Program-made: the position numbers and the translations under genes
Shown: positions 1 through 64,000 of the stretch, piece by piece
Position numbering within the stretch: position 1 is the first letter of the stretch
Layout: each line of letters begins with the position of its first letter
DNA from: Azoarcus sp. CIB
GTDB taxonomy: Bacteria > Pseudomonadota > Gammaproteobacteria > Burkholderiales > Rhodocyclaceae
Length of the DNA stretch: 64,000 bases
Assembly (NCBI RefSeq): GCF_001190925.1
Contig: NZ_CP011072.1
Span: forward strand, 3,162,001-3,226,000
Reading direction: 5' to 3'
The notes under the pieces: model-generated
What the model saw: the letters and a program-made list of their open reading frames with translations, nothing else
Databases searched by the model: none
What the model was told of the DNA's origin: nothing

Positions 1-524
1 TCCGACTCGAAGGTCACCATCCCCCCGACCCTGAACTCCAGACGCCCCAGACCGACGCGATCGCCGACCGCGACGCCGAGGGCCGCCTGCAAGCGCTCGT
101 CGAGCCAGATTTCGCCGCGCGCGGGGATGCGATTGACGATGGCATCGGCCTGATTGGGGCCCGCGGCGACACGGATGTGCCCACGCAAGGGGTAGCCCGC
201 GTCGACGACTTTCACGCCGGCAAGCTGCGCGACACTTTCGGTGCTCACCATGCTGGTGAACAGGACGGTGCGGGCATGCTGCAGACCCAGCCTTTCGGCC
301 TCGCCGCGATAGCTGTCGTCCCACGGGTGATCAGCCCGCAGCAGCAGATCCCCGCCCATCAACTGGTTTGCTTCGCGATCGAGTCCGCGGGCGACGCGAT
401 CGGCGAGGAAACCCACGCTGGCAAGGCAGGCCACCGCAATGACGATGGCGATGCCCAGCAGGTGGAGTTCCCCCGCCCGCAAATCGCGCATCATCATGCG
501 CAGGGCGAGATGCAGTGTTCTCAT
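1..524 (-). CDS. ABC transporter permease, FtsX/YbbP type (partial)
   Basis: This is the N-terminal part of a membrane permease; the rest lies beyond the left edge. The translation starts MRTLHLALRMMMRDLRAGEL and has one hydrophobic segment near residues 20-38. An extracytoplasmic MacB/FtsX-like stretch follows, with the motif NQLMGGDLLLRADHPW. That start and the motif resemble YbbP-type permeases, which pair with an ATPase such as YbbA. The ATPase and the later membrane segments are not in the window, so substrate and partner are unknown. The ATG at 524 lies 31 bases downstream of the amidohydrolase stop on the same strand, so co-transcription is possible. Confidence 0.75.
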   Translation of the reverse strand, partial: MRTLHLALRMMMRDLRAGELHLLGIAIVIAVACLASVGFLADRVARGLDREANQLMGGDLLLRADHPWDDSYRGEAERLGLQHARTVLFTSMVSTESVAQLAGVKVVDAGYPLRGHIRVAAGPNQADAIVNRIPARGEIWLDERLQAALGVAVGDRVGLGRLEFRVGGMVTFES

Positions 525-555
525 GCGCGGGTGGACGGCCCGCGCCGCGAAAGGT

Positions 556-1722
556 TCAGGCCTTTGGCAGCAGCCGTCGCACGAGTTCGACCCAATAGGC
601 GACGCCGAACGGAATGATGGCGTCGTTGAAATCGTAATGCGGATTGTGGAGGGTGCAGCCACCTTCGCCGGGGCCGTTGCCTATCCACACGTAGCAGCCC
701 GGTTTGTGGCGCAGGTAGAAGGCGAAATCCTCGGCGCCCATGCTCGGGGGCATGTCTGTCAGGACGCTGGCGCCGGGCAGGCTGCCGGCCACGGCAGCGC
801 AGATCGCGGCTTCGTCCGCGGTGTTGATCGTCGGCGGGTAGCCGCGGCGGTAATCGACCTCGACGCTGACCCCATGGCTCGCGGCGACACCATCGCCGAT
901 GCGGGCAATGGTCGCTTCGATGCGGTACTGTACCGCGGCGCTGAACGCACGCACGGTGCCACACAGCTTCGCCCGATCCGGGATGACGTTGTAGGCTTCG
1001 CCCGCATGGAACTGTGTCACGGACACGACTGCGGAATCGAGGGGGTCGAGGGTGCGGCTGACGACCGTCTGAAGCGCCTGCACCAGCGCGGCCCCTGCGA
1101 TGATGGAGTCGGTGCCGAGGTGCGGCATCGCACCATGTGCGCCCTGGCCGCGAATCTCGATGTCGAAGCGATCGGCGCTCGCCATGACGGGCCCGTCATG
1201 CACGGCGAATTGCCCCGCCGGCAAGCCCGGCCAGTTGTGCATGCCGAAGATGGAAGCCATGGGGAAGCGGTCGAACAAACCGTCGTCGACCATCGCATCG
1301 GCGCCGCCCTCACCCTCTTCGGCCGGCTGGAAGATGAAATATGCGGTGCCGTCAAAGTCGGGGTGGGCAGCGAGCACCTCGGCGGCGCCGAGCAGCATCG
1401 TCGTGTGGCCGTCGTGGCCACAGGCATGCATGCAGCCTGCGTGCTGGGAGACATGCGCGAAGTCGTTGCGCTCCTGGATGGGCAGGGCGTCCATGTCGGC
1501 ACGCAGGCCGATGGCACGCAGGCTGCGGCCGGCCTTGAGCACGCCGACGACACCGGTGCCGCCAAGGCCGCGATGCACCTCGACGCCGAGGGCCTCGAGG
1601 CGGCGTGCGACGAGTTCGGCGGTACGGCGCTCTTCGAAAGCGAGTTCGGGATGGGCGTGGATATCGCGCCGCAGCGCGGTCAACGCGGGGTGGCACTGCC
1701 GGATTTTTTCGGGGATGCTCAT
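556..1722 (-). CDS. M20-family amidohydrolase (hippurate hydrolase/HipO type)
   Basis: A metal-dependent amidohydrolase of about 388 residues that probably cleaves N-acyl amino acids such as hippurate. Visible motifs are DIHAHPELAFEE near the N-terminus, GLRADMDALPI, the metal-binding HACGHDGHTTMLLGAAEVL, and FQPAEEGEGGADAMVDDG with the catalytic glutamate pair. The length fits the M20D group. The frame is open upstream to 1824, but I chose the ATG at 1722 because GGTGAGG stands just before it and the family homology begins there. Substrate cannot be fixed from sequence. Hippurate would be plausible in an aromatic degrader because it releases benzoate. Confidence 0.85.
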   Translation of the reverse strand: MSIPEKIRQCHPALTALRRDIHAHPELAFEERRTAELVARRLEALGVEVHRGLGGTGVVGVLKAGRSLRAIGLRADMDALPIQERNDFAHVSQHAGCMHACGHDGHTTMLLGAAEVLAAHPDFDGTAYFIFQPAEEGEGGADAMVDDGLFDRFPMASIFGMHNWPGLPAGQFAVHDGPVMASADRFDIEIRGQGAHGAMPHLGTDSIIAGAALVQALQTVVSRTLDPLDSAVVSVTQFHAGEAYNVIPDRAKLCGTVRAFSAAVQYRIEATIARIGDGVAASHGVSVEVDYRRGYPPTINTADEAAICAAVAGSLPGASVLTDMPPSMGAEDFAFYLRHKPGCYVWIGNGPGEGGCTLHNPHYDFNDAIIPFGVAYWVELVRRLLPKA

Positions 1723-1859
1723 GGCCTCACCTGTCGTCGCAGGTTTGCGATGCGGTTGTCTGTCGGGGAACATTCCGAGTGTAATGGGCATCGCGCCGCG
1801 CGTCGATCTCGCGGATCCGCACACCGCCCGTGCGTCGAAACCTGCCCAGGAATTGCTGC

Positions 1860-2816
1860 GTGAAACTGTTCTACGCCGACCATTTCGTCCTGCCCCTGCC
1901 CGAGGGACACCGATTTCCGATGGAGAAGTATTCCCGTCTGCGCGAGCGGCTCACGCGCAGCGGACGCTTCTCGCACGACGACTTTACGGTCCCCGCGGCG
2001 GCCAGCGATACGGAGATTCTGCGCGCACACGATGCGGGCTACGTCGAGCGTGTGGCGTGCGGGACCCTGGATCCGGCCGAGCAGCGGCGGATCGGCTTTC
2101 CGTGGTCCGAACAGATGGTGGAACGCTCGCGACGCTCGGCGGGGGCGACGCTCGCCGCATGCCGGCACGCGCTGGTCGAGGGATGTGCTGCGAATCTCGC
2201 CGGCGGAACGCACCACGCCCATCGCGATTTCGGCTCGGGCTTCTGCGTGTTCAACGACGCGGCCATCGCGGCGCTGGCGATGCGCGCGGAAGGCCGCGTG
2301 CGGGCGGTGGCGATCATCGACTGTGACGTGCATCAGGGCGATGGTACCGCCACGATCCTCGCTGGCGAGCCGGACGTGTTCACGCTGAGCCTTCACGGCG
2401 AGAAGAATTTCCCCTTCCGCAAGGCGGTATCGAGCCTCGACATCGAGCTTCCCGACGGGACCGGGGACGCGGCCTATCTTGCGGCGCTTCGCGGCGGACT
2501 GGAGCAGGGATTCGCGGCGGTGCAGCCGGACCTCGCGATCTATCTTGCCGGCGCCGACCCGTATCGCGATGATCGCCTGGGACGTCTTGGGCTGAGCTTC
2601 GAGGGGCTGGCCGCGCGGGACGAGATGGTGCTGCAACACTGCGTCGAGCACGGAACGCCGGTCGCAATCGCGATGGCGGGCGGTTACGCGCGGGAAATCG
2701 ACGACACCGTCGCCATCCACGCGACGACGATCACGACGGCGGCCTGCTTCGCGCCTGCCCTGCAAGCCGCTGCGCTTGAACGGACGGCACGCGGATCCGC
2801 GCCGCCTCCCCGATAA
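1860..2816 (+). CDS. Histone deacetylase-family hydrolase (AcuC/HDAC-like)
   Basis: A cytoplasmic zinc hydrolase of the arginase/deacetylase fold, about 318 residues. Bacterial members deacetylate acetyl-lysine or small amides. The translation shows the HHAHRDFGSGFCVFNDAA block, the zinc ligands in DCDVHQGDGTA, and the third Asp in AGADPYRDDRLGRL. The GTG at 1860 is preferred: AGGA lies upstream and the conserved KLFYADHFVLPLPEGHRFPM block begins there. An earlier GTG at 1830 would add ten unlikely residues. The gene is divergent from the amidohydrolase. The natural substrate is unknown. Confidence 0.85.
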   Translation: MKLFYADHFVLPLPEGHRFPMEKYSRLRERLTRSGRFSHDDFTVPAAASDTEILRAHDAGYVERVACGTLDPAEQRRIGFPWSEQMVERSRRSAGATLAACRHALVEGCAANLAGGTHHAHRDFGSGFCVFNDAAIAALAMRAEGRVRAVAIIDCDVHQGDGTATILAGEPDVFTLSLHGEKNFPFRKAVSSLDIELPDGTGDAAYLAALRGGLEQGFAAVQPDLAIYLAGADPYRDDRLGRLGLSFEGLAARDEMVLQHCVEHGTPVAIAMAGGYAREIDDTVAIHATTITTAACFAPALQAAALERTARGSAPPPR

Positions 2817-2823
2817 GTATCGT

Positions 2824-3477
2824 TCAGCGCGCGCCGGCGGCCTGCCGGCGGTTGCGTTCTGCGCGCAGCAGAGCGGCAATGTCGGTGTTCCCGTTTTCCT
2901 GCGCCCAGCTTTCGGCGGTGAAGCCGGCGTCGTTCTTCTGGTCGAGATCGGCACCGGTCTTCAACAGGCGGCGGACGACGTCGATGTGACCGTTACGCGC
3001 CGCCAGCATCAACGCGTTCGAAGCGTTCGGCGCCAGTGCGCCGGCGTCCGCGCCGCGTGCGAGCAGTCGGTCGACGATCTCGGTACGCCCCTCGAAGGCT
3101 GCGTATGTGAGTGGCGTCCAGCCGTCGTGGTTCACCTCGGCACCGGCGTCGAGCAGGAGGTCAACGATGGCCGTTTCACCCTTGAGCACCGCCAACATCA
3201 GCGCGGAGTCGCCCGCCGCATTGCGCAGCGACACCTTGGGGCGATGCTTGAGCAGCTCCTTCACGGTATCGAGGTTGCCTTCACGCGCAGCGAGGATCAG
3301 CAGGGAACTGCCCTGCGCGTCGACGGTGTTCGGATCCACGCCGCGCGAGATGAGCTGCATGAGTTGCGGCGTGTCGCCGCGGCGCGCCGAGCTGAGCGCA
3401 TCTTCGTAGCTGTCGGCGTGCGCCGCTGCGCCGAAGAGCGAGCTTGCGAGGATCGCGGAGAGGACCAGGCGCTTCAT
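2824..3477 (-). CDS. Exported ankyrin-repeat protein
   Basis: 217 residues. It begins with a signal peptide (MKRLVLSAILASSLFGAAAHA) and continues with about five ankyrin repeats of 33 residues, for example the runs around DAQGSSLLILAAREGNLDTV and DGWTPLTYAAFEGRTEIVD. It is probably a periplasmic protein-interaction module. It ends with a polar Arg/Ala tail. The start at 3477 is set by the signal peptide. It lies 4 bases downstream of the tatD stop on the same strand, so it is the last gene of the mltG-tmk-holB-pilZ-tatD run. The partner is unknown. Confidence 0.85.
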   Translation of the reverse strand: MKRLVLSAILASSLFGAAAHADSYEDALSSARRGDTPQLMQLISRGVDPNTVDAQGSSLLILAAREGNLDTVKELLKHRPKVSLRNAAGDSALMLAVLKGETAIVDLLLDAGAEVNHDGWTPLTYAAFEGRTEIVDRLLARGADAGALAPNASNALMLAARNGHIDVVRRLLKTGADLDQKNDAGFTAESWAQENGNTDIAALLRAERNRRQAAGAR

Positions 3478-3481
3478 CGAT

Positions 3482-4255
3482 TCAGTGGGCTTGTGCATGG
3501 CGGAACAGTCGGAAGAAGTTTTCGGTGGTGGCAGCTTCGATGCGCTCGAGCGGCTCGTTGCGCAGGCGGGCGATCTCTTCGGCAACATGGACGACCCAGG
3601 CAGGCTCGTTGGTCTTGCCGCGATGCGGGACCGGCGCCAGATACGGGGCATCGGTTTCGATCAGCAGGCGGTCGAGCGGCACGTATTGTGCGACCGCCTT
3701 CAGGTCCTTGGCATTCTTGAACGTGACGATGCCCGAGAACGAGATGTAGAAGCCGAGATCGAGGGCGGCCTCGGCGACTTCGCGCGATTCGGTGAAGCAG
3801 TGCATCACGCCGCCAGCCTCGCCGGCCCCCTCCTCGCGCATCAGGCGCAGGGTGTCGTCGGCGGCGGAACGCGTATGCACGATCAACGGCTTGCAGCACT
3901 TGCGGGCCGCGCGGATGTGGGTGCGGAAGCGCTCGCGCTGCCATTCGGGCGCGTCCTTCTGCCAGTAGTAGTCGAGCCCGGTCTCGCCGATCGCGACGAT
4001 TTTGGGGTGGTCGGCCAGCGCCAGCAGGCGCGCTTCGTCCGGTTCTTCCACGCCGTCGTTGTCCGGATGCACGCCCACGGAGGCGAACAGATTGGGGTGG
4101 CGCTCCGCGAGGGCGAGGACGCGGGGGAAATCTTCCATCTTGACGCTGACGCACAGCGCGTGGCCGACGCGGTTCTCGGCCATCGCTGCGAGGATGGCCT
4201 CTTCGCGCTCGGCCAGGTCGGGGAAATCCAGGTGACAGTGTGAATCTACGAACAT
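3482..4255 (-). CDS. TatD-family metal-dependent deoxyribonuclease
   Basis: 257 residues with the full TatD/YcfH signature: the N-terminal metal site VDSHCHLDFPDL, ETGLDYYW, the HTRSA and HCFTES metal ligands, and ETDAPYLAPVPHRGKTNEP near the C-terminus. The family has 3'-5' exonuclease activity and acts in the cytoplasm. It sits downstream of holB and pilZ as in many beta- and gammaproteobacteria (the YcfH position), which supports an orthologous assignment. Ten bases separate it from the pilZ stop. Confidence 0.92.
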   Translation of the reverse strand: MFVDSHCHLDFPDLAEREEAILAAMAENRVGHALCVSVKMEDFPRVLALAERHPNLFASVGVHPDNDGVEEPDEARLLALADHPKIVAIGETGLDYYWQKDAPEWQRERFRTHIRAARKCCKPLIVHTRSAADDTLRLMREEGAGEAGGVMHCFTESREVAEAALDLGFYISFSGIVTFKNAKDLKAVAQYVPLDRLLIETDAPYLAPVPHRGKTNEPAWVVHVAEEIARLRNEPLERIEAATTENFFRLFRHAQAH

Positions 4256-4265
4256 CGGTGAAGCT

Positions 4266-4631
4266 TCAGAGGGTATGGGTGGGGCGGTTGGAGCCGAGGT
4301 GGCCGGCGAGGATCTGCTCGATGCGCGCGCGCAGCGCCTTGCCGGATTCGTCCGAACTGAAGTGCACGCCGATACCCTGGGTCTTGCCGCCTTGGGCGCC
4401 GTGGGGGGTGACCCATACGACGGTGGCCGCGACCGGATGCTTGGTCGGGTCGTCCATCAGCTGCAGCAGCATGAACACCTCGTCCCCGAGCGCATGCACG
4501 CGCGGCGTGGGAACGAAGATGCCGCCATTGGCCAGAAAGGGCATGTAGGCGGCGTATAGCGCGGATTTCGAGTTGATGTTCAGCGACAGCACGCTGGGGC
4601 GTGCGACGCTCGGTTTGGGAGCTTCGCTCAT
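4266..4631 (-). CDS. pilZ: PilZ-domain protein (type IV pilus assembly PilZ)
   Basis: 121 residues forming a single PilZ-like domain, with the core NGGIFVPTPRVHALGDEVFMLLQLMDDP and the end of the barrel GIGVHFSSDE. The classical c-di-GMP signature RxxxR is absent, as in the pilus-assembly PilZ subfamily encoded next to holB. It likely supports type IV pilus function. ATG overlaps the holB stop by 4 bases, indicating translational coupling. Confidence 0.88.
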   Translation of the reverse strand: MSEAPKPSVARPSVLSLNINSKSALYAAYMPFLANGGIFVPTPRVHALGDEVFMLLQLMDDPTKHPVAATVVWVTPHGAQGGKTQGIGVHFSSDESGKALRARIEQILAGHLGSNRPTHTL

Positions 4632-5686
4632 CGGCGGGTTCCGGTCACGGCGCGTGCATAGCGCAGGAGCATGTCTTCGAGCATCAGCCTTGCATTCAGC
4701 GGATGCTGTGCGACCCGGCGAATCCGGGCGAGTTCATTGTAGCAGTTCGTCACGGCGGCCACGCTCGTGCGCTGGGCGAGCGCGGCGATGACGCCATCCT
4801 CGCCGGGGAAGAAGCGCAGGCGCCCGCCGAGGCGCAGCGATGCGAGGTCGGTGACCCAGCGCTGCAGCCACTCGACGAGCTGCGACATGCCGAAGCCGGC
4901 GGCGAGCGCTTCCTTGGACTTGAGCCAGATTTCCCATTGACCGGCGAGTTTCAGCGGATCGGCGGCCGGCAGCGCCGCGATGTCCTTCACGAAGCGCCGT
5001 AGGAGGGCATCCGAGCCGCTCTTCGCGAGGCGCTGGGCTGCGAGCGGCATGCCGCCGGTCAGCGCGAGCAAGTCCGCGGGTGGCGCATCCGGGCAGGAGA
5101 GCCATTGCGCGACGACGTCTTCCGCCGGACGCGCGAAGCTCCACTGCTGGCAGCGGCTGCGGATCGTGGGCAGCAGGCGACGCGGCGCCGACGACACAAG
5201 CAGGAAGACGCAGCCTTCCGGCGGCTCTTCGAGCAGTTTCAGCAGCGCGTTGGCGGTGAAGGCGTTCATCGCCTCGGCCGGATCGACGACGATCACGCGC
5301 CGGCTGCTCTGGTGTCCGGTCACCGAGAGCGCTTCCTGCAGGTCGCGGATCTGTTCGATCCGGATCTGCGAGGACTTTTTCTTGCCGCTGCCGCCGTCGC
5401 CGCCCTCGCTGCCGTCCCCTGCTTCGCTCTCCGGCGCCGCATCGGCTTCAGGGACGATGGGCAGCAGGTCGGGGTGATTACCGGAAAGCCGCAGCTGGCA
5501 GGGCACGCAGTGACCGCAGGCATGCCCGTCCACGGCAGGGGCCGTGCACAACAGGCGTGCCGCGAGCGCGTCGGCGAGGTCGCGCTTGCCGAGGCCTTCC
5601 GGTCCGACGAAGAGCAGCGCATGCGGCAGCCGCCCGCCGAGGCCGACCAGCCGCTGCCAGGTCTCGTGCAGCCAGGGGTAGATCAT
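4628..5686 (-). CDS. holB: DNA polymerase III subunit delta'
   Basis: 352-residue clamp-loader subunit. The N-terminal AAA+ domain has a P-loop-like [13 protein letters not shown], a zinc-binding cysteine set near residues 45-65 (CTAP..CGHCVPC) and the SRCQQW sensor region. The Gly/Ser/Asp-rich stretch around residues 85-105 ([17 protein letters not shown]) is an insertion that looks unstructured. It helps load the beta clamp together with delta and tau/gamma. It overlaps the tmk stop by 4 bases and the pilZ start by 4 bases. Confidence 0.93.
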
Positions 5687-6315
5687 CGGAAGAAACGCTC
5701 CGCGACGATCGCCTCGATCTCGGAACGGATCTGTTCGGGCGCGCGGTCGGCCGCGATGACGCAGATACGCTGCGGCGCCATGCGTGCGCGGTTGAGGTAG
5801 GCCGCACGCACGCGCTCGAAGAAATCACGCTGCTCGCGCTCGAAACGGTCCGGCGCGGTGCCGGTGTTGGCGACGCGTGCGGCGGCGATTTCCGGCGGCA
5901 GGTCGAAGACAAGTGTCAAGTCGGGCTGGAAGCCGGGGTGAACCCATTCCTCGAGAGCGGAGAATTTCGCCGCGTCGAGCCCGCGCCCGCCGACCTGGTA
6001 GGCGTAGGTGGCGTCGGTGAAGCGATCGGACACGACCCAGCTGCCAGCGTCAAGCGCGGGATGGATGCGGGCGGCGAGATGTTCGCGGCGCGCGGCGAAC
6101 ATCAGCATCGCCTCGGTTTCGAGGTGCATGGGTTCGTGCAGCAGAAGCTCGCGGAGTTTCTCGCCGAGGGCCGTGCCGCCCGGTTCGCGGGTCTGGTCCA
6201 CGGTCAGCCCGCGCGCCTGGAGGAGCGCGACGACCGCCGCGATCTGGCTGCTCTTGCCCGCCCCGTCGATGCCTTCGAAGGTGATGAAGCGCCCGCGGGC
6301 GCGCGTCTGGTTCAA
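5683..6315 (-). CDS. tmk: Thymidylate kinase
   Basis: dTMP to dTDP kinase, 210 residues from the chosen start. Visible motifs are the P-loop [29 protein letters not shown] and the [18 protein letters not shown] lid and base region. The frame is open far upstream into mltG, but the family starts near RFITFEG. I chose TTG at 6315, which overlaps the mltG stop by 4 bases (TTGA), with a purine-rich GGGGATCGGGAA just upstream. The resulting length matches the family. This is an essential nucleotide-metabolism gene, coupled to holB. Confidence 0.92.
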
Positions 6316-7313
6316 CTTCCCGATCCCCGCTGATAACGATTGACGGCCTTGTTGTGGTCGTTGAGGTTGGAGGAAAACTCGCTGGTCCCGTCGCCGCGCG
6401 AGACGAAATACAGGTATTCGGTCTGTGCCGGGCGGACCGCGGCGTTGAGCGATTCCTCGCCCGGCATCGCGATGGGTGTCGGCGGCAAGCCCGCGCGCGT
6501 GTAGGTGTTGTACAGGTGGTCGTTTTCGAGGTGCCATTTCTTCAGGCGGCCATCGAAAGTTTCGCCGTAGCCGTAGATCACCGTGGGGTCGGTCTGCAGA
6601 CGCATGCCGACGCGCAGCCGGTTGGCGAAGACCGAGGCGACCAGTCCGCGATCCTCGGGCCGTCCGGTCTCCTTCTCGACGATGGATGCGAGGATCAGCG
6701 CCTCGTAGGGCGACGAAAGAGGAACCCGCGGATCACGCGTTTGCCACGCCTGCGAGAGGCGCTGCTTCATCGCCGAGTAGGCGCGGCGCAACACTGCAAC
6801 GGCGCTCGACTGCTTGTCGAAGAGGTAGGTATCGGGGAAGAACAGCCCTTCCGGATGCGTTTCCGTCGCACCGATCGCACGCAGGATGTCGGCATCGGCA
6901 AGGCCGGCGGTGTCCTGCAACAGGTGCGGATTGGATTCCAGCGCCGCGCGCACCTGGCGGAAATTCCAGCCTTCGACGAAGCGGACTTCCGCCTGCGAGA
7001 CGTCGCCGCTGGAGAGCTTCAGGATGAGCAGCCAGGGCGTGATGCCCTGATGCACTTCGTAGCTGCCCGCCATGATGCGGCCGGCCTTGCCGGTGATCCG
7101 GGCGATCCAGTACAGCGCCCGGGGACTGACATCGACGCCCGCCGCAGCGATCGCCGCCGCCGCCTGGCGCATCGTGTGCCCGCGCTGGACCGTGAAGTCG
7201 ACGACTGGCTGCGCCAGATTGAGCGGACGCTGCGCATACCACCACGCAGCGGCGGACACGGCCGCGATGGCGAGCGCGAGTGCGATCAGCAGGCGGAGGA
7301 CGAAGGGCTTCAT
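6312..7313 (-). CDS. mltG: Endolytic murein transglycosylase MltG (YceG)
   Basis: 333 residues: a short cytoplasmic start, one membrane helix at about residues 7-25, then the YceG catalytic domain with the signature [19 protein letters not shown] that contains the catalytic glutamate, and [13 protein letters not shown]. It cleaves nascent glycan strands in the periplasm. It is the first gene of the minus-strand run mltG-tmk-holB-pilZ-tatD. Confidence 0.93.
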
Positions 7314-7394
7314 CGGAACGGTTATCGTGGCGCGACGCGCGGCGAGGAGGCTGGCGGAAATGTTTGGCCCGCAACCATTGCGTCTGCGGGGCCC

Positions 7395-7400
7395 TATAAT
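7395..7400 (+). promoter_or_regulatory. Candidate -10 box for ygfZ
   Basis: A perfect TATAAT lies 45 bases before the ygfZ ATG, in the 132-base divergent gap between mltG and ygfZ. No convincing -35 hexamer is seen at 17 bases, so this is only a candidate. Confidence 0.35.
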
Positions 7401-7445
7401 ACTTCATCCCAATTCCACATCCCTCCCCCGCCCCGACAAACGCAC

Positions 7446-8483
7446 ATGAATACGCTCTGGACAGAATTTCTCGTACGCGAAGGCGCCACGCTGGAAGACT
7501 CCGGCATCCGTTTCGATGCACCGGAAGCGGAGGCGAGCGCGGTGGAATCCGGCACCGTAGTCGTGCCGCTGATGCACCTCGGCCTGACCCGCTGCGCGGG
7601 CGACGACTCGGTCGCCTTCCTGCACAACCTGTTGTCGAACGACGTCAAGAAGCTGGGGCCGCAGTCGGCGCAGTGGTCCAGCTTCAATACGCCCAAGGGC
7701 CGCATGCTCGCCAGCCTGCTGCTGTGGAACGACGACGCCGGCCAGATGATTGCCGCGTCGGCCGATGTTCAGCCGATGCTGCAGAAGAAGCTGTCGATGT
7801 ACGTGCTGCGCAGCAAGGTGAAGCTTGCCGACGCCACGCCGGACACCGTGCTGCTCGGCGTGAGCGGAGCCGCCGCGGACGCAGCGCTGGCGAAAGCCGG
7901 CATTGCGGCGCCGCTTGCCCCGATGACGCAGTCGGTGGCCGGCGAAGTGCGCTGCATCCGGCTCGACCAGCGTAATTTCGTCGTCGCGGTGCCGGCGACG
8001 GCGGCACCCGAGGTCTTCGCAAAGCTCGCCGCGGGCGGCGCGACGAAGGCGGGAACGGCCGCGTGGCAACTTGCGATGATCCGCGCCGGCCTGCCGCTGA
8101 TCACCGCGGCGACGCAGGAAGAGTTCGTCGCGCAGATGCTCAATTTCGAGGTCATCGGCGGCGTCAGTTTCAACAAGGGCTGCTACCCGGGCCAGGAGAT
8201 CGTCGCCCGCACGCAGTACCTCGGCAAGCTCAAGAAGCGCATGTACCGCGTGCATGTACCCGGTGACGCGCCACCCGCGGTCGGCGCCGACCTGTTCACG
8301 CCGGAATTCGGCGACCAGTCGGCCGGCAAGCTGGTGAACATCGTGGCCGCGCCCAAGGGCGGCTTCGAGGCGCTGGCGGTGATGCAGATCAGTTGCGCCG
8401 AAGCCGGCGAGGTGCATCTGGGCAGCCCGCAGGGGCCGCAGCTGCAGTTCCTCGACCTGCCTTACGCGCTGCCCGAAAAATGA
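7446..8483 (+). CDS. ygfZ: YgfZ/GcvT-family folate-binding protein (Fe-S cluster repair)
   Basis: 345 residues. The YgfZ fingerprint GCYPGQEIVARTQYLGKLKKRMYR is present around residue 245. Upstream lies the GcvT-like folate-binding region with HNLLSNDVKKLGP and FNTPKGRMLASLLLW. YgfZ uses tetrahydrofolate in maintaining certain Fe-S enzymes, including MiaB. The start at 7446 gives the usual family length; the frame is open upstream but antisense to mltG there. It is divergent from mltG, and the stop overlaps the next ATG by 4 bases. Confidence 0.92.
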   Translation: MNTLWTEFLVREGATLEDSGIRFDAPEAEASAVESGTVVVPLMHLGLTRCAGDDSVAFLHNLLSNDVKKLGPQSAQWSSFNTPKGRMLASLLLWNDDAGQMIAASADVQPMLQKKLSMYVLRSKVKLADATPDTVLLGVSGAAADAALAKAGIAAPLAPMTQSVAGEVRCIRLDQRNFVVAVPATAAPEVFAKLAAGGATKAGTAAWQLAMIRAGLPLITAATQEEFVAQMLNFEVIGGVSFNKGCYPGQEIVARTQYLGKLKKRMYRVHVPGDAPPAVGADLFTPEFGDQSAGKLVNIVAAPKGGFEALAVMQISCAEAGEVHLGSPQGPQLQFLDLPYALPEK

Positions 8484-8788
8484 GCGGCGACGCATCGGCT
8501 TGCGTGCATTACTTCGTCTATTACCGCGTCCGTGCCGATGCCGAGCACGAGGACGCGGAGGCGACGGTGCGCGCCATGCAGGCAGCGCTGGAACGACGCA
8601 CCGGTGTCGCGGGGCGGCTGATGGAGCGGCGCGGCGACGCGGTGACGTGGATGGAAGTCTATGAGGGCGTGGCCGACCCGGACGCTTTCGAGACGGCACT
8701 GCGGATCGAGGTGGACGCGCACCGGGCCGCGGGCATCGTCGAGCCCGGTTCAGCGCGCCATATGGAACGCTTCGTCGAATGTGCCTGA
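8480..8788 (+). CDS. DUF4936-type small protein
   Basis: 102 residues, cytoplasmic, no known activity. It contains HYFVYYRVRADAEHEDAEATVRAMQA, a mid region MERRGDAVTWMEVYEGV, and ends HMERFVECA. This pattern resembles the DUF4936 family found in betaproteobacteria, which looks like a ferredoxin-like antibiotic-monooxygenase-style fold. It overlaps ygfZ upstream (ATGA) and the NRDE gene downstream by 10 bases, so the three genes form one transcription unit. Confidence 0.75.
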   Translation: MSGDASACVHYFVYYRVRADAEHEDAEATVRAMQAALERRTGVAGRLMERRGDAVTWMEVYEGVADPDAFETALRIEVDAHRAAGIVEPGSARHMERFVECA

Positions 8789-9582
8789 TCGTCGTCGGCT
8801 GGCACGCCCATCCGGCCTATCCGCTGGTCGTCGCCGCCAATCGTGACGAGTTTCTCGCCCGTCCGGCAGTTCCGGCGCACTGGTGGACCGACGCCGCCGA
8901 CCTGCTCGCGGGGCGCGATCTCGAAGCGGGCGGGACGTGGATGGGCCTCAGCCGCGAAGCGGGCGGGACGTGGATGGGCCTCAGCCGCGGCGGCCGGTTC
9001 GCCGCGCTGACGAACTACCGTGACCCGACCCTCCATCGTCCGGGCGCGCCGTCACGCGGCACGCTGGTGCGCGACTGCCTGACCGGCAACGATGACGCGG
9101 ACCGGCAGCTGCGGAAAGTGGCCGAGGTCAGCGCGCAGTATGCGGCCTTCAACCTGCTGGTGAGCGACGGCCGGCAACTGGGGATCCATGAAAGCACGAC
9201 GGGTGCGGTGCGGATGCTCGACCCCGGCGTCTACGGGTTGTCGAACCATGTGCTCGACACGCCCTGGCCCAAGGTGAAGCTGGCACGCGAGCGCTTCACC
9301 GCGGCGCTCGGCCGCCTGCCGGACACGGACGCGTTCCTCGCACTGCTGCGCGACGACGAGCCGGCGCCCGATCATCACCTGCCGGAAACCGGCGTCAGCG
9401 CGGACTGGGAACGGTGGCTGTCGCCGGCATTCATCCGTGCGCCGGGCTACGGTACGCGCTGCTCGACGCTGATCCTGCTGGATCACGGCGGCAACGTGAC
9501 CTTTCGCGAATGGTCCTGGAACGAGCGGGGCGAGTTCGCGAGCGAAGTCGCGCACCGCTTCACGGTCGCGTCCGGCGGCTGA
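8779..9582 (+). CDS. NRDE/TANGO2-family protein
   Basis: 267 residues beginning MCLIVVGWHAHPAYPLVVAA, with the conserved NRDE motif (AANRDEFLARP) that names the family. The family belongs to the Ntn-hydrolase fold group, and the Cys at position 2 would be the nucleophile. The biochemical role is unsettled; the eukaryotic TANGO2 homologue is linked to lipid or haem trafficking. An internal tandem duplication of 11 residues (EAGGTWMGLSR, twice) lies at residues 49-70, in a normally single-copy motif. Confidence 0.85.
   Translation: MCLIVVGWHAHPAYPLVVAANRDEFLARPAVPAHWWTDAADLLAGRDLEAGGTWMGLSREAGGTWMGLSRGGRFAALTNYRDPTLHRPGAPSRGTLVRDCLTGNDDADRQLRKVAEVSAQYAAFNLLVSDGRQLGIHESTTGAVRMLDPGVYGLSNHVLDTPWPKVKLARERFTAALGRLPDTDAFLALLRDDEPAPDHHLPETGVSADWERWLSPAFIRAPGYGTRCSTLILLDHGGNVTFREWSWNERGEFASEVAHRFTVASGG
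8923..8988 (+). repeat. 33-bp perfect tandem duplication inside the NRDE gene
   Basis: Two identical adjacent 33-base copies (8923-8955 and 8956-8988) encode EAGGTWMGLSR twice and keep the frame. Perfect identity indicates a recent slippage event or an assembly duplication. Confidence 0.95.
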
Positions 9583-9587
9583 CGCCT

Positions 9588-11011
<1,424 letters not shown>

Positions 11012-11248
11012 TTACTGGAGCGCGGCCCCGTTGAGCCAGACTTGAGCGGTGCGGGCAGCAAATCGACAGGCGGATCAACAATTTGCATGACTCGTGGCCG
11101 ATGTCACGGCCGCCCCTGCCGTTCCAAAATAAAGTGTTGCAAACAACGGGAGGAGCCCCTGACCGAGCGGCACGGCTTCAGGGAGAACGCCGGCACTGTG
11201 GACGGGTACCGCCCACCGTCGGGCCGATCAGGGCAAAGGAGAAGAACA

Positions 11249-11989
11249 ATGGACACCAATCGACTGCTTGCGCGTACCACGCTGTTGGCTGCGCTTTCGA
11301 TGCCGGCATTCGTCAGCGCGGCGCCTGTTGCGGTGGAGATCTCCAGCGGAAGCTGGAGTCTGGGCTCCGGTTGGAGCGCCGCATGCACGAGCGCGAGCTG
11401 CGACGAGGGGCACAACTACCTTAACGCCAACTGGACCATCGACCCGGATCTTGCGGGAACGAGCTTCATGCTCACGGGGGTCGGCGACTTCGAGACCGTT
11501 CTTTTCGGCAGAGGCACGCTCGCCGAGGAGGATGCCGCGATCAGCGCCAACGGCAGCGCATCCGAGATCGATCACCTGGCCCTCGCTGCCCTGATCGAGT
11601 TCGACGCGCCAACAGGCGGCCCCGCGGATCTGGAAGCCACCGTGCAGGCCACTGTGGGCCCCTTCTGGGACAAGGGGGCCGGCCCGGCGAATACCGACCT
11701 CGCGGCGACTTTCCTGCCTTTCCTGCTCACGCTCGACGACGGTGGCGAGATCGAGATCAGTTTCTCGCCGGCGGTCTGGCTGTGTGAGGGAAACAGCGGC
11801 CAGTGCACATGGAGCAAGCCGAGTCCGAACGATATCTATGCAACATTCACGCTGACGAAGGCCCCACTCGCGCCAGAGACGACGGATGGCATCGCCGCGC
11901 AGGCGGTTCCTGAGCCTTCGTCACTGCTGCTCATCGGCGCCGGGCTTGTCGGGCTGGGATTCGGACGACGCCGGCAGAAGCCGGCCTGA
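11249..11989 (+). CDS. PEP-CTERM sorted exported protein
   Basis: 246 residues. There is a signal peptide at residues 1-24 (ending FVSAAPVA), a beta-rich secreted body of unknown function with a Cys pair (ACTSASC) near residue 47, and a classical PEP-CTERM tail VPEPSSLLLIGAGLVGLGFG followed by RRR. The tail is the exosortase sorting signal used by EPS-producing Gram-negatives. The start is supported by AAGGAG 9 bases upstream. It stands alone between tadA and the convergent thioesterase; exosortase is not in the window. Confidence 0.85.
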   Translation: MDTNRLLARTTLLAALSMPAFVSAAPVAVEISSGSWSLGSGWSAACTSASCDEGHNYLNANWTIDPDLAGTSFMLTGVGDFETVLFGRGTLAEEDAAISANGSASEIDHLALAALIEFDAPTGGPADLEATVQATVGPFWDKGAGPANTDLAATFLPFLLTLDDGGEIEISFSPAVWLCEGNSGQCTWSKPSPNDIYATFTLTKAPLAPETTDGIAAQAVPEPSSLLLIGAGLVGLGFGRRRQKPA

Positions 11990-12022
11990 ACGAACGCCGC
12001 CCCCTGCGCGCCAAACGACGAC

Positions 12023-12042
12023 GGGCGTCCGAAAGGACGCCC
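12023..12042. terminator. Hairpin between convergent genes
   Basis: A perfect 8-bp stem, GGGCGTCC-GAAA-GGACGCCC, sits 33 bases after the PEP-CTERM stop and before the convergent thioesterase stop. There is no clear T-tract, so it may be a weak or bidirectional terminator. Confidence 0.55.
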
Positions 12043-12111
12043 GGTTCGCTTCCGGTATTGCTCCATGAAGCGCGGCGACGGCCGGCAGCGGCCCGCCCCG
12101 CTTCAGGCAGA

Positions 12112-12519
12112 TCAGGCCGCGGCCATCGCCTTTTCGAGCTTGGACTTGAGGCGCTGGGCGGTCTTCTCGGCGCCGACGATGAAGCGGCTGTGCTTGCCAC
12201 GCGCGACTTCCTCGAGGGCGTCGCGGGCGGTGAACTCGAAGGTCACGGCCGGGCCGTTCACTTCGACGAGCTTCACGGTGATCTCCACCCACATGCCCAG
12301 CAGGGTTGCGCCGACGTGGTCGAGCTCGACGCGCGTGCCGACCGAATCCTTGCCGGCTTCAATGTTTTCCAGCAACAGGTCGCGGCATACGACTTCGATG
12401 TCGTAGAGCAGGGCCGGGGTCGAATAGACGCGGCAGTCGTCGCCCATGAAGCCGATGGTGCGGCCCTGGTCGATGTCGTAACGGCGGGTGGAGCTCAGGC
12501 CGGCTTTCAGTTCGCTCAT
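12112..12519 (-). CDS. Hot-dog-fold thioesterase (FlK-like)
   Basis: 135 residues resembling the fluoroacetyl-CoA-thioesterase (FlK) type of hot-dog fold: GDDCRVYSTPALLYDIEVVCRDLLLE, then VGTRVELDHVGATLLGMWVEI, and FTARDALEEVARGKHSRFIVG. The His in LDHVGAT and the Glu/Thr nearby are candidate catalytic residues. It lies 62 bases downstream of the ligase-like gene, at the end of the pad block. From context it may release CoA from a dead-end aryl-CoA or from phenylglyoxylyl-CoA; this is inference. Confidence 0.75.
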   Translation of the reverse strand: MSELKAGLSSTRRYDIDQGRTIGFMGDDCRVYSTPALLYDIEVVCRDLLLENIEAGKDSVGTRVELDHVGATLLGMWVEITVKLVEVNGPAVTFEFTARDALEEVARGKHSRFIVGAEKTAQRLKSKLEKAMAAA

Positions 12520-12581
12520 CTTTCAGTCTCCTTCGTGTGGGGCGCCGGTTCATGCCGGCGCCGGGTTCGTCGTGGTTCGGA

Positions 12582-14666
12582 TTACTTGTTGCGTTCGCGG
12601 ATCGCGTCGGCTTCCAGGCGGGCCTCGACGTAGCGGGCGAGCGCCCGCGTGCCGCGACCACAGTTGCGGAACACGCACACGCCCTGGTCCATCAGCTTCG
12701 CAGCCATCGCGTCGTAGAGCGAGCCGCCGTCGACGATGCCGATGACCGGCTTGTCGCTCTTCGCGGCGAGCGGCGGGTAGATGTGCACGGTGCCCTTCGG
12801 GTCCGACAGGTCGTAGCCGGGGCGCAGCTTGCTCGTCTCCAGACCACGGATCGACGGCGCGGTCGGGTCGAGGCCGACGACGACGGCGTCGATGTTGGGG
12901 TCGTCGAGGAAGGCTTCGGTGATCTGCAGGTGGGCGTCGTCGTCGGCGCCCGGGTTGATGTCGATGGGGTTGCGTACCTCGACCAGCGCGTCGAGGCGCT
13001 TGGCGGCGAGGATAGCTTGCACGCGTTCGACCGTCGCGGTTTCGAGCGCGCCCATCTCCAACGAGGAGGTTTCGGTCGCGATGGAGTCGGCCATGCCGAC
13101 GGCCTCGAAACCGGCGCCGCTGATCGCACCGATGCGCTTGCCGACCTTCTTGCCGTGCAGCGCGCCGGCGATGTAGAAGAGGTCGTCGAAGGTGTTGAAG
13201 TCTTCGGCGACGATCGCGCCGGCCTGGCGCAGCACCGCTTCGAAGAGAACCGGGTCACCGGCGATCGACGCGGTGTGGCCCATCACGCCGCCCGCCCCCG
13301 CTTCGCTGCGGCCGGACTTGTACACGACGACCTGCTTGCCGTTGAGCACCGCCTTGCGCACGGCGCGGGCGAAGTCGAGGCCGTCGCCGTCCTTGAACCC
13401 TTCGATGTAGATGCCCAGGGTGTCGATCTCGGGGCGGTCGGCGAAGAAACCGAGCATGTCGCCGTGCGTGAGGTCGGTCTGGTTGCCGAGCGCGAGCATG
13501 TAGGCCGGGTCCAGCCACGGGTTCTGCGAGATGCGCGTAATCATGAAGGCGCCGGACTGGCTCAGCATCACCGAGTTGCGCTGCGCCTTCTTCTGCGGCT
13601 TGGGCAGGCGCTCGAGCGGAATGAACCAGGAGTCGTAGTCGCCCGGATGCGAGACGACGCCGAGGCAGTTCGCGCCGAGGAAGACCGGGCCGCCGCCTGG
13701 ATTGCCGTGGGCAGCGTTGATCTTCGCGGCGAGCGCGGCGGCCGGTTCGCGGCTCTTCGCCGTTTCGCCGAGGCCGCCGGGGATCAGCATCACGGACTCG
13801 ACGGCGTCGGTTTCGATGATCTCGTCGACGAGTTCGTACACCGCGTCGGAGGGCACGGCGACGATCAGGAGGTCCAGTTTCCCGGGCAAGGCGCGCAGGC
13901 TCTCCACACAGCGCACGCCGTCGATCTCGGCCTCGCCGGGACGGATGATGGTCAGCTTGTCCTTCGAATAGCCACTGCCCATCAGGTTCTTCAGGATGAT
14001 GCGGCCGAAGTTCATGCTAGTCGCAGACACGCCGATGAGACCGATCGACTGGGGATGAATCAGCTTGTCGATCTTGTGCGCGGGGCGCGGCAGGCGGCCT
14101 GCAACAGGCTGGCCGAATTCGACGCGTGCGACACCGACGGTGGGCTTCTTCGCGAACTGCACCTGGTCGAGTTCGAGCTGCCGGATCACGAATGCGGGCT
14201 GCGGGTTCGCAGCCGAGTATTCGCGGCCGAGGCCCAGCATCAGGCCGAAGCAGAATTCGAGCACGGGATCGGGCGCACGGCGGCCGTCGCGCTGCGCGAG
14301 GGCGGCCATCTTCTGGTAGGCGACGGTGCGACGGAACAGGCGCATGAAGTCGGCGGCATCAGTCAGTTCGACCGAGGCGGACACCGCGGCGCGGTCTTTG
14401 CGGAAGTTCGCGCGGTCGAGCGCGCCGTCGAGCCCGCCTTGGCCAGCCGTGAGCACCATGCCGAATTCGCGCGTGTTCTCCAGCGCGATGCGCAGGTCCA
14501 CGCCGCCGGGCACGCCTTCGGCGAGCGCCGCGCCGAAGCTTGCGACGAAGCGCTGCAGCTCGTCCCCGTTCAGCGCGTCGCGCCCCTCGCCTGCCGCCTG
14601 CCTGAACAGCTCGCCGGTTGCGGCATTCAGCGCCGCGCCCGGACTGATGGTCGTCCGATCATTCAC
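12582..14666 (-). CDS. NDP-forming acyl-CoA synthetase-like protein, permuted and with partial ATP-grasp
   Basis: 694 residues. Residues 1 to about 190 resemble the C-terminal lobe of an ATP-grasp domain (VLTAGQGGLDGALDRANF, then VIRQLELDQVQF in place of the usual ELDINPL). Residues about 205-330 are a CoA-binding Rossmann domain (HPQSIGLIGVSATSMNFGRI). Residues 340 onward are the succinyl-CoA-ligase-like part with the phosphohistidine loop GVMGHTASIAGDP. The N-lobe of ATP-grasp is not visible, so ligase activity alone is uncertain. It follows padJ by 77 bases and probably belongs to the phenylacetate operon, but I know of no defined role. Confidence 0.7.
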   Translation of the reverse strand: MNDRTTISPGAALNAATGELFRQAAGEGRDALNGDELQRFVASFGAALAEGVPGGVDLRIALENTREFGMVLTAGQGGLDGALDRANFRKDRAAVSASVELTDAADFMRLFRRTVAYQKMAALAQRDGRRAPDPVLEFCFGLMLGLGREYSAANPQPAFVIRQLELDQVQFAKKPTVGVARVEFGQPVAGRLPRPAHKIDKLIHPQSIGLIGVSATSMNFGRIILKNLMGSGYSKDKLTIIRPGEAEIDGVRCVESLRALPGKLDLLIVAVPSDAVYELVDEIIETDAVESVMLIPGGLGETAKSREPAAALAAKINAAHGNPGGGPVFLGANCLGVVSHPGDYDSWFIPLERLPKPQKKAQRNSVMLSQSGAFMITRISQNPWLDPAYMLALGNQTDLTHGDMLGFFADRPEIDTLGIYIEGFKDGDGLDFARAVRKAVLNGKQVVVYKSGRSEAGAGGVMGHTASIAGDPVLFEAVLRQAGAIVAEDFNTFDDLFYIAGALHGKKVGKRIGAISGAGFEAVGMADSIATETSSLEMGALETATVERVQAILAAKRLDALVEVRNPIDINPGADDDAHLQITEAFLDDPNIDAVVVGLDPTAPSIRGLETSKLRPGYDLSDPKGTVHIYPPLAAKSDKPVIGIVDGGSLYDAMAAKLMDQGVCVFRNCGRGTRALARYVEARLEADAIRERNK

Positions 14667-14743
14667 TATCGTGTCTCCGTTTCGCCACTCTTGTGTGGTG
14701 GCAGTGCTTGTGATGTTTCCCTTGGCCTTCGTGAAACGTCGCG

Positions 14744-16087
14744 TCAGCTCTTCGGCCGCTTGTCGATCACGCGCTTGGCCTTGCCGACCTGAGTGCGCTC
14801 GATGCGGCCCGTCTCGACGATATGGACGTCCGCGCTCACCCCCACGCGGCTCTTGATCTCGTGCCGGACTTCAGCGGCGATCTTCGAGCGCTGCGCATCG
14901 TTGAGCCCGTCGGACAGGTCGTGGCGCACTTCGGCGAGCACGGTCAGCTCGTCCATGTGGCCCGGCCGTGTGATCTGCAGCTGGTAGTGGCCGCACAGGC
15001 TGTCGTGACGCAGGATGATTTCCTCGATTTGCGTCGGGAAGACGTTCACGCCGCGAATGATCAGCATGTCGTCGCTGCGGCCGGTGATCTTGCCCATGCG
15101 GCGCATGGTGCGCGCGGTACCCGGCAGCAGCATCGTGAGGTCACGCGTGCGATAGCGGATGATGGGCAGCGCTTCCTTCGACAGCGAGGTGAACACGAGC
15201 TCGCCCGGCGTGCCGTCCGGCAGGACTTCGCCGGTGACGGGGTCGATGATCTCGGGGTAGAAGTGGTCTTCCCAGATGTGCGGGCCGTCCTTGGTCTCGA
15301 TGCATTCGCAGGCGACCCCCGGCCCGATCACTTCGGAGAGGCCGTAGATGTCGATCGCGTCGATGCCGAGGCGCGTTTCTATCTCGCGGCGCATCTCGTT
15401 GGTCCAGGGCTCGGCGCCGAACACGCCGATGCGCAGCGTCGTCGAGGCGGGATCTATGCCCTGCTCCTGCAGGCCGTCGGCGACCGTGAGCATGTAGGAC
15501 GGCGTGGCCATCATCATGGTCGGTTTGAACTCGCGGATCAGCTGGATCTGCTTCTCGGTGTTGCCCCCGCCCATCGGGATTACGGTCGCGCCCAAGGCCT
15601 CGCCCCCATAGTGGGCACCTAGGCCGCCGGTGAAGAGGCCATAGCCGTAGGAGTTGAGGATGATATCGTCGGGGGTGCCGCCCGCCGCGCGCAGGGAACG
15701 CGCGACGACCGAGCCCCACATCGCGATGTCGTTCTTCGTGTAGCCGACGACGGTCGGCAGACCGGTGGTTCCGGACGAGGCATGCACGCGAACGATGTCA
15801 CGCATCGGCACCGCGAACAGCCCGTAGGGATAGTTTTCGCGCAGCTCCTTCTTGGTCGTGAAGGGGAAGCGCGAGAGGTCGGACAGCTGCTTGAGGTCCG
15901 ACGGATGCACGCCCGCCGCGTCGAAGGCCTGCTTGTAATGCGCGACGTTGTCGTAGGCGTGCTGCAGGCTCCATTTGAGCCGTTCGAGCTGTAGCGCGGC
16001 GAGCTCGTCGCGACTTGCCGTCTCGATCGGATCGAGTGTTCCCGGTGCTGCCCCCTTCGGTGCTGCGAAACCATCCCTAGCCGACAT
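14744..16087 (-). CDS. padJ: Phenylacetate-CoA ligase (anaerobic, PadJ/PaaK type)
   Basis: 447 residues, AMP-forming ligase of the PaaK family. It activates phenylacetate to phenylacetyl-CoA, the first step of the pathway encoded here. Motifs: SSGTTGLPTVVGYTKND (ATP loop), YGLSEVIGPGVACEC, YRTRDLTMLLPG, and GRSDDMLIIRGVNVFPTQIEE at the hinge to the C-terminal domain. The ATG at 16087 is preferred over the one at 16093 because GGAG lies at good spacing. The 5' end overlaps the padI stop. In Azoarcus and Aromatoleum the same gene closes the pad operon. Confidence 0.9.
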   Translation of the reverse strand: MSARDGFAAPKGAAPGTLDPIETASRDELAALQLERLKWSLQHAYDNVAHYKQAFDAAGVHPSDLKQLSDLSRFPFTTKKELRENYPYGLFAVPMRDIVRVHASSGTTGLPTVVGYTKNDIAMWGSVVARSLRAAGGTPDDIILNSYGYGLFTGGLGAHYGGEALGATVIPMGGGNTEKQIQLIREFKPTMMMATPSYMLTVADGLQEQGIDPASTTLRIGVFGAEPWTNEMRREIETRLGIDAIDIYGLSEVIGPGVACECIETKDGPHIWEDHFYPEIIDPVTGEVLPDGTPGELVFTSLSKEALPIIRYRTRDLTMLLPGTARTMRRMGKITGRSDDMLIIRGVNVFPTQIEEIILRHDSLCGHYQLQITRPGHMDELTVLAEVRHDLSDGLNDAQRSKIAAEVRHEIKSRVGVSADVHIVETGRIERTQVGKAKRVIDKRPKS

Positions 16088-17405
16088 GTGCATGCTCCGT
16101 CATACGTTCCACGAATTTCTGGTTTTCCACGACTTTCTTCTGGATGTGCTCGACCTGCTCCGGCTCCAGGTGTCGGAAGCGGCCCATCGCCTTGAGGTAC
16201 TCGGTGACCGGCAGCGGGTTATCGACCGACTTGGTGAAGTGCAGGCCCTCCTGCGGGGTGTACTCCCAAAGCATCACGAAGTTGGTCTCGACCGCCTTGC
16301 GCGCGACTTCCATGTTGAGGTTCGACGGGAAGCGCCAGCCGGTCGTGCAGGGCGAATACACATGCAGGTAGGCGAAGCCGGTCTTCGAGGCGAGGATGGC
16401 CTTGTCGAGCTTCTCGTACAGGTCCTCCATGTACGCCGTGGAGGCCGTCGCGACGTAGGCGCAGCGGTGGTTCACCATGATCAGCGGGAGGTTCTTCGCG
16501 TCCTGCGTCTTACCGCGTGACGTTTCTCCCACGGGCGTCGTCGAGGTCCAGGCGCCGTAAGGCGTGCAGCTCGAACGCTGCATGCCGGTGTTCATGTAGC
16601 CTTCGTTGTCGACCACCATGAAGAGCATCTGCTCGCCGCGCTCGGCGGCGCCCGAGAGCGACTGAAAGCCGACGTCCGAGGCCCCGCCGTCACCGGCGAT
16701 CGCCAGCGCCTGCACCTCGCGGCCGACGCGCTTGTACTGGCGCTTGATGCCGGCGAGCATCGCCGCGGTGTTGGTCAGCAGCGGGTGGAAGACCGGGATC
16801 TTGGTGCCGGTCGTGCCATTGAAGCCGACCGAACCCATGCCCGGCACGCAGCCCGGGGGGGTGGCGAGCACCGTGTCGGGGCCGACGCGGCGCAGAGTGT
16901 GGCGCATCAGCAGTTCCGTGTTGCAGCCCTGGCAGCCCGCGAGGCCCGGCGCGAAGAGGTCTTCCCAGTCGCCGACTTCGTTGTAGATATTGGCGGTGGT
17001 GATGTACTTCAGCGCGCCGTGCGGACAGGCCGGCACGCAGGCCGGGTTGCCGTCGCAGGTGTCACACTTCGAGACGTGACCGGCGGTTTCGTCCAGCGCG
17101 ATGCCGGCGTAGGCACACCCGACCGTGCACAAGAGGCAATCGACGCACTTGCTCGCGTCCCAGCCGATCACGCCGGTGGTGCCGTCCTTGTTCAGGGCGC
17201 CCGCCGGGCACACCGTGACGCACTTCGGATCGGCGCACTGGCGGCACAGTGCGAGTTCGAAATCCTTCTCCCGGCCGTAGATCTGGATGCGCGAACGCGC
17301 GACATCGTCCGTGCCGGTCTTGGCCTGCGCGCAGGCCGTCATGCAATCGCCGCAACCGTCGCACTTGGCGGGGTCGAAGGCGATCGTGCTGTAAGCTCGT
17401 CCCAT
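16077..17405 (-). CDS. padI: Phenylglyoxylate:acceptor oxidoreductase, TPP/ferredoxin beta subunit
   Basis: 442 residues. The N-terminal third carries several cysteine clusters for [4Fe-4S] centres (CDGCGDCMTAC, CRQCADPKCVTVCP, CVDCLLCTVGC, CDTCDGNPACVPACP). The remainder is the TPP-binding half of a 2-oxoacid oxidoreductase: GCQGCNTELLMRH, IAGDGGASDVGF and VVDNEGYMNTGMQRS. With PadE, F, G and H it oxidatively decarboxylates phenylglyoxylate to benzoyl-CoA. The start at 17405 follows GAGCAAT. It is 10 bases downstream of padH. Confidence 0.93.
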   Translation of the reverse strand: MGRAYSTIAFDPAKCDGCGDCMTACAQAKTGTDDVARSRIQIYGREKDFELALCRQCADPKCVTVCPAGALNKDGTTGVIGWDASKCVDCLLCTVGCAYAGIALDETAGHVSKCDTCDGNPACVPACPHGALKYITTANIYNEVGDWEDLFAPGLAGCQGCNTELLMRHTLRRVGPDTVLATPPGCVPGMGSVGFNGTTGTKIPVFHPLLTNTAAMLAGIKRQYKRVGREVQALAIAGDGGASDVGFQSLSGAAERGEQMLFMVVDNEGYMNTGMQRSSCTPYGAWTSTTPVGETSRGKTQDAKNLPLIMVNHRCAYVATASTAYMEDLYEKLDKAILASKTGFAYLHVYSPCTTGWRFPSNLNMEVARKAVETNFVMLWEYTPQEGLHFTKSVDNPLPVTEYLKAMGRFRHLEPEQVEHIQKKVVENQKFVERMTEHAHVG

Positions 17406-17415
17406 TGATTGCTCC

Positions 17416-18684
17416 TTAGCGCCAGGTCTGCGACATGATTTCGCGGCCGACCGCAAGCGGGTTCGCGACGAAGCGCTCGCGCAGCGGCGTGAGGTCGATG
17501 CGGCGCAGGATCAGCTGCGCCATCACGCCGCCGTCGAAGAATTCATTCACGCCGAAGATGCCGCTGAGGCAGCCGTCGGCGGCGAAGATCGCCTTGAGGT
17601 AGTGCCCGGTCCGCTCGTCGAAGCGCGTGACGACATCGCCGCCTTCCGGCACCTTGCTCGAGCCGACCGAGATCGCGTGGCGGCCGAAGAAGTGGTAGGT
17701 ATTGAGCGGCACGCCGCCCGCGTAGTCCTGGATGCCGGGGTCGCCCGCCATCGCCATGCCGGCGACGCGGCCCTGGATCGTCGCGTCGGGGAGGATCGCG
17801 TTCATCACCGGGGTGCCGGTGAAGAAGCCGCGCGCCTGCGCGCAATCGCCCGCTGCCCAGACGTTGGCGACCGTGGTCTGCATGCGGTCGTCGACGACGA
17901 TGCCTTGCTGGTGCTCGATGCCGGAGCCGTTGAGGTAGGCCATCTCGGGTTTCACCCCGGTCGCGACGAGCAGCAGGTCGGCGTCCAGCGTCGTGCCGTT
18001 TTCCAGCGTGAGGGTCGCGCCCGCCGCGGTGGGTTCGAGGCGCACGACGCGGTTGCCGGTCATGATCTTCGCGCCGGCGTCGCGGAAGGCCTGCTCGATC
18101 ATGTCGGCGGCGACCTTGTCGAAGTAGCCCGAGGTGAGCTGATCGCTCATCTCGACGATGGTGACGCTGGCGCCGGCCTTCACGAGGTTCTCGGCAGCGT
18201 GCATGCCGACGAGGCCCGCACCGAGAACGACGGCCTGCTTCGACGCGGCGATCGCGCCGCGCAGTTTCAGCGCGTCGTCGAGGGTGCGCAGCACATGGTA
18301 GGAGACGGTGTCGATGCCGGGGATCGGCGGGATCGCGGGCGAGGCGCCGGTCGCGAGGAGCAACTTCTCGTAGACGATGGTCGATCCGTCCGCGAGCTCG
18401 GCGGTGTTCTGGTCCGCGTGCAGGATTTTCAGCGCCGACTCCGGCCGGTAGCTCACCTTGTTGCGCGCGAAGAAGTCCTCGTCGCGCAGGAAGATGCGTG
18501 CGGGCGCGGATTTGCCGGACACGACGTAGGGCAGCACGGTGGGCGAGTACGGCAGGTGCGAATCGCGCGTGACGACCGTCAGGCTGCCTTCCGGGTCGTG
18601 CATGCGAATCGCGTTGATCGCCTCGAGCGCCGCGTGGCTGCTGCCGGCGATGAGGTACTTGGTGTGTTCGATGGCTCGGTCCAT
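17416..18684 (-). CDS. padH: Phenylglyoxylate:acceptor oxidoreductase, FAD subunit
   Basis: 422 residues, a pyridine-nucleotide-disulfide oxidoreductase-like flavoprotein. It has an N-terminal FAD-binding fold (KYLIAGSSHAALEAI), a second nucleotide fold (VVLGAGLVGMHAAENLVKAG) and the FAD motif VANVWAAGDCAQ. It passes electrons from the 2-oxoacid oxidoreductase core to NAD+, as described for the Azoarcus evansii enzyme. It is located between padG and padI with 7- and 10-base gaps. Confidence 0.92.
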   Translation of the reverse strand: MDRAIEHTKYLIAGSSHAALEAINAIRMHDPEGSLTVVTRDSHLPYSPTVLPYVVSGKSAPARIFLRDEDFFARNKVSYRPESALKILHADQNTAELADGSTIVYEKLLLATGASPAIPPIPGIDTVSYHVLRTLDDALKLRGAIAASKQAVVLGAGLVGMHAAENLVKAGASVTIVEMSDQLTSGYFDKVAADMIEQAFRDAGAKIMTGNRVVRLEPTAAGATLTLENGTTLDADLLLVATGVKPEMAYLNGSGIEHQQGIVVDDRMQTTVANVWAAGDCAQARGFFTGTPVMNAILPDATIQGRVAGMAMAGDPGIQDYAGGVPLNTYHFFGRHAISVGSSKVPEGGDVVTRFDERTGHYLKAIFAADGCLSGIFGVNEFFDGGVMAQLILRRIDLTPLRERFVANPLAVGREIMSQTWR

Positions 18685-18691
18685 GCTCGCC

Positions 18692-19945
18692 TCAATCCTT
18701 TTCGTTGAGCCACACCGGCTCGATGGGCGCAGTGGCGCCGTTCAGGAGCGCCTCGGTCTCGGCGATCACGCGATGCACGTGCGGGATCGTGATGTCGGCA
18801 CCGGCCAATCCGCCAATGAAGCTCATCGACGGGATATGGCGGCCGAGGCGGTACAGCACGCCCAGCGTCTCCTGGTACATCGGCCCGCAGTTCCAGCGGA
18901 ACGCCACGGAGCGGTCGATGACGCCCAGTGCGCGCACCTTGGCGAGCGCCTTCTTCAGCGCCTCGACCGGGAACGGGCTGAAGGTCTTGATCTTGATGAG
19001 GCCGACCTTCTTGCCGGCGTCGCGCGCCTCGTCGATGGCGTCCTTGGCAGCGCCGGTCATGCTGCCAAGCGTCATGATCGCGAAGTCGGCATCGTCGAGC
19101 CTGTACTCCTCGACAAGCGGCGCGAAGCTGCGGCCGATGCGCTTTGCCCAGTCCGCGTGCACTTCCTCGATCACGGAGAGCGCGTTCTGCATGCCGCGGC
19201 ACTGGCCCTTGCGGTAGCGCACGAAGGTCTGCGGGCCCTTGCCGGTGGTGCCGCCGGTGAGCGGATCGACTGCCATGGGGCGCAGCGGGTCGAGCGCGAC
19301 GTGCCAGTTCACATCCTTCTCGCCCATGAATTCATCGACGTCGGCCTGGTCGGGCAGCTCGACGCGCGAGGCGCCGTAGGAAAGGTAGTTGCCGTCGAGG
19401 CAGACGTTCACCGGCAGCATCACGTCGTGGTGCTCGGCGATCTTGAAGGCCATCACGGTGGTGTCGAGCACTTCCTGCACGTTCTCGCAATACACCTGGA
19501 TCCAGCCCGCCTCGCGCACGGTCATCGCGTCCTGGTGGCCGCCCCACACACACTGCGGGGTGATGCCGTCGCGGGTGACGATGGTCAGCACGATCGGCAG
19601 GCGCATGCCCGGAGTGCGGAAGTACGGCTCGAACATGAAGGCGAGGCCGGGGCCGCAGGTCGCGGTGTAGGTGCGTGCGCCGGCGAGCGCCCCGCCCTGC
19701 AGCACGGAGAGCACCGAGTGTTCGCCCTCGGCATCGACGATGTCCGCGTCCATGCGGCCATCGGCGATCAGCTTCGCGAGGTGCTCGACGAGCGAGGACT
19801 GCGGCGTGATCGGGTACACCGACACCATGTCGGGGCGCGCAAGTGCGACGCCCAGCGCGGCGGCCTCGTTGCCTTCGGCGAGGATCACCTTCTGCTTGCG
19901 CGGCGCCTCGGCGACCGCAGCTTTCTCCAGCGTGGCTGTCGTCAT
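18692..19945 (-). CDS. padG: Phenylglyoxylate:acceptor oxidoreductase, alpha subunit
   Basis: 417 residues, pyruvate:ferredoxin oxidoreductase alpha-type. The N-terminal TPP-pyrimidine domain begins with EGNEAAALGVALARPDMVSVYPITPQSS, which is diagnostic for POR/VOR alpha subunits. The central part has DAEGEHSVLSVLQGGALAGAR and TATCGPGLAFMFEP. The ATG at 19945 overlaps the padF stop (ATGA). It forms the active site together with PadI. Confidence 0.93.
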   Translation of the reverse strand: MTTATLEKAAVAEAPRKQKVILAEGNEAAALGVALARPDMVSVYPITPQSSLVEHLAKLIADGRMDADIVDAEGEHSVLSVLQGGALAGARTYTATCGPGLAFMFEPYFRTPGMRLPIVLTIVTRDGITPQCVWGGHQDAMTVREAGWIQVYCENVQEVLDTTVMAFKIAEHHDVMLPVNVCLDGNYLSYGASRVELPDQADVDEFMGEKDVNWHVALDPLRPMAVDPLTGGTTGKGPQTFVRYRKGQCRGMQNALSVIEEVHADWAKRIGRSFAPLVEEYRLDDADFAIMTLGSMTGAAKDAIDEARDAGKKVGLIKIKTFSPFPVEALKKALAKVRALGVIDRSVAFRWNCGPMYQETLGVLYRLGRHIPSMSFIGGLAGADITIPHVHRVIAETEALLNGATAPIEPVWLNEKD

Positions 19946-20241
19946 TGGGTTTCCCCCACCATGGTGATCGCCCGCTGCGGGCACTCGTTGGCGCAGATGC
20001 CACAGCCCTTGCAGGTCTTGAGGTTGAAGTCGAACCACGCGGCGTGCTCCTCGACGCACTGCACCGGGCAGTACAGCCAGCACACCGCGCACTTCACGCA
20101 TTTGTCGCGGTTCACCACCGGCCGCATGTTGCGCCAGTCGCCCGGCAGCATAGGGCTGACGACGGTGGCGACCGGACAGAGGTCGTCGGGGACCCCGGCC
20201 TGTTCGAGGTTGAAGAGTGGATAACTGTGGTGCCGGCTCAT
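19942..20241 (-). CDS. padF: Phenylglyoxylate:acceptor oxidoreductase, ferredoxin delta subunit
   Basis: 99 residues with two [4Fe-4S] motifs: CVKCAVCWLYCPVQC and CKGCGICANECP. It is the small ferredoxin-like subunit of the POR-type complex. It overlaps both neighbours by 4 bases (padE upstream, padG downstream), so translation is coupled. Confidence 0.93.
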   Translation of the reverse strand: MSRHHSYPLFNLEQAGVPDDLCPVATVVSPMLPGDWRNMRPVVNRDKCVKCAVCWLYCPVQCVEEHAAWFDFNLKTCKGCGICANECPQRAITMVGETQ

Positions 20242-20810
20242 GCCGCGGCCCTCCTTTCGATCTGGTGCACGACGGTCTCGGCGTAGCCGCGTTCAAGCGC
20301 CGTCATGTTCTGCGCGAGGCCGGCATCGCGGAAATCGGAGTCCTCGAGCGCGCGCTTGAGCGAGTCGAGCGACACGACACCGGTGGTGCGTGCGAAGGCG
20401 CCGAGCATCAGCGTGTTGGTGATCGGGCGCTTGAAGATCTCGAGGGCGATGCGCACCGCGTCGAGCAGGCCGACCGTACTGACGCAGTCGGGTAGCGTGA
20501 GCTCCGCGAGCGGCCGGTGAGTCGCCTGAACCAAGGTGCCGCCCGCTTTCATGCCGGCGAAAATATCGACCGTTTTCATCAGCGTGGGATCGACGCACAG
20601 AATGCAGTCGGGCTGATAGATGTTCGTGAGCTGACGGATCTCGCGCTCACTCATGCGCAGGAAGGACACCACCGGCGCGCCGCGGCGCTCGAACCCGAAA
20701 GACGGGATCGATACCGCGTACTTGCCCTCCTCGACCATCGCCGCGGCAAGCATGCCGGACGCCATCACCGAACCCTGGCCACCCCGGCCATGGAATCTCA
20801 CTTCGTACAT
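20238..20810 (-). CDS. padE: Phenylglyoxylate:acceptor oxidoreductase, gamma subunit
   Basis: 190 residues of the POR gamma family. It begins MYEVRFHGRGGQGSVMASGM, the conserved GRGGQG loop, and continues with PSFGFERRGAPVVSFLRMSE. It binds CoA or links subunits in the family. The ATG at 20810 is preceded by GGAGGAG. The 173-base gap to padD upstream holds a REPIN-like palindrome. Confidence 0.93.
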   Translation of the reverse strand: MYEVRFHGRGGQGSVMASGMLAAAMVEEGKYAVSIPSFGFERRGAPVVSFLRMSEREIRQLTNIYQPDCILCVDPTLMKTVDIFAGMKAGGTLVQATHRPLAELTLPDCVSTVGLLDAVRIALEIFKRPITNTLMLGAFARTTGVVSLDSLKRALEDSDFRDAGLAQNMTALERGYAETVVHQIERRAAA

Positions 20811-20881
20811 CTTGTCTCCTCCTGCGTTGCAGGGTGCGGGGCTCGTCGACCCCGCGTTGTCATTTGTGCCGCGAACTTCAC

Positions 20882-20975
20882 GTAGGACGGGAGAAGCGAA
20901 GCGCATCCCGCCAATCGACCGTTCCCGACTCGACCACCATTCGGCGGGATCCGCCTTCGGCTCCTCCCGCCCTAC
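20882..20975. repeat. REPIN-like palindromic repeat (copy 1)
   Basis: A 94-base imperfect inverted repeat between padD and padE. The left arm starts GTAGGACGGGAG and runs to CATCCCGCC; the right arm starts GGCGGGATCC and ends CTCCCGCCCTAC. A related element lies at 41296-41387. Two REP-like units in head-to-head order with a short spacer are the hallmark of REPINs. It may also stabilise or attenuate the pad transcript. Confidence 0.7.
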
Positions 20976-20983
20976 CTTCGTGC

Positions 20984-21892
20984 CTACGCTCCCCCCCAAC
21001 CGGGTTTCACCGCCGGACCGGCCGGGCCGCGACCGCGCACCGGCAGGTGCGGAATCGCGAAACCCTGCGTGAAGGCGGCGCGGCGCACCAGCGTGTACTT
21101 GAACCACCAGCCTCCGGCGACCGCGACCAGACCGGCAAGGATCAAGGCCGGACTCGCCAGCGGCGCACCGACCACGCCGACCAGCAGCAGGACGGCCGGC
21201 AGCACGTTGCCGTACTTCAGGAACGGCCCGTCGATTGCGGACAGCGCGCGCAGGCTGCCTTCCGGGGCGCCGCCGCTGCGCAGGCTATGCAGGTAGTTGC
21301 GCCACAGCAGCACACGGGCGAGGAGCAGCACCAGCACGCCCGTCGCCACCGCGATCTGCCCGGCGACCTGCGGAATCACGAAGGGCGCCGCGACCGCCAG
21401 CAGGCTCGCGCCTTCGGCAAACCCGGTCGCCGCCACGAGCGGCATGCAGCGCGGGTGGCGCCAGGCGGGGATGCCCTTGTCTGCCGCGAGGATGCGCGCC
21501 TGCGCATAGACGAAGCACGCACCGAAGATGCCGGTGAGCAGGACGAACAGGCTTTGCCCCGTCGCCAGCGCCAGCACGCCGGAGCCGAACACGAAGGGTG
21601 CCACGGCCGCCTCGCGCGTCATCCACGAGGTTGCGAGGTGCCGATACACGTTGAGCGCACGCCACGGCTTGCCGATCTCGAACCACACGCAGGTGAGCCC
21701 GATGCCGATCAGCGCCATGCCGGCGACGAGCAGTGCGCGCACGTCCGTGCCCCACAGGCTGGCAACGGCCGCAAAGGCGAGGAGCCCGCCACCCGTGCCG
21801 CCAGCGATGAAGTTCGACGCCGCGCGCCAGTCCCAGTTGTGCTGCTGGTGGGGCGAGAAGCGGTCGCCGGATCGGATTTTCGCGGCTTTCAT
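20984..21892 (-). CDS. padD: Phenylacetyl-CoA:acceptor oxidoreductase, membrane anchor subunit
   Basis: 302 residues, strongly hydrophobic with about eight membrane helices, of the DmsC/NrfD type. A short N-terminus (MKAAKIRSGDRFSPHQQHNW) precedes the first helix (FIAGGTGGGLLAFAAVA). It anchors the Mo enzyme and passes electrons to quinone. The ATG at 21892 overlaps the padC stop (ATGA). The C-terminus is Gly/Arg/Pro-rich. Confidence 0.9.
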   Translation of the reverse strand: MKAAKIRSGDRFSPHQQHNWDWRAASNFIAGGTGGGLLAFAAVASLWGTDVRALLVAGMALIGIGLTCVWFEIGKPWRALNVYRHLATSWMTREAAVAPFVFGSGVLALATGQSLFVLLTGIFGACFVYAQARILAADKGIPAWRHPRCMPLVAATGFAEGASLLAVAAPFVIPQVAGQIAVATGVLVLLLARVLLWRNYLHSLRSGGAPEGSLRALSAIDGPFLKYGNVLPAVLLLVGVVGAPLASPALILAGLVAVAGGWWFKYTLVRRAAFTQGFAIPHLPVRGRGPAGPAVKPGWGGA

Positions 21893-22536
21893 TTTTTGTC
21901 CCAGATGTAATACACGCCCGGCCCGGTGCCGAGTTCCTCGTGCATGCGGAAGTGCTGCGTCTCGGCGATCAGGCGGCTGACCTTGCTTTCCGGGTCGTCG
22001 AGGTCGCCGAAGACCATCGCGCCGGAGATGCAGGAATTGACGCAGGCGGGCGTCACGTCCGGATCGCGCCCCGGCACCTGACCGGTCTTCGCCGCGAGGT
22101 CGATGCGGTCGATGCAGAAGGTGCATTTCATCGACACGCCGATGCGCGCCGGGTCGAAGCGCACTTCCTCGGACTTGATCGGCTTGTCGCCATAGGCGAA
22201 CGTCGCCTCATGCACGATCGAGCGCGCTTCGTAGGGACAGGCCATCACGCAGTTCGCACAACCGATACAGGTGTCGTAGTCGATGGCGACGAGGCCGTCG
22301 GGGCGCTTGGTCGTGGCCTTGGTCGGGCACACCTCCTCGCATGGTGGCTCGTCGCAGTGCATGCACGACACCGGCACAAAGCTGCGGCGCACGTCCGGGA
22401 ATTCGCCCGTCTCGAGGTCCAGCACGCGGCGCCACTGCACGCCCGGCGGGGTCGCGTTGGCGTTCTTGCACGCGGCGGTACAGGTCTGGCAGCCCACGCA
22501 GCGGCGCAGGTCGATGGCCATCACGTAGCGGGTCAT
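21889..22536 (-). CDS. padC: Phenylacetyl-CoA:acceptor oxidoreductase, Fe-S subunit
   Basis: 215 residues with four cysteine clusters of the DmsB/NrfC type: CVGCQTCTAACKNAN, CMHCDEPPCEEVCP, CIGCANCVMACP and CTFCIDRI..PACVNSC. It relays electrons from PadB to the membrane subunit. It has 4-base overlaps with both padB and padD. Confidence 0.92.
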   Translation of the reverse strand: MTRYVMAIDLRRCVGCQTCTAACKNANATPPGVQWRRVLDLETGEFPDVRRSFVPVSCMHCDEPPCEEVCPTKATTKRPDGLVAIDYDTCIGCANCVMACPYEARSIVHEATFAYGDKPIKSEEVRFDPARIGVSMKCTFCIDRIDLAAKTGQVPGRDPDVTPACVNSCISGAMVFGDLDDPESKVSRLIAETQHFRMHEELGTGPGVYYIWDKK

Positions 22537-25289
22537 ACAGCCTCCTTGCGTTCGACCTTGCGCACCGCGACACGCACGATGTCCGAGCCCGAGCCCGTCG
22601 CGTCCGTCAGTTCCATCGACATCGGCGCGATGGTGTTCAGGCTGGGCATGCCGAAATCCTTGGCGAGCGGGGTCGCCCAGTGGTCGAACTGGCCGAGGAT
22701 CACCAGCGTATCGGGTCGCACACCCTGTGCGAGCACCGCATCGCCGTAAGTCGCGCCGATGTGCGAGCGCACCTCGATACGATCACCGTCGGCGATGCCC
22801 AGACTCTTCGCGGTCTTGGCGTTCATGATCACGCCGGTGTGGCCGCGCACGTTCTGCGAGACCTCGCGCATCAGCGCGATGCTGGCATTGCCACCGGTGT
22901 GGTACTGCATGCTCTTGGTCGCCAGCAGCCACAGCGGGAAGTCCTCCGGCTTGCCGCCGGCGTTGGCGATCTGCTGCGTCCAGCGGCCCGGCACGTCGTG
23001 CCACTCGGGCAGCGCGGCGTATTCGGAGAGCTGCTCGTCCCACCAGTGCATCTTGTGCTCGTGCAGGCGGTTGCCGAGCTCGCGGCCGATGCGCAGCAGG
23101 CGCTCCTGGTAGGGCATCTCGTAGCGCAGGCCTTGCTTTTCCAGCGTGGGGCTCAGGTACCACTCGGTCTTGGACATCGGCACGGTGTAGAAACCGTGCT
23201 CCTTGAACCATTCGAGGTCATGCACCTCGCGTCCTTCGCTGAGGCTCGCGCTCGACGCGCGGCACACGGCGTCCCAGATCTCCTCAACGCCGTGCTCCTT
23301 GCTCGCGTCGAGGCTGTAGTCGTAGTTCTCCGCCTTCAAGGGGGCACCGCCGCCTGCGCCGCGATTCAGCGCATTGTTGTACGCCTCCAGCAGGCCCGTG
23401 CGCTTGGCGAGCTGGGTGCTGATCCAGGTGAAGTCGCGCGTGTCGCCCTGCGGTTCGACCGCCGGCTGGCGCAGCACGACGCCGCGGTGCTCCCAGAACT
23501 GCTCGACGAACTTGGTGCCGCCGACCTTGATCATCTGCAGCGATTCGAGGTCGGTCGCCTCGGGCAGCAGCAGGTCGGCCATCCAGTTGGTCTCGTCCAA
23601 CGTGTAGGCGAAGGACACCGTGAAGGGGAACTTCGCGATCTCCTCGACCAGCGTGCGCGTGTCCCAGAACGAGATCGCCGGATTGGTGCGGTAGATGAAC
23701 CACACGTCCGGCAGCGTCGGCAGGGGCATGTTCCAGTCCGACGGCACTTCGCGCTGGAACATCCACGCGAGCTGCGTCGGGCCGAGCGCCTGACTCCACG
23801 CGGTGTTGCCGACGATGGGCACCAGCGTGCGGTGGATGTTGCGCCCGGTAGGCTTCGCGACCCAGTGTTCCTTGTCGGTCGGGTTGAAGTACTGCGCCAT
23901 GAAGCCGTCTTCACCGGCTTTCACGCTCAACAGGCGGTTGTCGTGCGGGCGGTTCAGCCGCACTGTCGTGCCCAGCGTGCCGCCGGGATTTTCCAGCGCA
24001 CCGACCAGCGTCGCAAGCAGCGTGCGCGCCCAGCAGCATTCGAACGCGCCCCAGCCGTTGTTCACCGACTTGCCCAGCGTGACCGCGACGGGACGCAGCG
24101 GCAGCGTCTGCCCGTCGATCTCGATCGTCTCGCCGATCGAGGCGTTTTCCAGGTACTCGTTGGCGATACGGCGGATCGTCGCGGCGGACACGTCGCAGAT
24201 CGACTCGGCCCACTCAGGCGAGTATTTCGCCATGTGTTCGACGAGCTTCGTATAGGCGGTGATGCCTTCGGCGACGTCGAACTGCTGCCGCGCGTCGTCG
24301 GCGTCGATGCTGATTGCGCCTTCGACACGGAAATGTCCCGCCACTGCCGGCACTGCGCCTTCCGTGTCGAAGGGCACGGCGCGGCCACTACGTTCATCCC
24401 ACAACAGCGGCTTGCCCGATTCCGCGTCGCGCAGGTACAGACCGTCAGGTCCGACCAGGTACGGCGACGAGCTGCGATCACGCAGGAAAGCCACATCCAG
24501 CTTGTCGAGCCCCTGTTCGCACACCAGCACATGGATCAACGCGAACATGAAGGCCGGATCCGTCTTCGGGCGGATCGGCACCCATTCCGCCGAACAGGCA
24601 CCCGTCACCGACAAGTGCGGCTCGACCTGCACGCGCTTGTAGCCGCGCACTCGCGCGTCGGCATGGCGCGTCACCGCACAGGGGCCGCCCGAGGCTTCGA
24701 CGTTGGAGCCGATCGAGATCACGTAGCGCGCGAGCGGCGTGTCGGCGGCAACCGTGAAGCCGCGGTGCCAGAACTCGCCGTAGAGGTGCTCCGAATGCAC
24801 GCACTTCACGCCCTGGCCGGAGCCGAAGCTGTAGTCGATAGGTCCCCACGCGGCGAGGAAGGCCGGCAGCGAGCCCATGTACATGCCGGGCGTGCCGCCA
24901 TGACCGAAGGTCGCAGCGACTCGCGGCAGACCGGAGTCATCGACCAGCCCCTTCGCGCGCACCGACGTCAGCTTCGCGCTGACCAGGTCGAGCGCCTCGT
25001 CCCACGAGATCGGCACGAAGCCCGGATCCTCGTTGCGCCCCTTCTTCGGGTTGGTGCGCTTCATCGGCTGCAGCACGCGGTGCGGGTTGTAGGTCTTCTG
25101 CACCAGGCCGTAGGCCTTCACGCACACGCGACCGCGCGCCGGATGGATGTCTTCGGCGGCGAAGTTCGGCTCGATCTCGGTCGCGACGCCGTCGACGACC
25201 TTCACGTTCATGAAATCCGGTCCGGCCACGCAGTTGTAGCAATAGGTCGGAACCTTCCGCACTGATTGCGGATTGGCAGTTGAGGACAT
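22533..25289 (-). CDS. padB: Phenylacetyl-CoA:acceptor oxidoreductase, Mo-bisMGD catalytic subunit
   Basis: 918 residues, DMSO-reductase family. It catalyses the four-electron oxidation of phenylacetyl-CoA to phenylglyoxylate at the alpha-carbon under anoxic conditions. The N-terminal Fe-S site reads CYNC at residues 17-20, then VAGPDF without the usual third Cys, then Cys56 in GRVCVKAYG. Pterin-binding segments include ISIGSNVEASGGP and GYKRVQVEPH; the C-terminal MGD domain has HTGVIMNAKTAKSLGIADGDRIEV. No Tat signal is visible, so the active site probably faces the cytoplasm. GGGGGAG precedes the ATG. fdhD lies 20 bases upstream. Confidence 0.92.
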   Translation of the reverse strand: MSSTANPQSVRKVPTYCYNCVAGPDFMNVKVVDGVATEIEPNFAAEDIHPARGRVCVKAYGLVQKTYNPHRVLQPMKRTNPKKGRNEDPGFVPISWDEALDLVSAKLTSVRAKGLVDDSGLPRVAATFGHGGTPGMYMGSLPAFLAAWGPIDYSFGSGQGVKCVHSEHLYGEFWHRGFTVAADTPLARYVISIGSNVEASGGPCAVTRHADARVRGYKRVQVEPHLSVTGACSAEWVPIRPKTDPAFMFALIHVLVCEQGLDKLDVAFLRDRSSSPYLVGPDGLYLRDAESGKPLLWDERSGRAVPFDTEGAVPAVAGHFRVEGAISIDADDARQQFDVAEGITAYTKLVEHMAKYSPEWAESICDVSAATIRRIANEYLENASIGETIEIDGQTLPLRPVAVTLGKSVNNGWGAFECCWARTLLATLVGALENPGGTLGTTVRLNRPHDNRLLSVKAGEDGFMAQYFNPTDKEHWVAKPTGRNIHRTLVPIVGNTAWSQALGPTQLAWMFQREVPSDWNMPLPTLPDVWFIYRTNPAISFWDTRTLVEEIAKFPFTVSFAYTLDETNWMADLLLPEATDLESLQMIKVGGTKFVEQFWEHRGVVLRQPAVEPQGDTRDFTWISTQLAKRTGLLEAYNNALNRGAGGGAPLKAENYDYSLDASKEHGVEEIWDAVCRASSASLSEGREVHDLEWFKEHGFYTVPMSKTEWYLSPTLEKQGLRYEMPYQERLLRIGRELGNRLHEHKMHWWDEQLSEYAALPEWHDVPGRWTQQIANAGGKPEDFPLWLLATKSMQYHTGGNASIALMREVSQNVRGHTGVIMNAKTAKSLGIADGDRIEVRSHIGATYGDAVLAQGVRPDTLVILGQFDHWATPLAKDFGMPSLNTIAPMSMELTDATGSGSDIVRVAVRKVERKEAV

Positions 25290-25309
25290 GTCTCCCCCGT
25301 TTTGATTTT

Positions 25310-26128
25310 TTAGTGAACCCGCTCGGGGTGGGAATAGACGCTGTGGCGCTCGCCACGCGCAAAGCCGATCAGGGTCAGGCCGGCGGCCTGCGCGACGCGC
25401 ACCGCCATGCCGGTCGGCGCTGAAACCGCCGCCACCACCGCGATGCCGACCGCCGCCGACTTCTGCACGATCTCGTAGCTCGCGCGGCTGGTCATGAACA
25501 GGAAACCGTCGTTGAAGGAACGCTGCTGCGCCGCGATGGCGCCGATGAGCTTATCGAGCGCGTTGTGCCGGCCGACGTCCTCGCGCACGAACTCGACACG
25601 ACCGTCGAACCCGCACCATGCGGCGGCATGCACGGCGCCCGTAAGGTCGAACAGGTGCTGGCGCGACTGGAGCTCGGCCTGGGCGCGCTGCAAGGCGCCC
25701 GCATCGAGCATTCCCGTGGCGCCGACCTTGGTGATCGGGCGACAGGCAAGCTGATCGAGGCTTTCGACGCCGCAGATGCCGCAACCTGTGCGCCCCGTCA
25801 TGGCACGACGGCGTGCCCGTAGCTGAGCGAAGCGCTCGCCCGCCAGCTGCATCTGCACTTCAGTCCCGTGCGCGTGCTCGACGACCTCGATGTCGAGGAT
25901 CTCGCGGACGTTGCCGGCGATGCCCTCGCTCAGACTGAAACCGACGGCGAAGTCCTCGAGGTCCTGCGGCGTGGCCATCATCACTGCGTGCGAGAACCCG
26001 TTGTACACCAGTGCGACCGGCACTTCCTCGGCCACGCTGTCCTCGGCGCGGACCGCAGCGCCGTCGGTCCACCGGTCCACGTCGTACATCCCGTGAGCAT
26101 CCGCCATCGAAACCGCATCGTGCCGCAT
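25310..26128 (-). CDS. fdhD: FdhD-type sulfurtransferase for Mo-bisMGD enzymes
   Basis: 272 residues. The family block GRTGCGICGVESL contains the two cysteines of the sulfurtransferase site, and REDVGRHNALDKLIGA and TSRASYEIVQKSA follow. FdhD transfers sulfur from IscS to the Mo-bisMGD cofactor before insertion into formate dehydrogenase. Here it is the first gene of the pad operon with no formate dehydrogenase nearby, so PadB is its likely client (inference). Confidence 0.9.
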   Translation of the reverse strand: MRHDAVSMADAHGMYDVDRWTDGAAVRAEDSVAEEVPVALVYNGFSHAVMMATPQDLEDFAVGFSLSEGIAGNVREILDIEVVEHAHGTEVQMQLAGERFAQLRARRRAMTGRTGCGICGVESLDQLACRPITKVGATGMLDAGALQRAQAELQSRQHLFDLTGAVHAAAWCGFDGRVEFVREDVGRHNALDKLIGAIAAQQRSFNDGFLFMTSRASYEIVQKSAAVGIAVVAAVSAPTGMAVRVAQAAGLTLIGFARGERHSVYSHPERVH

Positions 26129-26199
26129 CGTCCACCTCGCAAACCGGATTTGTGTCGCCTGCCGCTACCGACGTCCAAGCCCCGACGTCTTGCGTTCAC

Positions 26200-26238
26200 G
26201 ATACAAACTGATCGCCGTATGGTCAAGCTTTCTGTATC
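26200..26238. promoter_or_regulatory. GATACA/TGTATC inverted repeat, candidate PaaX operator
   Basis: Half-sites GATACA (26200-26205) and TGTATC (26233-26238) face each other across 27 bases in the fdhD-paaX intergenic region. On the minus strand the first half-site overlaps the expected -10 of the fdhD-pad promoter and the second falls just after the start of transcription. That is a layout suited to repression. Which protein binds is not shown by the sequence. Confidence 0.45.
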
Positions 26239-26255
26239 GCTTTTTTCCTCATTGT

Positions 26256-26269
26256 TTGATTTGCATCAA
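26256..26269. promoter_or_regulatory. FNR/Anr-type box in the pad promoter
   Basis: TTGATTTGCATCAA is a perfect TTGAT-N4-ATCAA site, the consensus for FNR-family oxygen-responsive activators (AcpR in Azoarcus). Its centre is about 41 bases upstream of the start point inferred for the minus-strand fdhD-pad transcript, the position of a class II activator site. Confidence 0.75.
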
Positions 26270-26406
26270 TAACGCAGAATAGCCCCGCGCGCCTTTCGTC
26301 GGACTCCACCGCGCGTTCATTTCCCGTGCTTCCGACATGGCGTTAGAATCGACCGACCCCATCACGCTCGCGCCCCGCGGACATACGAAATAACGGTGCA
26401 AAAACA

Positions 26407-27363
26407 ATGAAAAGCCGTTTCCTGGAACAGTGGATCAGCGACTACCTGGCCGAACACCGGGTGCGCGCGAACTCCCTGATCATCACCGTGTACGGCGACT
26501 TCATCGCCCCGCACGGAGGCACCGTCTGGCTCGGCAGCTTCATCCGGCTCGTCGAGCCGCTGGGCCTGAACGAGCGCATGGTGCGCACCAGCGTGTATCG
26601 CTTGTCGCAGGACAACTGGCTGGAATCGGAACAGATCGGGCGCAAGAGCTACTACAGCCTGACGGCCTCCGGCAGGCGGCGCTTCGAGCACGCCTACCGC
26701 CGCATCTACGACACGCCGCAGGAGAGCTGGAACGGGGAATGGCAACTGGTCCTGCTGCCCTCCACGCTGGGTTCGCCCGAGCGCGACACGCTGCGCAAGG
26801 AACTGTCGTGGGCAGGCTACGGCAACATCGCGCCGGGCGTGATGGGACACCCGTCCGCCGACACCGCGACGCTGACGGAAATCCTCCAGGACACCGGCAC
26901 GCAGGACAAGGTCGTGCCGATGCAGGCGGCGACGCTCGGCGCGCTATCGACCCGGCCGCTGCAGGACCTCGCGCGCGAATGCTGGAATCTCGACGAGATC
27001 GAGGCGACCTACCGGGAGTTCTCGGACCGTATGCGGCCCGTATTGCGCTCGCTACGCAGCACGCGCAACCTCGATCCGGAACAGTGCTTCCTCATCCAGA
27101 CGCTGACGATGCATGAGTTCCGCCGGGCGCTGCTGCACGACCCGCAGCTGCCCGCGCAACTGATGCCGCGTGACTGGAGCGGCACTGCCGCGCGTGCATT
27201 GTCCCGCGACATCTACCGCATCACCTGGCGGCACGCGCAGCAGCACCTGATGGCGGTCTGCGAAACACCCAGCGGGCCGTTGCCGGCCGCAGCGGCCTAT
27301 TACTACCAACGCTTCGGCGGACTCGAAGCGGAATCTCCCGAGCAGGAACTGGTCGAGAACTGA
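26407..27363 (+). CDS. paaX: PaaX-family transcriptional regulator
   Basis: 318 residues. The N-terminal winged helix has VYGDFIAPHGGTVWLGSFIRL and LGLNERMVRTSVYRLSQDNWLES. The central PaaX domain has SWNGEWQLVLLPSTLGSPERDTLRKELSW, and the C-terminal domain has PRDWSGTAARALSRDIY. PaaX proteins repress phenylacetate genes and are released by phenylacetyl-CoA. Divergent placement from fdhD-padB makes the pad operon the obvious target. The C-terminal tail ends QELVEN. Confidence 0.92.
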   Translation: MKSRFLEQWISDYLAEHRVRANSLIITVYGDFIAPHGGTVWLGSFIRLVEPLGLNERMVRTSVYRLSQDNWLESEQIGRKSYYSLTASGRRRFEHAYRRIYDTPQESWNGEWQLVLLPSTLGSPERDTLRKELSWAGYGNIAPGVMGHPSADTATLTEILQDTGTQDKVVPMQAATLGALSTRPLQDLARECWNLDEIEATYREFSDRMRPVLRSLRSTRNLDPEQCFLIQTLTMHEFRRALLHDPQLPAQLMPRDWSGTAARALSRDIYRITWRHAQQHLMAVCETPSGPLPAAAAYYYQRFGGLEAESPEQELVEN

Positions 27364-27416
27364 GCGCTACGGGGCGGGACGCCCGGGGGGGGCGGATCGT
27401 TGCACCTTTGAACCGG

Positions 27417-28034
27417 TCAGACTCCCCGTTCGCAGGGGCCATAGGCCGCCATGAACACATCCAGCGCCCGCGCGGTCACACCGCGGATTTCCTCCTCGCC
27501 GACACTCCCCGGCAACTGGAACAGGAAGCCGTCGATCAGCTCGGATTCGAGCAAGGCATAGAAGTGCTTCGTCGCCAGCATCGGGTCGGCGCGGTGCAGT
27601 TTGCCCTGCGCCATCGCCGCCTGGAGGAAATCCGCGATCAACCTCTGACTGCGCAGCACGCCCCGTTCGTACATCAGGTGCCCGAGCTTGGTCCGCCCGG
27701 ATTCGGCAATCGACAGGTGGCGGTTGGCCAGCACTTCCGGGGAGTAGAGAAAGCCTAGAAAACGCTCGCCGAAGTGGCGCAGCGACTCGCGGATGTCGTC
27801 GGTGTTCGGATCGATCGACAGGTGGGCGGCTTCGAACTCGGCCTCGCACGAGTGAGTCATCACCTCGAAAAACAGCTCGTCCTTCGACGCGAAATAGTTG
27901 TAGAGCGTCGCCTTGGAGCCGCCCACGCGGGCACAGATCTCCGACATCGAGGCGCCCTCGAACCCGAGCTCGCGGAAGGCCTGCGCCGCCTCGTCGAGGA
28001 TGGCCTGGCGCTTTGCCTCGGTCTTGGTCTTCAT
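27417..28034 (-). CDS. TetR-family repressor of the adjacent efflux operon
   Basis: 205 residues. The N-terminal HTH reads AILDEAAQAFRELGFEGASMSEICARVGGSKATLYNYF, a standard TetR DNA-binding domain. The C-terminal part, with EIRGVTARALDVF, resembles AcrR-type effector domains. It is divergent from the OMF-HlyD-EmrB operon, with a perfect palindrome in the shared 112-base gap. Confidence 0.9.
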   Translation of the reverse strand: MKTKTEAKRQAILDEAAQAFRELGFEGASMSEICARVGGSKATLYNYFASKDELFFEVMTHSCEAEFEAAHLSIDPNTDDIRESLRHFGERFLGFLYSPEVLANRHLSIAESGRTKLGHLMYERGVLRSQRLIADFLQAAMAQGKLHRADPMLATKHFYALLESELIDGFLFQLPGSVGEEEIRGVTARALDVFMAAYGPCERGV

Positions 28035-28090
28035 GGGTCGCCCTCAAAAATAAAAGTGAACCGCTGAGTACGATTTTAGCACCACGCTGC

Positions 28091-28121
28091 TATACTTCAT
28101 ACCTGTACCGTACTGTACGGT
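28091..28121 (+). promoter_or_regulatory. Promoter and TetR operator of the efflux operon
   Basis: A -10-like TATACT (28091-28096) is followed by the perfect 15-base palindrome ACCGTAC-T-GTACGGT (28107-28121). The palindrome sits just downstream of the -10, in the position to block transcription of the efflux operon. Binding by the neighbouring TetR protein is inferred. Confidence 0.6.
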
Positions 28122-28146
28122 TGTGATTTAGAGCGAGACACTCCCG

Positions 28147-29601
28147 ATGCATTGCTCCGCCCCCTTCCCTGCCCCCCGGCCGAGACTGACCGCCAGCGCT
28201 GCGCTGCTGGCCGCCCTGCTCACCCTTTCCGGGTGTGCGCAGATTCCTGCGCTGTCCTCCACGTTTTTCCCCCGCCCCGCGTCCGACTATGCGACCGCGG
28301 CGGCATTCGACGCCCCTGCGCTGGCGTGGCCTGCCGACCGCTGGTCGAGCGCGTACCAGGACCCGCAGCTCGACGCGCTCGTCGACGAGGCGCTCACCGG
28401 TTCGCCCGACATGCAGGCCGCCGTCGCTCGCGTGCGCCGCGCCGAGGCCGCCGGCCAGGTGGCCGGCGCCGCGCTGTTGCCACAGGTGAGCGCGGGGGTT
28501 TCCGTGACCGGCGATCGGCTGAGCTCCAATTACCTGACCCCCAAGGCGATGACGCCCGACGGCTGGAACGATTACGGCCGCGCGACGCTGGACCTGCGCT
28601 GGGAACTGGATTTCTGGGGCAAGAACCGTGCGGGACTCGCTGCCGCGACCTCGCAGCTGGACGCCAGCCGCGCCGAACACGCGCAGGCGCGCCTGTCTCT
28701 GGCAGCGGCCGTCGCCGCGGACTACGCCGAACTTGCCAGAATCTTCGCGGTGCGGGATACGGTGGCGCGGTCGGTCGAGGTCCGGCGCAAGACTTTGACG
28801 CTGTTCAGCGAACGCTTCGACAACGGTCTGGAGACGACGGGCAGCGTGAATGAAGCCCGCGCACGGCTCGCGGGCGTCGAAGGCGAACTGCTGGCGCTGG
28901 ACGAACAGATCGGCCTGCAGCGCAACCGCCTCGCAGCGCTGCTCGGCGCCGGTCCCGATCGCGGGCTGGCGATCGGGCGCCCCGCCGTGCAGCTGTCGAA
29001 CGACTTCGGCCTGCCCGCGGAGCTTGCGACCGATCTGCTGGGCAGGCGCCCCGACATCGTCGCCGCACGCCTGATCGCCGAGGCGCAGGCGCACCGCATC
29101 GAGCAGAAGAAGGCCGAGTTCTATCCGAACGTGAATCTCGCGGCCGTCATCGGCGTCCAGTCCTTCGGGCTCGACATGCTCACCCAGGGCGGTTCCACGA
29201 TCGGCAGCGTCGGACCGGCGATTTCGCTGCCGATCTTCACCGCCGGGCGTCTGCAAGGCGAGCTGCGCGGCGCGGCCGCCGGTTACGACGAAGCGGTCGC
29301 GAATTACAACCGCACGGTCGCCCGGGCATTGGAGGAAGTCGCCAGCGCAGGGCTGAGCCAGAAGGCACTGACGGCGCAGCTGAACAAGGGTCAGGAGGCG
29401 GTAACGGCCGCGGGCGAGGCCCATCGCGCAGCCAGCGACCGCTATGCGGGCGGGCTGGCGAACTACCTCGAGGTGCTCTTCGCGGAAGACACCCTGCTCG
29501 GCAGCCAGCGCAACCTCGCCACCCTCCAGTCGCGCGCCTTCGCCGTGGATGTCGCGCTCAAACGCGCGCTGGGCGGCGGCTACCGTCACCACGCCATCTA
29601 A
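28147..29601 (+). CDS. NodT-type outer-membrane efflux lipoprotein
   Basis: 484 residues. The lipoprotein signal has lipobox LTLSGC near residue 36. Two OEP repeats of a TolC-like channel follow (QVAGAALLPQVSAGVSV; RPDIVAARLIAEAQAHRIEQKKAEFYP, which is typical for the NodT group). It forms the outer-membrane exit of a tripartite pump with the following HlyD and MFS proteins. It is the first gene of the operon. Confidence 0.9.
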   Translation: MHCSAPFPAPRPRLTASAALLAALLTLSGCAQIPALSSTFFPRPASDYATAAAFDAPALAWPADRWSSAYQDPQLDALVDEALTGSPDMQAAVARVRRAEAAGQVAGAALLPQVSAGVSVTGDRLSSNYLTPKAMTPDGWNDYGRATLDLRWELDFWGKNRAGLAAATSQLDASRAEHAQARLSLAAAVAADYAELARIFAVRDTVARSVEVRRKTLTLFSERFDNGLETTGSVNEARARLAGVEGELLALDEQIGLQRNRLAALLGAGPDRGLAIGRPAVQLSNDFGLPAELATDLLGRRPDIVAARLIAEAQAHRIEQKKAEFYPNVNLAAVIGVQSFGLDMLTQGGSTIGSVGPAISLPIFTAGRLQGELRGAAAGYDEAVANYNRTVARALEEVASAGLSQKALTAQLNKGQEAVTAAGEAHRAASDRYAGGLANYLEVLFAEDTLLGSQRNLATLQSRAFAVDVALKRALGGGYRHHAI

Positions 29602-29622
29602 TTGAAAAGGATTGAACGAACG

Positions 29623-30741
29623 ATGTCCGACACGACCATGGCCTCCCCCAAGGAACAACGCCGCAAGACGCAACTCATCGGCCTCGCTGCCGTCGTCGGC
29701 CTGGCCGCTGCGGCCTCGGCCGCGTACTGGTTCCTGCACGCCTCGCATTTCGTTTCCACCGACAATGCCTACGCCGCGGTGGAAATCGCGCAGGTGACGC
29801 CCTCGGTCGGCGGCACCATCAGCGAAGTGCTGGTCACCGACACGCAGGCGGTGAAGAAGGGCGACGTGCTGGTGAGGATCGACCCGACCGACGCCCGCCT
29901 CGCGCTCGCTCAGGCCGAAGCCGATCTGGGCCGCGCCGAACGTCGAGTGAAAGGCTACTTCTCCACGGACGGCAGCCTCGCCGCGCAGGTCACTGCACGC
30001 GAGGCCGATGTGCGACGGGCCGCCGCAGAGCTGAAATCGGCCGAGGCCGACTTCGAGCGTGCCAGAATCGACCTGAAGCGCCGCGAGGCGCTCGCCGCAT
30101 CGGGTTCGGTGTCCGGCGACGAGCTCACGCGCGCGCAGAACGCCTTCGCCGGCGCCCAGGCAGCCCTCACCGGGGCGCAGGCCGCGTCCGCCCAGGCGCG
30201 CGCCAACCTCGACGCCGCGCACGGCGCGCGCAAGACCAATGCCACGCTGATCGCCGGCACGACCGGCGACGACAACCCCGAAATCGCCTTGGCGCGGGCA
30301 CGCCGCGACCAGGCCGCGATCGACCTCGAACGCACGGTGATCCGCGCCCCGGTGGACGGCATCGTCGCCAAGCGCCAGGTGCAGCTGGGCCAGCGCGTGC
30401 AGGCCGGCGCGCCGCTGCTGGCCGTGGTGCCGGTCGCCGAGATGCACGTCGACGCCAACTTCAAGGAGGTGCAGCTCGAGAAGGTGCGCGTCGGCCAGCC
30501 GGTGACGCTGCGCGCCGACCTCTACGGCAGCTCGGTGAGCTACAGCGGCACCGTCGAGGGTTTCTCGGGCGGGTCGGGGGCGGCCTTCTCGGCGATCCCG
30601 GCGCAGAACGCGACCGGCAACTGGATCAAGGTCGTGCAGCGCCTGCCGGTGCGCATCAAGCTGAACCCGGAGGAGCTGGAGCGCCATCCGCTCAAGGTGG
30701 GCCTCTCGATGAACGCAGAAATCGACACGCGGCAGAACTGA
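29623..30741 (+). CDS. HlyD/EmrA-family membrane-fusion protein
   Basis: 372 residues. A short N-terminus is followed by one membrane helix at about residues 20-38, then the lipoyl and coiled-coil hairpin (DTQAVKKGDVLVRIDPTDARLALAQAEADL) and the barrel (APVDGIVAKRQVQLGQRVQAGAPLLAVVPV). This is the EmrA type that pairs with DHA2 MFS pumps. The ATG at 29623 is preferred over the upstream TTG at 29602; AAAAGGA precedes it. It is 21 bases after the channel gene. Confidence 0.9.
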   Translation: MSDTTMASPKEQRRKTQLIGLAAVVGLAAAASAAYWFLHASHFVSTDNAYAAVEIAQVTPSVGGTISEVLVTDTQAVKKGDVLVRIDPTDARLALAQAEADLGRAERRVKGYFSTDGSLAAQVTAREADVRRAAAELKSAEADFERARIDLKRREALAASGSVSGDELTRAQNAFAGAQAALTGAQAASAQARANLDAAHGARKTNATLIAGTTGDDNPEIALARARRDQAAIDLERTVIRAPVDGIVAKRQVQLGQRVQAGAPLLAVVPVAEMHVDANFKEVQLEKVRVGQPVTLRADLYGSSVSYSGTVEGFSGGSGAAFSAIPAQNATGNWIKVVQRLPVRIKLNPEELERHPLKVGLSMNAEIDTRQN

Positions 30742-30755
30742 GCGGAGCGCGCCCA

Positions 30756-32309
30756 ATGAGCCAAGCCTCACCTGCAGCCAGCCTGCCCCGCGAGGCCGCC
30801 GCCCTCACCGGCGGCCAGCTGTGGTTCGCCGCCCTGATGCTCGCGGCGGCCAACTTCATCGCCGTGCTGAACATGACGATCGCCAACGTGGCCGTGCCGA
30901 ACATCGCCGGCGCGCTCGGCGCGGCCACCAGCCAGGGGACGTGGGTGATCACCGCCTACGCGGTCGGCGAGGCGATCACCGTGCCGCTGACGGGGTGGCT
31001 GTCGTCGCGCTTCGGCTCGGTGCGCGTGTTCGTCGGCTCGATGATCCTGTTCGGCGTGTTCTCGGTCGTGTGCGGACTGGCGAACTCGATCGGCGTGCTG
31101 GTCGTCGCGCGCGTCTTCCAGGGTCTGTGCGGTGGACCGCTGATGCCGCTGTCGCAGACGCTCCTGATGCGCATCTTCCCGAAGGAGAAGTCGGCGGCAG
31201 CGATCGGCCTGTGGTCGATGACCACGCTGGTCGCCCCGGTCGTCGGCCCCATCCTCGGCGGATACCTGTGCGACGAATACAGCTGGTCGTGGGTGTTCCT
31301 GCTCAACGCGCCGATCGCACTGGGCTGCGCCTTCTTCGCATGGAAGCTGCTCAAGCGCTACGGCGACGCCCTGTCGCGCAACGGCATCGATATCGTCGGA
31401 CTGGTGCTGCTGATCATCTGGGTCGGGTCGCTGCAGCTGATGCTGGACGAAGGCAAGAACCTCGACTGGTTCTCGTCGAACCTGATCATCGGCCTGGCCG
31501 TCACGGCCACGGTGGGATTCGCCGCGTTCATCATCTGGGAATGGCACGAGGAGCATCCGGTGGTGGACCTGCGCGTGTTCCGCCACCGCGGCTTCACGGT
31601 CAGCGTGCTCACCATCAGCCTGGCCTTTGCCGCCTTCTTCGGCGTGAATGTGCTGACCCCGTTGTGGCTGCAGAACTTCATGGGTTACACGGCGACGCAG
31701 GCCGGTCTCGCGACCGCGTGGACCGGCGTCACGGCCTTCTTCGTCGCCCCCATCGTCGCGCACGCGGCAACGAAGGTCGATTCGCGCAAGCTCGTGTTCG
31801 CCGGCGTGATCTGGATGGGCGTCGTCACCCTGTGGCGCACCATCGCGACGACCGACATGGGTTTCTGGGACGTCGCGATCCCACTGATCGTGATGGGCTT
31901 CGCCCTGCCCTTCTTCTTCATCCCGACCACCGGGCTCGCGCTCGCCAGCGTCGACGAGGCGGAGATGGACTCGGCGGCAGGCATCATGAACTTCCTGCGC
32001 ACGCTCTCGGGCGCCTTCGCGACCTCGCTCGTGACGACGAGCTGGGACAACCAGATCACGCGCAACCACGCCGAACTGGTGGGGCTGGCCGACGCCGACC
32101 AAAGCGTGCGCACGATGCTGGATCAATCGGGCATGACGCCCGACGCGGTCAACCAGGCAATCGACTACCTCGTCACCGGCCAGAGCGTGATGCTCGCAAC
32201 CAACCAGGTGATGTGGGCGATCGGCATCGCCTTCATCCTCGCTGCCTCGGTGATCTGGCTCGCGCCCCGGCCCACCCGGGTCGTCGAACCGGGCGCCGGC
32301 GGCCACTGA
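30756..32309 (+). CDS. EmrB-type DHA2 MFS drug exporter
   Basis: 517 residues with about 14 membrane helices, as in the DHA2 family. It has motif C-like LWSMTTLVAPVVGPILGGYL and the EmrB block VPNIAGALGAATSQGTWVITAYAVGEAITVPLTGW. It exports hydrophobic compounds by proton antiport through the HlyD and OMF partners. The operon is complete: OMF, adaptor, pump. Confidence 0.92.
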   Translation: MSQASPAASLPREAAALTGGQLWFAALMLAAANFIAVLNMTIANVAVPNIAGALGAATSQGTWVITAYAVGEAITVPLTGWLSSRFGSVRVFVGSMILFGVFSVVCGLANSIGVLVVARVFQGLCGGPLMPLSQTLLMRIFPKEKSAAAIGLWSMTTLVAPVVGPILGGYLCDEYSWSWVFLLNAPIALGCAFFAWKLLKRYGDALSRNGIDIVGLVLLIIWVGSLQLMLDEGKNLDWFSSNLIIGLAVTATVGFAAFIIWEWHEEHPVVDLRVFRHRGFTVSVLTISLAFAAFFGVNVLTPLWLQNFMGYTATQAGLATAWTGVTAFFVAPIVAHAATKVDSRKLVFAGVIWMGVVTLWRTIATTDMGFWDVAIPLIVMGFALPFFFIPTTGLALASVDEAEMDSAAGIMNFLRTLSGAFATSLVTTSWDNQITRNHAELVGLADADQSVRTMLDQSGMTPDAVNQAIDYLVTGQSVMLATNQVMWAIGIAFILAASVIWLAPRPTRVVEPGAGGH

Positions 32310-32310
32310 G

Positions 32311-32373
32311 CTGGGGAGCGAGACACAGAAGGTGCTCACCCACTGCGGCATCCCGGTCCTCGTCTATCGCTAG
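32311..32373 (+). pseudogene. C-terminal remnant of a universal stress protein
   Basis: Reading from 32311, the DNA translates LGSETQKVLTHCGIPVLVYR followed by TAG. This matches the C-terminal end common to UspA proteins (SVTxKVL..PVLVV). It begins one base after the emrB-type stop, in another frame and without a start codon. It is a 20-codon relic of a deleted usp gene between the convergent efflux and MFS genes. Confidence 0.7.
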
Positions 32374-32391
32374 CCGGCCCGACGATCCGCC

Positions 32392-33585
32392 TCAATGGGC
32401 GGGTCCCGAGGCGAGCAAACGTACCACATGCCGGCCATGAAGCAGGTAGAACGCGCCCATGCACAGGATGGCGAGCGCCGCCATCCCCCAATACAGGTTG
32501 CGGTAGCCGATATGCGAGATGGCGAAGCCAAGGAGATAGGGGCCAAAGCCCAGACTGGCGTCCAGAAAAATGAAGAAAGTCGAGGTCGCCAGCCCCATGC
32601 GCTGCGGTGTGACCAGCTTGACGGCGACGGCGTAGAACGCCGACTGCAGATTGCCGAATCCCAGCCCGATCAATGCCGCGGCGGCTAAAAGCATTCCCGC
32701 CGTGTGAACGTTCGCGAGCAGAACCATGCCGACCGCGAGGAGCACGCAGCACGGCAGGACAACGACGTTCGAACCCTTCCGGTCCAACAGGCGGCCGGTC
32801 AACGGGCGAGAGCACAACACCACCGCCGAATACACGATGAAGAAGTAGCTCGCCGCCGTCACGAGATCGAGTTCGACCGCGTAGACATTGATGAAGGCCA
32901 GCACGCTCGCATAGCACAGCCCGGCGAAGAAGGTTACCACCGCGATCGGAATCGCGCGGCGCTCGAGCAGGCGGCCGAACGAGAACTCGAATCCACGGAT
33001 TTCCCGGTGCGCAGCGTCGAGCTCGGGCACCCGCAGAAAGGTCGCCGCCAGCAGGCCGAGGCCCCCCACGGCCACGCAGGTGGCGAATATCCACTCGAAG
33101 CTCGCGTGCTGCAGCAGCCACAGGCCCAGGAAGGGTCCGATCGCCGACGATAGCGTCGTGCTGAGGCTGAAGTGGCCGATGCCCTCGGCCTTGCGGTCCG
33201 GCGGGATGATATGCGCCACCGCAGTACCGGCAGCCGTGCTGCCCACGCCCAACGCCACCCCGTGCAGGAAGCGCACCAGGATCAGCGTCGACACGGAATC
33301 GCTCAGGAAATACAGGCAGGTGGTGAGCGCAAAAGCCGCCGTACCGAAGATGAGGGTTTTCTTCCTGCCGATGACGTCGATGAGCTGGCCGATGACCAGC
33401 CGCCCCGACAGGGTACCGATGACGAAGATGCCGGCGACCAGACCGGCCTCGCTCAGCGAGGAACCGTATGCCTCGATGGCATACGCGCCGACCACGACGA
33501 TCAGCATGTAGAAGACCAGGGCCAGAAAGAAGTTCACGCCCGCGACGATCAGGAAGTCGCGGGTCCACAGCGGTGACGATTTCAT
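32392..33585 (-). CDS. MFS transporter (DHA1/AraJ-like)
   Basis: 397 residues with about 12 membrane helices. Visible are the loop 2-3 motif GRLVIGQLIDVIGRKKTLI (motif A) and the second-half RPLTGRLLDRKGSNVVVL. It is probably an exporter of a small molecule; the substrate is unknown. The ATG at 33585 lacks a good ribosome-binding sequence and could depend on coupling to the marR gene 20 bases upstream. Confidence 0.85.
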   Translation of the reverse strand: MKSSPLWTRDFLIVAGVNFFLALVFYMLIVVVGAYAIEAYGSSLSEAGLVAGIFVIGTLSGRLVIGQLIDVIGRKKTLIFGTAAFALTTCLYFLSDSVSTLILVRFLHGVALGVGSTAAGTAVAHIIPPDRKAEGIGHFSLSTTLSSAIGPFLGLWLLQHASFEWIFATCVAVGGLGLLAATFLRVPELDAAHREIRGFEFSFGRLLERRAIPIAVVTFFAGLCYASVLAFINVYAVELDLVTAASYFFIVYSAVVLCSRPLTGRLLDRKGSNVVVLPCCVLLAVGMVLLANVHTAGMLLAAAALIGLGFGNLQSAFYAVAVKLVTPQRMGLATSTFFIFLDASLGFGPYLLGFAISHIGYRNLYWGMAALAILCMGAFYLLHGRHVVRLLASGPAH

Positions 33586-33605
33586 GTTGGGGAGGATCGG
33601 GATTG

Positions 33606-34019
33606 TTATTTGAGATTGCCGAGCAGCTGCCTGAAGACGGCGACCGTCTGTTCCAACGCACCGACGCCGATTCCGGCGGTGATGCGTTGCTCCAGCGCAG
33701 TGATCTTCACGCGGCACTCGGAATAGACGCGCTGCCCCTGCTCCGTCAGCGCAAGCGACTTCTCGCGCCGGTCGTTGCCCGGAACGCAGCTCAGATACCC
33801 CAGTTCCTCCAGACGCTGCACCCTGCGGGTAACGCCCGGCTTTTCGATGCCGTAGTACTGGGAAATCTCGACGAGCGAGGCGTGCTCGTGCTCGTGCTCA
33901 TGCGCATAGAGCATCACCTGCCACAACGAGTAGGACAGCTCGTAGGGGTGGAGCAGCTGGTTCAGCGCCTGAATCAGGGGCCGATAGACAGACAGGTAAG
34001 ACCTGAAGAATCCTTGCAT
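33606..34019 (-). CDS. MarR-family regulator
   Basis: 137 residues with a winged helix: SLVEISQYYGIEKPGVTRRVQRLEELGYLSCVPGNDRREKSLALTEQGQ. A run HEHEHEHAS just before the HTH is encoded by repeated gag/cac codons. It is probably the autorepressor of the marR-MFS operon, since a TTAACCGTTAA palindrome stands 22 bases before its start. Confidence 0.88.
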   Translation of the reverse strand: MQGFFRSYLSVYRPLIQALNQLLHPYELSYSLWQVMLYAHEHEHEHASLVEISQYYGIEKPGVTRRVQRLEELGYLSCVPGNDRREKSLALTEQGQRVYSECRVKITALEQRITAGIGVGALEQTVAVFRQLLGNLK

Positions 34020-34040
34020 CGGGCCGTATGATTGCCTTGA

Positions 34041-34051
34041 TTAACCGTTAA
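34041..34051. promoter_or_regulatory. TTAACCGTTAA palindrome, candidate MarR operator
   Basis: An 11-base perfect palindrome (TTAAC-C-GTTAA) lies 22 bases upstream of the marR ATG on the minus strand, within the 228-base gap to the ferredoxin gene. MarR proteins commonly bind such short AT-rich palindromes. The rest of this gap holds one GC-rich inverted repeat (34181-34207) after the ferredoxin stop and nothing else that I recognise. Confidence 0.5.
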
Positions 34052-34247
34052 CCAGAGCAACTATATGACCGAACGGCGCATCGGTCAATCGGGCAGGCAG
34101 GAAGAATATCCTTCCGAAAAGACATCGTTGCGGAGCTGGTAATCTCACGTGTTCAGCCCCGGGTTGATAGTTGTGGCAGAGCCCTCGACCTCCGCGCGGC
34201 CGAGGGCGCCTTCGATTTTCCGCGGTACGCTCTATACGCGCGGGGCT

Positions 34248-35370
<1,123 letters not shown>

Positions 35371-35372
35371 GC

Positions 35373-37100
35373 TCAGCTCCACTGGGTGATGTGTTCGACG
35401 ATGGCGCCGGGGCGAACCGCCAGCGGGCCGGGGTGATGCAGTGCCTTCACCTGGCGCGGCAGGTCGTACTGCGCGCGCAGGTAGCGGTGGAACTGCCCGC
35501 TGTGCGATTGCTCGACGACGAGCACGCGTTCGACACCCTTTAGTGCGTTCGCGAATTTCTCGGGCTGCACCGGGGAGATGAGGCGCACGGCGATGAGTTT
35601 TACGCGCTGGCCGGCGGCGCGCAGGCGCTCGAGCGCTTCGCGCGCGGGGCCGGCGCTCGACCCCCAGGTGAGGATCGCGGTGTCGGCGTCTTCGTCGCCG
35701 GTGATGTCGGCCCAGTGGTCGCCGTAGTTATAGCCCGTGAGTTTGCGCAGGCGCTTGTCGAGCTGCGCCTGGTGGTCGGAGGCTTGCGACGAGGGGGTGC
35801 CGGTTTCGTTGTGTTCGAGGCCGTCGGCGGTGTAGGTGTAGCCGGCCATGCCGGGGATGGCCATCGGCGAGACTCCCGAGGCGGTGTTGGCGTAGCGTTT
35901 GTAGTGCACGCCGGCTTCGAGGGCGGCGGGTTTCTCGCGCTGGCCGATGAAGCTGACCGCGGCCGAGCGCGGCATCACCGCGCGCGCCTGGCCCATCGCC
36001 TGGTCGGTGAGCACGATCGCGGCGGTCTGCAGGCTTTCGGCGAGATGCACGGCCCACTGCGTGGTGAACAGGCAGTCGGCGACCGAGGTGGGGGCGAGCA
36101 CGAGGTGCGGGGCGTCGCCGTGCAGGCCGTACACGGCGATGTTGAGGTCGGCCTGTTCGGATTTCGTGGCGATGCCGGTCGAGGGGCCGACGCGCATGAC
36201 GTCGATGACGACGATGGGCACTTCGGCGGCCACCGCGAGGCCGAGCGATTCGGTCATGAGGGCCAAGCCCGGGCCGGAGGTGGCGGTGAGCGAGGGCACG
36301 CCGCCGTAGGAGCCGCCGATGATCTGGTTGATGGAGGCGAGTTCGTCCTCGGCCTGCACGAGCACGCCGCCGACCTTGGGTAGCGCCGGCGCGAGCCATT
36401 CGAGCACTTCGGTCGCCGGGGTGATCGGGTAGGCGGCGACGAAGCGCACGCCGCCACGCAGCGCGCCCATGCCGGTGGCTTCGTTGCCGGTGATGCTCCA
36501 GCGCTCGCTGGTGGCCGGCGTGCCGGCGGGGAGCCTGGGTACCGCGGGGAAGTCGGCGGCGGCTTCGACGCCGGCGCGGAAGGCGGCGATGCTGGCGGCG
36601 ATCGCCTCCTCGCCCTTGCGCTTCAGGGTGTCGCGCAGCACACCGAGGACGACGTCTTCGGTGAGGCCGATCATGCCCGCGATGGCGCCGAAGGCGACCA
36701 TGTTGGGGCGCCCGTCGGGGACTGTCTTGGCCAGCGCCTTCATCGGCAGCGCGATCTGCTGCGCGCCGCTGCGCACGAATACTTCGGGGGTCTCGCCTTC
36801 GCCCGGATCGCCGATGATCAGGCTCTCGGCCCCTAGCGGGATCTCGGCAGCAAAGCGGCCGACGTTCTGCCAGTCGACGCCGACCAGCAGGTGGAAGCGG
36901 TCGTCATGCGAGGCGATCGGCTCGGTGCCGAGCCGGATCATTACCGCCGCTTCGCCGCCGCGGATCTGCGGGCCCGACGAGCGCGTCATGTACGCGTACC
37001 AGCCGGCGCGTGCCGCCGCCTCCAGCAGCAGGCTGCCCGCGGTCACCACCCCCGCCCCGCCGCTGCCTGCCATCACCAGTGAAACCGTCTGTCCGCCCAT
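35373..37100 (-). CDS. korA: 2-oxoacid:ferredoxin oxidoreductase, fused gamma-alpha subunit
   Basis: 575 residues. Residues 1 to about 190 are the gamma domain (MAGSGGAGVVTAGSLLLEAA, SSGPQIRGGEAAVMIRL). The remainder is the alpha domain with ITGNEATGMGALRGGVRFVA and YPITPATEVLEWLAP, then SGPGLALMTESLGLAV. The fused gamma-alpha layout is that of KorA. It is the first gene of korA-korB-fdx and divergent from a MarR gene across 172 bases. Confidence 0.9.
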   Translation of the reverse strand: MGGQTVSLVMAGSGGAGVVTAGSLLLEAAARAGWYAYMTRSSGPQIRGGEAAVMIRLGTEPIASHDDRFHLLVGVDWQNVGRFAAEIPLGAESLIIGDPGEGETPEVFVRSGAQQIALPMKALAKTVPDGRPNMVAFGAIAGMIGLTEDVVLGVLRDTLKRKGEEAIAASIAAFRAGVEAAADFPAVPRLPAGTPATSERWSITGNEATGMGALRGGVRFVAAYPITPATEVLEWLAPALPKVGGVLVQAEDELASINQIIGGSYGGVPSLTATSGPGLALMTESLGLAVAAEVPIVVIDVMRVGPSTGIATKSEQADLNIAVYGLHGDAPHLVLAPTSVADCLFTTQWAVHLAESLQTAAIVLTDQAMGQARAVMPRSAAVSFIGQREKPAALEAGVHYKRYANTASGVSPMAIPGMAGYTYTADGLEHNETGTPSSQASDHQAQLDKRLRKLTGYNYGDHWADITGDEDADTAILTWGSSAGPAREALERLRAAGQRVKLIAVRLISPVQPEKFANALKGVERVLVVEQSHSGQFHRYLRAQYDLPRQVKALHHPGPLAVRPGAIVEHITQWS

Positions 37101-37213
37101 CCGACCCTCCGTCTGCGACGACTGGAACTGGCGCGTAGACCACGCGCCCCGATGAGCAAACTTTACCGATCGCATTGTTTCCTGTCAAATTGTTTGTCTT
37201 CCACTATTTTTAT

Positions 37214-37250
37214 CAACGTTTGGACGGCATACTTGGGAGACCCAACGTTT
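37214..37250. promoter_or_regulatory. Repeated CAACGTTT sites in the korA-marR intergenic region
   Basis: CAACGTTT occurs at 37214-37221 and again at 37243-37250, 29 bases apart, each around a palindromic AACGTT. A second pair of direct repeats, ATTGTTT, lies at about 37173-37196. Both pairs lie between the divergent korA and marR start codons and are candidate operators for the MarR protein. Confidence 0.4.
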
Positions 37251-37272
37251 TGTTTTTCCCCATATTCATTCC

Positions 37273-37734
37273 ATGACACAAAAAAAACCGACGGACAAAA
37301 AAGGGCTCGACTTCGGCATGCTGCCCGGCCTGGCCGGCTACCAGCTGCGTCTCGCGCAGATCGCGATCTTCCGTGACTTTTCCGAAGGACTCGGCGAATT
37401 CGACGTCACCCCCGGCCTGTTCGGCATCCTCGTAATCATCGAGGCGAACTCCGGACTGAAACAAACCGAGCTCGCCCGCGCCGCCCACCTCGACCGCTCG
37501 ACGGTCGTCTCCGTCATCGACAACCTCGAACGCCGCGGCCTCGTGGAGCGCCGGCCGGCCGAGAACGACCGCCGCTCGAACTCCCTCGTGCTCACAGCCG
37601 ACGGCGTCGCCCTGCTGAAGAAGCTCAAGCGACGCGTGCAGGATCACGAAAAGCGGCTCGTCGAGCACCTCAACGAAGACGAACGCACGACGCTCGTGAG
37701 CCTGCTGCAGAAGATCTTCCCGGAACATCGGTGA
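37273..37734 (+). CDS. MarR-family regulator (divergent from korAB)
   Basis: 153 residues. The winged-helix block is [47 protein letters not shown]. The N-terminus is rich in Lys ([13 protein letters not shown]). It resembles the MarR regulators associated with aromatic-acid pathways whose ligands are aryl-CoA esters, but the ligand cannot be read from sequence. It probably controls korAB-fdx. Its stop overlaps the VF530 start (GTGA). Confidence 0.88.
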
Positions 37735-37970
37735 GCGACACACAACGCGGAAACCCGCTTCACGGCGTCACGCTGGAAGCCATGCTGACCCGCCTGGTGG
37801 AACACTATGGCTGGGAGTCGCTGGGCGAGCACATTGCCATCCGCTGCTTCACGCATGAGCCCAGCATCCCTTCCAGCCTCAAGTTCCTAAGGCGCACGCC
37901 GTGGGCGCGCGAGAAGGTCGAGTCCCTATACCTTTACATGCTCCGTTCGCAGGCAAGGAATACGAAATGA
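37731..37970 (+). CDS. VF530-family DNA-binding protein (DUF2132)
   Basis: 79 residues. The family pattern is complete: [33 protein letters not shown], then [27 protein letters not shown]530 proteins are small double-stranded DNA-binding proteins of unknown physiological role. It uses a GTG start that overlaps the marR stop, and its own stop overlaps the next ATG (ATGA). Confidence 0.88.
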
Positions 37971-38164
37971 CCTACGAAGAACATCTGGATGAAGTCACGA
38001 CCCTGATCACCGAGAAATACAACGTCGAAGACCAGGCCGCCATCGACATGGTGATGCGCGCCCAGGCGGACGATTTCTTCACGCTTCACGACGACGATCC
38101 GTCGATCTGCACGCTCGACCGCGCCCACGCCGACGCGCGGGCGGTCTACCAGAAATATCGCTGA
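37967..38164 (+). CDS. Small acidic conserved hypothetical protein
   Basis: 65 residues beginning [20 protein letters not shown], acidic and probably all-helical, with [24 protein letters not shown] do not recognise a family. It is coupled to the VF530 gene by a 4-base overlap and followed 13 bases later by the OsmC-type gene. Confidence 0.7.
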
Positions 38165-38177
38165 GGAGAAGCACACG

Positions 38178-38621
38178 ATGTCGCAGCATTCAGCCGCAAT
38201 CGAATGGTCGCGCACCCCGCACGCGACCGACCCCAAGACCTACTCGCGCAACCACGTCAGCACCCTGGCAGGCGGCCAGAAGGTCAACATGTCCTCGTCC
38301 CCCGCCTTCCTCGGCGACCCGGACTGCGCCGACCCCGAGCAGATGGTGATCAGCGCGCTGGCGAGCTGCCACATGCTGTTCTTCCTCGCGATTGCCGACC
38401 TGAAGGGATTCCCGGTGGCCCGCTACACCGATACGCCCACCGGCGAGCTCGGCAAGACCGAGAAGGGGCAGGCCCTCACGCGCATCACGCTTTCCCCGCG
38501 CGTCACCTTCGTCGACAAGGCGCCCGACGCGGCCGCCCTCACCGCAATCCATGACAGCGCCCACAAGCGCTGCTTCATCGCGAACTCGCTCACCGCGGAG
38601 ATCGTCCTCGACCTCGGCTGA
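38178..38621 (+). CDS. OsmC/Ohr-family protein
   Basis: 147 residues. It has the OsmC-fold block PEQMVISALASCHMLFFLAIAD, with the first redox Cys in ASCHM, and the second Cys in HDSAHKRCFIANSLTAEI. These thiol peroxidases reduce organic hydroperoxides. GAGGAG lies before the ATG. It is the last gene of the marR-VF530-small protein-osmC run. Confidence 0.88.
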   Translation: MSQHSAAIEWSRTPHATDPKTYSRNHVSTLAGGQKVNMSSSPAFLGDPDCADPEQMVISALASCHMLFFLAIADLKGFPVARYTDTPTGELGKTEKGQALTRITLSPRVTFVDKAPDAAALTAIHDSAHKRCFIANSLTAEIVLDLG

Positions 38622-38695
38622 CCCCGCCACGGCCGCGCCGGGCAAGGCTCGCGATCTGTGCTATAGCGGAACCATCGACCTTCCCGGAGTCGAGG

Positions 38696-39316
38696 ATGTC
38701 ATTGCTGCGCTGTCTGGCTGCCGCCCTTGCCGCCCTTTCGCTGGCGCTGCCATCTGCCGCGCGTGCGGTCGAGCCCGCGCTGATCGAAGCGCTGCGCACG
38801 GGCGGCTACGTGCTCTACTTCAGGCATGCCCAGACGGACTGGACGCAGTCGGACCAATCGAAGGATGCCGGCTGGGCAAGCTGCGCCCCAACGCGCATGC
38901 GCCAGCTTTCGGCGGCCGGCCGCGAAACCGCGCGGCAGGTCGGTGAAGCACTGCGGCGGCTGAAGATTCCGGTCGGCCAAGTCCTCGCGAGCGAGTTCTG
39001 CCGCACGCAGGAAACCGCCCGATTGCTCGGACTTGGCGAGGTCGCCGTCACGCGCGCATTGATCAACGAGACCCACGCCGAGCATGCCGGCGGCACCGCC
39101 GCGCTGCGCGACGCCGCGAAGCGACTGATGGCCACCCCGCCGCCGAAGGGAACGAACACCGTGCTGGTCGCACATGGAAACGTGTTCAAGCTGGTCTCCG
39201 ACCGGCGGCCGGTGGAGGCCGGCGCGGCAGTGCTGCGCCCGGACGGCCGCGGCGGCTTCGAGGTCGTCGCGCACGTGGCACCGGACGAGTGGATCCGGCT
39301 CGCCAACACGCAGTAA
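38696..39316 (+). CDS. Exported histidine-phosphatase-like protein
   Basis: 206 residues with a signal peptide (cleavage near AARA-VEP, residue 24). The branch-2-like phosphatase core reads YVLYFRHAQTDWTQ in place of RHG, then LASEFCRTQETARLLGLG and VLVAHGNVFKLV with the second catalytic His. The substrate is unknown. It is probably periplasmic. Confidence 0.82.
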   Translation: MSLLRCLAAALAALSLALPSAARAVEPALIEALRTGGYVLYFRHAQTDWTQSDQSKDAGWASCAPTRMRQLSAAGRETARQVGEALRRLKIPVGQVLASEFCRTQETARLLGLGEVAVTRALINETHAEHAGGTAALRDAAKRLMATPPPKGTNTVLVAHGNVFKLVSDRRPVEAGAAVLRPDGRGGFEVVAHVAPDEWIRLANTQ

Positions 39317-39339
39317 GGGCATTCGACGGAGGAGCGACG

Positions 39340-40305
39340 ATGCGATGGAAAGCATGGACTGCAGCGCTGGCCTGTAGCGTCGCGCTGACTGCACACGCCG
39401 CACCGACAGTGACGACCGAGCGCTTCCGCGTACCGGAAGGCGCACACCCGCACGACATCGCGCCCGCCCCCGAATCAGGCGGGCCGGTGTGGTACACCGC
39501 CCAGCGTCAGGGCGCGCTCGGCGTCCTCGATCCCGCCACCGGCAAGACGCGCCACATCCCGCTCGGTCGCGGCTCCGCCCCGCATGGCGTGATCGTCGGC
39601 CCCGACGGCGCGCCGTGGATCACCGACAGCGGGCTCAACGCGATCGTCCGTGTCGATCCCAAGTCCTTCGAAGTCACGCGCTATCCGCTGCCGGAAAGCG
39701 GATATGCGAACCTCAACACCGCCGCCTTCGACGGCAAGGGCGTCCTGTGGTTCACCGGCCAGTCGGGCATCTACGGGCGGCTCGATCCCAAGACCGGCAA
39801 CGTACAAGTCTTCGACGCCCCGCGCGGCCGCGGCCCCTACGGCATCGCCAGCACGCCCGGCGGCGAGATCTACTACGCCTCGCTCGCCGGCAGCCACATC
39901 GCGCGCATCGACACCGCCAGCGGCAAGGCCGAAGTCATCGAGCCGCCGACGCCGAACCAGGGCGCCCGGCGCGAGTGGTCCGACTCGTCAGGCAGGATCT
40001 GGGTCAGCGAGTGGCAGTCGGGCCAGTTGTCGCGATTCGACCCGAAGACGAAGGAATGGCGTGCATGGCGGATTCCGGGCGAAGGCCCGAAACCCTATGC
40101 GGTGTACGTCGACGAGCGCGACCATGTGTGGGTCAGCGACTTCGGCGCGAACGCTATGCACCGCTTCGACCCGGTGAGCGAACGCTTCGAATCCTTCCCC
40201 TCGCCCGAATCGAACGCCGCGATCCGCCAGATCCTCGGCCGGAAGGGTGAGGTGTGGGCGCCGGAATCCGGCACCGACCACCTCACCGTCTATCGCACGC
40301 AGTGA
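39340..40305 (+). CDS. Exported Vgb-like beta-propeller (streptogramin lyase family)
   Basis: 321 residues with signal peptide MRWKAWTAALACSVALTAHA. About six Vgb/SMP-30-type repeats follow, each of the form GxIWxTD/SxxxxIxRxDP (for example APWITDSGLNAIVRVDPKSFEV and IWVSEWQSGQLSRFDPKT). The Vgb lyase family shares this fold, but most exported relatives have unknown roles, so I do not claim antibiotic inactivation. It starts 23 bases after the phosphatase gene. Confidence 0.82.
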   Translation: MRWKAWTAALACSVALTAHAAPTVTTERFRVPEGAHPHDIAPAPESGGPVWYTAQRQGALGVLDPATGKTRHIPLGRGSAPHGVIVGPDGAPWITDSGLNAIVRVDPKSFEVTRYPLPESGYANLNTAAFDGKGVLWFTGQSGIYGRLDPKTGNVQVFDAPRGRGPYGIASTPGGEIYYASLAGSHIARIDTASGKAEVIEPPTPNQGARREWSDSSGRIWVSEWQSGQLSRFDPKTKEWRAWRIPGEGPKPYAVYVDERDHVWVSDFGANAMHRFDPVSERFESFPSPESNAAIRQILGRKGEVWAPESGTDHLTVYRTQ

Positions 40306-40317
40306 ACGCCACAGGCC

Positions 40318-41247
40318 TCAGAACGGCACCACCAGCTTGAACCACGCCTTGTCGCCGCGGAAGCGGTTTTCGGCCTCGGTCTCGTGCTGCCACTGCGCGA
40401 TGAACGTTGTGCCGCTCTTGTTCGTGTAGCTCACGCTCGGGCCGATCGCGAACACCTCGCCCTTGCGTCCGCGCGACCACACGCCCGGCACTTCCGGCAG
40501 CGTCTCGCCTTCCAGCTTGTCGTTCTCGGTCTGCTTCAGGTAGTAGCCGGAAAGCCCCATCGCCCACGGCCCGAAATGCTTGCCGACGAGGTAATCCATG
40601 TGGAATTCGTCGCCCGACTCGTAATCCATCTTGGGCATGCCCGGCGCGAGGCGGAAGTCCTTGTTCTTGCGCTTGATGTTGTACATGAACTTGCCCGACA
40701 CCTCCCAGCCGTCGTCCGACAGCCAGGTCGCCGCGAAGATCGGCTCGAGGCTCCAGTAGTTCGCTCCGATGCTTTTCCTCGGTTCGCCTGACTTGTACTT
40801 TCCGGTCGGCATGTTGAGGTCGAGCGCGACTAACCAGTGCAGGTTCTTGGTGTGCCAGGCGATGATGAGCGGATTGAAGGTGATGTCCCCGAGCCCGGTC
40901 ACCGTCTTGCTGTCACCGCCGAGCTTAACCTCCTGATGCACGAGGGGCACGATGAGGTGCATGCCCCAGTCGCCGCCCAGGACCTTCGTGTCGGTCATCT
41001 TGATGAAACGCAGTGCGTCGAACCACGCATCCACCGACGCGCCGGGTACCTTGTCGCCATCGCCGTCGCGCAGCTCGCCACGGTAGTGGCCGACGTAGTT
41101 GAGGAAATAATTCCCAGGCGGCGGCGCCGCGCCGGATAACCAGTTTTCGACGCCGTTCGGATACTGATCGCCGCCCTCCTTCGCGACGGCACTGCCGGTG
41201 GCGAGCATTGCGAGTGCGACTGCTGCGCTGATCTGTCTCATTTTCAT
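40318..41247 (-). CDS. SphA/MetA-type outer-membrane protein of aromatic degradation
   Basis: 309 residues. Signal peptide at residues 1-22 (ending GSAVAKEG). The beta-rich barrel matches the COG4313 family seen in phenol and alkylphenol clusters: VENWLSGAAPPPGNYFLNYVGHYRG near the N-terminus and a C-terminal strand ending KLVVPF (terminal Phe, as in outer-membrane barrels). It probably admits p-cresol or related aromatics. It is the last gene of the pch operon, separated from the aldehyde dehydrogenase by a REPIN-like repeat. Confidence 0.82.
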   Translation of the reverse strand: MKMRQISAAVALAMLATGSAVAKEGGDQYPNGVENWLSGAAPPPGNYFLNYVGHYRGELRDGDGDKVPGASVDAWFDALRFIKMTDTKVLGGDWGMHLIVPLVHQEVKLGGDSKTVTGLGDITFNPLIIAWHTKNLHWLVALDLNMPTGKYKSGEPRKSIGANYWSLEPIFAATWLSDDGWEVSGKFMYNIKRKNKDFRLAPGMPKMDYESGDEFHMDYLVGKHFGPWAMGLSGYYLKQTENDKLEGETLPEVPGVWSRGRKGEVFAIGPSVSYTNKSGTTFIAQWQHETEAENRFRGDKAWFKLVVPF

Positions 41248-41295
41248 CTTGTCTCCTCCCTGATTATTTCTGCAAATCCCGTCAAGTCATTGCAC

Positions 41296-41387
41296 TCGTA
41301 GGGCGGAAAAGCCAAAGGCGCCTTCCGCCGCATGGTCAGCTCTGCACCGCCCTGTGGCGGAAGGCGCTGCGCTTTTCCGCCCTACGA
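41296..41387. repeat. REPIN-like palindromic repeat (copy 2)
   Basis: A 92-base inverted repeat. The left arm is TCGTAGGGCGGAAAAGCC through CCTTCCGCC; the right arm is GGCGGAAGGCG through CTTTTCCGCCCTACGA. It is related in its outer GTAGG(G/A)CGG(A/G)A core to 20882-20975. It lies between the SphA-type gene and the aldehyde dehydrogenase, within an operon. Confidence 0.75.
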
Positions 41388-41404
41388 GACGCCTTCCACT
41401 CTCG

Positions 41405-42847
41405 CTAGAACGGGAACTGCCGTTTCCCCATCTGCACGGTGATCCACTTGAGTTCGGTCATCTCGTCCATCGAGTGATGGCCGCCCTCGCGCCCCATGCC
41501 GCTGTCCTTGACCCCGCCAAAAGGCACGTGCGGCTCGTCCATGATCGAGGCGTCGTTGATGTGCACCATCCCCGCCTCCAGCCGCAGCGACAGGTCGAAC
41601 GCCTTCTGCAGGTCGTTGGTGATGAGGCCGGACGACAGCCCGTAACACGAGTCGTTGGCGAGCCGCAGCGCCTCCTCGCTGTCCGCGGCGCGGATCACCG
41701 ACACCGCCGGGCCGAAGCTCTCCTCGCGGAACACGACCATGTCGGGCGTCACGCCGGCGAGGATGGTCGGCTGGTAGAACGCCCCCTCGCTCTTGCCGCC
41801 CGACAACAGCTTCGCGCCCTTCGCGACCGCGTCGGCGACGTGGCGGTCGAGCACCGCGCACTGCTTGCGGTCGATCAGCGGCCCGATCACCGTGTGCGGA
41901 TCGCGCGGATCGCCCACCTTGAAGCCGCTGATCTTGGTCGCGAGCTTGTCGCAGAAGGCATCGAAGATCGGCGCCTCGACGATCAGGCGCGAGTTCGCCA
42001 TGCACACCTGCCCCTGGTGCAGGAAGATGCCGAAAGCCGCCGCATTCACCGCGTAATCGATGTCCGCGTCCTTCAGCACGATCAGCGGACTCTTGCCGCC
42101 GAGCTCCAGCGTGATTCGTTTGAAGTGCCGGCCGGCCTCCGCCGACAGCTCGCGCCCGACCTCGGTCGAGCCGGTGAAGGTGATCATGCGCACGCGCGGA
42201 TCGGCGACGAACTTGTTGCCCAACACCGAGCCCTGCACCGGCACGACGTTCAGCACGCCCTTCGGCAACCCCGCCGCCTCGAAGATCTCGGCGATCTTCA
42301 ATCCGGTCACCGGCGTATAGGTCGCAGGCTTCAGGATGAAGGTATTGCCCGCCGCGAGCGCCAGCGCCACCTTCTTCGTCGCGAGCAGGAAGGGGAAGTT
42401 GAACGGCGCGATGCCTGCGATGACGCCCAGCGGCCGGCGCACGCTCATCGAGAACACGCCGGGGCTGTCGGACGGCATCGTCTCGCCGGTGATGCGGCGG
42501 CACTCGCCCGCGGCGCTGCGCAGCAGATTGACGACGAAGGACGCCTCGAACATCGCCTTGCCGAAGGTCGAGCCGGCCTCGTCCATCAGCACGTCCGCGA
42601 CCTCGGGAATGCGCTTCTGCAGCTCGTCCGCCGCGCGCAGCAGGATCGCCTCGCGCTCGTTGGCGAGCGTGTTGCCCCAGCTTTCGCGCGCACGGTAGGC
42701 CGCGGCGATCGCCCGCTCCAGGTCCGCGGCCGAGGCCTGATGCACGCGCCCCCACACCTCGCCGGTCGCCGGATTGATGTCGTCCAGGATCGTCTCGGTC
42801 GACGACGGCACCCACTCGCCGTCGATGAACAGCTTGTATTCCTTCAT
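41405..42847 (-). CDS. Aldehyde dehydrogenase, probably 4-hydroxybenzaldehyde dehydrogenase
   Basis: 480 residues of the NAD(P)-dependent aldehyde dehydrogenase family. Visible are FTGSTEVGRELSAEAG (cofactor loop), LELGGKSPLIVL (general-base Glu), and HQGQVCMANSRLIVE (catalytic Cys). It is close to benzaldehyde and vanillin dehydrogenases. It lies 9 bases downstream of pchF, so oxidation of 4-hydroxybenzaldehyde to 4-hydroxybenzoate is the expected step. Confidence 0.88.
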   Translation of the reverse strand: MKEYKLFIDGEWVPSSTETILDDINPATGEVWGRVHQASAADLERAIAAAYRARESWGNTLANEREAILLRAADELQKRIPEVADVLMDEAGSTFGKAMFEASFVVNLLRSAAGECRRITGETMPSDSPGVFSMSVRRPLGVIAGIAPFNFPFLLATKKVALALAAGNTFILKPATYTPVTGLKIAEIFEAAGLPKGVLNVVPVQGSVLGNKFVADPRVRMITFTGSTEVGRELSAEAGRHFKRITLELGGKSPLIVLKDADIDYAVNAAAFGIFLHQGQVCMANSRLIVEAPIFDAFCDKLATKISGFKVGDPRDPHTVIGPLIDRKQCAVLDRHVADAVAKGAKLLSGGKSEGAFYQPTILAGVTPDMVVFREESFGPAVSVIRAADSEEALRLANDSCYGLSSGLITNDLQKAFDLSLRLEAGMVHINDASIMDEPHVPFGGVKDSGMGREGGHHSMDEMTELKWITVQMGKRQFPF

Positions 42848-42856
42848 GCTTCCCCC

Positions 42857-44404
42857 TTACAGGCTGATGCCGCACCGTCCCGGCGCGATGATGTTGTTGG
42901 GGTCGAGCGCCTTCTTCAGGCGCTTCTCGACGTCGCGCTTCACCGGCCCGTAAGTCGCCGCGACCTTCTCCGCGAAGGCGGTGTTCGCGCGGTACATGCC
43001 GTAGCCTTCTTTCGCGAAGGTATGCAGCAGCTCGTCGTAGCACGCATACGCCTTCTCCATCTGCTCCGGATTCGAGCGGTCATAGAGCAGGTCGATCACG
43101 TGGTGCATGTCGCGCCAGCCGACGATGAACTCGCCGACGTAGTCGAAGCCATACTTGCCGAGGATGGTCTTGGCCATCTGCATCTGCTTGAGCGTCTCGG
43201 AACCCTTCGCCTGCGACACCGGCGCGAACCAGATCGAGCCGCCGCCCCCGCGCCAGTTGTACAGCCCGAACTCGCCCAGGTTGGGTTTGCCCTTCATCAG
43301 GTCGAAGCGGTACTCCAGCGCCTTGCTGCCCTTCGACGCCTCCTGCGTGATGATCTTGCCGCCCGTGCCGGCCGCCACGGCCTCGATGATCTTCCAGTTG
43401 GCGTCGTTGGTTTCCTTCGTGCCGTAGAGCCCCGCGTACACGTTCCACGCGCCGATGTTGTGGTCGGCCTGGATCTTCTTCACGGCGTCATCGGGAATCG
43501 CACCCGGCCCGGTGTAATAGTCCGCGCGCTTCACCGGCGTGCACGGCGCCTCCCACAGCGTGTGCGCGATCACCACCGCATTGGGGATCACCATCGCGAT
43601 GCGCAGCGGACGCAGCGCCTCGACGATCTTGGTGATGTCGGTCTCGTTCGGGTACTGGATGCAGAAGGGGCGGAAATCCGGCGGTGCCGGCATCAACCAC
43701 ATCCCCATCTTTGTCACGACGCCGAAGTTCGACTGCGTGAAGATGCCATCCAGCGTCGGCCCGTAACCCCACTTGAACACCTGCCAGGTGTTCGAGTTCT
43801 CCATCGCCCCCATGCCGGTGCGCAGCACCTGCCCGTCCGCCAGCACCACCTCCATGCCGCACGAAAACATGAAGTGTTCGCCATACGGCGTGTAGCCGAC
43901 GCCGCGGTCCACCATGTTGCCCACCGGCCCCGCGATCGCCGACGGCGCCGGGCACGAGAACCACAATGGGAGCTTGTGCTCCTGCAGATAGTCGTAAAGC
44001 TGCTGGTAAGTCACGCCCGGTTCGACCAGCGCCGTACACAGCTCGGGATCGACCTCGATGATGCGGTTCATGCGCCGCAGATCCATCACGATCTGCCCGC
44101 GCTGCACTGGCGCAGCGGAACCGTAGCCGAGGTTCTTGCCGGTCGAAATCGGATAGACCGGGACGCGGTACTTGTTCGCCACCTTCATGATGCGCTGGAT
44201 CTGCTCGACGCCATCCGGCATCACCGAGGCCGACAGCTCGTGCTGCTCGTCCGGCACCGGCATCATGATCTTGCGATACGGCGCGAGCTTCTCCTCGTCG
44301 ACCAGCACGTGCTCGTCGCCCACGATCGCCCGCATCTCGCGCACCGCCTTGTCGAACTCCGCCGCACTGATGCCCTTGGGCAGCGCCTTGCTCTTCGAAC
44401 CCAT
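42857..44404 (-). CDS. pchF: p-Cresol methylhydroxylase, flavoprotein subunit
   Basis: 515 residues, VAO-type flavoprotein. The FAD-binding part has YPISTGKNLGYGSAAPVQRG and AIAGPVGNMVDRGVGYTPYGEH. The Tyr-rich segment AWNVYAGLYGT is the place where PCMH carries its covalently bound FAD on a Tyr (family knowledge). The C-terminus NNIIAPGRCGISL matches vanillyl-alcohol-oxidase relatives. It hydroxylates the methyl group of p-cresol with water, passing electrons to cytochrome PchC. The start at 44404 follows GGAGACAATCG. No secretion signal is visible, so export would have to follow another route, perhaps with its partner. Confidence 0.93.
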   Translation of the reverse strand: MGSKSKALPKGISAAEFDKAVREMRAIVGDEHVLVDEEKLAPYRKIMMPVPDEQHELSASVMPDGVEQIQRIMKVANKYRVPVYPISTGKNLGYGSAAPVQRGQIVMDLRRMNRIIEVDPELCTALVEPGVTYQQLYDYLQEHKLPLWFSCPAPSAIAGPVGNMVDRGVGYTPYGEHFMFSCGMEVVLADGQVLRTGMGAMENSNTWQVFKWGYGPTLDGIFTQSNFGVVTKMGMWLMPAPPDFRPFCIQYPNETDITKIVEALRPLRIAMVIPNAVVIAHTLWEAPCTPVKRADYYTGPGAIPDDAVKKIQADHNIGAWNVYAGLYGTKETNDANWKIIEAVAAGTGGKIITQEASKGSKALEYRFDLMKGKPNLGEFGLYNWRGGGGSIWFAPVSQAKGSETLKQMQMAKTILGKYGFDYVGEFIVGWRDMHHVIDLLYDRSNPEQMEKAYACYDELLHTFAKEGYGMYRANTAFAEKVAATYGPVKRDVEKRLKKALDPNNIIAPGRCGISL

Positions 44405-44444
44405 TCGATTGTCTCCGTTGTATTTGTGTCTGCCGCGCACTGCG

Positions 44445-44846
44445 TCAGGTATTGATCGCGAAGGAAACCAGGCTCGCCGTACCCACACGGCGGTGGGTAT
44501 CCATCACCAGCCCCGCCCCGCGTGCCGCGGCAATCTGCTGGAAGATCACCGCCGATGCGTCGTCCATCACCCCGATCACGCGCGCCCCCGCGGCACGGTC
44601 GAGGATCTCCGTGATGCCTGCATAGGTGCCGAGCTGCCGCGCATCCACCGCAACGGGGCTGGCCCCCACCCCCGCAGCAATCCCGCGCGCAATCGCCATC
44701 GCCTGCGGCAGGTCGCCCTGCGCGAGTAGCATCACGCCCCGCCGCTCGCCCGCCGGAAACGCCGAAACGTCCGCCAAGGCTGCCACCGGCGCCAGCCCCA
44801 GCGCTCCGCCCCCCGCCATGCCTTTCAGGAAGTTCCGCCTGTCCAT
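44445..44846 (-). CDS. Small Tat-signal protein in pchX position
   Basis: 133 residues. It begins MDRRNFLKGMAGGGALGLAP, a Tat-type signal (RRNFLK). The mature part of about 105 residues reads like a small alpha/beta protein (GVMLLAQGDLPQAMAIARGIAAGVG). I recognise no domain. It lies between the cytochrome and flavoprotein genes, the same slot that the unassigned pchX gene occupies in the Pseudomonas pch operon. A chaperone-like role for exporting PchF is one possibility, but unproven. The ATG at 44846 is chosen because the signal begins there. Confidence 0.75.
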   Translation of the reverse strand: MDRRNFLKGMAGGGALGLAPVAALADVSAFPAGERRGVMLLAQGDLPQAMAIARGIAAGVGASPVAVDARQLGTYAGITEILDRAAGARVIGVMDDASAVIFQQIAAARGAGLVMDTHRRVGTASLVSFAINT

Positions 44847-44853
44847 GATCGGG

Positions 44854-45156
44854 TCACTCCCGCGCCAGCACTGCACCGGTGCTGATCCGGCGCGCGACAT
44901 CCGCCAGCGTCGCATCGTCGATCTCGGTCGGCCGAAATGCCGGCATCGCCCGGTTGCCCATGCGCACGACACGCTGGATGTACTCAGGCGGCAGGCCGCG
45001 CCCCTTCAGCACCGGCCCGACGTTCGCCTCGTGACAGTGGCCGCACACCTTCTGGTACAGCTCCGCCCCGTCACGCCACTGCCCCGCGACCGCACTTCCC
45101 GCCGCAGTCGCCAACGTCAACACCCCCAGGCACCCGGCCCACGCTCTCGTTCGCAT
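44854..45156 (-). CDS. pchC: p-Cresol methylhydroxylase, cytochrome c subunit
   Basis: 100 residues. Signal peptide at residues 1-26 (ending GSAVAG), then a c-type haem motif CGHCH and a probable axial Met in MGNRAMPAFRPTEI. It is a small periplasmic electron acceptor of PchF. The start at 45156 has GAAGGGG upstream. It is the first gene of the operon, preceded by a sigma54-type promoter. Confidence 0.88.
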   Translation of the reverse strand: MRTRAWAGCLGVLTLATAAGSAVAGQWRDGAELYQKVCGHCHEANVGPVLKGRGLPPEYIQRVVRMGNRAMPAFRPTEIDDATLADVARRISTGAVLARE

Positions 45157-45176
45157 CTTTTGCGCCCCTTCTGATT

Positions 45177-45190
45177 GTTTGATTTCAAAC
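45177..45190. promoter_or_regulatory. GTTTGA-TT-TCAAAC inverted repeat in the pchC leader
   Basis: A 14-base inverted repeat (6-base arms) lies 20 bases before the pchC ATG. The same arms occur upstream of the AOR gene at 59220-59233 with a CT spacer, so a shared regulator is possible. Confidence 0.4.
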
Positions 45191-45207
45191 GTCTCCAAAC
45201 GAATCAC

Positions 45208-45223
45208 AGCAAGAGCAATGCCT
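45208..45223 (-). promoter_or_regulatory. Sigma54-type -24/-12 promoter for the pch operon
   Basis: On the minus strand the sequence reads AGGCATT-GCTC-TTGCT, with the required GG and GC ten bases apart. It matches the consensus TGGCAYR-N4-TTGCW except at the first base and one further position. It stands about 50 bases before the pchC ATG. A sigma54 activator gene is encoded at 52.3-53.6 kb. Confidence 0.7.
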
Positions 45224-45305
45224 GCTTTCGCCTTACGGGCCTTAAATCTTTTTTTACAAGCACTTGCAGCACGCAATAGCGGAAAGCGCCCGGCCAAAAT
45301 GAAAC

Positions 45306-45336
45306 GGGGCGGTGTCTGAAATACAGACACCGCCCC
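45306..45336. promoter_or_regulatory. Perfect inverted repeat with TGTCTG/CAGACA arms (candidate UAS 1)
   Basis: Two perfect 13-base arms (GGGGCGGTGTCTG and CAGACACCGCCCC) enclose a five-base loop, AAATA. It is about 85-130 bases upstream of the sigma54 promoter, the usual distance for enhancer sites of NtrC-family activators. It could alternatively be a transcription terminator for a minus-strand transcript coming from the integrase side. Confidence 0.55.
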
Positions 45337-45403
45337 ACCGCAAACTGACCCGCACGCCGGGCCCCGCCATGCGCGACACGGCAGGTACCGTGCGATTCGC
45401 AAA

Positions 45404-45429
45404 TTCAGACACTGTCTGAAATTGCGACA
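45404..45429. promoter_or_regulatory. TTCAGACA-C-TGTCTGAA palindrome (candidate UAS 2)
   Basis: A perfect 17-base palindrome at 45404-45420 that continues as TGTCTGAAATTGCGACA to 45429. This reproduces the TGTCTGAAAT half of the first repeat. It lies about 190-220 bases upstream of the sigma54 promoter and directly abuts the integrase stop at 45440. Confidence 0.55.
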
Positions 45430-45439
45430 CCCGCACAGC

Positions 45440-46435
45440 TCACCCCGTCAAGTCGAGCGGACTCCGCACACCGCGCCCTCCCCGGTTCAAGACGTGGGTG
45501 TAAATCATCGTCGTCGACACATCCGCATGTCCGAGCAACTCCTGCACCGTGCGGATGTCATAGCCGGCCTCGAGCACGTGAGTGGCAAAGGAGTGCCGCA
45601 GCGTGTGCGGACTCACCGGTTTCACGATCCCGGCACGCGCGGCAGCCGCCCTCACCGCCCGTTGCACCCGCTTCTCATCGACGTGATGACGCCGCACCGC
45701 CCCCGAGCGCGGATCCACCGACAGCCCCGCCGCCGGAAACACGTATTGCCACCCCAACGAAGTCGCAGCCGACGGATATTTCGTCGCCAAGGCATGCGGC
45801 AACCAGACATCCCCCCGGCCCGCCAGCAATTCCGCCGCATGAAGCGCACGCACCACAGAAACCTGCACGCGCAAGCGCTCGGTCAGGCTCCCCGGCAACA
45901 TCGTCACGCGATCCTTGTCGCCCTTCCCCTCCCGCACCACGATCTCGCCGCGCCCGAAGTCGACGTCCTTCACCCGCAAGCGCAGCCCTTCGAGCAAACG
46001 CATGCCCGTCCCGTACAACAGCGAGACGATCAACCCCAGCAAAGGGTCATCCACCGCCGCAATCAATCGCTGCACTTCCTCGCGCGACATCACCGAAGGC
46101 AAGCGCGCCGGCCGCTTCGCCCGCGTCACCTCATCCAGCCACGGCAAGGGCTGCTCCAGCACCTCCCGGTAAAGGAACAGGATCGCTGACAAAGCCTGCC
46201 CCTGCGTCGCCGCACTCACGTCGCGCTCCACTGCGAGAGAGGTCAAAAATGCCTCAACCTCCCGCTTTCCCATGTCCTTTGGATGGCGCCGACCGTGATG
46301 AATGATGTATCTTTTGATCCAACCAACATACGCCTGCTCCGTACGCAGGCTGTAGTGCTTGAGGCGCAGCCGATCCCGAACAAGATCGAGCAAGCGCGGC
46401 GCAGTCGAACCGACAGAAGAAAGGCCTTGATCCAT
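45440..46435 (-). CDS. intI: Integron integrase
   Basis: 331 residues, tyrosine recombinase of the IntI family. The active-site set is complete: Arg in [34 protein letters not shown] with His-x-x-Arg, [16 protein letters not shown] with His and the nucleophile Tyr. The IntI-specific extra segment is visible ([20 protein letters not shown]), as is the C-terminal [13 protein letters not shown]. It is full length with no stop or frameshift. It is divergent from the cassette array, the standard integron layout, with a LexA-like box before its start. Confidence 0.95.
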
Positions 46436-46451
46436 GTTATCGGACAGTATG

Positions 46452-46467
46452 CTGTATGGATATACAC
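46452..46467. promoter_or_regulatory. LexA-like box upstream of intI
   Basis: CTGT-ATGGATAT-ACAC matches the CTGT-N8-ACAG SOS box with one mismatch, 17 bases before the intI ATG. LexA control of integrase is known for many integrons, including class 1 and Vibrio. Confidence 0.6.
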
Positions 46468-46561
46468 ATGATACCTGCTAGACCAATGACTTGCCAGCCG
46501 TTGCCGGTTTATCCGCCATGTCCAATAACACTTTTACGCCGACACTTGGTGTCGACCATAC

Positions 46562-46568
46562 GTTAGGC
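46562..46568 (+). other. attI core (GTTAGGC)
   Basis: The core GTTAGGC sits at the start of the first cassette, six bases before its ATG and 127 bases from the intI start. The recombination point would be between G and TT. Only the core is identifiable; flanking attI sites differ between integrons. Confidence 0.7.
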
Positions 46569-46573
46569 ATTTT

Positions 46574-47164
46574 ATGAGCGACACTGCTGACCAGTGGGAG
46601 CGGTTTCTAGACCCGGATGTGGTTAGGCCATCTCTCTTTTTGGCGACGATGTTTATCACTACGTTTGAGATCCTTAAGGACTCTGTTGTGGACGACATTC
46701 GTGGTTACTACACGAACGGGTTTGATGAGAATGGACCGACTGTCGAGCCCGAGTACCGATCCAAGGTCTTATCCAAAAATAAGAGCCCGCTCTATGCATC
46801 TCTTCAATGGCTGCGCGAGAACGACGCTATAGATAACGAAGACTTGGCAACCTTCGAGCAGCTTAAGAAAACACGCAATCTACTCGCTCACCAGCTCTTC
46901 GCCGTCGTTACGGGGCAGGTCGAGTCTGCCCACGAGGCTCAGTTCGATGCTCTTGTAGCGCTACTACGCAAGATCGGCGTGTGGTGGGTCGTCAATGTCG
47001 AGATTCCGACCAATCCAGGCTTCGATGGGCAGGAAATTGATGAAGAAGGCATTGTTCCCGGTGCAGTCCTGTCACTGCAAATGCTTATCCAAGTGGCGTC
47101 AGGAAACACCGAGCTGCTCGAACAGTGGCGCAAGGAGCGTGTCAAAGGGCGAGAAAATGCCTAA
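46574..47164 (+). CDS. Gene cassette 1: HEPN-like protein
   Basis: 196 residues, predominantly helical. The motif RNLLAH at residues 101-106 fits the R-x4-H (RNxxxH) signature of HEPN ribonucleases. HEPN proteins include toxins and anti-phage nucleases, but this pattern alone is short. The C-terminal region (ELLEQWRKERVKGREN) is charged. It is AT-richer than the chromosome, as is typical for cassettes. The stop codon lies inside the attC core. Function is not known. Confidence 0.65.
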   Translation: MSDTADQWERFLDPDVVRPSLFLATMFITTFEILKDSVVDDIRGYYTNGFDENGPTVEPEYRSKVLSKNKSPLYASLQWLRENDAIDNEDLATFEQLKKTRNLLAHQLFAVVTGQVESAHEAQFDALVALLRKIGVWWVVNVEIPTNPGFDGQEIDEEGIVPGAVLSLQMLIQVASGNTELLEQWRKERVKGRENA

Positions 47165-47228
47165 CCCCTCATTCCACCGGACCTTGCGCATAAAGCCGCG
47201 CAAGGTCCGGTGAATTCAAACGTTGAGG
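47159..47228 (+). repeat. attC site 1
   Basis: Inverse core GCCTAAC (47159-47165) and core GTTGAGG (47222-47228) enclose a perfect 15-base stem CACCGGACCTTGCGC / GCGCAAGGTCCGGTG with an eight-base loop. The stop codon TAA of cassette 1 is within the inverse core. Confidence 0.85.
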
Positions 47229-48990
47229 CTGTAGAAAAACCCCGGCCGCGGCGCACACGCCAATGCCTCCGGTATAATTCGGCGACGCCTCCCGGAGTTC
47301 CGCGATGCCCCGCTTCAAGACGCCCGACTATGGTCTCAAGATGATCCCGGTGGACTTCGACCGGCAGGTGATTGCGGGGAGCTTAGAGCACGCACTCTGT
47401 CATCTGGTCGACCACGAGATCGATCTTTCGGGGCTACACGCGCGCTGCCGCAATGACACGACGGGCGCGCCGGCGTTCTCACCGGCCGTGCTGCTCAAAA
47501 TCGTGCTGCTCGGATACTCGCGCGGGTTGGTGAGTTCGCGTGCGATCGCTACGGCCTGCCGCGACAACGTGCTGTTCATGGCGGTTTCGGGCGACAGCGC
47601 ACCGCACTTCACGACGATCGCCGGCTTCGTCGCCGAACTCGGTGACGAAGCGGCCCGGATCTTTGCCCGGGTGCTGATGATTTGCGATCGGCAAGGATTG
47701 ATCGGACGCGAACTCTTTGCCATCGATGGGGTGAAGCTTCCGGCCAACGCGAGCAAGGCCAGAAGCGGTACCCGTGCAGACTTCATGCGCGAGGCCGACA
47801 AGATGGAGACGGCGGTCAAGCGCATCATGGTCAGCCACGCCACGGCCGACATGAACGGCGAAGACGCCGAGGCCGCACGCGCGGCGCATACTGTGGAACG
47901 ACTCAAGGCCGAAGCGGCGAAGATCCGCGCCAGGCTGGACGCGCATCCCGACGAGCGGCGCAGCGCCAAAGGCAAACCGCGGCTGAGCAATCGCACCGAC
48001 AATGAGTCGGCCAAGATGGCTACCGGCAAAGGCGTGATCCAGGGCTACACCGGGGTGGCCGCGGTCGATGCGAAGAGCCAGATCGTCGTCGACGCCCAGG
48101 CGCACGGCACGGGCTCCGAGCAGGAACAGCTCCTGCCGGTGGTCGAGGCGACTGCGCCGTTCCGCACGCCCGACACGACGATCTGTGCCGACGCGGGCTA
48201 CCATTTGGAAGCGAACCTCAAGGCGCTGGCCGACGCCGGCATCGACGCCTACGTCTGCGACAACGAATACCGCAGCCGAGACGCCCGATATGCCGGGCAG
48301 GCGAGTCACAGCCCGATCCGCTGTGGGACAAACGGAAGGCGGACAAGAAGACGCGCTGCTTCCGGCCTGCCGATTTCACGCTGGCCGACGACGGCTCGCA
48401 CTGCGTCTGCCCGGCCGGCAAGAAGCTGTACTCGAACGGCTCGAACTGCACCTTTAACGGCTATGCGGCGATGAAGTTTCGCGGCGCCGAGCGCGACTGC
48501 GTGCCGTGCGTGCTGCGCGACCAGTGCCTGCGCACCCCCGACAAGACCAAGACGCGCCAGGTCGCCTTCTTCCAGGGCAAGCGCGCCAGTGAAGAGAGCC
48601 ACACCGAGCGGATGAAACGGCGGATCGACACCGACACCGGCAAGCGCATGATCACCGCGCGCTTTGCCACCGTCGAGCCGGTCTTCGGCAATCTGAGAAA
48701 CAACAAGCGGCTCCATCGCTTCACATTGCGCGGCCGATGCAAGGTCGACGGGCAGTGGAAGCTCTACTGCCTGGTGCACAACATCGAGAAGCTGGCGCAC
48801 CACGGGTATGCACAATGAGCGGGGCACGCCACGGCAGCACGCCGCTACGCATACGGGAGCACCGGGCGCGAACGACGGAAACCGAACGCATGACGGACTC
48901 AGGCTGATCCGGACCGCAAAATGACGAACAAGACATCGTCGGCTATCGCCGACACCGATCGCTTGCCCGGAAATCGGGTTTTCCTACACC
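47227..48990 (+). mobile_element. IS1182-type insertion sequence inside the integron array
   Basis: The element starts GGCTGTAGAAAAACCCC at the edge of attC 1 and ends with an imperfect inverted copy, GGGTTTTCCTACACC, at 48976-48990. It carries one transposase gene with a frame disruption. No target-site duplication is clear. Its GC content is that of the chromosome, unlike the cassettes. The trailing 170 bases after the transposase hold only a small GTCGGC/GCCGAC hairpin. Confidence 0.7.
47305..48818 (+). pseudogene. IS1182-family transposase, frameshifted
   Basis: The first frame (47305 to about 48320) encodes the DUF772-type N-terminus (FSPAVLLKIVLLGYSRGLVSSR) and the DDE part (GYTGVAAVDAKSQIVVDAQ, TTICADAGYH). 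The product continues, one frame back, from about 48310 to 48818 (PLWDKRKADKKTRCFRP, a Cys-rich stretch, then RMKRRIDTDTGKRMITARFATVEPVFGN). A -1 shift near 48300-48320 joins them. It is either an inactivating indel or a programmed frameshift. The second part includes the final Glu region of the DDE fold. Confidence 0.8.
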
Positions 48991-49008
48991 GTCGTTGGGG
49001 ATCTCGAT

Positions 49009-49998
49009 ATGACCGACATTCCTATCTTCGGAATGAACGTTCGTACATCGCTGTTTGTCGTGGCGCTTGTCGCTGTTACGCAATCGTCGCTTGCAGCAGA
49101 CGATGTAACCCCGATCTTGCGCGGCCATGCAGCGTGGGTAACAGCAATCGCGTTCTCGCCGGATGAAACGAAAGTCCTATCTAGTAGCGAAAGCGATGGA
49201 ATCCGATTCTGGGACGTCGCCTCCAATAAGGAACTGGCGCACTTCAACGCACACCACGTTGCTAATCTCTACCCGACCTTTGATGTGAAATTCACTCCCG
49301 ACGGAGCCTTTGCTGTTTCAGGCGGCCAAGACAAGGCCGTCGAGATTTGGAATTTGAAGACGCTGAGTAGCGCAATTCGGCTCCTAGAACATCCATGGGG
49401 GATCAATGCCGTTTCGGTATCTCCGCGAGGCGATACCATTCTCTCTGCGGGTCAAGGGGGCGCGTTGATACTTTGGAATCGCGCTACAGGGAAATCCATA
49501 TGCCAGCTGATCGGGCATGAGCGCATGTACGCGTTGACAAGTGTGGCCTTCTTCAATGACGGTAAGAATGCCATCTCTGCTAGCCAAGACAAAAGCATCC
49601 GAACGTGGGACTTATCGACATGTAAGCAGTTGTCGGCCATCCAAAGCAAAGCATACAAAGGCGGGCCACTTGCCATGGCGATAGGCAGCAATCTCGCGGT
49701 TTCCTACGGTATCGATCGGAAGACTCTAGTGGTCTGGGAGCTTACTACCGGCGTTGAATTTCGGAGAATGACCGGGCACACCATGGACGTCAGAGCAATA
49801 CGGTTTTCTCCAGATGGGCGACGCGTCATATCGGGCGGGCAGGACAGAAGGCTGCTTACGTGGGACGTGGCTACAGGAAAACTCGTCAAGGAGCAGATCG
49901 TGCCCACGGAAATCTCGTCGCTAACAGTATCTCGGACGGGGGCGGTGGCTTTGGTTGGTGGAAAGGACGGGACTATTTACCGCGCGTCGCTGCAGTGA
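49009..49998 (+). CDS. Gene cassette: exported WD40 beta-propeller protein
   Basis: 329 residues. A signal peptide is visible from the second Met (MNVRTSLFVVALVAVTQSSLA), so 49033 is an alternative start. The rest forms about seven WD40 blades, e.g. ILRGHAAWVTAIAFSPDETKVLSSS, DKSIRTWDLSTC, and DRRLLTWDVATGKL. It would be a seven-bladed propeller in the periplasm, for protein interaction; no catalytic domain is attached. The AT content is higher than the chromosome. An attC follows 8 bases after the stop. Confidence 0.85.
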   Translation: MTDIPIFGMNVRTSLFVVALVAVTQSSLAADDVTPILRGHAAWVTAIAFSPDETKVLSSSESDGIRFWDVASNKELAHFNAHHVANLYPTFDVKFTPDGAFAVSGGQDKAVEIWNLKTLSSAIRLLEHPWGINAVSVSPRGDTILSAGQGGALILWNRATGKSICQLIGHERMYALTSVAFFNDGKNAISASQDKSIRTWDLSTCKQLSAIQSKAYKGGPLAMAIGSNLAVSYGIDRKTLVVWELTTGVEFRRMTGHTMDVRAIRFSPDGRRVISGGQDRRLLTWDVATGKLVKEQIVPTEISSLTVSRTGAVALVGGKDGTIYRASLQ

Positions 49999-50005
49999 AG
50001 CCGAT

Positions 50006-50068
50006 TCCTAACCCGCCGCTCCAAGGGACGCGCCGCAAGCGGCGCGCCCCTGAGCTAGCACGTTAAGC
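50006..50068 (+). repeat. attC site 2
   Basis: TCCTAAC (50006-50012) and GTTAAGC (50062-50068) flank a stem built on CGCGCCGC-AA-GCGGCGCG. The RDD-gene ATG follows directly on the core. Confidence 0.85.
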
Positions 50069-50569
50069 ATGAACGATCCACATTATCGCGAAGGAGAAAA
50101 CGACTTGGACAATACTGAACTGGAATACGCAGGGTTTTGGGCGCGTACTGGGGCTACGTTAATCGACACACTGCTACTAATGCTTATAACCTTTCCCGCA
50201 CTCATCGGAATCTACGGCTGGGGTTACTTTGATGCAGAGCAATCTGGCATCGTTGCGGGGCCGGCCGACTTCCTGATCTCATGGGTCCTTCCGGCAATTG
50301 CAATCATTACGTTCTGGATCATGAAGCAGGCCACTCCGGGAAAAATGGCAATCTCCGCGCGAATCGTCGACGCAGCATCAGGCCAGGCCGCTTCACCAGG
50401 CCAACTTGTCGGACGCTATTTCGCATACATAGTTTCAGCCGTTCCTTTCGGCCTTGGCATCCTTTGGGTAGCCTTCGATCGTAAGAAGCAGGGGTGGCAC
50501 GACAAACTCGCTGGAACGGTCGTTATCCGCAGCGCGAAAAGGGGTCCAGACCCAGTGAGCTTCAATTAA
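50069..50569 (+). CDS. Gene cassette: RDD-family membrane protein
   Basis: 166 residues. The RDD signature is present: AGFWARTGATLIDTLLLMLI with the Arg/Asp motif, ATPGKMAISARIVDAASGQ, and KKQGWHDKLAGTVVI at the end. There are three membrane helices. RDD proteins are often cassette-borne; some may transport ions, but no specific role is known. The ATG abuts attC 2. Confidence 0.9.
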   Translation: MNDPHYREGENDLDNTELEYAGFWARTGATLIDTLLLMLITFPALIGIYGWGYFDAEQSGIVAGPADFLISWVLPAIAIITFWIMKQATPGKMAISARIVDAASGQAASPGQLVGRYFAYIVSAVPFGLGILWVAFDRKKQGWHDKLAGTVVIRSAKRGPDPVSFN

Positions 50570-50583
50570 TCATCCCCCGTGAA

Positions 50584-50652
50584 GCCTTACATGGCGCTCA
50601 GCCCCGCTCTCTTCGGTCGCTGGGCGCTGCGCCGGCTAACTCTAGGTTAGGC
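50584..50652 (+). repeat. attC site 3
   Basis: GCCTTAC (50584-50590) and GTTAGGC (50646-50652) flank an imperfect stem (GGCGCTCAGCC with GCTGGGCGC). The inverse core has one mismatch to RYYYAAC. Confidence 0.75.
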
Positions 50653-50656
50653 ACTC

Positions 50657-50980
50657 ATGGATATCGAACCCAAAACTCTTGGCGTTTCGCTCCAGAGAAG
50701 GCATTGGTCGCCGTATTGGTTTGCTCTCGCATGCGCCGGTCTCGGTACAGTGACGATTCACCCGACCAGCGTGTCAGAATGGATCGTCGCGCTTAGCATC
50801 GTCGGGCCAGCTTTTTGGGTCTCGTTCGGTGGCCCGTACTGTGTCTATCGTTGGCAGCAGCATTCCCTTCGAATTGTGCGAGGGCTTGTTGGCCTTCTTC
50901 GTTTGGCATTCGTAGCGATTGTGCTTTGGTATGTCGCGCCCTTCGCTGTATCTTTCATCAATAGCGTGCTCCATGCCTGA
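50657..50980 (+). CDS. Gene cassette: small membrane protein
   Basis: 107 residues beginning MDIEPKTLGVSLQRRHWSPY, with about three hydrophobic helices (YWFALACAGLGTVTI; IVALSIVGPAFWVSF; LRLAFVAIVLWYVAPFAV). I recognise no family. Its stop lies within the following attC-like sequence. Confidence 0.65.
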   Translation: MDIEPKTLGVSLQRRHWSPYWFALACAGLGTVTIHPTSVSEWIVALSIVGPAFWVSFGGPYCVYRWQQHSLRIVRGLVGLLRLAFVAIVLWYVAPFAVSFINSVLHA

Positions 50981-51042
50981 ACCTGCAATCAACCGGACGT
51001 GATGAACTGCGCTTTTGCAGTCCAGTTATTTCCACGCTAGCC
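50975..51042 (+). repeat. Possible degenerate attC (site 4)
   Basis: GCCTGAAC at the end of the preceding gene and GCTAGCC at 51036-51042 could be degenerate cores, with ACTGC-GCTTTT-GCAGT as an internal stem. The fit is poor; the position between two cassette genes is the main argument. Confidence 0.35.
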
Positions 51043-51052
51043 AGCAGCACCC

Positions 51053-51721
51053 ATGCCCCTACCGTTTTCCGCTGAGCAGTTCTACGAGGTCTTCCGTGCA
51101 TACAATGACGCGGTATGGCCAGCGCAAGTGCTTCTGCTCGCTCTCGCGGTTACGGCACTTACGCTTGTGATCTGGCCGCGTACCTGGTCCGGCGTGGTGA
51201 TCGCGGGCATTCTCGGGGTCCTGTGGGCGTGGCTAGCGCTTGCATACCACTTGGCGTTCTTCTCGCGTATCAATCCGCTTGCTTACGTGTTTTCTGGAGC
51301 GTCATTTGCGGGCGCATTGACCTTTCTGTGGCAGGGGGTCGTCCGGCGCCGACTTCGCTTCTCGTGGCAAGGAGGCGCTCGTTCAATTGTTGGTTTGGCT
51401 CTGGTGGTTTTCGCGCTCGTCGTTTATCCGCTCTGGTCTTGGTACGCCGGGCATTCCTACCCGTACATGCCAACCTTTGGCCTGCCTTGCCCAACCACGC
51501 TATTCACTATCGGCCTGTTGGCGTTCCTCGTGCCAAGCTATCCGAGAAGCCCTTTCGTTGTGCCGGTACTGTGGTGCTTCGTCGGCGCTCAGGCTGCATT
51601 CTTGCTCGGGGTACCTCAAGATTTTTCCTTGTTTGTTGCCGGCGTGTTTGGCCTGGTGCTTCTGGCCAGATCGAAGGCTTCGGTCTCGGCCGGGCGGTCT
51701 GTCGATGAATCTGCCGGTTAA
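51053..51721 (+). CDS. Gene cassette: DUF6064-like membrane protein
   Basis: 222 residues with about six membrane helices. The N-terminus PLPFSAEQFYEVFRAYNDAVWPAQVLLLAL resembles the DUF6064 family start (F..YN..VWP), seen in several bacteria, function unknown. Its TAA stop forms part of the next attC. Confidence 0.65.
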   Translation: MPLPFSAEQFYEVFRAYNDAVWPAQVLLLALAVTALTLVIWPRTWSGVVIAGILGVLWAWLALAYHLAFFSRINPLAYVFSGASFAGALTFLWQGVVRRRLRFSWQGGARSIVGLALVVFALVVYPLWSWYAGHSYPYMPTFGLPCPTTLFTIGLLAFLVPSYPRSPFVVPVLWCFVGAQAAFLLGVPQDFSLFVAGVFGLVLLARSKASVSAGRSVDESAG

Positions 51722-51782
51722 CGCTGCGGCGCGGGGCCTGGCGCATTAAGCCACGCCAAGCCCCCTCCCTTGAACGTTATAA
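51716..51782 (+). repeat. attC site 5, end of the array
   Basis: GGTTAAC (51716-51722) and a degenerate core GTTATAA (51776-51782) flank a stem GGGGCCTGGCG / CGCCAAGCCCC around an ATTAAGC-type loop. The chromosome resumes after it: a MarR gene begins 32 bases later. Confidence 0.7.
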
Positions 51783-51814
51783 TCAGCGCAACTTATTATC
51801 ACGACGATCATTCC

Positions 51815-52243
51815 GTGACGCGCATCGAACTTGGTTTCAGCCTCCTGCTTGCAGACGCCGCACGCCTGATGCGGCATTCCTTCACGGCTGGCCTGCAGGG
51901 CAGCCCTCTCACGCTCGCACGGGCGAGGATGTTGATTCATCTGGAGCGCAACGAAGGGATCCGGCAGGTGGATCTGGCGGAGTTGCTGGAGATCCAGCCG
52001 ATGACGCTGGTGCGCATGATCGACCAGCTGACATCGGAAGGGCTGGTCGAGCGGCGCACTGACCCGGCGGACCGGCGAGCGCACCGCCTGTATCTGACCG
52101 ACGCGGCCCGGCCGCAACTCGACATCATCGCGGAGGCCGGCACGGCGGTGCGGGAAAAGGCGCTCGTGGGGCTGGACGAGGCCGAGCAGGCGCAGCTGAT
52201 CGGCGCGCTGCAGAAGGTGTGCCGGAACCTGTCCGGCAGCTGA
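51815..52243 (+). CDS. MarR-family regulator
   Basis: 142 residues. The winged helix is in IRQVDLAELLEIQPMTLVRMIDQLTSEGLVERRTDPADRRAHRLYLT. I chose the GTG at 51815 (VTRIELGFSLLL); a TTG at 51770 would run into the attC. It is convergent with the sigma54 regulator gene. Its promoter region has been replaced or shortened by the integron end; ATAATC/TTATTATCAC repeats before the start may be operator sequence. Confidence 0.85.
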   Translation: MTRIELGFSLLLADAARLMRHSFTAGLQGSPLTLARARMLIHLERNEGIRQVDLAELLEIQPMTLVRMIDQLTSEGLVERRTDPADRRAHRLYLTDAARPQLDIIAEAGTAVREKALVGLDEAEQAQLIGALQKVCRNLSGS

Positions 52244-52259
52244 GTTTTCCCGGGACGGC

Positions 52260-53623
<1,364 letters not shown>

Positions 53624-53627
<4 letters not shown>

Positions 53628-55777
53628 TGCATGCTTGCCTCGGCGCCGCCGTCGGAGCCCGCCTCGTCGGCGGGCAGATGGATGCGGAACCACGCGCCGC
53701 CCTCGGGGCGGTTGCCGCATTCGATGCGCCCGCCCAGTTCGGACATGATCCCGTAGCAGATCGACAGGCCCAGCCCGGTGCCGCGCCCGGGCGCCTTGGT
53801 GGTGAAGAAGGGATCGAAGACGTGGTCGATGACGCCCGACGCGAGGCCGGGGCCCTCGTCGAGCACGTCGAGCTCCACCGCGCCGCCCGCCGGGTGCAGC
53901 ACGACGACGACCCGGCCCCGGCCGTCCATCGCGTCGCGGGCGTTCTTCACGAGGTTGCGCAACACCTGGTCGAGCAGCGTGGGGTTCGTCGCGACCGCCG
54001 GCAGCGGCCCTTCCGTGCGCAGTTCGACGTCGAGCCCGCGGGTCAGGCCGAGCTCGCGGTACGAATCGAGGCGCTCGCGCACGAGCATCGCGACGTCGAC
54101 GACTTCCAGCGGGACTGCCTGCTTGCGCGAGAACAGCAGCAGGTTGTCGGTGATCGCCTTGCAACGCTGCGCCTGTTCCTGGATGGTGGTGAGCCCCTGG
54201 CGCAGCACGTCGAAGTCGGGATTCGACTGCGCCCCGGGGATCGACTCCATCAGCGCCTGCAGTTCCTCGGCAAAGCCGGAGACGAGGCCGAGCGGGTTGT
54301 TGATCTCGTGCGCGATGCCCGACGCGAACTGCCCGAGCGCGCTGAGCCGGTTGGCCTGCGCGAGCTGGCGCTCCATCTCGCGCCGTGCCGTGATGTCGCG
54401 TGCGACGCCGATCACGCCTTCGGGGCGCCCGTCGGTGGACAGCACAGCGGAGCTGACCTCCAGCAGGCGGTTCGGCGCACCGCCCGGCGCGACCATGATC
54501 TCGAACGGCGGTCCGCCCTCCCCCGCCAGGCGCCGGCGGAAGTCGCGCTCGACGCGCAGCGCCGACGAATGCAGCATCAGCTCGCCGCAGCTGCGCCCGA
54601 TGGCGCGATCCGCGGGCACGCCCAGCAGTTCGGCCATGCGTGCGTTGACGAAGCTGAAGCGCCCGTCGAGATCGAGGACATATACGGCGTCGTTGATGAT
54701 GTCCTGGATCTGCTGCTCGCGGTTTTCCAGGCGCGCGGCGTACTCGGTGAGCTTGCGCTCGCGCTCCTGCTGCGCGGTGATGTCGATGGCGAGCCCGCTG
54801 TAGCCGACAATCTTGTCGTCCTTGAACACCGGTTCGACCTGCAGGCGCATCGGCACCGGCCGCCCCGCGGCATCGCGCATCACGACGTCGAGCCGCGTGG
54901 CCGCCCGCGCGTTGGCGATGCTCTTGAGGAAGTTGGACGCCGCGACGTGGTATTCGGGCAGCACGAGGTCGCGCAGGCGCATGTTCGGCAGCTGTTCCGG
55001 GGTGATGCCCAGCCGCGTGCGCCCGGCCTTGTTGAGCTGCAGCATGCGGCCCGAGACGTGCAGCGCGAACACCATCTCGGGTAGGTCCTCGATCAGGTTG
55101 CGGTAGCGCTGTTCCGACGCTTCGAGCTCGCGCGTGCGCTCGTACACCTTGCCTTCGAGGACGTTGATGCGGTCCTTGATGTTGAGGGGCTGGAAGTACT
55201 TGCGCAGGCCTTCGAATTCCGGCGCGCAGTCCGCGGCGTTCATCAGCGTCCACGAACAGTGCTCGTCGCCGCGCCCCTCGCATTCGTGCTCGACGCAGAT
55301 CATGTCGGTCTGGAACACGTAGGACGCGAAGCCCGACGCATAGCCGGCGAGCGTCCAGCACACCGCCTCGTCGGAGCGCCCGAACAGGCGCAGGTGCTGC
55401 TCGGCCTCGTAGGAGCGGCGCCAGTGGCCGCTCATGCGGTAATGCCCGCGCTTGTGGTCGACCTCGACCGCCTGGGTCTCGACTTCGGCGATGCCCGAGA
55501 ACATATGCACCCGCGGCCCGCCGCGGACGAACTCCTCCAGCGTGTCGGGGTGCATGAAGCCGGGCAGCAGGCCGGCGTCCTCGAAGCCGCAACTGAAACC
55601 GTAGCGCGTCAGGATCACCTTCGCGATGTCGGCGCCGAGCGTCTCGACCAGCTCCTTGCGCAGCGCGCCCATCGCGTCGGTGTGCAGCAGGATCGCGCGC
55701 CGGCCGCTGAACTGTATCGCCCCGCTGTCGGGCGAAAACTCCACCAGGGAGTAGAAATCCAGCTGATCGGCGCGCAT
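53624..55777 (-). CDS. Sensor histidine kinase with XylR_N and V4R domains (PcrS-like)
   Basis: 717 residues. Residues 1 to about 105 form an XylR_N effector domain (DAMGALRKELVETLGADIAKVILTRYGF). A V4R domain with a Cys/His-rich end follows (CVEHECEGRGDEHCSW). Next come PAS domains, a HisKA box (SALGQFASGIAHEINNPLGLV), and an HATPase (LVKNARDAMDGRG, GTGLGLSICYGIMSELGGR). No membrane helix is seen, so it senses a cytoplasmic aromatic. The XylR_N-V4R start is the effector unit of sigma54 regulators such as DmpR, here joined to a kinase. Confidence 0.88.
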
Positions 55778-55890
55778 CTTGTCCCGGTCCTCACGACTCA
55801 GGTCGGGATCATATCCCGATTATCCGGTCCGGCACCCGCCGCATCGCGCCGGAGCCGGGCCGGAATCATTCGGGATACCGCACCGCGCGC

Positions 55891-57282
55891 TCAGTGCGCG
55901 CCCTGCACTTGCTGCTTGAGATAAGGCGCTCCTTCGGCTTGTGCCTCGCCTTGCTCGGGAGCCGTTTCCGGATGGAAGAACTGCTTGAGGATCAGCGCCG
56001 TCATGGCCAGCAGGCCGGGGATGGCGACCACCATGAACACCTCGCTGATGCCGAGTTTCCGGCGTGCGAGTTCCGCCACCAGGAAGGACCCGGCAATCCC
56101 GCCGAATCGGCCGATGCCGAGCATCCACGCCACCCCTGTGGCGCGCCCCTGCGTCGGGTAGAACGTGGCCGCGAGCGCCGGCATCGACACTTGCGCGGCG
56201 TTCATCATCGTCCCGGCGAGGAACACCACGACCACCAGCGCGCCGACGTTGCCGACCACCTGCCCGATCGAATACACGGAGACCGCGGTGAGTGCGTACG
56301 CGATGGCGACGATGCGGTTGCCGTTGAAGCGGTCCATCAGCCAGCCGACGAACACCGCCGCGCAACCGCCGAGTGGGAACAGCGCGGAGATCAGCGTGGC
56401 CGTCTTGGGATCGAGACCGGCCTCCTTGAACAGGATGGGCATCCAGTTGATCAGCGCATAGAAGATCACCAGCCCCATGAAATAGGCGAGCCACAGCATC
56501 ACCGACCCGACCACGCGGGAGCGCGACAGCACCACGCCCAGCCCGCTCTTGCCGTCGGCGACGGCGACCGTCTCGGTGAGGCAGAACGAGCGGGCACCGG
56601 CTGCAGCGGCAGAGATGCGGCCAAGCACGGCACGGATCCGATCCGTCGACACGCCCTTTGCCACCATGTAGCGAACCGACTCCGGCAACCAGATCAGCAT
56701 CACCGCAACCAGCACGATGGGAGCGATCCCGCCGAGCACCAGCACGCTGCGCCAGCCGAATTGCGGGATCATCCACGCCGCCAGGAAACCGCCCAGTGCC
56801 GCGCCGAGCGGGAAACCGGAGAACATCGCCGTGGTGATCAACGCGCGACGTTTCGTCGGGGAATATTCGCTGATCAGCGTCACCGCGTTGGGCATCGCCG
56901 CCCCCAGGCCGAGCCCGGTAAGAAAACGCAGGACCGTGAGGCTCTGCAGATCGGCGGCGAACGCCGACACCAGGCTCGCGACCGCGAACACCAGCACCGC
57001 CACGTTCAGCACCAGCCTGCGCCCCACACGGTCCGCCAGCGGGCCCGACACCAGCGCCCCGCCCGCAAGCCCGAACAGCGCCGCGCTCAGCACCGGCGCG
57101 AGGTCCGGCTTGGTGACGCCCCATTCCTGGATGAGCGAGGGCGCAATGTAGCCGATCGCCGCGGTGTCGAACCCATCCAGCAGCACGATCAGGAAACACA
57201 GGACGAAGATGAGCCACTGGAAGCCGGAAAAGGCCTGGTGGTCTATGAAGGACTGAACATCGACGGCGTCTTTACTGGACAC
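55891..57282 (-). CDS. MFS transporter, aromatic acid:H+ symporter (AAHS) family
   Basis: 463 residues, 12 membrane helices. The family mark LDGFDTAAIGYIAPSLIQEWG is in helix 1, with GPLADRVGRRLVLNVAVLVF in loop 2-3. AAHS proteins import aromatic acids such as 4-hydroxybenzoate and benzoate. The GTG at 57282 is chosen for GAGGAGA upstream. Its stop is 113 bases before the kinase gene, so kinase and regulator may share its transcript. Confidence 0.88.
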   Translation of the reverse strand: MSSKDAVDVQSFIDHQAFSGFQWLIFVLCFLIVLLDGFDTAAIGYIAPSLIQEWGVTKPDLAPVLSAALFGLAGGALVSGPLADRVGRRLVLNVAVLVFAVASLVSAFAADLQSLTVLRFLTGLGLGAAMPNAVTLISEYSPTKRRALITTAMFSGFPLGAALGGFLAAWMIPQFGWRSVLVLGGIAPIVLVAVMLIWLPESVRYMVAKGVSTDRIRAVLGRISAAAAGARSFCLTETVAVADGKSGLGVVLSRSRVVGSVMLWLAYFMGLVIFYALINWMPILFKEAGLDPKTATLISALFPLGGCAAVFVGWLMDRFNGNRIVAIAYALTAVSVYSIGQVVGNVGALVVVVFLAGTMMNAAQVSMPALAATFYPTQGRATGVAWMLGIGRFGGIAGSFLVAELARRKLGISEVFMVVAIPGLLAMTALILKQFFHPETAPEQGEAQAEGAPYLKQQVQGAH

Positions 57283-57393
57283 GTTTGTCTCCTCGGTGGC
57301 CGGATGGTTTAGCGGCTGCGGGGTGGCCTTCCCGCGACAACCTCTTTGCTGCAAGAGGGCGTGCCCCGCTCGGGGGCCGCCCGAGTCTGTTCG

Positions 57394-58884
57394 TCAGGCA
57401 GCGGCCGCCGCGTGGCGCTCGTGCAGCGAACGCAGCCGGCCGCGCTGCAGCTTGCCGGTCGGCGTCAGCGGCAGCGCATCGAGCCAATGGACCCAGCGCG
57501 GGCGCCGGTGGCCCGGCAATGCGGCGATGCCTTCCTCCAGCCGCTGGCGTGCCACGGTCCAGCTGCCAGGCGCCGCGACGACGAGCACCGCCAGCGCCGT
57601 CAGGCCGTCGGCCGAATCGACGCCGACCGCCGCGATCTGATGCAGGGCCTCGCCGCAATGCGCCGCCAGCGCCTGCTCGACCCACAGCGTGCTGACCCAC
57701 TGACCGGCAATCTTCAGCATGTCGTCGTTGCGGCCCGCGTATTCCAGGGAACCGTCAGCGTGGCGCAGGAACATGTCGCCGGGCGAGAACCAGCCGTTGT
57801 CGAAATCGACCTGCGCGTCGGGCCGCTTCCAGTAACCGACCGCGACCGTGGTGTGACGCACCCAGATCCGCTGCGGCAGCTCCGCATCGACGTCCGGATT
57901 GAAGCGCACCTCGGTCAGCGGCGTCGGGCGCATCACGCCCGAGTCGTCGTCGCTGTAGAGCATCAGGCACAGCGTCTCGGAGGTGCCATAGCCGCTGATG
58001 AGCCCGCAGCCGGTCTGCTCGCGCCAGCCTTGGCGTATCGCGAGCGGCAGCGCCTCGCCGGCCGACACGAAATGGCGGATGCCGCGATCGGCCAGCCGCG
58101 CCGCGACGCCGGTCTGCAGCATCTTGTTGTACAGCGTCGGCACGCTGAAGAGCAGCGTCGGACGATGCTTCGCGACCATCTCCTCGACGCGCTCGGCCGT
58201 CGGCCATTCGCGGTCCAGGATCACCGTCGCCCCCGCGCGCAGCCCGGCGAACAGGCTGTTGCCGAGCGCATAGGCGAAGAACAGCTTGGACGTTGCATAC
58301 AGCCGGTCCGCGGACGTCAGACCGGCGAGATTACAGGCGAAGGAATGCGCATTGACGACGACGCGCTGAACATGGATCACGCCCTTGGGCGTGCCCGTGG
58401 TGCCGGAGGTGCCGATCCACAGGGCCGGCGCCTCGGCATCGAGTTGCAGGGGTTCGATCCCTTCCGCACGTGCGAGCGCCTGCGCCCAGTCACGGTCCGC
58501 AACGCCGCCGCCGACCACCGCGGGAGCCCCGGGAAGCGTCGCGACCAGCCCTTGCAGGTCCGCTGCCTGCTCCGGCTCGCACCATACGAAGCGCGCCTCG
58601 CATTCCTTCAGGATCGGCGTCAGCTCGGCCATCGACAGCCGCGGATTGACGCCGATGACCACGCCGCCGGCCCAGATCGCGCCGAGATAAGCCTCGGCCC
58701 AGTCGTCGCTGTCGGGCGCGAACACGACCACGCGCTCGCCCGGTGCCAGTCCCAGCGCCTGCCACGCGCCCGCCGCGCGACGCACGCGCTCCCGCAGTTC
58801 CGCATAGCTCACGCGCCGCTCGTCGCATTCGATGGCTGTCGCGGCATCCGCGCCAGCCGACAGCAGGATCTCAGCAGCATTCAT
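57394..58884 (-). CDS. Benzoate-CoA ligase-type AMP-forming ligase
   Basis: 496 residues, ANL superfamily. It has IGTSGTTGTPKGVIHVQR, the benzoate-CoA-ligase-like AYALGNSLFAGLRAGATV and SAGEALP, then GYGTSETLCLMLYSD and YAGRNDDMLKIAGQWV. It activates an aromatic acid to its CoA thioester. Benzoate or 4-hydroxybenzoate is the expected substrate given the transporter and the p-cresol genes. It starts at 58884 with few bases before it that resemble a ribosome site (GAGAAGTGCGA). It is divergent from AOR. Confidence 0.85.
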   Translation of the reverse strand: MNAAEILLSAGADAATAIECDERRVSYAELRERVRRAAGAWQALGLAPGERVVVFAPDSDDWAEAYLGAIWAGGVVIGVNPRLSMAELTPILKECEARFVWCEPEQAADLQGLVATLPGAPAVVGGGVADRDWAQALARAEGIEPLQLDAEAPALWIGTSGTTGTPKGVIHVQRVVVNAHSFACNLAGLTSADRLYATSKLFFAYALGNSLFAGLRAGATVILDREWPTAERVEEMVAKHRPTLLFSVPTLYNKMLQTGVAARLADRGIRHFVSAGEALPLAIRQGWREQTGCGLISGYGTSETLCLMLYSDDDSGVMRPTPLTEVRFNPDVDAELPQRIWVRHTTVAVGYWKRPDAQVDFDNGWFSPGDMFLRHADGSLEYAGRNDDMLKIAGQWVSTLWVEQALAAHCGEALHQIAAVGVDSADGLTALAVLVVAAPGSWTVARQRLEEGIAALPGHRRPRWVHWLDALPLTPTGKLQRGRLRSLHERHAAAAA

Positions 58885-59282
58885 TCGCACTTCTCCACAT
58901 TGAGGCGGATTTCCCCGAGAGAAACCCGTGTAGCCGTCCGGTGAATCGGGGTGCGCCGAAGGGCGACCGAATCGTTCCGCACAATAGGCCCGGGCGATGA
59001 CCGGAACAATACGCGGCAACGCCTTTCTGCATCGCATTTGATGGAAGTCAAATTATTTCGCGGTTCACGAAAACTCCGCAGGCGACGATTTTCCGCCACC
59101 ACCGGCGCCGCATCCCCCGCCGTTCCTGACAGTGGCGGCAAATCCACTGACGCAGCCGCAAATCCCGCCCCGATCATCGCGCGCATCCCGCGCCCTTGCA
59201 TAACCCCACCCGCTTTTTTGTTTGACTTCAAACTGTTTTATTGCAACACTACATCCAACCATCAGGACAACAGGAGACGGCA
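58885..59282. other. 398-base divergent gap between the ligase and AOR
   Basis: No gene is recognised here. Before the AOR ATG stand GTTTGA-CT-TCAAAC (59220-59233), a T-rich patch, and the AOR leader with GGAGACGG. No FNR box or sigma54 promoter of consensus form is seen. The middle part is GC-rich and without clear structure. Confidence 0.6.
59220..59233. promoter_or_regulatory. GTTTGA-CT-TCAAAC inverted repeat upstream of AOR
   Basis: Same 6-base arms as in the pchC leader (45177-45190); it ends 49 bases before the AOR ATG. It may be an operator. Confidence 0.4.
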
Positions 59283-61607
59283 ATGGGGATCAGGGACAAG
59301 GTCGAACAACTGTGCGCACGCATGCACGACACGCCGCAATACGATACGCAGGGTGCCGTGCTGTTCGTCGACCTCGAGAAGCGCGAAACGCAGCGCAAGT
59401 ACCTGCCGCTCGACGTGCTGCGCACCTACCTCGGCGGACGCGGCGCTAATATGTACCTGCTCTACAACCTGCTGCAGGACGGACGCGAAGCGCTCGACCC
59501 CGAAGTCCCCCTGATCTTCGGCGCCGGCACCCTCACCGGCGACATGCCGGCCGCCACCCGCGGCAACTTCACCAGCCGCTCGCCCGAGAGCGACGCGATC
59601 CTCGACACCAACGGCGGCGACTACTTCCCCTCCTTCGTCAAGCGCCACGGCTACGACCACATCGTGCTGTACGGCCTGGCGCCGCAATGGACGCTGCTGC
59701 GCATCGCGCATGAAGAAGTGCAGTTCATCGACGCGACGCCCTACGTCGGTCTCGACAACCTCGACCTGCCCGGTGCGATCGAGCGCGACTTCGAATGCAC
59801 CGAACGCAAGGACATGGCGCTCGCCCGCATCACCACCGCCGGGGAGAACCTCGCGCTGTGCAGCGGCATCATGGGCGGCATCAAGGCGATCTGGGCGCGC
59901 GGCGGCGGCGGCGCGAAGATGGGTTCGCTGCACCTGAAGGCCATCATGGTGCACGGCAAGCCCGACGATGCGCCGAAGGTGGCCGAACTCAAGGCGCACA
60001 ACAAGGTGATCGGCAAGAAGATCACCTCGACCTCGGTGATCAAGAACGCGCTCAAGCAGGTCGGCACGCCCTTCCTGTACAAGCCCTCGCGCGTGCTCGG
60101 CGCACTCGGCACGCTGAACAACCAGAAGACGGACTGGTATCCGACGCTGGACGCCGACAACTTCGACCCCTACCGCCCCGGCATGGACGGGTGCTTCAAG
60201 TGCCCGGTGCATTGCCGCAACCTCAACGACATGACCCCCGAAGGCAAGGGTGGCTGGGGCTCGGCCGCGCTCAAGGGCCTGAAGGGCAACGCCAGCTATG
60301 ACAAGGCCCAGGCCGACGTCGAACACGGCAAGCAGCGCACCTACAACGGCATCCACAACGACGGCAAGTTCGACCAGTACGACAAGGGCGACGGCCCCGA
60401 ATACGTCACCGTCGGCAAGTTCGGTCCGATGATCGGCCTGAAGGAGCCGGAGCACATCCTGCGCCTCAACAACATCCTCAACGACCTCGGCCTCGACTCG
60501 GCTTCGACCGGCAGCGCGATCTCGTGGGCGATGGAGCTGTGGCAGCGCGGCATCATCAACGCGAGCCACACTGGCGGGCTGGACCTGTCGTGGGGCAACT
60601 ACGAGACGGTCGAGAAGCTGCTGTTCATGACGGCGAAACGCGAAGGCTTCGGCGATACCATCGCCGACTCCGCACGCGCCGTCGAGCGCGGCAAGTATCC
60701 GCCCGAAGCCTTGGACTACCGCATGGCGGTGAAGGGCCTGTTCCAGTCCGACCCGCACGACGCCCGCATCCTCAAGGCCTTCGCGCTGGGCCTGTCGGTC
60801 GCCACGCGCGGCATGGACCACCTGCGCAACCGCGTCACGCTCGAGATCAACGCCCGCATCAACGACGACGCCGCGTTCAAGACCGAGCTCTACGGCGGCA
60901 CCGTCGCGGCCGAACCAAACCGCTACGAAGGCAAGGAATTCGCCGTACGCCGCTGCGAGAACACCTTCGCCGTCGGCGACTCAGTGGGCATGTGTCGCTT
61001 CAACACCAAGCTGTTCAACTCGCCGACGACGCCGGACTGCGGCGACTTCGCCACCCAGCTTTCGACCGCGACCGCGCACGAATTCACCGGCGAGCAGCTG
61101 AACGAGATCGGCCGCAACATCACCGGCCTGGAGCGCATGATCAACTTCCGCCTCGGCCTGCGCGGCAAGGATGACACCCTGCCGAAACGCTGGTTCGAGG
61201 AACAGATCGAGGTCGGCCCCTTCAAGGGCGAGAAGGTCGACCGCAAGGAGTTCGAAGCGATGAAGGCGCGCTTCTACGAAGTCACCGGCCTCAACGCCGA
61301 AGGCGTGCCCAAGGCCGACTGGCACGAACAGCTCGCCGGCGCCACCACCGGCTTCGCCGTGCGCGTCGAACTGCCGCACCCGCTGCCCGGTGCGCCGGAA
61401 AAGGCGATCGTCATCGACGAACCCGTCGCCAACGTCGTCGCGCTGCGCGACGCCCTGGCCCGCCGCCTGCCCGAAGCCCGCGAGGCGCTCAACGACCACT
61501 CGTGGAACGTCGCGGTCAACGGCCACATGGTCCTGGCGGGCGAGCGCGAGACCGCCCTGCACCACGGCGACCGCGTGGCCTTCGTGCCGATCATCGCCGG
61601 GGGCTGA
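59283..61607 (+). CDS. Aldehyde:ferredoxin oxidoreductase fused to a MoaD/ThiS-like domain
   Basis: 774 residues. Residues 1 to about 685 are an AOR-family protein (tungsten- or molybdenum-pterin): GGRGANMYLLYNLLQDG near residue 50, GAGTLTGDMPAATRGNFTSRSPES, the [4Fe-4S] cysteines C304, C307, C311 (CFKCPVHC) and C571 (VGMCRFN). The spacing C311-C571 is wider than in Pyrococcus AOR because of a Gly/Lys/Asp-rich insert at about residues 320-375. Residues about 693-774 form a MoaD/ThiS-like beta-grasp domain ending AFVPIIAGG, the Gly-Gly tail used for thiocarboxylation. No separate AorA or AorC partner gene is in the window. The aldehyde substrate is unknown. Confidence 0.85.
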   Translation: MGIRDKVEQLCARMHDTPQYDTQGAVLFVDLEKRETQRKYLPLDVLRTYLGGRGANMYLLYNLLQDGREALDPEVPLIFGAGTLTGDMPAATRGNFTSRSPESDAILDTNGGDYFPSFVKRHGYDHIVLYGLAPQWTLLRIAHEEVQFIDATPYVGLDNLDLPGAIERDFECTERKDMALARITTAGENLALCSGIMGGIKAIWARGGGGAKMGSLHLKAIMVHGKPDDAPKVAELKAHNKVIGKKITSTSVIKNALKQVGTPFLYKPSRVLGALGTLNNQKTDWYPTLDADNFDPYRPGMDGCFKCPVHCRNLNDMTPEGKGGWGSAALKGLKGNASYDKAQADVEHGKQRTYNGIHNDGKFDQYDKGDGPEYVTVGKFGPMIGLKEPEHILRLNNILNDLGLDSASTGSAISWAMELWQRGIINASHTGGLDLSWGNYETVEKLLFMTAKREGFGDTIADSARAVERGKYPPEALDYRMAVKGLFQSDPHDARILKAFALGLSVATRGMDHLRNRVTLEINARINDDAAFKTELYGGTVAAEPNRYEGKEFAVRRCENTFAVGDSVGMCRFNTKLFNSPTTPDCGDFATQLSTATAHEFTGEQLNEIGRNITGLERMINFRLGLRGKDDTLPKRWFEEQIEVGPFKGEKVDRKEFEAMKARFYEVTGLNAEGVPKADWHEQLAGATTGFAVRVELPHPLPGAPEKAIVIDEPVANVVALRDALARRLPEAREALNDHSWNVAVNGHMVLAGERETALHHGDRVAFVPIIAGG

Positions 61608-61654
61608 CGAAGGCAGAACGGACGGGGAGCCCCCTCCCCATCCGCGCAGCACGA

Positions 61655-61695
61655 AATGCAAACGGCGGACGATCACCTCGTCCGCCGTTTGCATT
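61655..61695. terminator. Bidirectional terminator-like hairpin
   Basis: A perfect 17-base stem AATGCAAACGGCGGACG / CGTCCGCCGTTTGCATT with a seven-base loop lies between the convergent AOR and efflux channel genes. It is among the strongest inverted repeats in the window. Confidence 0.8.
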
Positions 61696-61720
61696 CACGG
61701 GGTACTTCAGCGCGACCTTT

Positions 61721-63115
61721 CTACTGCCAGCCCCCGCCCAGCGCCTTGTACAGCGCGATGCGGTTGGCGGCGTCGGACTGGCGCACGGCGATCAGGTCCA
61801 GCTCGGCGACGTACAGGCTGCGTTGCGCATCGAGCAGGCCGAAGTAGCTGTCGATGCCCGCCTTGTAGCGCGCCTCCGAAAGCTTGAAGCTCGCCTCGGT
61901 CGCCTCCACCAACTTGCGCCGCGCGTCGAGCTGCTCGGCCAGCGTCGCGCGGTCGGCCAGCGCATCGGCCACTTCGCGGAACGCCGACTGGATCGCCTTC
62001 TCGTACTGCGCCACCACGATCTCCCGCTGCACCTTCGTCGCCTCCAGATTCGCCGTGAGCCGCCCGGCCTCGAAGATCGGCAGCGAAATCTGCGGCACGA
62101 AGCTCCACGTCCCCGATCCCGCCTCGAACAATCCGTCCAGCGTGCTGCTCGCGGTGCCCGCCGCAGCGGTCAGCGTGATGCGCGGGAAGAAGGCCGCGCG
62201 CGCCGCACCAATGCTGGCATTCGCCGCACCCAGCTGACGCTCCGTCTGCAGGATATCCGGACGGCGCGTCAGCACCTCCGACGGCACGCCCGCCGGCAGC
62301 TCCGCCACCGACGTGATCGAGTCAGTCAAGCCTTGCGGCAGCAACCCGACCGGAACCTCCGCGCCGACCACCAACGCCAGCGCATTCCGGTCCTGCGCGA
62401 CGAGCGACGTGTAGCGTGCCGCATCGGCGCGTGCCCCTTCGAGCAGCGTCTGCGCCTGGCGCAGATCCACCGCCGAGGTCGCCCCCACATCGAAACTGCG
62501 CTTCGTCAGCTCATAGGACTTCTGCCGCGTCGCCAGCGTGTTGTTCGCCAGCGTCTGCCGCTCGCGATCCGCCGCGAGCCGCAGCCACGCATCGGCGACT
62601 TCCGCGACGAGGCTGATCTGCGCGCTGCGCCGCGCCTCTTCGCTGCCGAGGTACTGCTCCAGCGCCTGCTCGTTCAGGCTGCGGATGCGGCCGAAGAAAT
62701 CCAGCTCATAAGCCGAGAAGCCCACCGTCGCGCTGTATTGCCGCGTCGTGCCCGCTTCGCCGGTGCGGCTCAGGTCGGCGGGCAGGCGCTGTGCAGTCTG
62801 CCCGCCGCTCGCCGCGATCGACGGGAACAGGTCCGCGCGCTGGATGCCGTACTGCGCCCGCGCACGCTCGATGTTGAGTGCGGCGATGCGCAGGTCGCGA
62901 TTGTTCGCGAGCGCCAGCTCGACGAGTTCGCGCAGGCGCGCGTCGGCGAAATAGGCGCGCCATGCCGGCGCCTCGCTTGCGCTCGCGGCGCTCGCGGGCG
63001 CATCCGGGAACGCGGCCGGCACCGGCGCGGCCGGACGTTCATAGGCGGGAATCAGCGAGCAGGCCCCCGCCAGCGTGGCGGCCATCGCGACGACCAGGGT
63101 ACGCAATCGAGTCAT
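61721..63115 (-). CDS. RND efflux outer-membrane lipoprotein (NodT/OprM type)
   Basis: 464 residues. The lipoprotein signal has lipobox LAGAC near residue 19, followed by two OEP domains (ANNRDLRIAALNIERARAQYGIQRADLFPSI; RRPDILQTERQLGAANASIGAARAAFFPRI). It completes a tripartite RND pump with the permease upstream. The ATG at 63115 overlaps the permease stop (ATGA). A hairpin terminator follows its stop. Confidence 0.92.
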   Translation of the reverse strand: MTRLRTLVVAMAATLAGACSLIPAYERPAAPVPAAFPDAPASAASASEAPAWRAYFADARLRELVELALANNRDLRIAALNIERARAQYGIQRADLFPSIAASGGQTAQRLPADLSRTGEAGTTRQYSATVGFSAYELDFFGRIRSLNEQALEQYLGSEEARRSAQISLVAEVADAWLRLAADRERQTLANNTLATRQKSYELTKRSFDVGATSAVDLRQAQTLLEGARADAARYTSLVAQDRNALALVVGAEVPVGLLPQGLTDSITSVAELPAGVPSEVLTRRPDILQTERQLGAANASIGAARAAFFPRITLTAAAGTASSTLDGLFEAGSGTWSFVPQISLPIFEAGRLTANLEATKVQREIVVAQYEKAIQSAFREVADALADRATLAEQLDARRKLVEATEASFKLSEARYKAGIDSYFGLLDAQRSLYVAELDLIAVRQSDAANRIALYKALGGGWQ

Positions 63116-64000
63116 CACTTTGCCTCCTGCACTGCCGGCGCATCGACCGCGGACACCTCGTTCTGCGGATTGCTCTTGAAGATGCGCTTGATCACGACGT
63201 AGAACAGCGGAATGAAGAAGATGCCCAGCACGGTCGCCGCAATCGTGCCGCCGAGCACGCCGGTGCCGATCGCGTTCTGGCTGCCCGCGCCCGCCCCCTT
63301 GGCAATCGCCAGCGGCAGCACGCCGAGGCCGAACGCCAGAGAGGTCATCAGGATAGGCCGCAGCCGCATGCGCACGGCCTCCAGCGTCGCGGTGATCAGG
63401 TCCTTGCCCTCCTTCTCCATCTGCGCCTTCGCAAACTCCACGATCAGGATCGCGTTCTTCGCCGACAGGCCGATCGTGGCCAGCAGGCCGACCTGGAAAT
63501 ACACGTCGTTCGACAAGCCGCGTCCGGTCGCCGCCAGGATCGCACCCAGCACCCCGAGCGGCACCACCAGCATCACCGCGAAGGGCACCGACCAGCTCTC
63601 GTACAATGCCGCAAGGCACAGGAACACCACCAGCAGCGACAGCGCATAGAGGGCCGGCGCCTGCGCCCCGGAACGGCGCTCCTCGTACGAGGTGCCGGTC
63701 CATTCGTAGCCGATCCCCGCCGGCAGCTTGGCCATGATCTCCTCGACCGCAGCCATCGCGTCACCCGAGGACAGCCCAGGCGCCGCCTGGCCGAGGAGCT
63801 CGATCGACGGCTGGCCGTTGTAACGCTCGAGACGCGGCGATCCATACACCCAGCGCGCCGTCGTGAAGGCCGCGAGCGGCACCATCTCGCCCTGCTTGTT
63901 GCGCACGTACCACTTGCCGAGATCCTCCGGCGTCATCCGCGCCGGTGCGTCGGCCTGCAGATACACCCGCTTGATGCGGCCACGATCGATGAAGTCGTTT
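63115..64000 (-). CDS. RND efflux permease, AcrB/MexB type (partial)
   Basis: About 295 C-terminal residues; the rest lies beyond the right edge. Visible are [19 protein letters not shown] (the AcrB porter region), the membrane segments [20 protein letters not shown] and [40 protein letters not shown], and the end [19 protein letters not shown]. It exports drugs or solvents driven by protons. The adaptor gene would lie further to the right. Confidence 0.93.

Follow-up and report, generated by a model that had tools for sequence, protein, structure and literature searches.

The gene at 59283..61607 on the forward strand of the window, the 64,000-nucleotide stretch of Azoarcus sp. CIB DNA analyzed here, encodes a WOR/AOR-family large subunit joined to its own sulfur carrier: sequence comparison confirms the C-terminal 84 residues as a ThiS/MoaD-like domain of the beta-grasp carrier sequence family, with a free Gly-Gly end. 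We read the product, with a probability of about 0.6, as an oxidoreductase of aromatic-acid catabolism that consists of one polypeptide, probably works with ferredoxin, uses a bis-molybdopterin cofactor (most likely with tungsten), and has a WorX/AorD-type carrier permanently fused to it. Within this reading, we infer the activation of the tail, its use in cis, the electron partner, and the metal.

Domain layout and the Gly-Gly tail

The reading frame, which opens with an ATG at 59283 and closes with a stop at 61607, is that of the original prediction, and Met1 is conserved in 27/27 aligned proteins. Its features are as follows.

59283..61607 (+): fusion gene, WOR/AOR-family large subunit with C-terminal ThiS/MoaD-like domain, 774 aa; orthologues found
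59355..59957 (+): AFOR_N domain, residues 25-225; Pfam PF02730, E 3.8e-44
60003..61334 (+): AFOR_C domains, residues 241-684; Pfam PF01314, E 1.4e-88
60234..60386 (+): insertion of ~46 residues relative to PfAOR, within residues 318-368; alignment to 1aor
61353..61604 (+): ThiS/MoaD-like sulfur-carrier domain, residues 691-774; Pfam PF02597 and hhalign
61599..61604 (+): C-terminal Gly773-Gly774; Gly-Gly in 53/53 complete fusion proteins

The AFOR_N, AFOR_C, and ThiS matches all lie above the curated Pfam cut-offs, which bears out the prediction of an AOR-family protein with its own MoaD/ThiS-like domain; both AFOR domains and the four cluster cysteines place the protein, as judged from sequence, in the WOR/AOR family. 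In AOR, AFOR_N is a pair of beta-grasp units that binds the metallopterin (PMC1949818). The predicted excess of ~170 residues over ordinary AORs holds as a total, but the C-terminal domain supplies only ~85 of them, the remainder including an N-terminal extension of ~18 residues relative to PfAOR and the ~46-residue insertion, which is strongly conserved within the fusion clade. Because AFOR_C ends at residue 684 and the first carrier strand starts at about 691, the linker is only a few residues long, and the junction residues T689, G690, and F691 are invariant (27/27 aligned proteins).

Several comparisons support the carrier assignment, and with it the predicted beta-grasp-type tail. Residues 710-774 match Pfam PF02597 (ThiS) with an E-value of 7.1e-9, over the curated cut-off, and in hhalign a profile built from the last 84 residues scores 97.6% against one of MoaD/WorX type (E 2.9e-12, 57 columns), compared with 0.3% for a ferredoxin profile used as a negative control. 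The NCBIfam MoaD/ThiS/SAMP models match this region with E-values between 1.8e-5 and 0.02, all under cut-off; those for MoaD proper, the molybdopterin synthase small subunit, are not reached (TIGR01682, 24.2 bits against a cut-off of 66.15; TIGR01687, 25.1 against 49.5). A PDB search with the same profile returned weak matches, mostly to ThiS/MoaD-type proteins, the best being 3dwg (listed as cfp10A; E 0.015), which we take to be CysO. By BLAST, the fused domain is about equally weakly similar to MoaD of the same genome, E. coli MoaD, and AorD, and more weakly to the WorX of locus L037.

The Gly-Gly tail of MoaD and ThiS is the part activated by E1 enzymes. The original prediction had proposed a search for the same fusion in other genomes, and 53 distinct complete proteins with identical architecture were found; homologues lacking Gly-Gly did not appear among them, all 53 ending in a free Gly-Gly (a 54th distinct protein, cut off by a contig end, was excluded from the tail count). 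These 53 also share a proline sixth from the C-terminus, giving a tail of the form P-x-x-(A/G)-G-G. All four Gly codons occur at both tail positions, so that synonymous variation is free, in a tally of 63 rows that holds some genes under two locus ids, the 53/53 figure being de-duplicated. The dN/dS of the ThiS region lies between 0.07 and 0.38 in 10/10 pairs. It is practically inconceivable that the extension arose by chance or through a gene-prediction artefact and merely ends in Gly-Gly: the above-cut-off Pfam ThiS match, the 97.6% profile match with its negative control, and the 53 distinct complete proteins of the same architecture refute this. Gly-Gly conservation is also compatible with pure docking by the domain.

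The WOR tree recovers the fusion clade as monophyletic (support 100/100); its branch is very long, at 3.0 changes per column, and no sister group is well supported. A neighboring worX gene in a near relative is a plausible source of the carrier. A phylum-level scan of 398 genomes returned only the window's own match at E <=1e-40, a threshold that would miss more distant fusions. A plasmid collection gave 22 matching records at E <=1e-20, each with less than 60% identity, and no fusion occurs among the 15 of these 22 matches listed, whose alignments end at residue 696 or before.

Separate carriers and the supply of sulfur

A separate ThiS-like ORF was found at 0/48 fusion loci but at 7/7 unfused WOR loci compared (three of the latter had supplied training sequences and four had not); the fused domain therefore probably replaces WorX. 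The ordinary AOR operon of the same genome carries a separate carrier gene, that of AorD (87 aa, ending in PPIAGG), in keeping with the separate genes for small partner proteins that the original prediction named for Aromatoleum AOR operons. Both aorD and aorE were called MoaD-like by Arndt et al. (2019; PMC6365974).

Because the separate carrier is missing from the fusion loci, action in cis is favored. On this model, a MoeB/ThiF-type E1 would adenylate Gly774, a sulfurtransferase would convert the adenylate to a thiocarboxylate, and the carrier domain, either with MoaE or directly on the enzyme-held pterin, would give dithiolene sulfur to its own cofactor; sulfur supply and apo-enzyme would thereby be coupled. 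The genome also contains its own MoaD-MoaE-MoeA set plus MoeB and could, strictly speaking, do without a private carrier. There are four ThiF-family matches in the genome, including one with 48% identity to E. coli MoeB, and an E1-like stretch was detected at only 1/48 fusion loci. Bearing on the metal only indirectly, a TupB-like permease is present in 24/26 fusion genomes; the best equivalog match of the TupB query is tungstate TupB (E 7e-48, under its cut-off), and five of the 24 permeases share 39-40% identity with that query.

The complete MoaD-MoaE-MoeA set with MoeB speaks for docking alone, in which the fused domain would have no sulfur role and its MoaD-like face and Gly-Gly would recruit MoaE/MoeB/MoeA-type proteins while the genomic MoaD performs the sulfur chemistry. 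The sub-threshold scores of the NCBIfam MoaD/ThiS models point the same way, as does the weaker constraint on the ThiS part, whose dN/dS exceeds that of the WOR part in 9/10 pairs. Docking, however, would not obviously require a free Gly-Gly, whereas the P-x-x-(A/G)-G-G motif is intact to the last residue in 53/53 proteins, and the fusion loci lack a separate carrier gene; we thus consider this explanation unlikely. Among the options originally raised, donation in cis is the one now favored, and proteolytic release of the domain as a free MoaD-like protein has become very improbable. Release has a precedent in the MoaD-MoaE fusion of mycobacteria, where cleavage frees the MoaD tail. Here, however, the Gly-Gly already stands at a free C-terminus, so that activation needs no release, and the junction is short and conserved, without a loose linker.

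Active site, gene neighborhood, and electron partner

The [4Fe-4S] cluster cysteines 304, 307, 311, and 571 are invariant in 27/27 proteins, and the CxxCxxxC motif is present in 54/54. Alignment places T262, V375, H492, and H513 at the second-shell positions Thr243, Glu313, Tyr427, and His448 of PfAOR. The equivalents of Thr243 (27/27) and His448 (motif in 53/54) are retained, but the second-shell set of aldehyde-oxidizing AORs is incomplete in the aligned fusion proteins: the catalytic Glu313 is replaced by Val in 53 and by Thr in one (n=54), and the Tyr427 position is His in 54/54. Published AOR mechanisms assign Glu313 the role of proton acceptor, and a Tyr-to-His change is also present in one characterized AOR (PMC12096430). 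The loss of Glu313 casts doubt on aldehyde chemistry, and the label "aldehyde oxidoreductase" is, from sequence, unproven for the fusion enzyme.

The class II benzoyl-CoA reductase BamB was also considered, but the BamB Cys motif is absent: at the aligned site, eight BamB-like paralogues read KC(Y/F)(S/G)K.TY and the fusion reads GDGPEYVT. One of these paralogues, L101, matches BamB (4z3w) over its entire length with 1154 bits. The cysteine of the motif would be a W ligand by analogy with the Cys ligand described in PMC12096430.

The genes of interest around the fusion in the window are the following.

34248..34514 (-): 2[4Fe-4S] dicluster ferredoxin (YfhL type), candidate electron partner; NCBIfam NF033683, over cut-off
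34531..35382 (-): korB, 2-oxoacid:ferredoxin oxidoreductase beta subunit; TIGR02177, over cut-off
35373..37175 (-): korA, 2-oxoacid:acceptor oxidoreductase alpha subunit, fused gamma-alpha type; TIGR03710, over cut-off
52260..53660 (-): NtrC-type response regulator (sigma-54); matches under cut-offs
53624..55777 (-): sensor kinase, residues 7-219 like V4R phenol regulator MobR, 350-707 histidine kinase; matches under cut-offs
55891..57282 (-): aromatic-acid/H+ symporter, MFS, PcaK-like; NF053517, E 2e-151, under cut-off (scanned as a longer ORF, to 57354)
57394..59037 (-): aryl-CoA ligase, benzoate/3-hydroxybenzoate-CoA ligase-like, divergent neighbor; NF053567 (E 3e-108) and TIGR02262, both under cut-off

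The ferredoxin probably begins further in, at MALQIIDD (residue 25); the called start of korA is probably too early, and that of the ligase may be early. The window's korA is 62% identical to that of locus L085, and the aryl-CoA ligase gene adjoins the fusion in other Aromatoleum loci as well.

Within 8 kb of the fusion, KorA or KorB is encoded at 21/47 loci, a ferredoxin at 17/47, and a PaaK/benzoate-type ligase at 19/47, while 14/47 have none of the counted partner genes, some through contig ends; these are distinct loci rather than distinct genomes (L018 and L023 come from one MAG, L024 and L026 from another). In the window, fdx-korBA (34248-37175) is not adjacent to the fusion but lies 22-25 kb away. 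From this gene context, namely the ferredoxin and KorA/KorB counts together with the window's fdx-korBA, a ferredoxin is the likely electron partner. The original prediction had found no ferredoxin-like AorA or FAD subunit AorC nearby. An AorA-AorC pair is indeed absent beside the fusion, but a ferredoxin is absent only locally. A tblastn search of the 48 fusion loci with the genome's own AorA and AorC as queries matched at only three: the window, where the hits are phenylacetate-pathway genes more than 35 kb from the fusion; L055 (25-29% identity, at least 4.3 kb away, with a PadG-like gene close by); and L091 (a single AorA match, 33%, ~7 kb away). The idea of adjoining AorA/AorC partners was rejected on this search.

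In a few genomes, Bcr/Had/Oah/Dch genes share clusters with the fusion, their representatives scoring over NCBIfam cut-offs. In the class sample, BcrB is found in 9/9 fusion genomes compared with 11/369 genomes overall (Fisher p 1.7e-16, uncorrected for relatedness). A strict pairing of fusion and benzoyl-CoA reductase was rejected at the family level, where the reductase is found in only 5/18 fusion genomes (6/18 with a weak match in G078) and is undetected in the other 12 or 13.

Our best guess for the substrate step is redox chemistry of an aromatic aldehyde/acid or aryl-CoA that shares the low-potential ferredoxin pool of the benzoyl-CoA pathway. It is conceivable, if the less probable choice, that the enzyme is no aldehyde oxidoreductase at all and instead draws on ferredoxin to reduce an aryl-CoA or a related compound, as a functional counterpart of the BamB class. 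Such a role would fit the exchange of Glu313 (Val in 53/54, Thr in 1/54) and of Tyr427 (His in 54/54), the KorAB, ferredoxin, CoA ligase, and Bcr genes adjoining the fusion at part of the loci, and the example of BamB, a WOR with non-aldehyde chemistry (PMC13328260). Nevertheless, the BamB Cys motif is missing, the His448 and Thr243 equivalents are retained, the Tyr-to-His change has its counterpart in a characterized AOR (PMC12096430), and the Kor linkage is compatible with either direction of electron flow. A more elaborate proposal seems distinctly unlikely, one in which the carrier domain, reloaded by an E1, would act in cis to finish the pterin on its own enzyme (at the dithiolene or a metal ligand), and in which a new WOR type without the catalytic Glu would trade low-potential electrons with the ferredoxin of KorAB and benzoyl-CoA reductase, acting on an aromatic acid or aryl-CoA and not an aldehyde.

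Relation to known systems and significance

The AOR-MoaD architecture is not new, having been published in 2006: Iyer, Burroughs, and Aravind listed, in the text and in row 3 of Table 1, an Azoarcus MoaD fused carboxyl-terminal to aldehyde ferredoxin oxidoreductase (PMC1779556), the same architecture in a related organism, with the wording "might be fused". The sections of that article consulted contain no analysis of fusion distribution, tail conservation, gene context, or active site. What is added here is the invariant Gly-Gly (53/53), the lack of a second carrier at 48 loci, the linkage at part of the loci to Kor, ferredoxin, ligase, and Bcr genes, and the loss of Glu313 (54/54). In the CC-licensed PubMed Central literature, we found neither a functional study of the fusion nor a description of such a WOR enzyme in the class I benzoyl-CoA reductase pathway.

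A comparable characterized system is AorABC of Aromatoleum aromaticum with AorD/AorE (PMC6365974), which shares a WOR catalytic subunit, AFOR_N/AFOR_C, the cluster cysteines, and a MoaD-like protein in the operon; the genome with the fusion also has an operon of this type. There, however, the carrier is separate and aorA and aorC are adjacent, neither of which applies to the fusion locus; identity to the fusion is ~27%, and the Glu313 lost in the fusion is present. Phenylacetaldehyde oxidation has been ascribed to AorABC and StyD in a paper whose consulted sections do not mention the fusion (PMC9765128). Class I WORs consist of WorL alone and pass electrons to ferredoxin, some with a nearby ThiS-like WorX predicted to serve pterin biosynthesis, its exact function being called unknown (PMC13328260, 2026); WorX is a separate gene, whereas the fusion protein carries the ThiS-like domain itself. 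In the main text of that article, "MoaD" and "fusion" are absent and "fused" occurs once, of ModBC. The class II BamB resembles the fusion as a WOR-family member linked to the benzoyl-CoA pathway, but the fusion lacks the BamB-type Cys motif and, where linked, stands beside class I reductase genes. In CysO-type carriers and in the actinobacterial fusion of ThiS with sulfite reductase (PMC1779556), a ThiS-like Gly-Gly domain is likewise fused to, or paired with, an enzyme that belongs to neither the thiamine nor the Moco pathway, although the enzyme differs from WOR.

The W enzymes that a carrier can activate vary from carrier to carrier in Thermococcus kodakarensis; the mechanism tying specific Ubls to apo-enzymes is stated there to be not known, and molybdopterin sulfur is possibly received after target binding (PMC11323500). 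With carrier and enzyme tied in one polypeptide, the fusion offers a natural test of carrier-enzyme pairing, and mutation of the last two residues of a single protein would probe both the need for a dedicated carrier and its action in cis. The fusion clade is also a distinct WOR type without the AOR catalytic Glu; its connection with class I benzoyl-CoA reductase consists in co-occurrence across the class sample and, for a few genomes, in gene order.

Architecture and distribution of the fusion

The fusion protein of Azoarcus sp. CIB joins a WOR/AOR-family large subunit to a C-terminal ThiS/MoaD-like domain, an architecture already noted for Azoarcus (Iyer, Burroughs and Aravind, 2006; PMC1779556). 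Its Pfam domains all score above their curated cut-offs:

59283-61607 (+), fusion gene, 774 residues
residues 25-225, AFOR_N
residues 241-684, AFOR_C
residues 710-774, ThiS

The last two codons of the frame specify Gly773-Gly774, exactly at its end. By alignment, the surplus length over Pyrococcus AOR (PfAOR) consists mainly of an N-terminal extension (~18 residues), an insertion (~46 residues) and the C-terminal part (~85 residues). The insertion (within residues 318-368; window 60234-60386) belongs to the WOR part, is highly conserved and is absent from PfAOR. All four cluster cysteines (304, 307, 311 and 571) are invariant in the 27 aligned proteins. The 5.26-Mb, single-contig genome encodes two AFOR_C proteins, the second being an ordinary AorB within an aorABCDE operon.

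The closest named relatives come from six Aromatoleum strains and one Azoarcus strain (93-99% identity). In the family sample, 18 of 150 genomes, own genome counted, have a full-length fusion of at least 69% identity. In the class sample, 9 of 369 genomes including our own carry the fusion, the other eight being 62-72% identical; in one of the nine (G360) the contig ends before the carrier part. No match apart from the own genome was found among 398 genomes of the phylum-level sample at the threshold used (E 1e-40). When the ThiS part was removed, the 14 fusion rows in a 36-row WOR tree formed one group (support 100/100) with a branch length of 3.0 changes per column and no well-supported sister.

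At 8 of 47 loci (L010, L011, L012, L015, L016, L021, L022 and L024), the fusion gene is present as a tandem pair whose members are 72-77% identical; at most of these loci, genes for a PaaK-like ligase and for a MarR regulator lie between the copies. At a ninth locus, L017, the second copy is partial. In 11 loci of cluster c2 (Sulfuritalea-type), a dodecin is encoded downstream of the fusion gene; the copy at L010:16901-17128 scores above the Pfam cut-off. Other WOR types also occur in the family: genomes G116, G119, G078, G006 and G017 (L037-L039, L051, L053, L099-L105, L107) have several WOR paralogues, among them BamB-like proteins and a WOR with a separate ThiS-like ORF, and G116, G119 and G006 additionally give a strong BcrB match.

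The C-terminal domain as a putative sulfur carrier

A profile of 17 fusion C-terminal domains matched a profile of seven MoaD/AorD/WorX-type proteins with 97.6% probability (E 2.9e-12), compared with 0.3% for a ferredoxin control profile. A PDB search with the domain profile gave eight matches, all weak (best E 0.015): 3dwg (cfp10A, which we take to be CysO), SAMP2, a ThiS/MoaD-family protein, PF1061, phage tail protein I, two molybdopterin converting factors and one ribosomal protein. Because NCBIfam MoaD models score the tail under cut-off, the domain is classified by sequence as ThiS/MoaD-like rather than MoaD proper.

Of the 54 distinct fusion proteins, all 53 with the C-terminus present in the data end in P-x-x-(A/G)-G-G, and each of the two terminal positions uses all four glycine codons (63 rows, some genes counted twice). 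Across 10 orthologue pairs, dN/dS was 0.07-0.38 for the ThiS region and 0.05-0.16 for the WOR region, the former being higher in nine pairs. Thus, GG conservation, glycine codon use and dN/dS indicate purifying selection on the ThiS domain and its free GG, weaker than on the enzyme part.

Other WOR operons have a separate carrier gene. The own aor operon encodes AorD (87 aa, terminus PPIAGG); MoaD-like aorD and aorE are described as separate genes by Arndt et al. (PMC6365974), and WorX is a carrier with its own gene in the 2026 WOR classification (PMC13328260). When all ORFs of 45 aa or more were searched with a ThiS profile, none of the 48 fusion loci (one of them a duplicate) yielded a second ThiS-like ORF, whereas all seven unfused WOR loci had one; three of these seven had contributed training sequences to the profile and four had not. 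The fused domain is not the sole carrier in the own genome, which also retains a MoeB, three ThiS-ThiG pairs and a MoaD encoded beside MoaE and MoeA. Queries with E. coli MoeB, MoaE, MoeA and MoaA against the 48 fusion loci returned nothing beyond a MoeB-like stretch (L084:16911-17282) and a MoaA-like gene (L088:12805-13779).

Active site and genomic partners

Published AOR mechanisms (PMC12096430) use Thr243, Glu313, Tyr427 and His448 (PfAOR numbering). The fusion clade retains Thr (T262) and His (H513); the Tyr427 position is His in 54/54 proteins, and Glu313 is replaced by Val in 53 and by Thr in one. With these two positions substituted, aldehyde oxidation by the fusion is not assured. In the alignment, Glu313 is present in the unfused WORs, both those of AorB type and the WorX-adjacent ones; BamB-like paralogues, one of them confirmed as such over its full length, carry their own Cys motif, which the fusion lacks.

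Within the window, the divergent neighbour of the fusion encodes an aryl-CoA ligase (benzoate/3-hydroxybenzoate type); beyond it lie an aromatic-acid symporter gene and then a sensor/NtrC pair. All of these score under their model cut-offs. Further genes are:

34248-37175, dicluster ferredoxin and KorBA
14744-26128 (-), anaerobic phenylacetate pathway genes

Between korAB/ferredoxin and the fusion lie a gene of the phage-integrase family and one for a DDE/DUF772 transposase (45440-48474; Pfam, above cut-offs); these two elements may have driven korAB/ferredoxin and the fusion apart. The phenylacetate cluster includes PadG, PadH, PadI and phenylacetate-CoA ligase at 14.7-20 kb (NCBIfam, all above cut-off). 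It also encodes, at the PadB/C/D positions, a 918-aa protein of the DMSO-reductase family, an iron-sulfur protein and a membrane protein resembling DmsC, with FdhD next (Pfam, above cut-off). At 12112-14666 (-) lie a FlK-type thioesterase (Pfam, above cut-off) and an ADP-forming acyl-CoA-synthetase-like protein (under cut-off); in L041, L043 and L045, homologues of these lie no more than 8 kb from the fusion.

Across 47 loci, genes within 8 kb of the fusion encode KorA or KorB (21), ferredoxin (17), PaaK or benzoate-type ligase (19) and TRAP transporter subunits (8); 14 loci lack any counted partner, some owing to contig ends. Some fusion clusters also contain class I benzoyl-CoA reductase (Bcr) genes: the cluster of G363 has BcrA, B and D, that of G242 has parts of BcrA and BcrD, and that of G414 has BcrA, B and C. 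Had, Oah and Dch occur in the clusters of G414 and G481. One representative of each gene scores above its NCBIfam cut-off. BcrB is found in 9/9 fusion genomes of the class sample versus 11/369 overall (Fisher p 1.7e-16; 5.8e-15 minus the own genome; uncorrected for relatedness). The link is weaker in the family sample, where benzoyl-CoA reductase occurs in 5/18 fusion genomes (6 with a weak G078 match) versus 10 or 11/150 (Fisher p 0.0025, or 0.0004). A TupB-like permease is present in 24/26 fusion genomes. The query was the permease of the genome's own aor operon, which matches NCBIfam tungstate TupB at E 7e-48, under cut-off, and has no Pfam match at 1e-5. No AFOR_C protein other than the fusion was found in G073.

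Proposed working and significance

Directly established for the fusion are its architecture, its tail, the lack of a second carrier gene at the locus and linkage to partner genes at some loci. We propose that a MoeB/ThiF-type activating enzyme would activate Gly774, that sulfur would then be loaded onto the fused carrier, and that this carrier would serve the bis-pterin cofactor of its own enzyme. The fusion may exchange electrons, in either direction, with the dicluster ferredoxin, which KorAB could reduce. Its substrate is probably an aromatic acid, an aldehyde or an aryl-CoA. Because the junction is conserved and only a few residues long, its sequence argues against a cleavage site between enzyme and carrier.

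The fusion is not discussed in the available portions of PMC6365974, PMC13328260, PMC12096430, PMC9765128, PMC1949818 and PMC13197769, and no functional study of it was found in the open-access papers searched. By uniting both partners, the fusion makes the question of carrier-enzyme pairing approachable by a simple mutational test.
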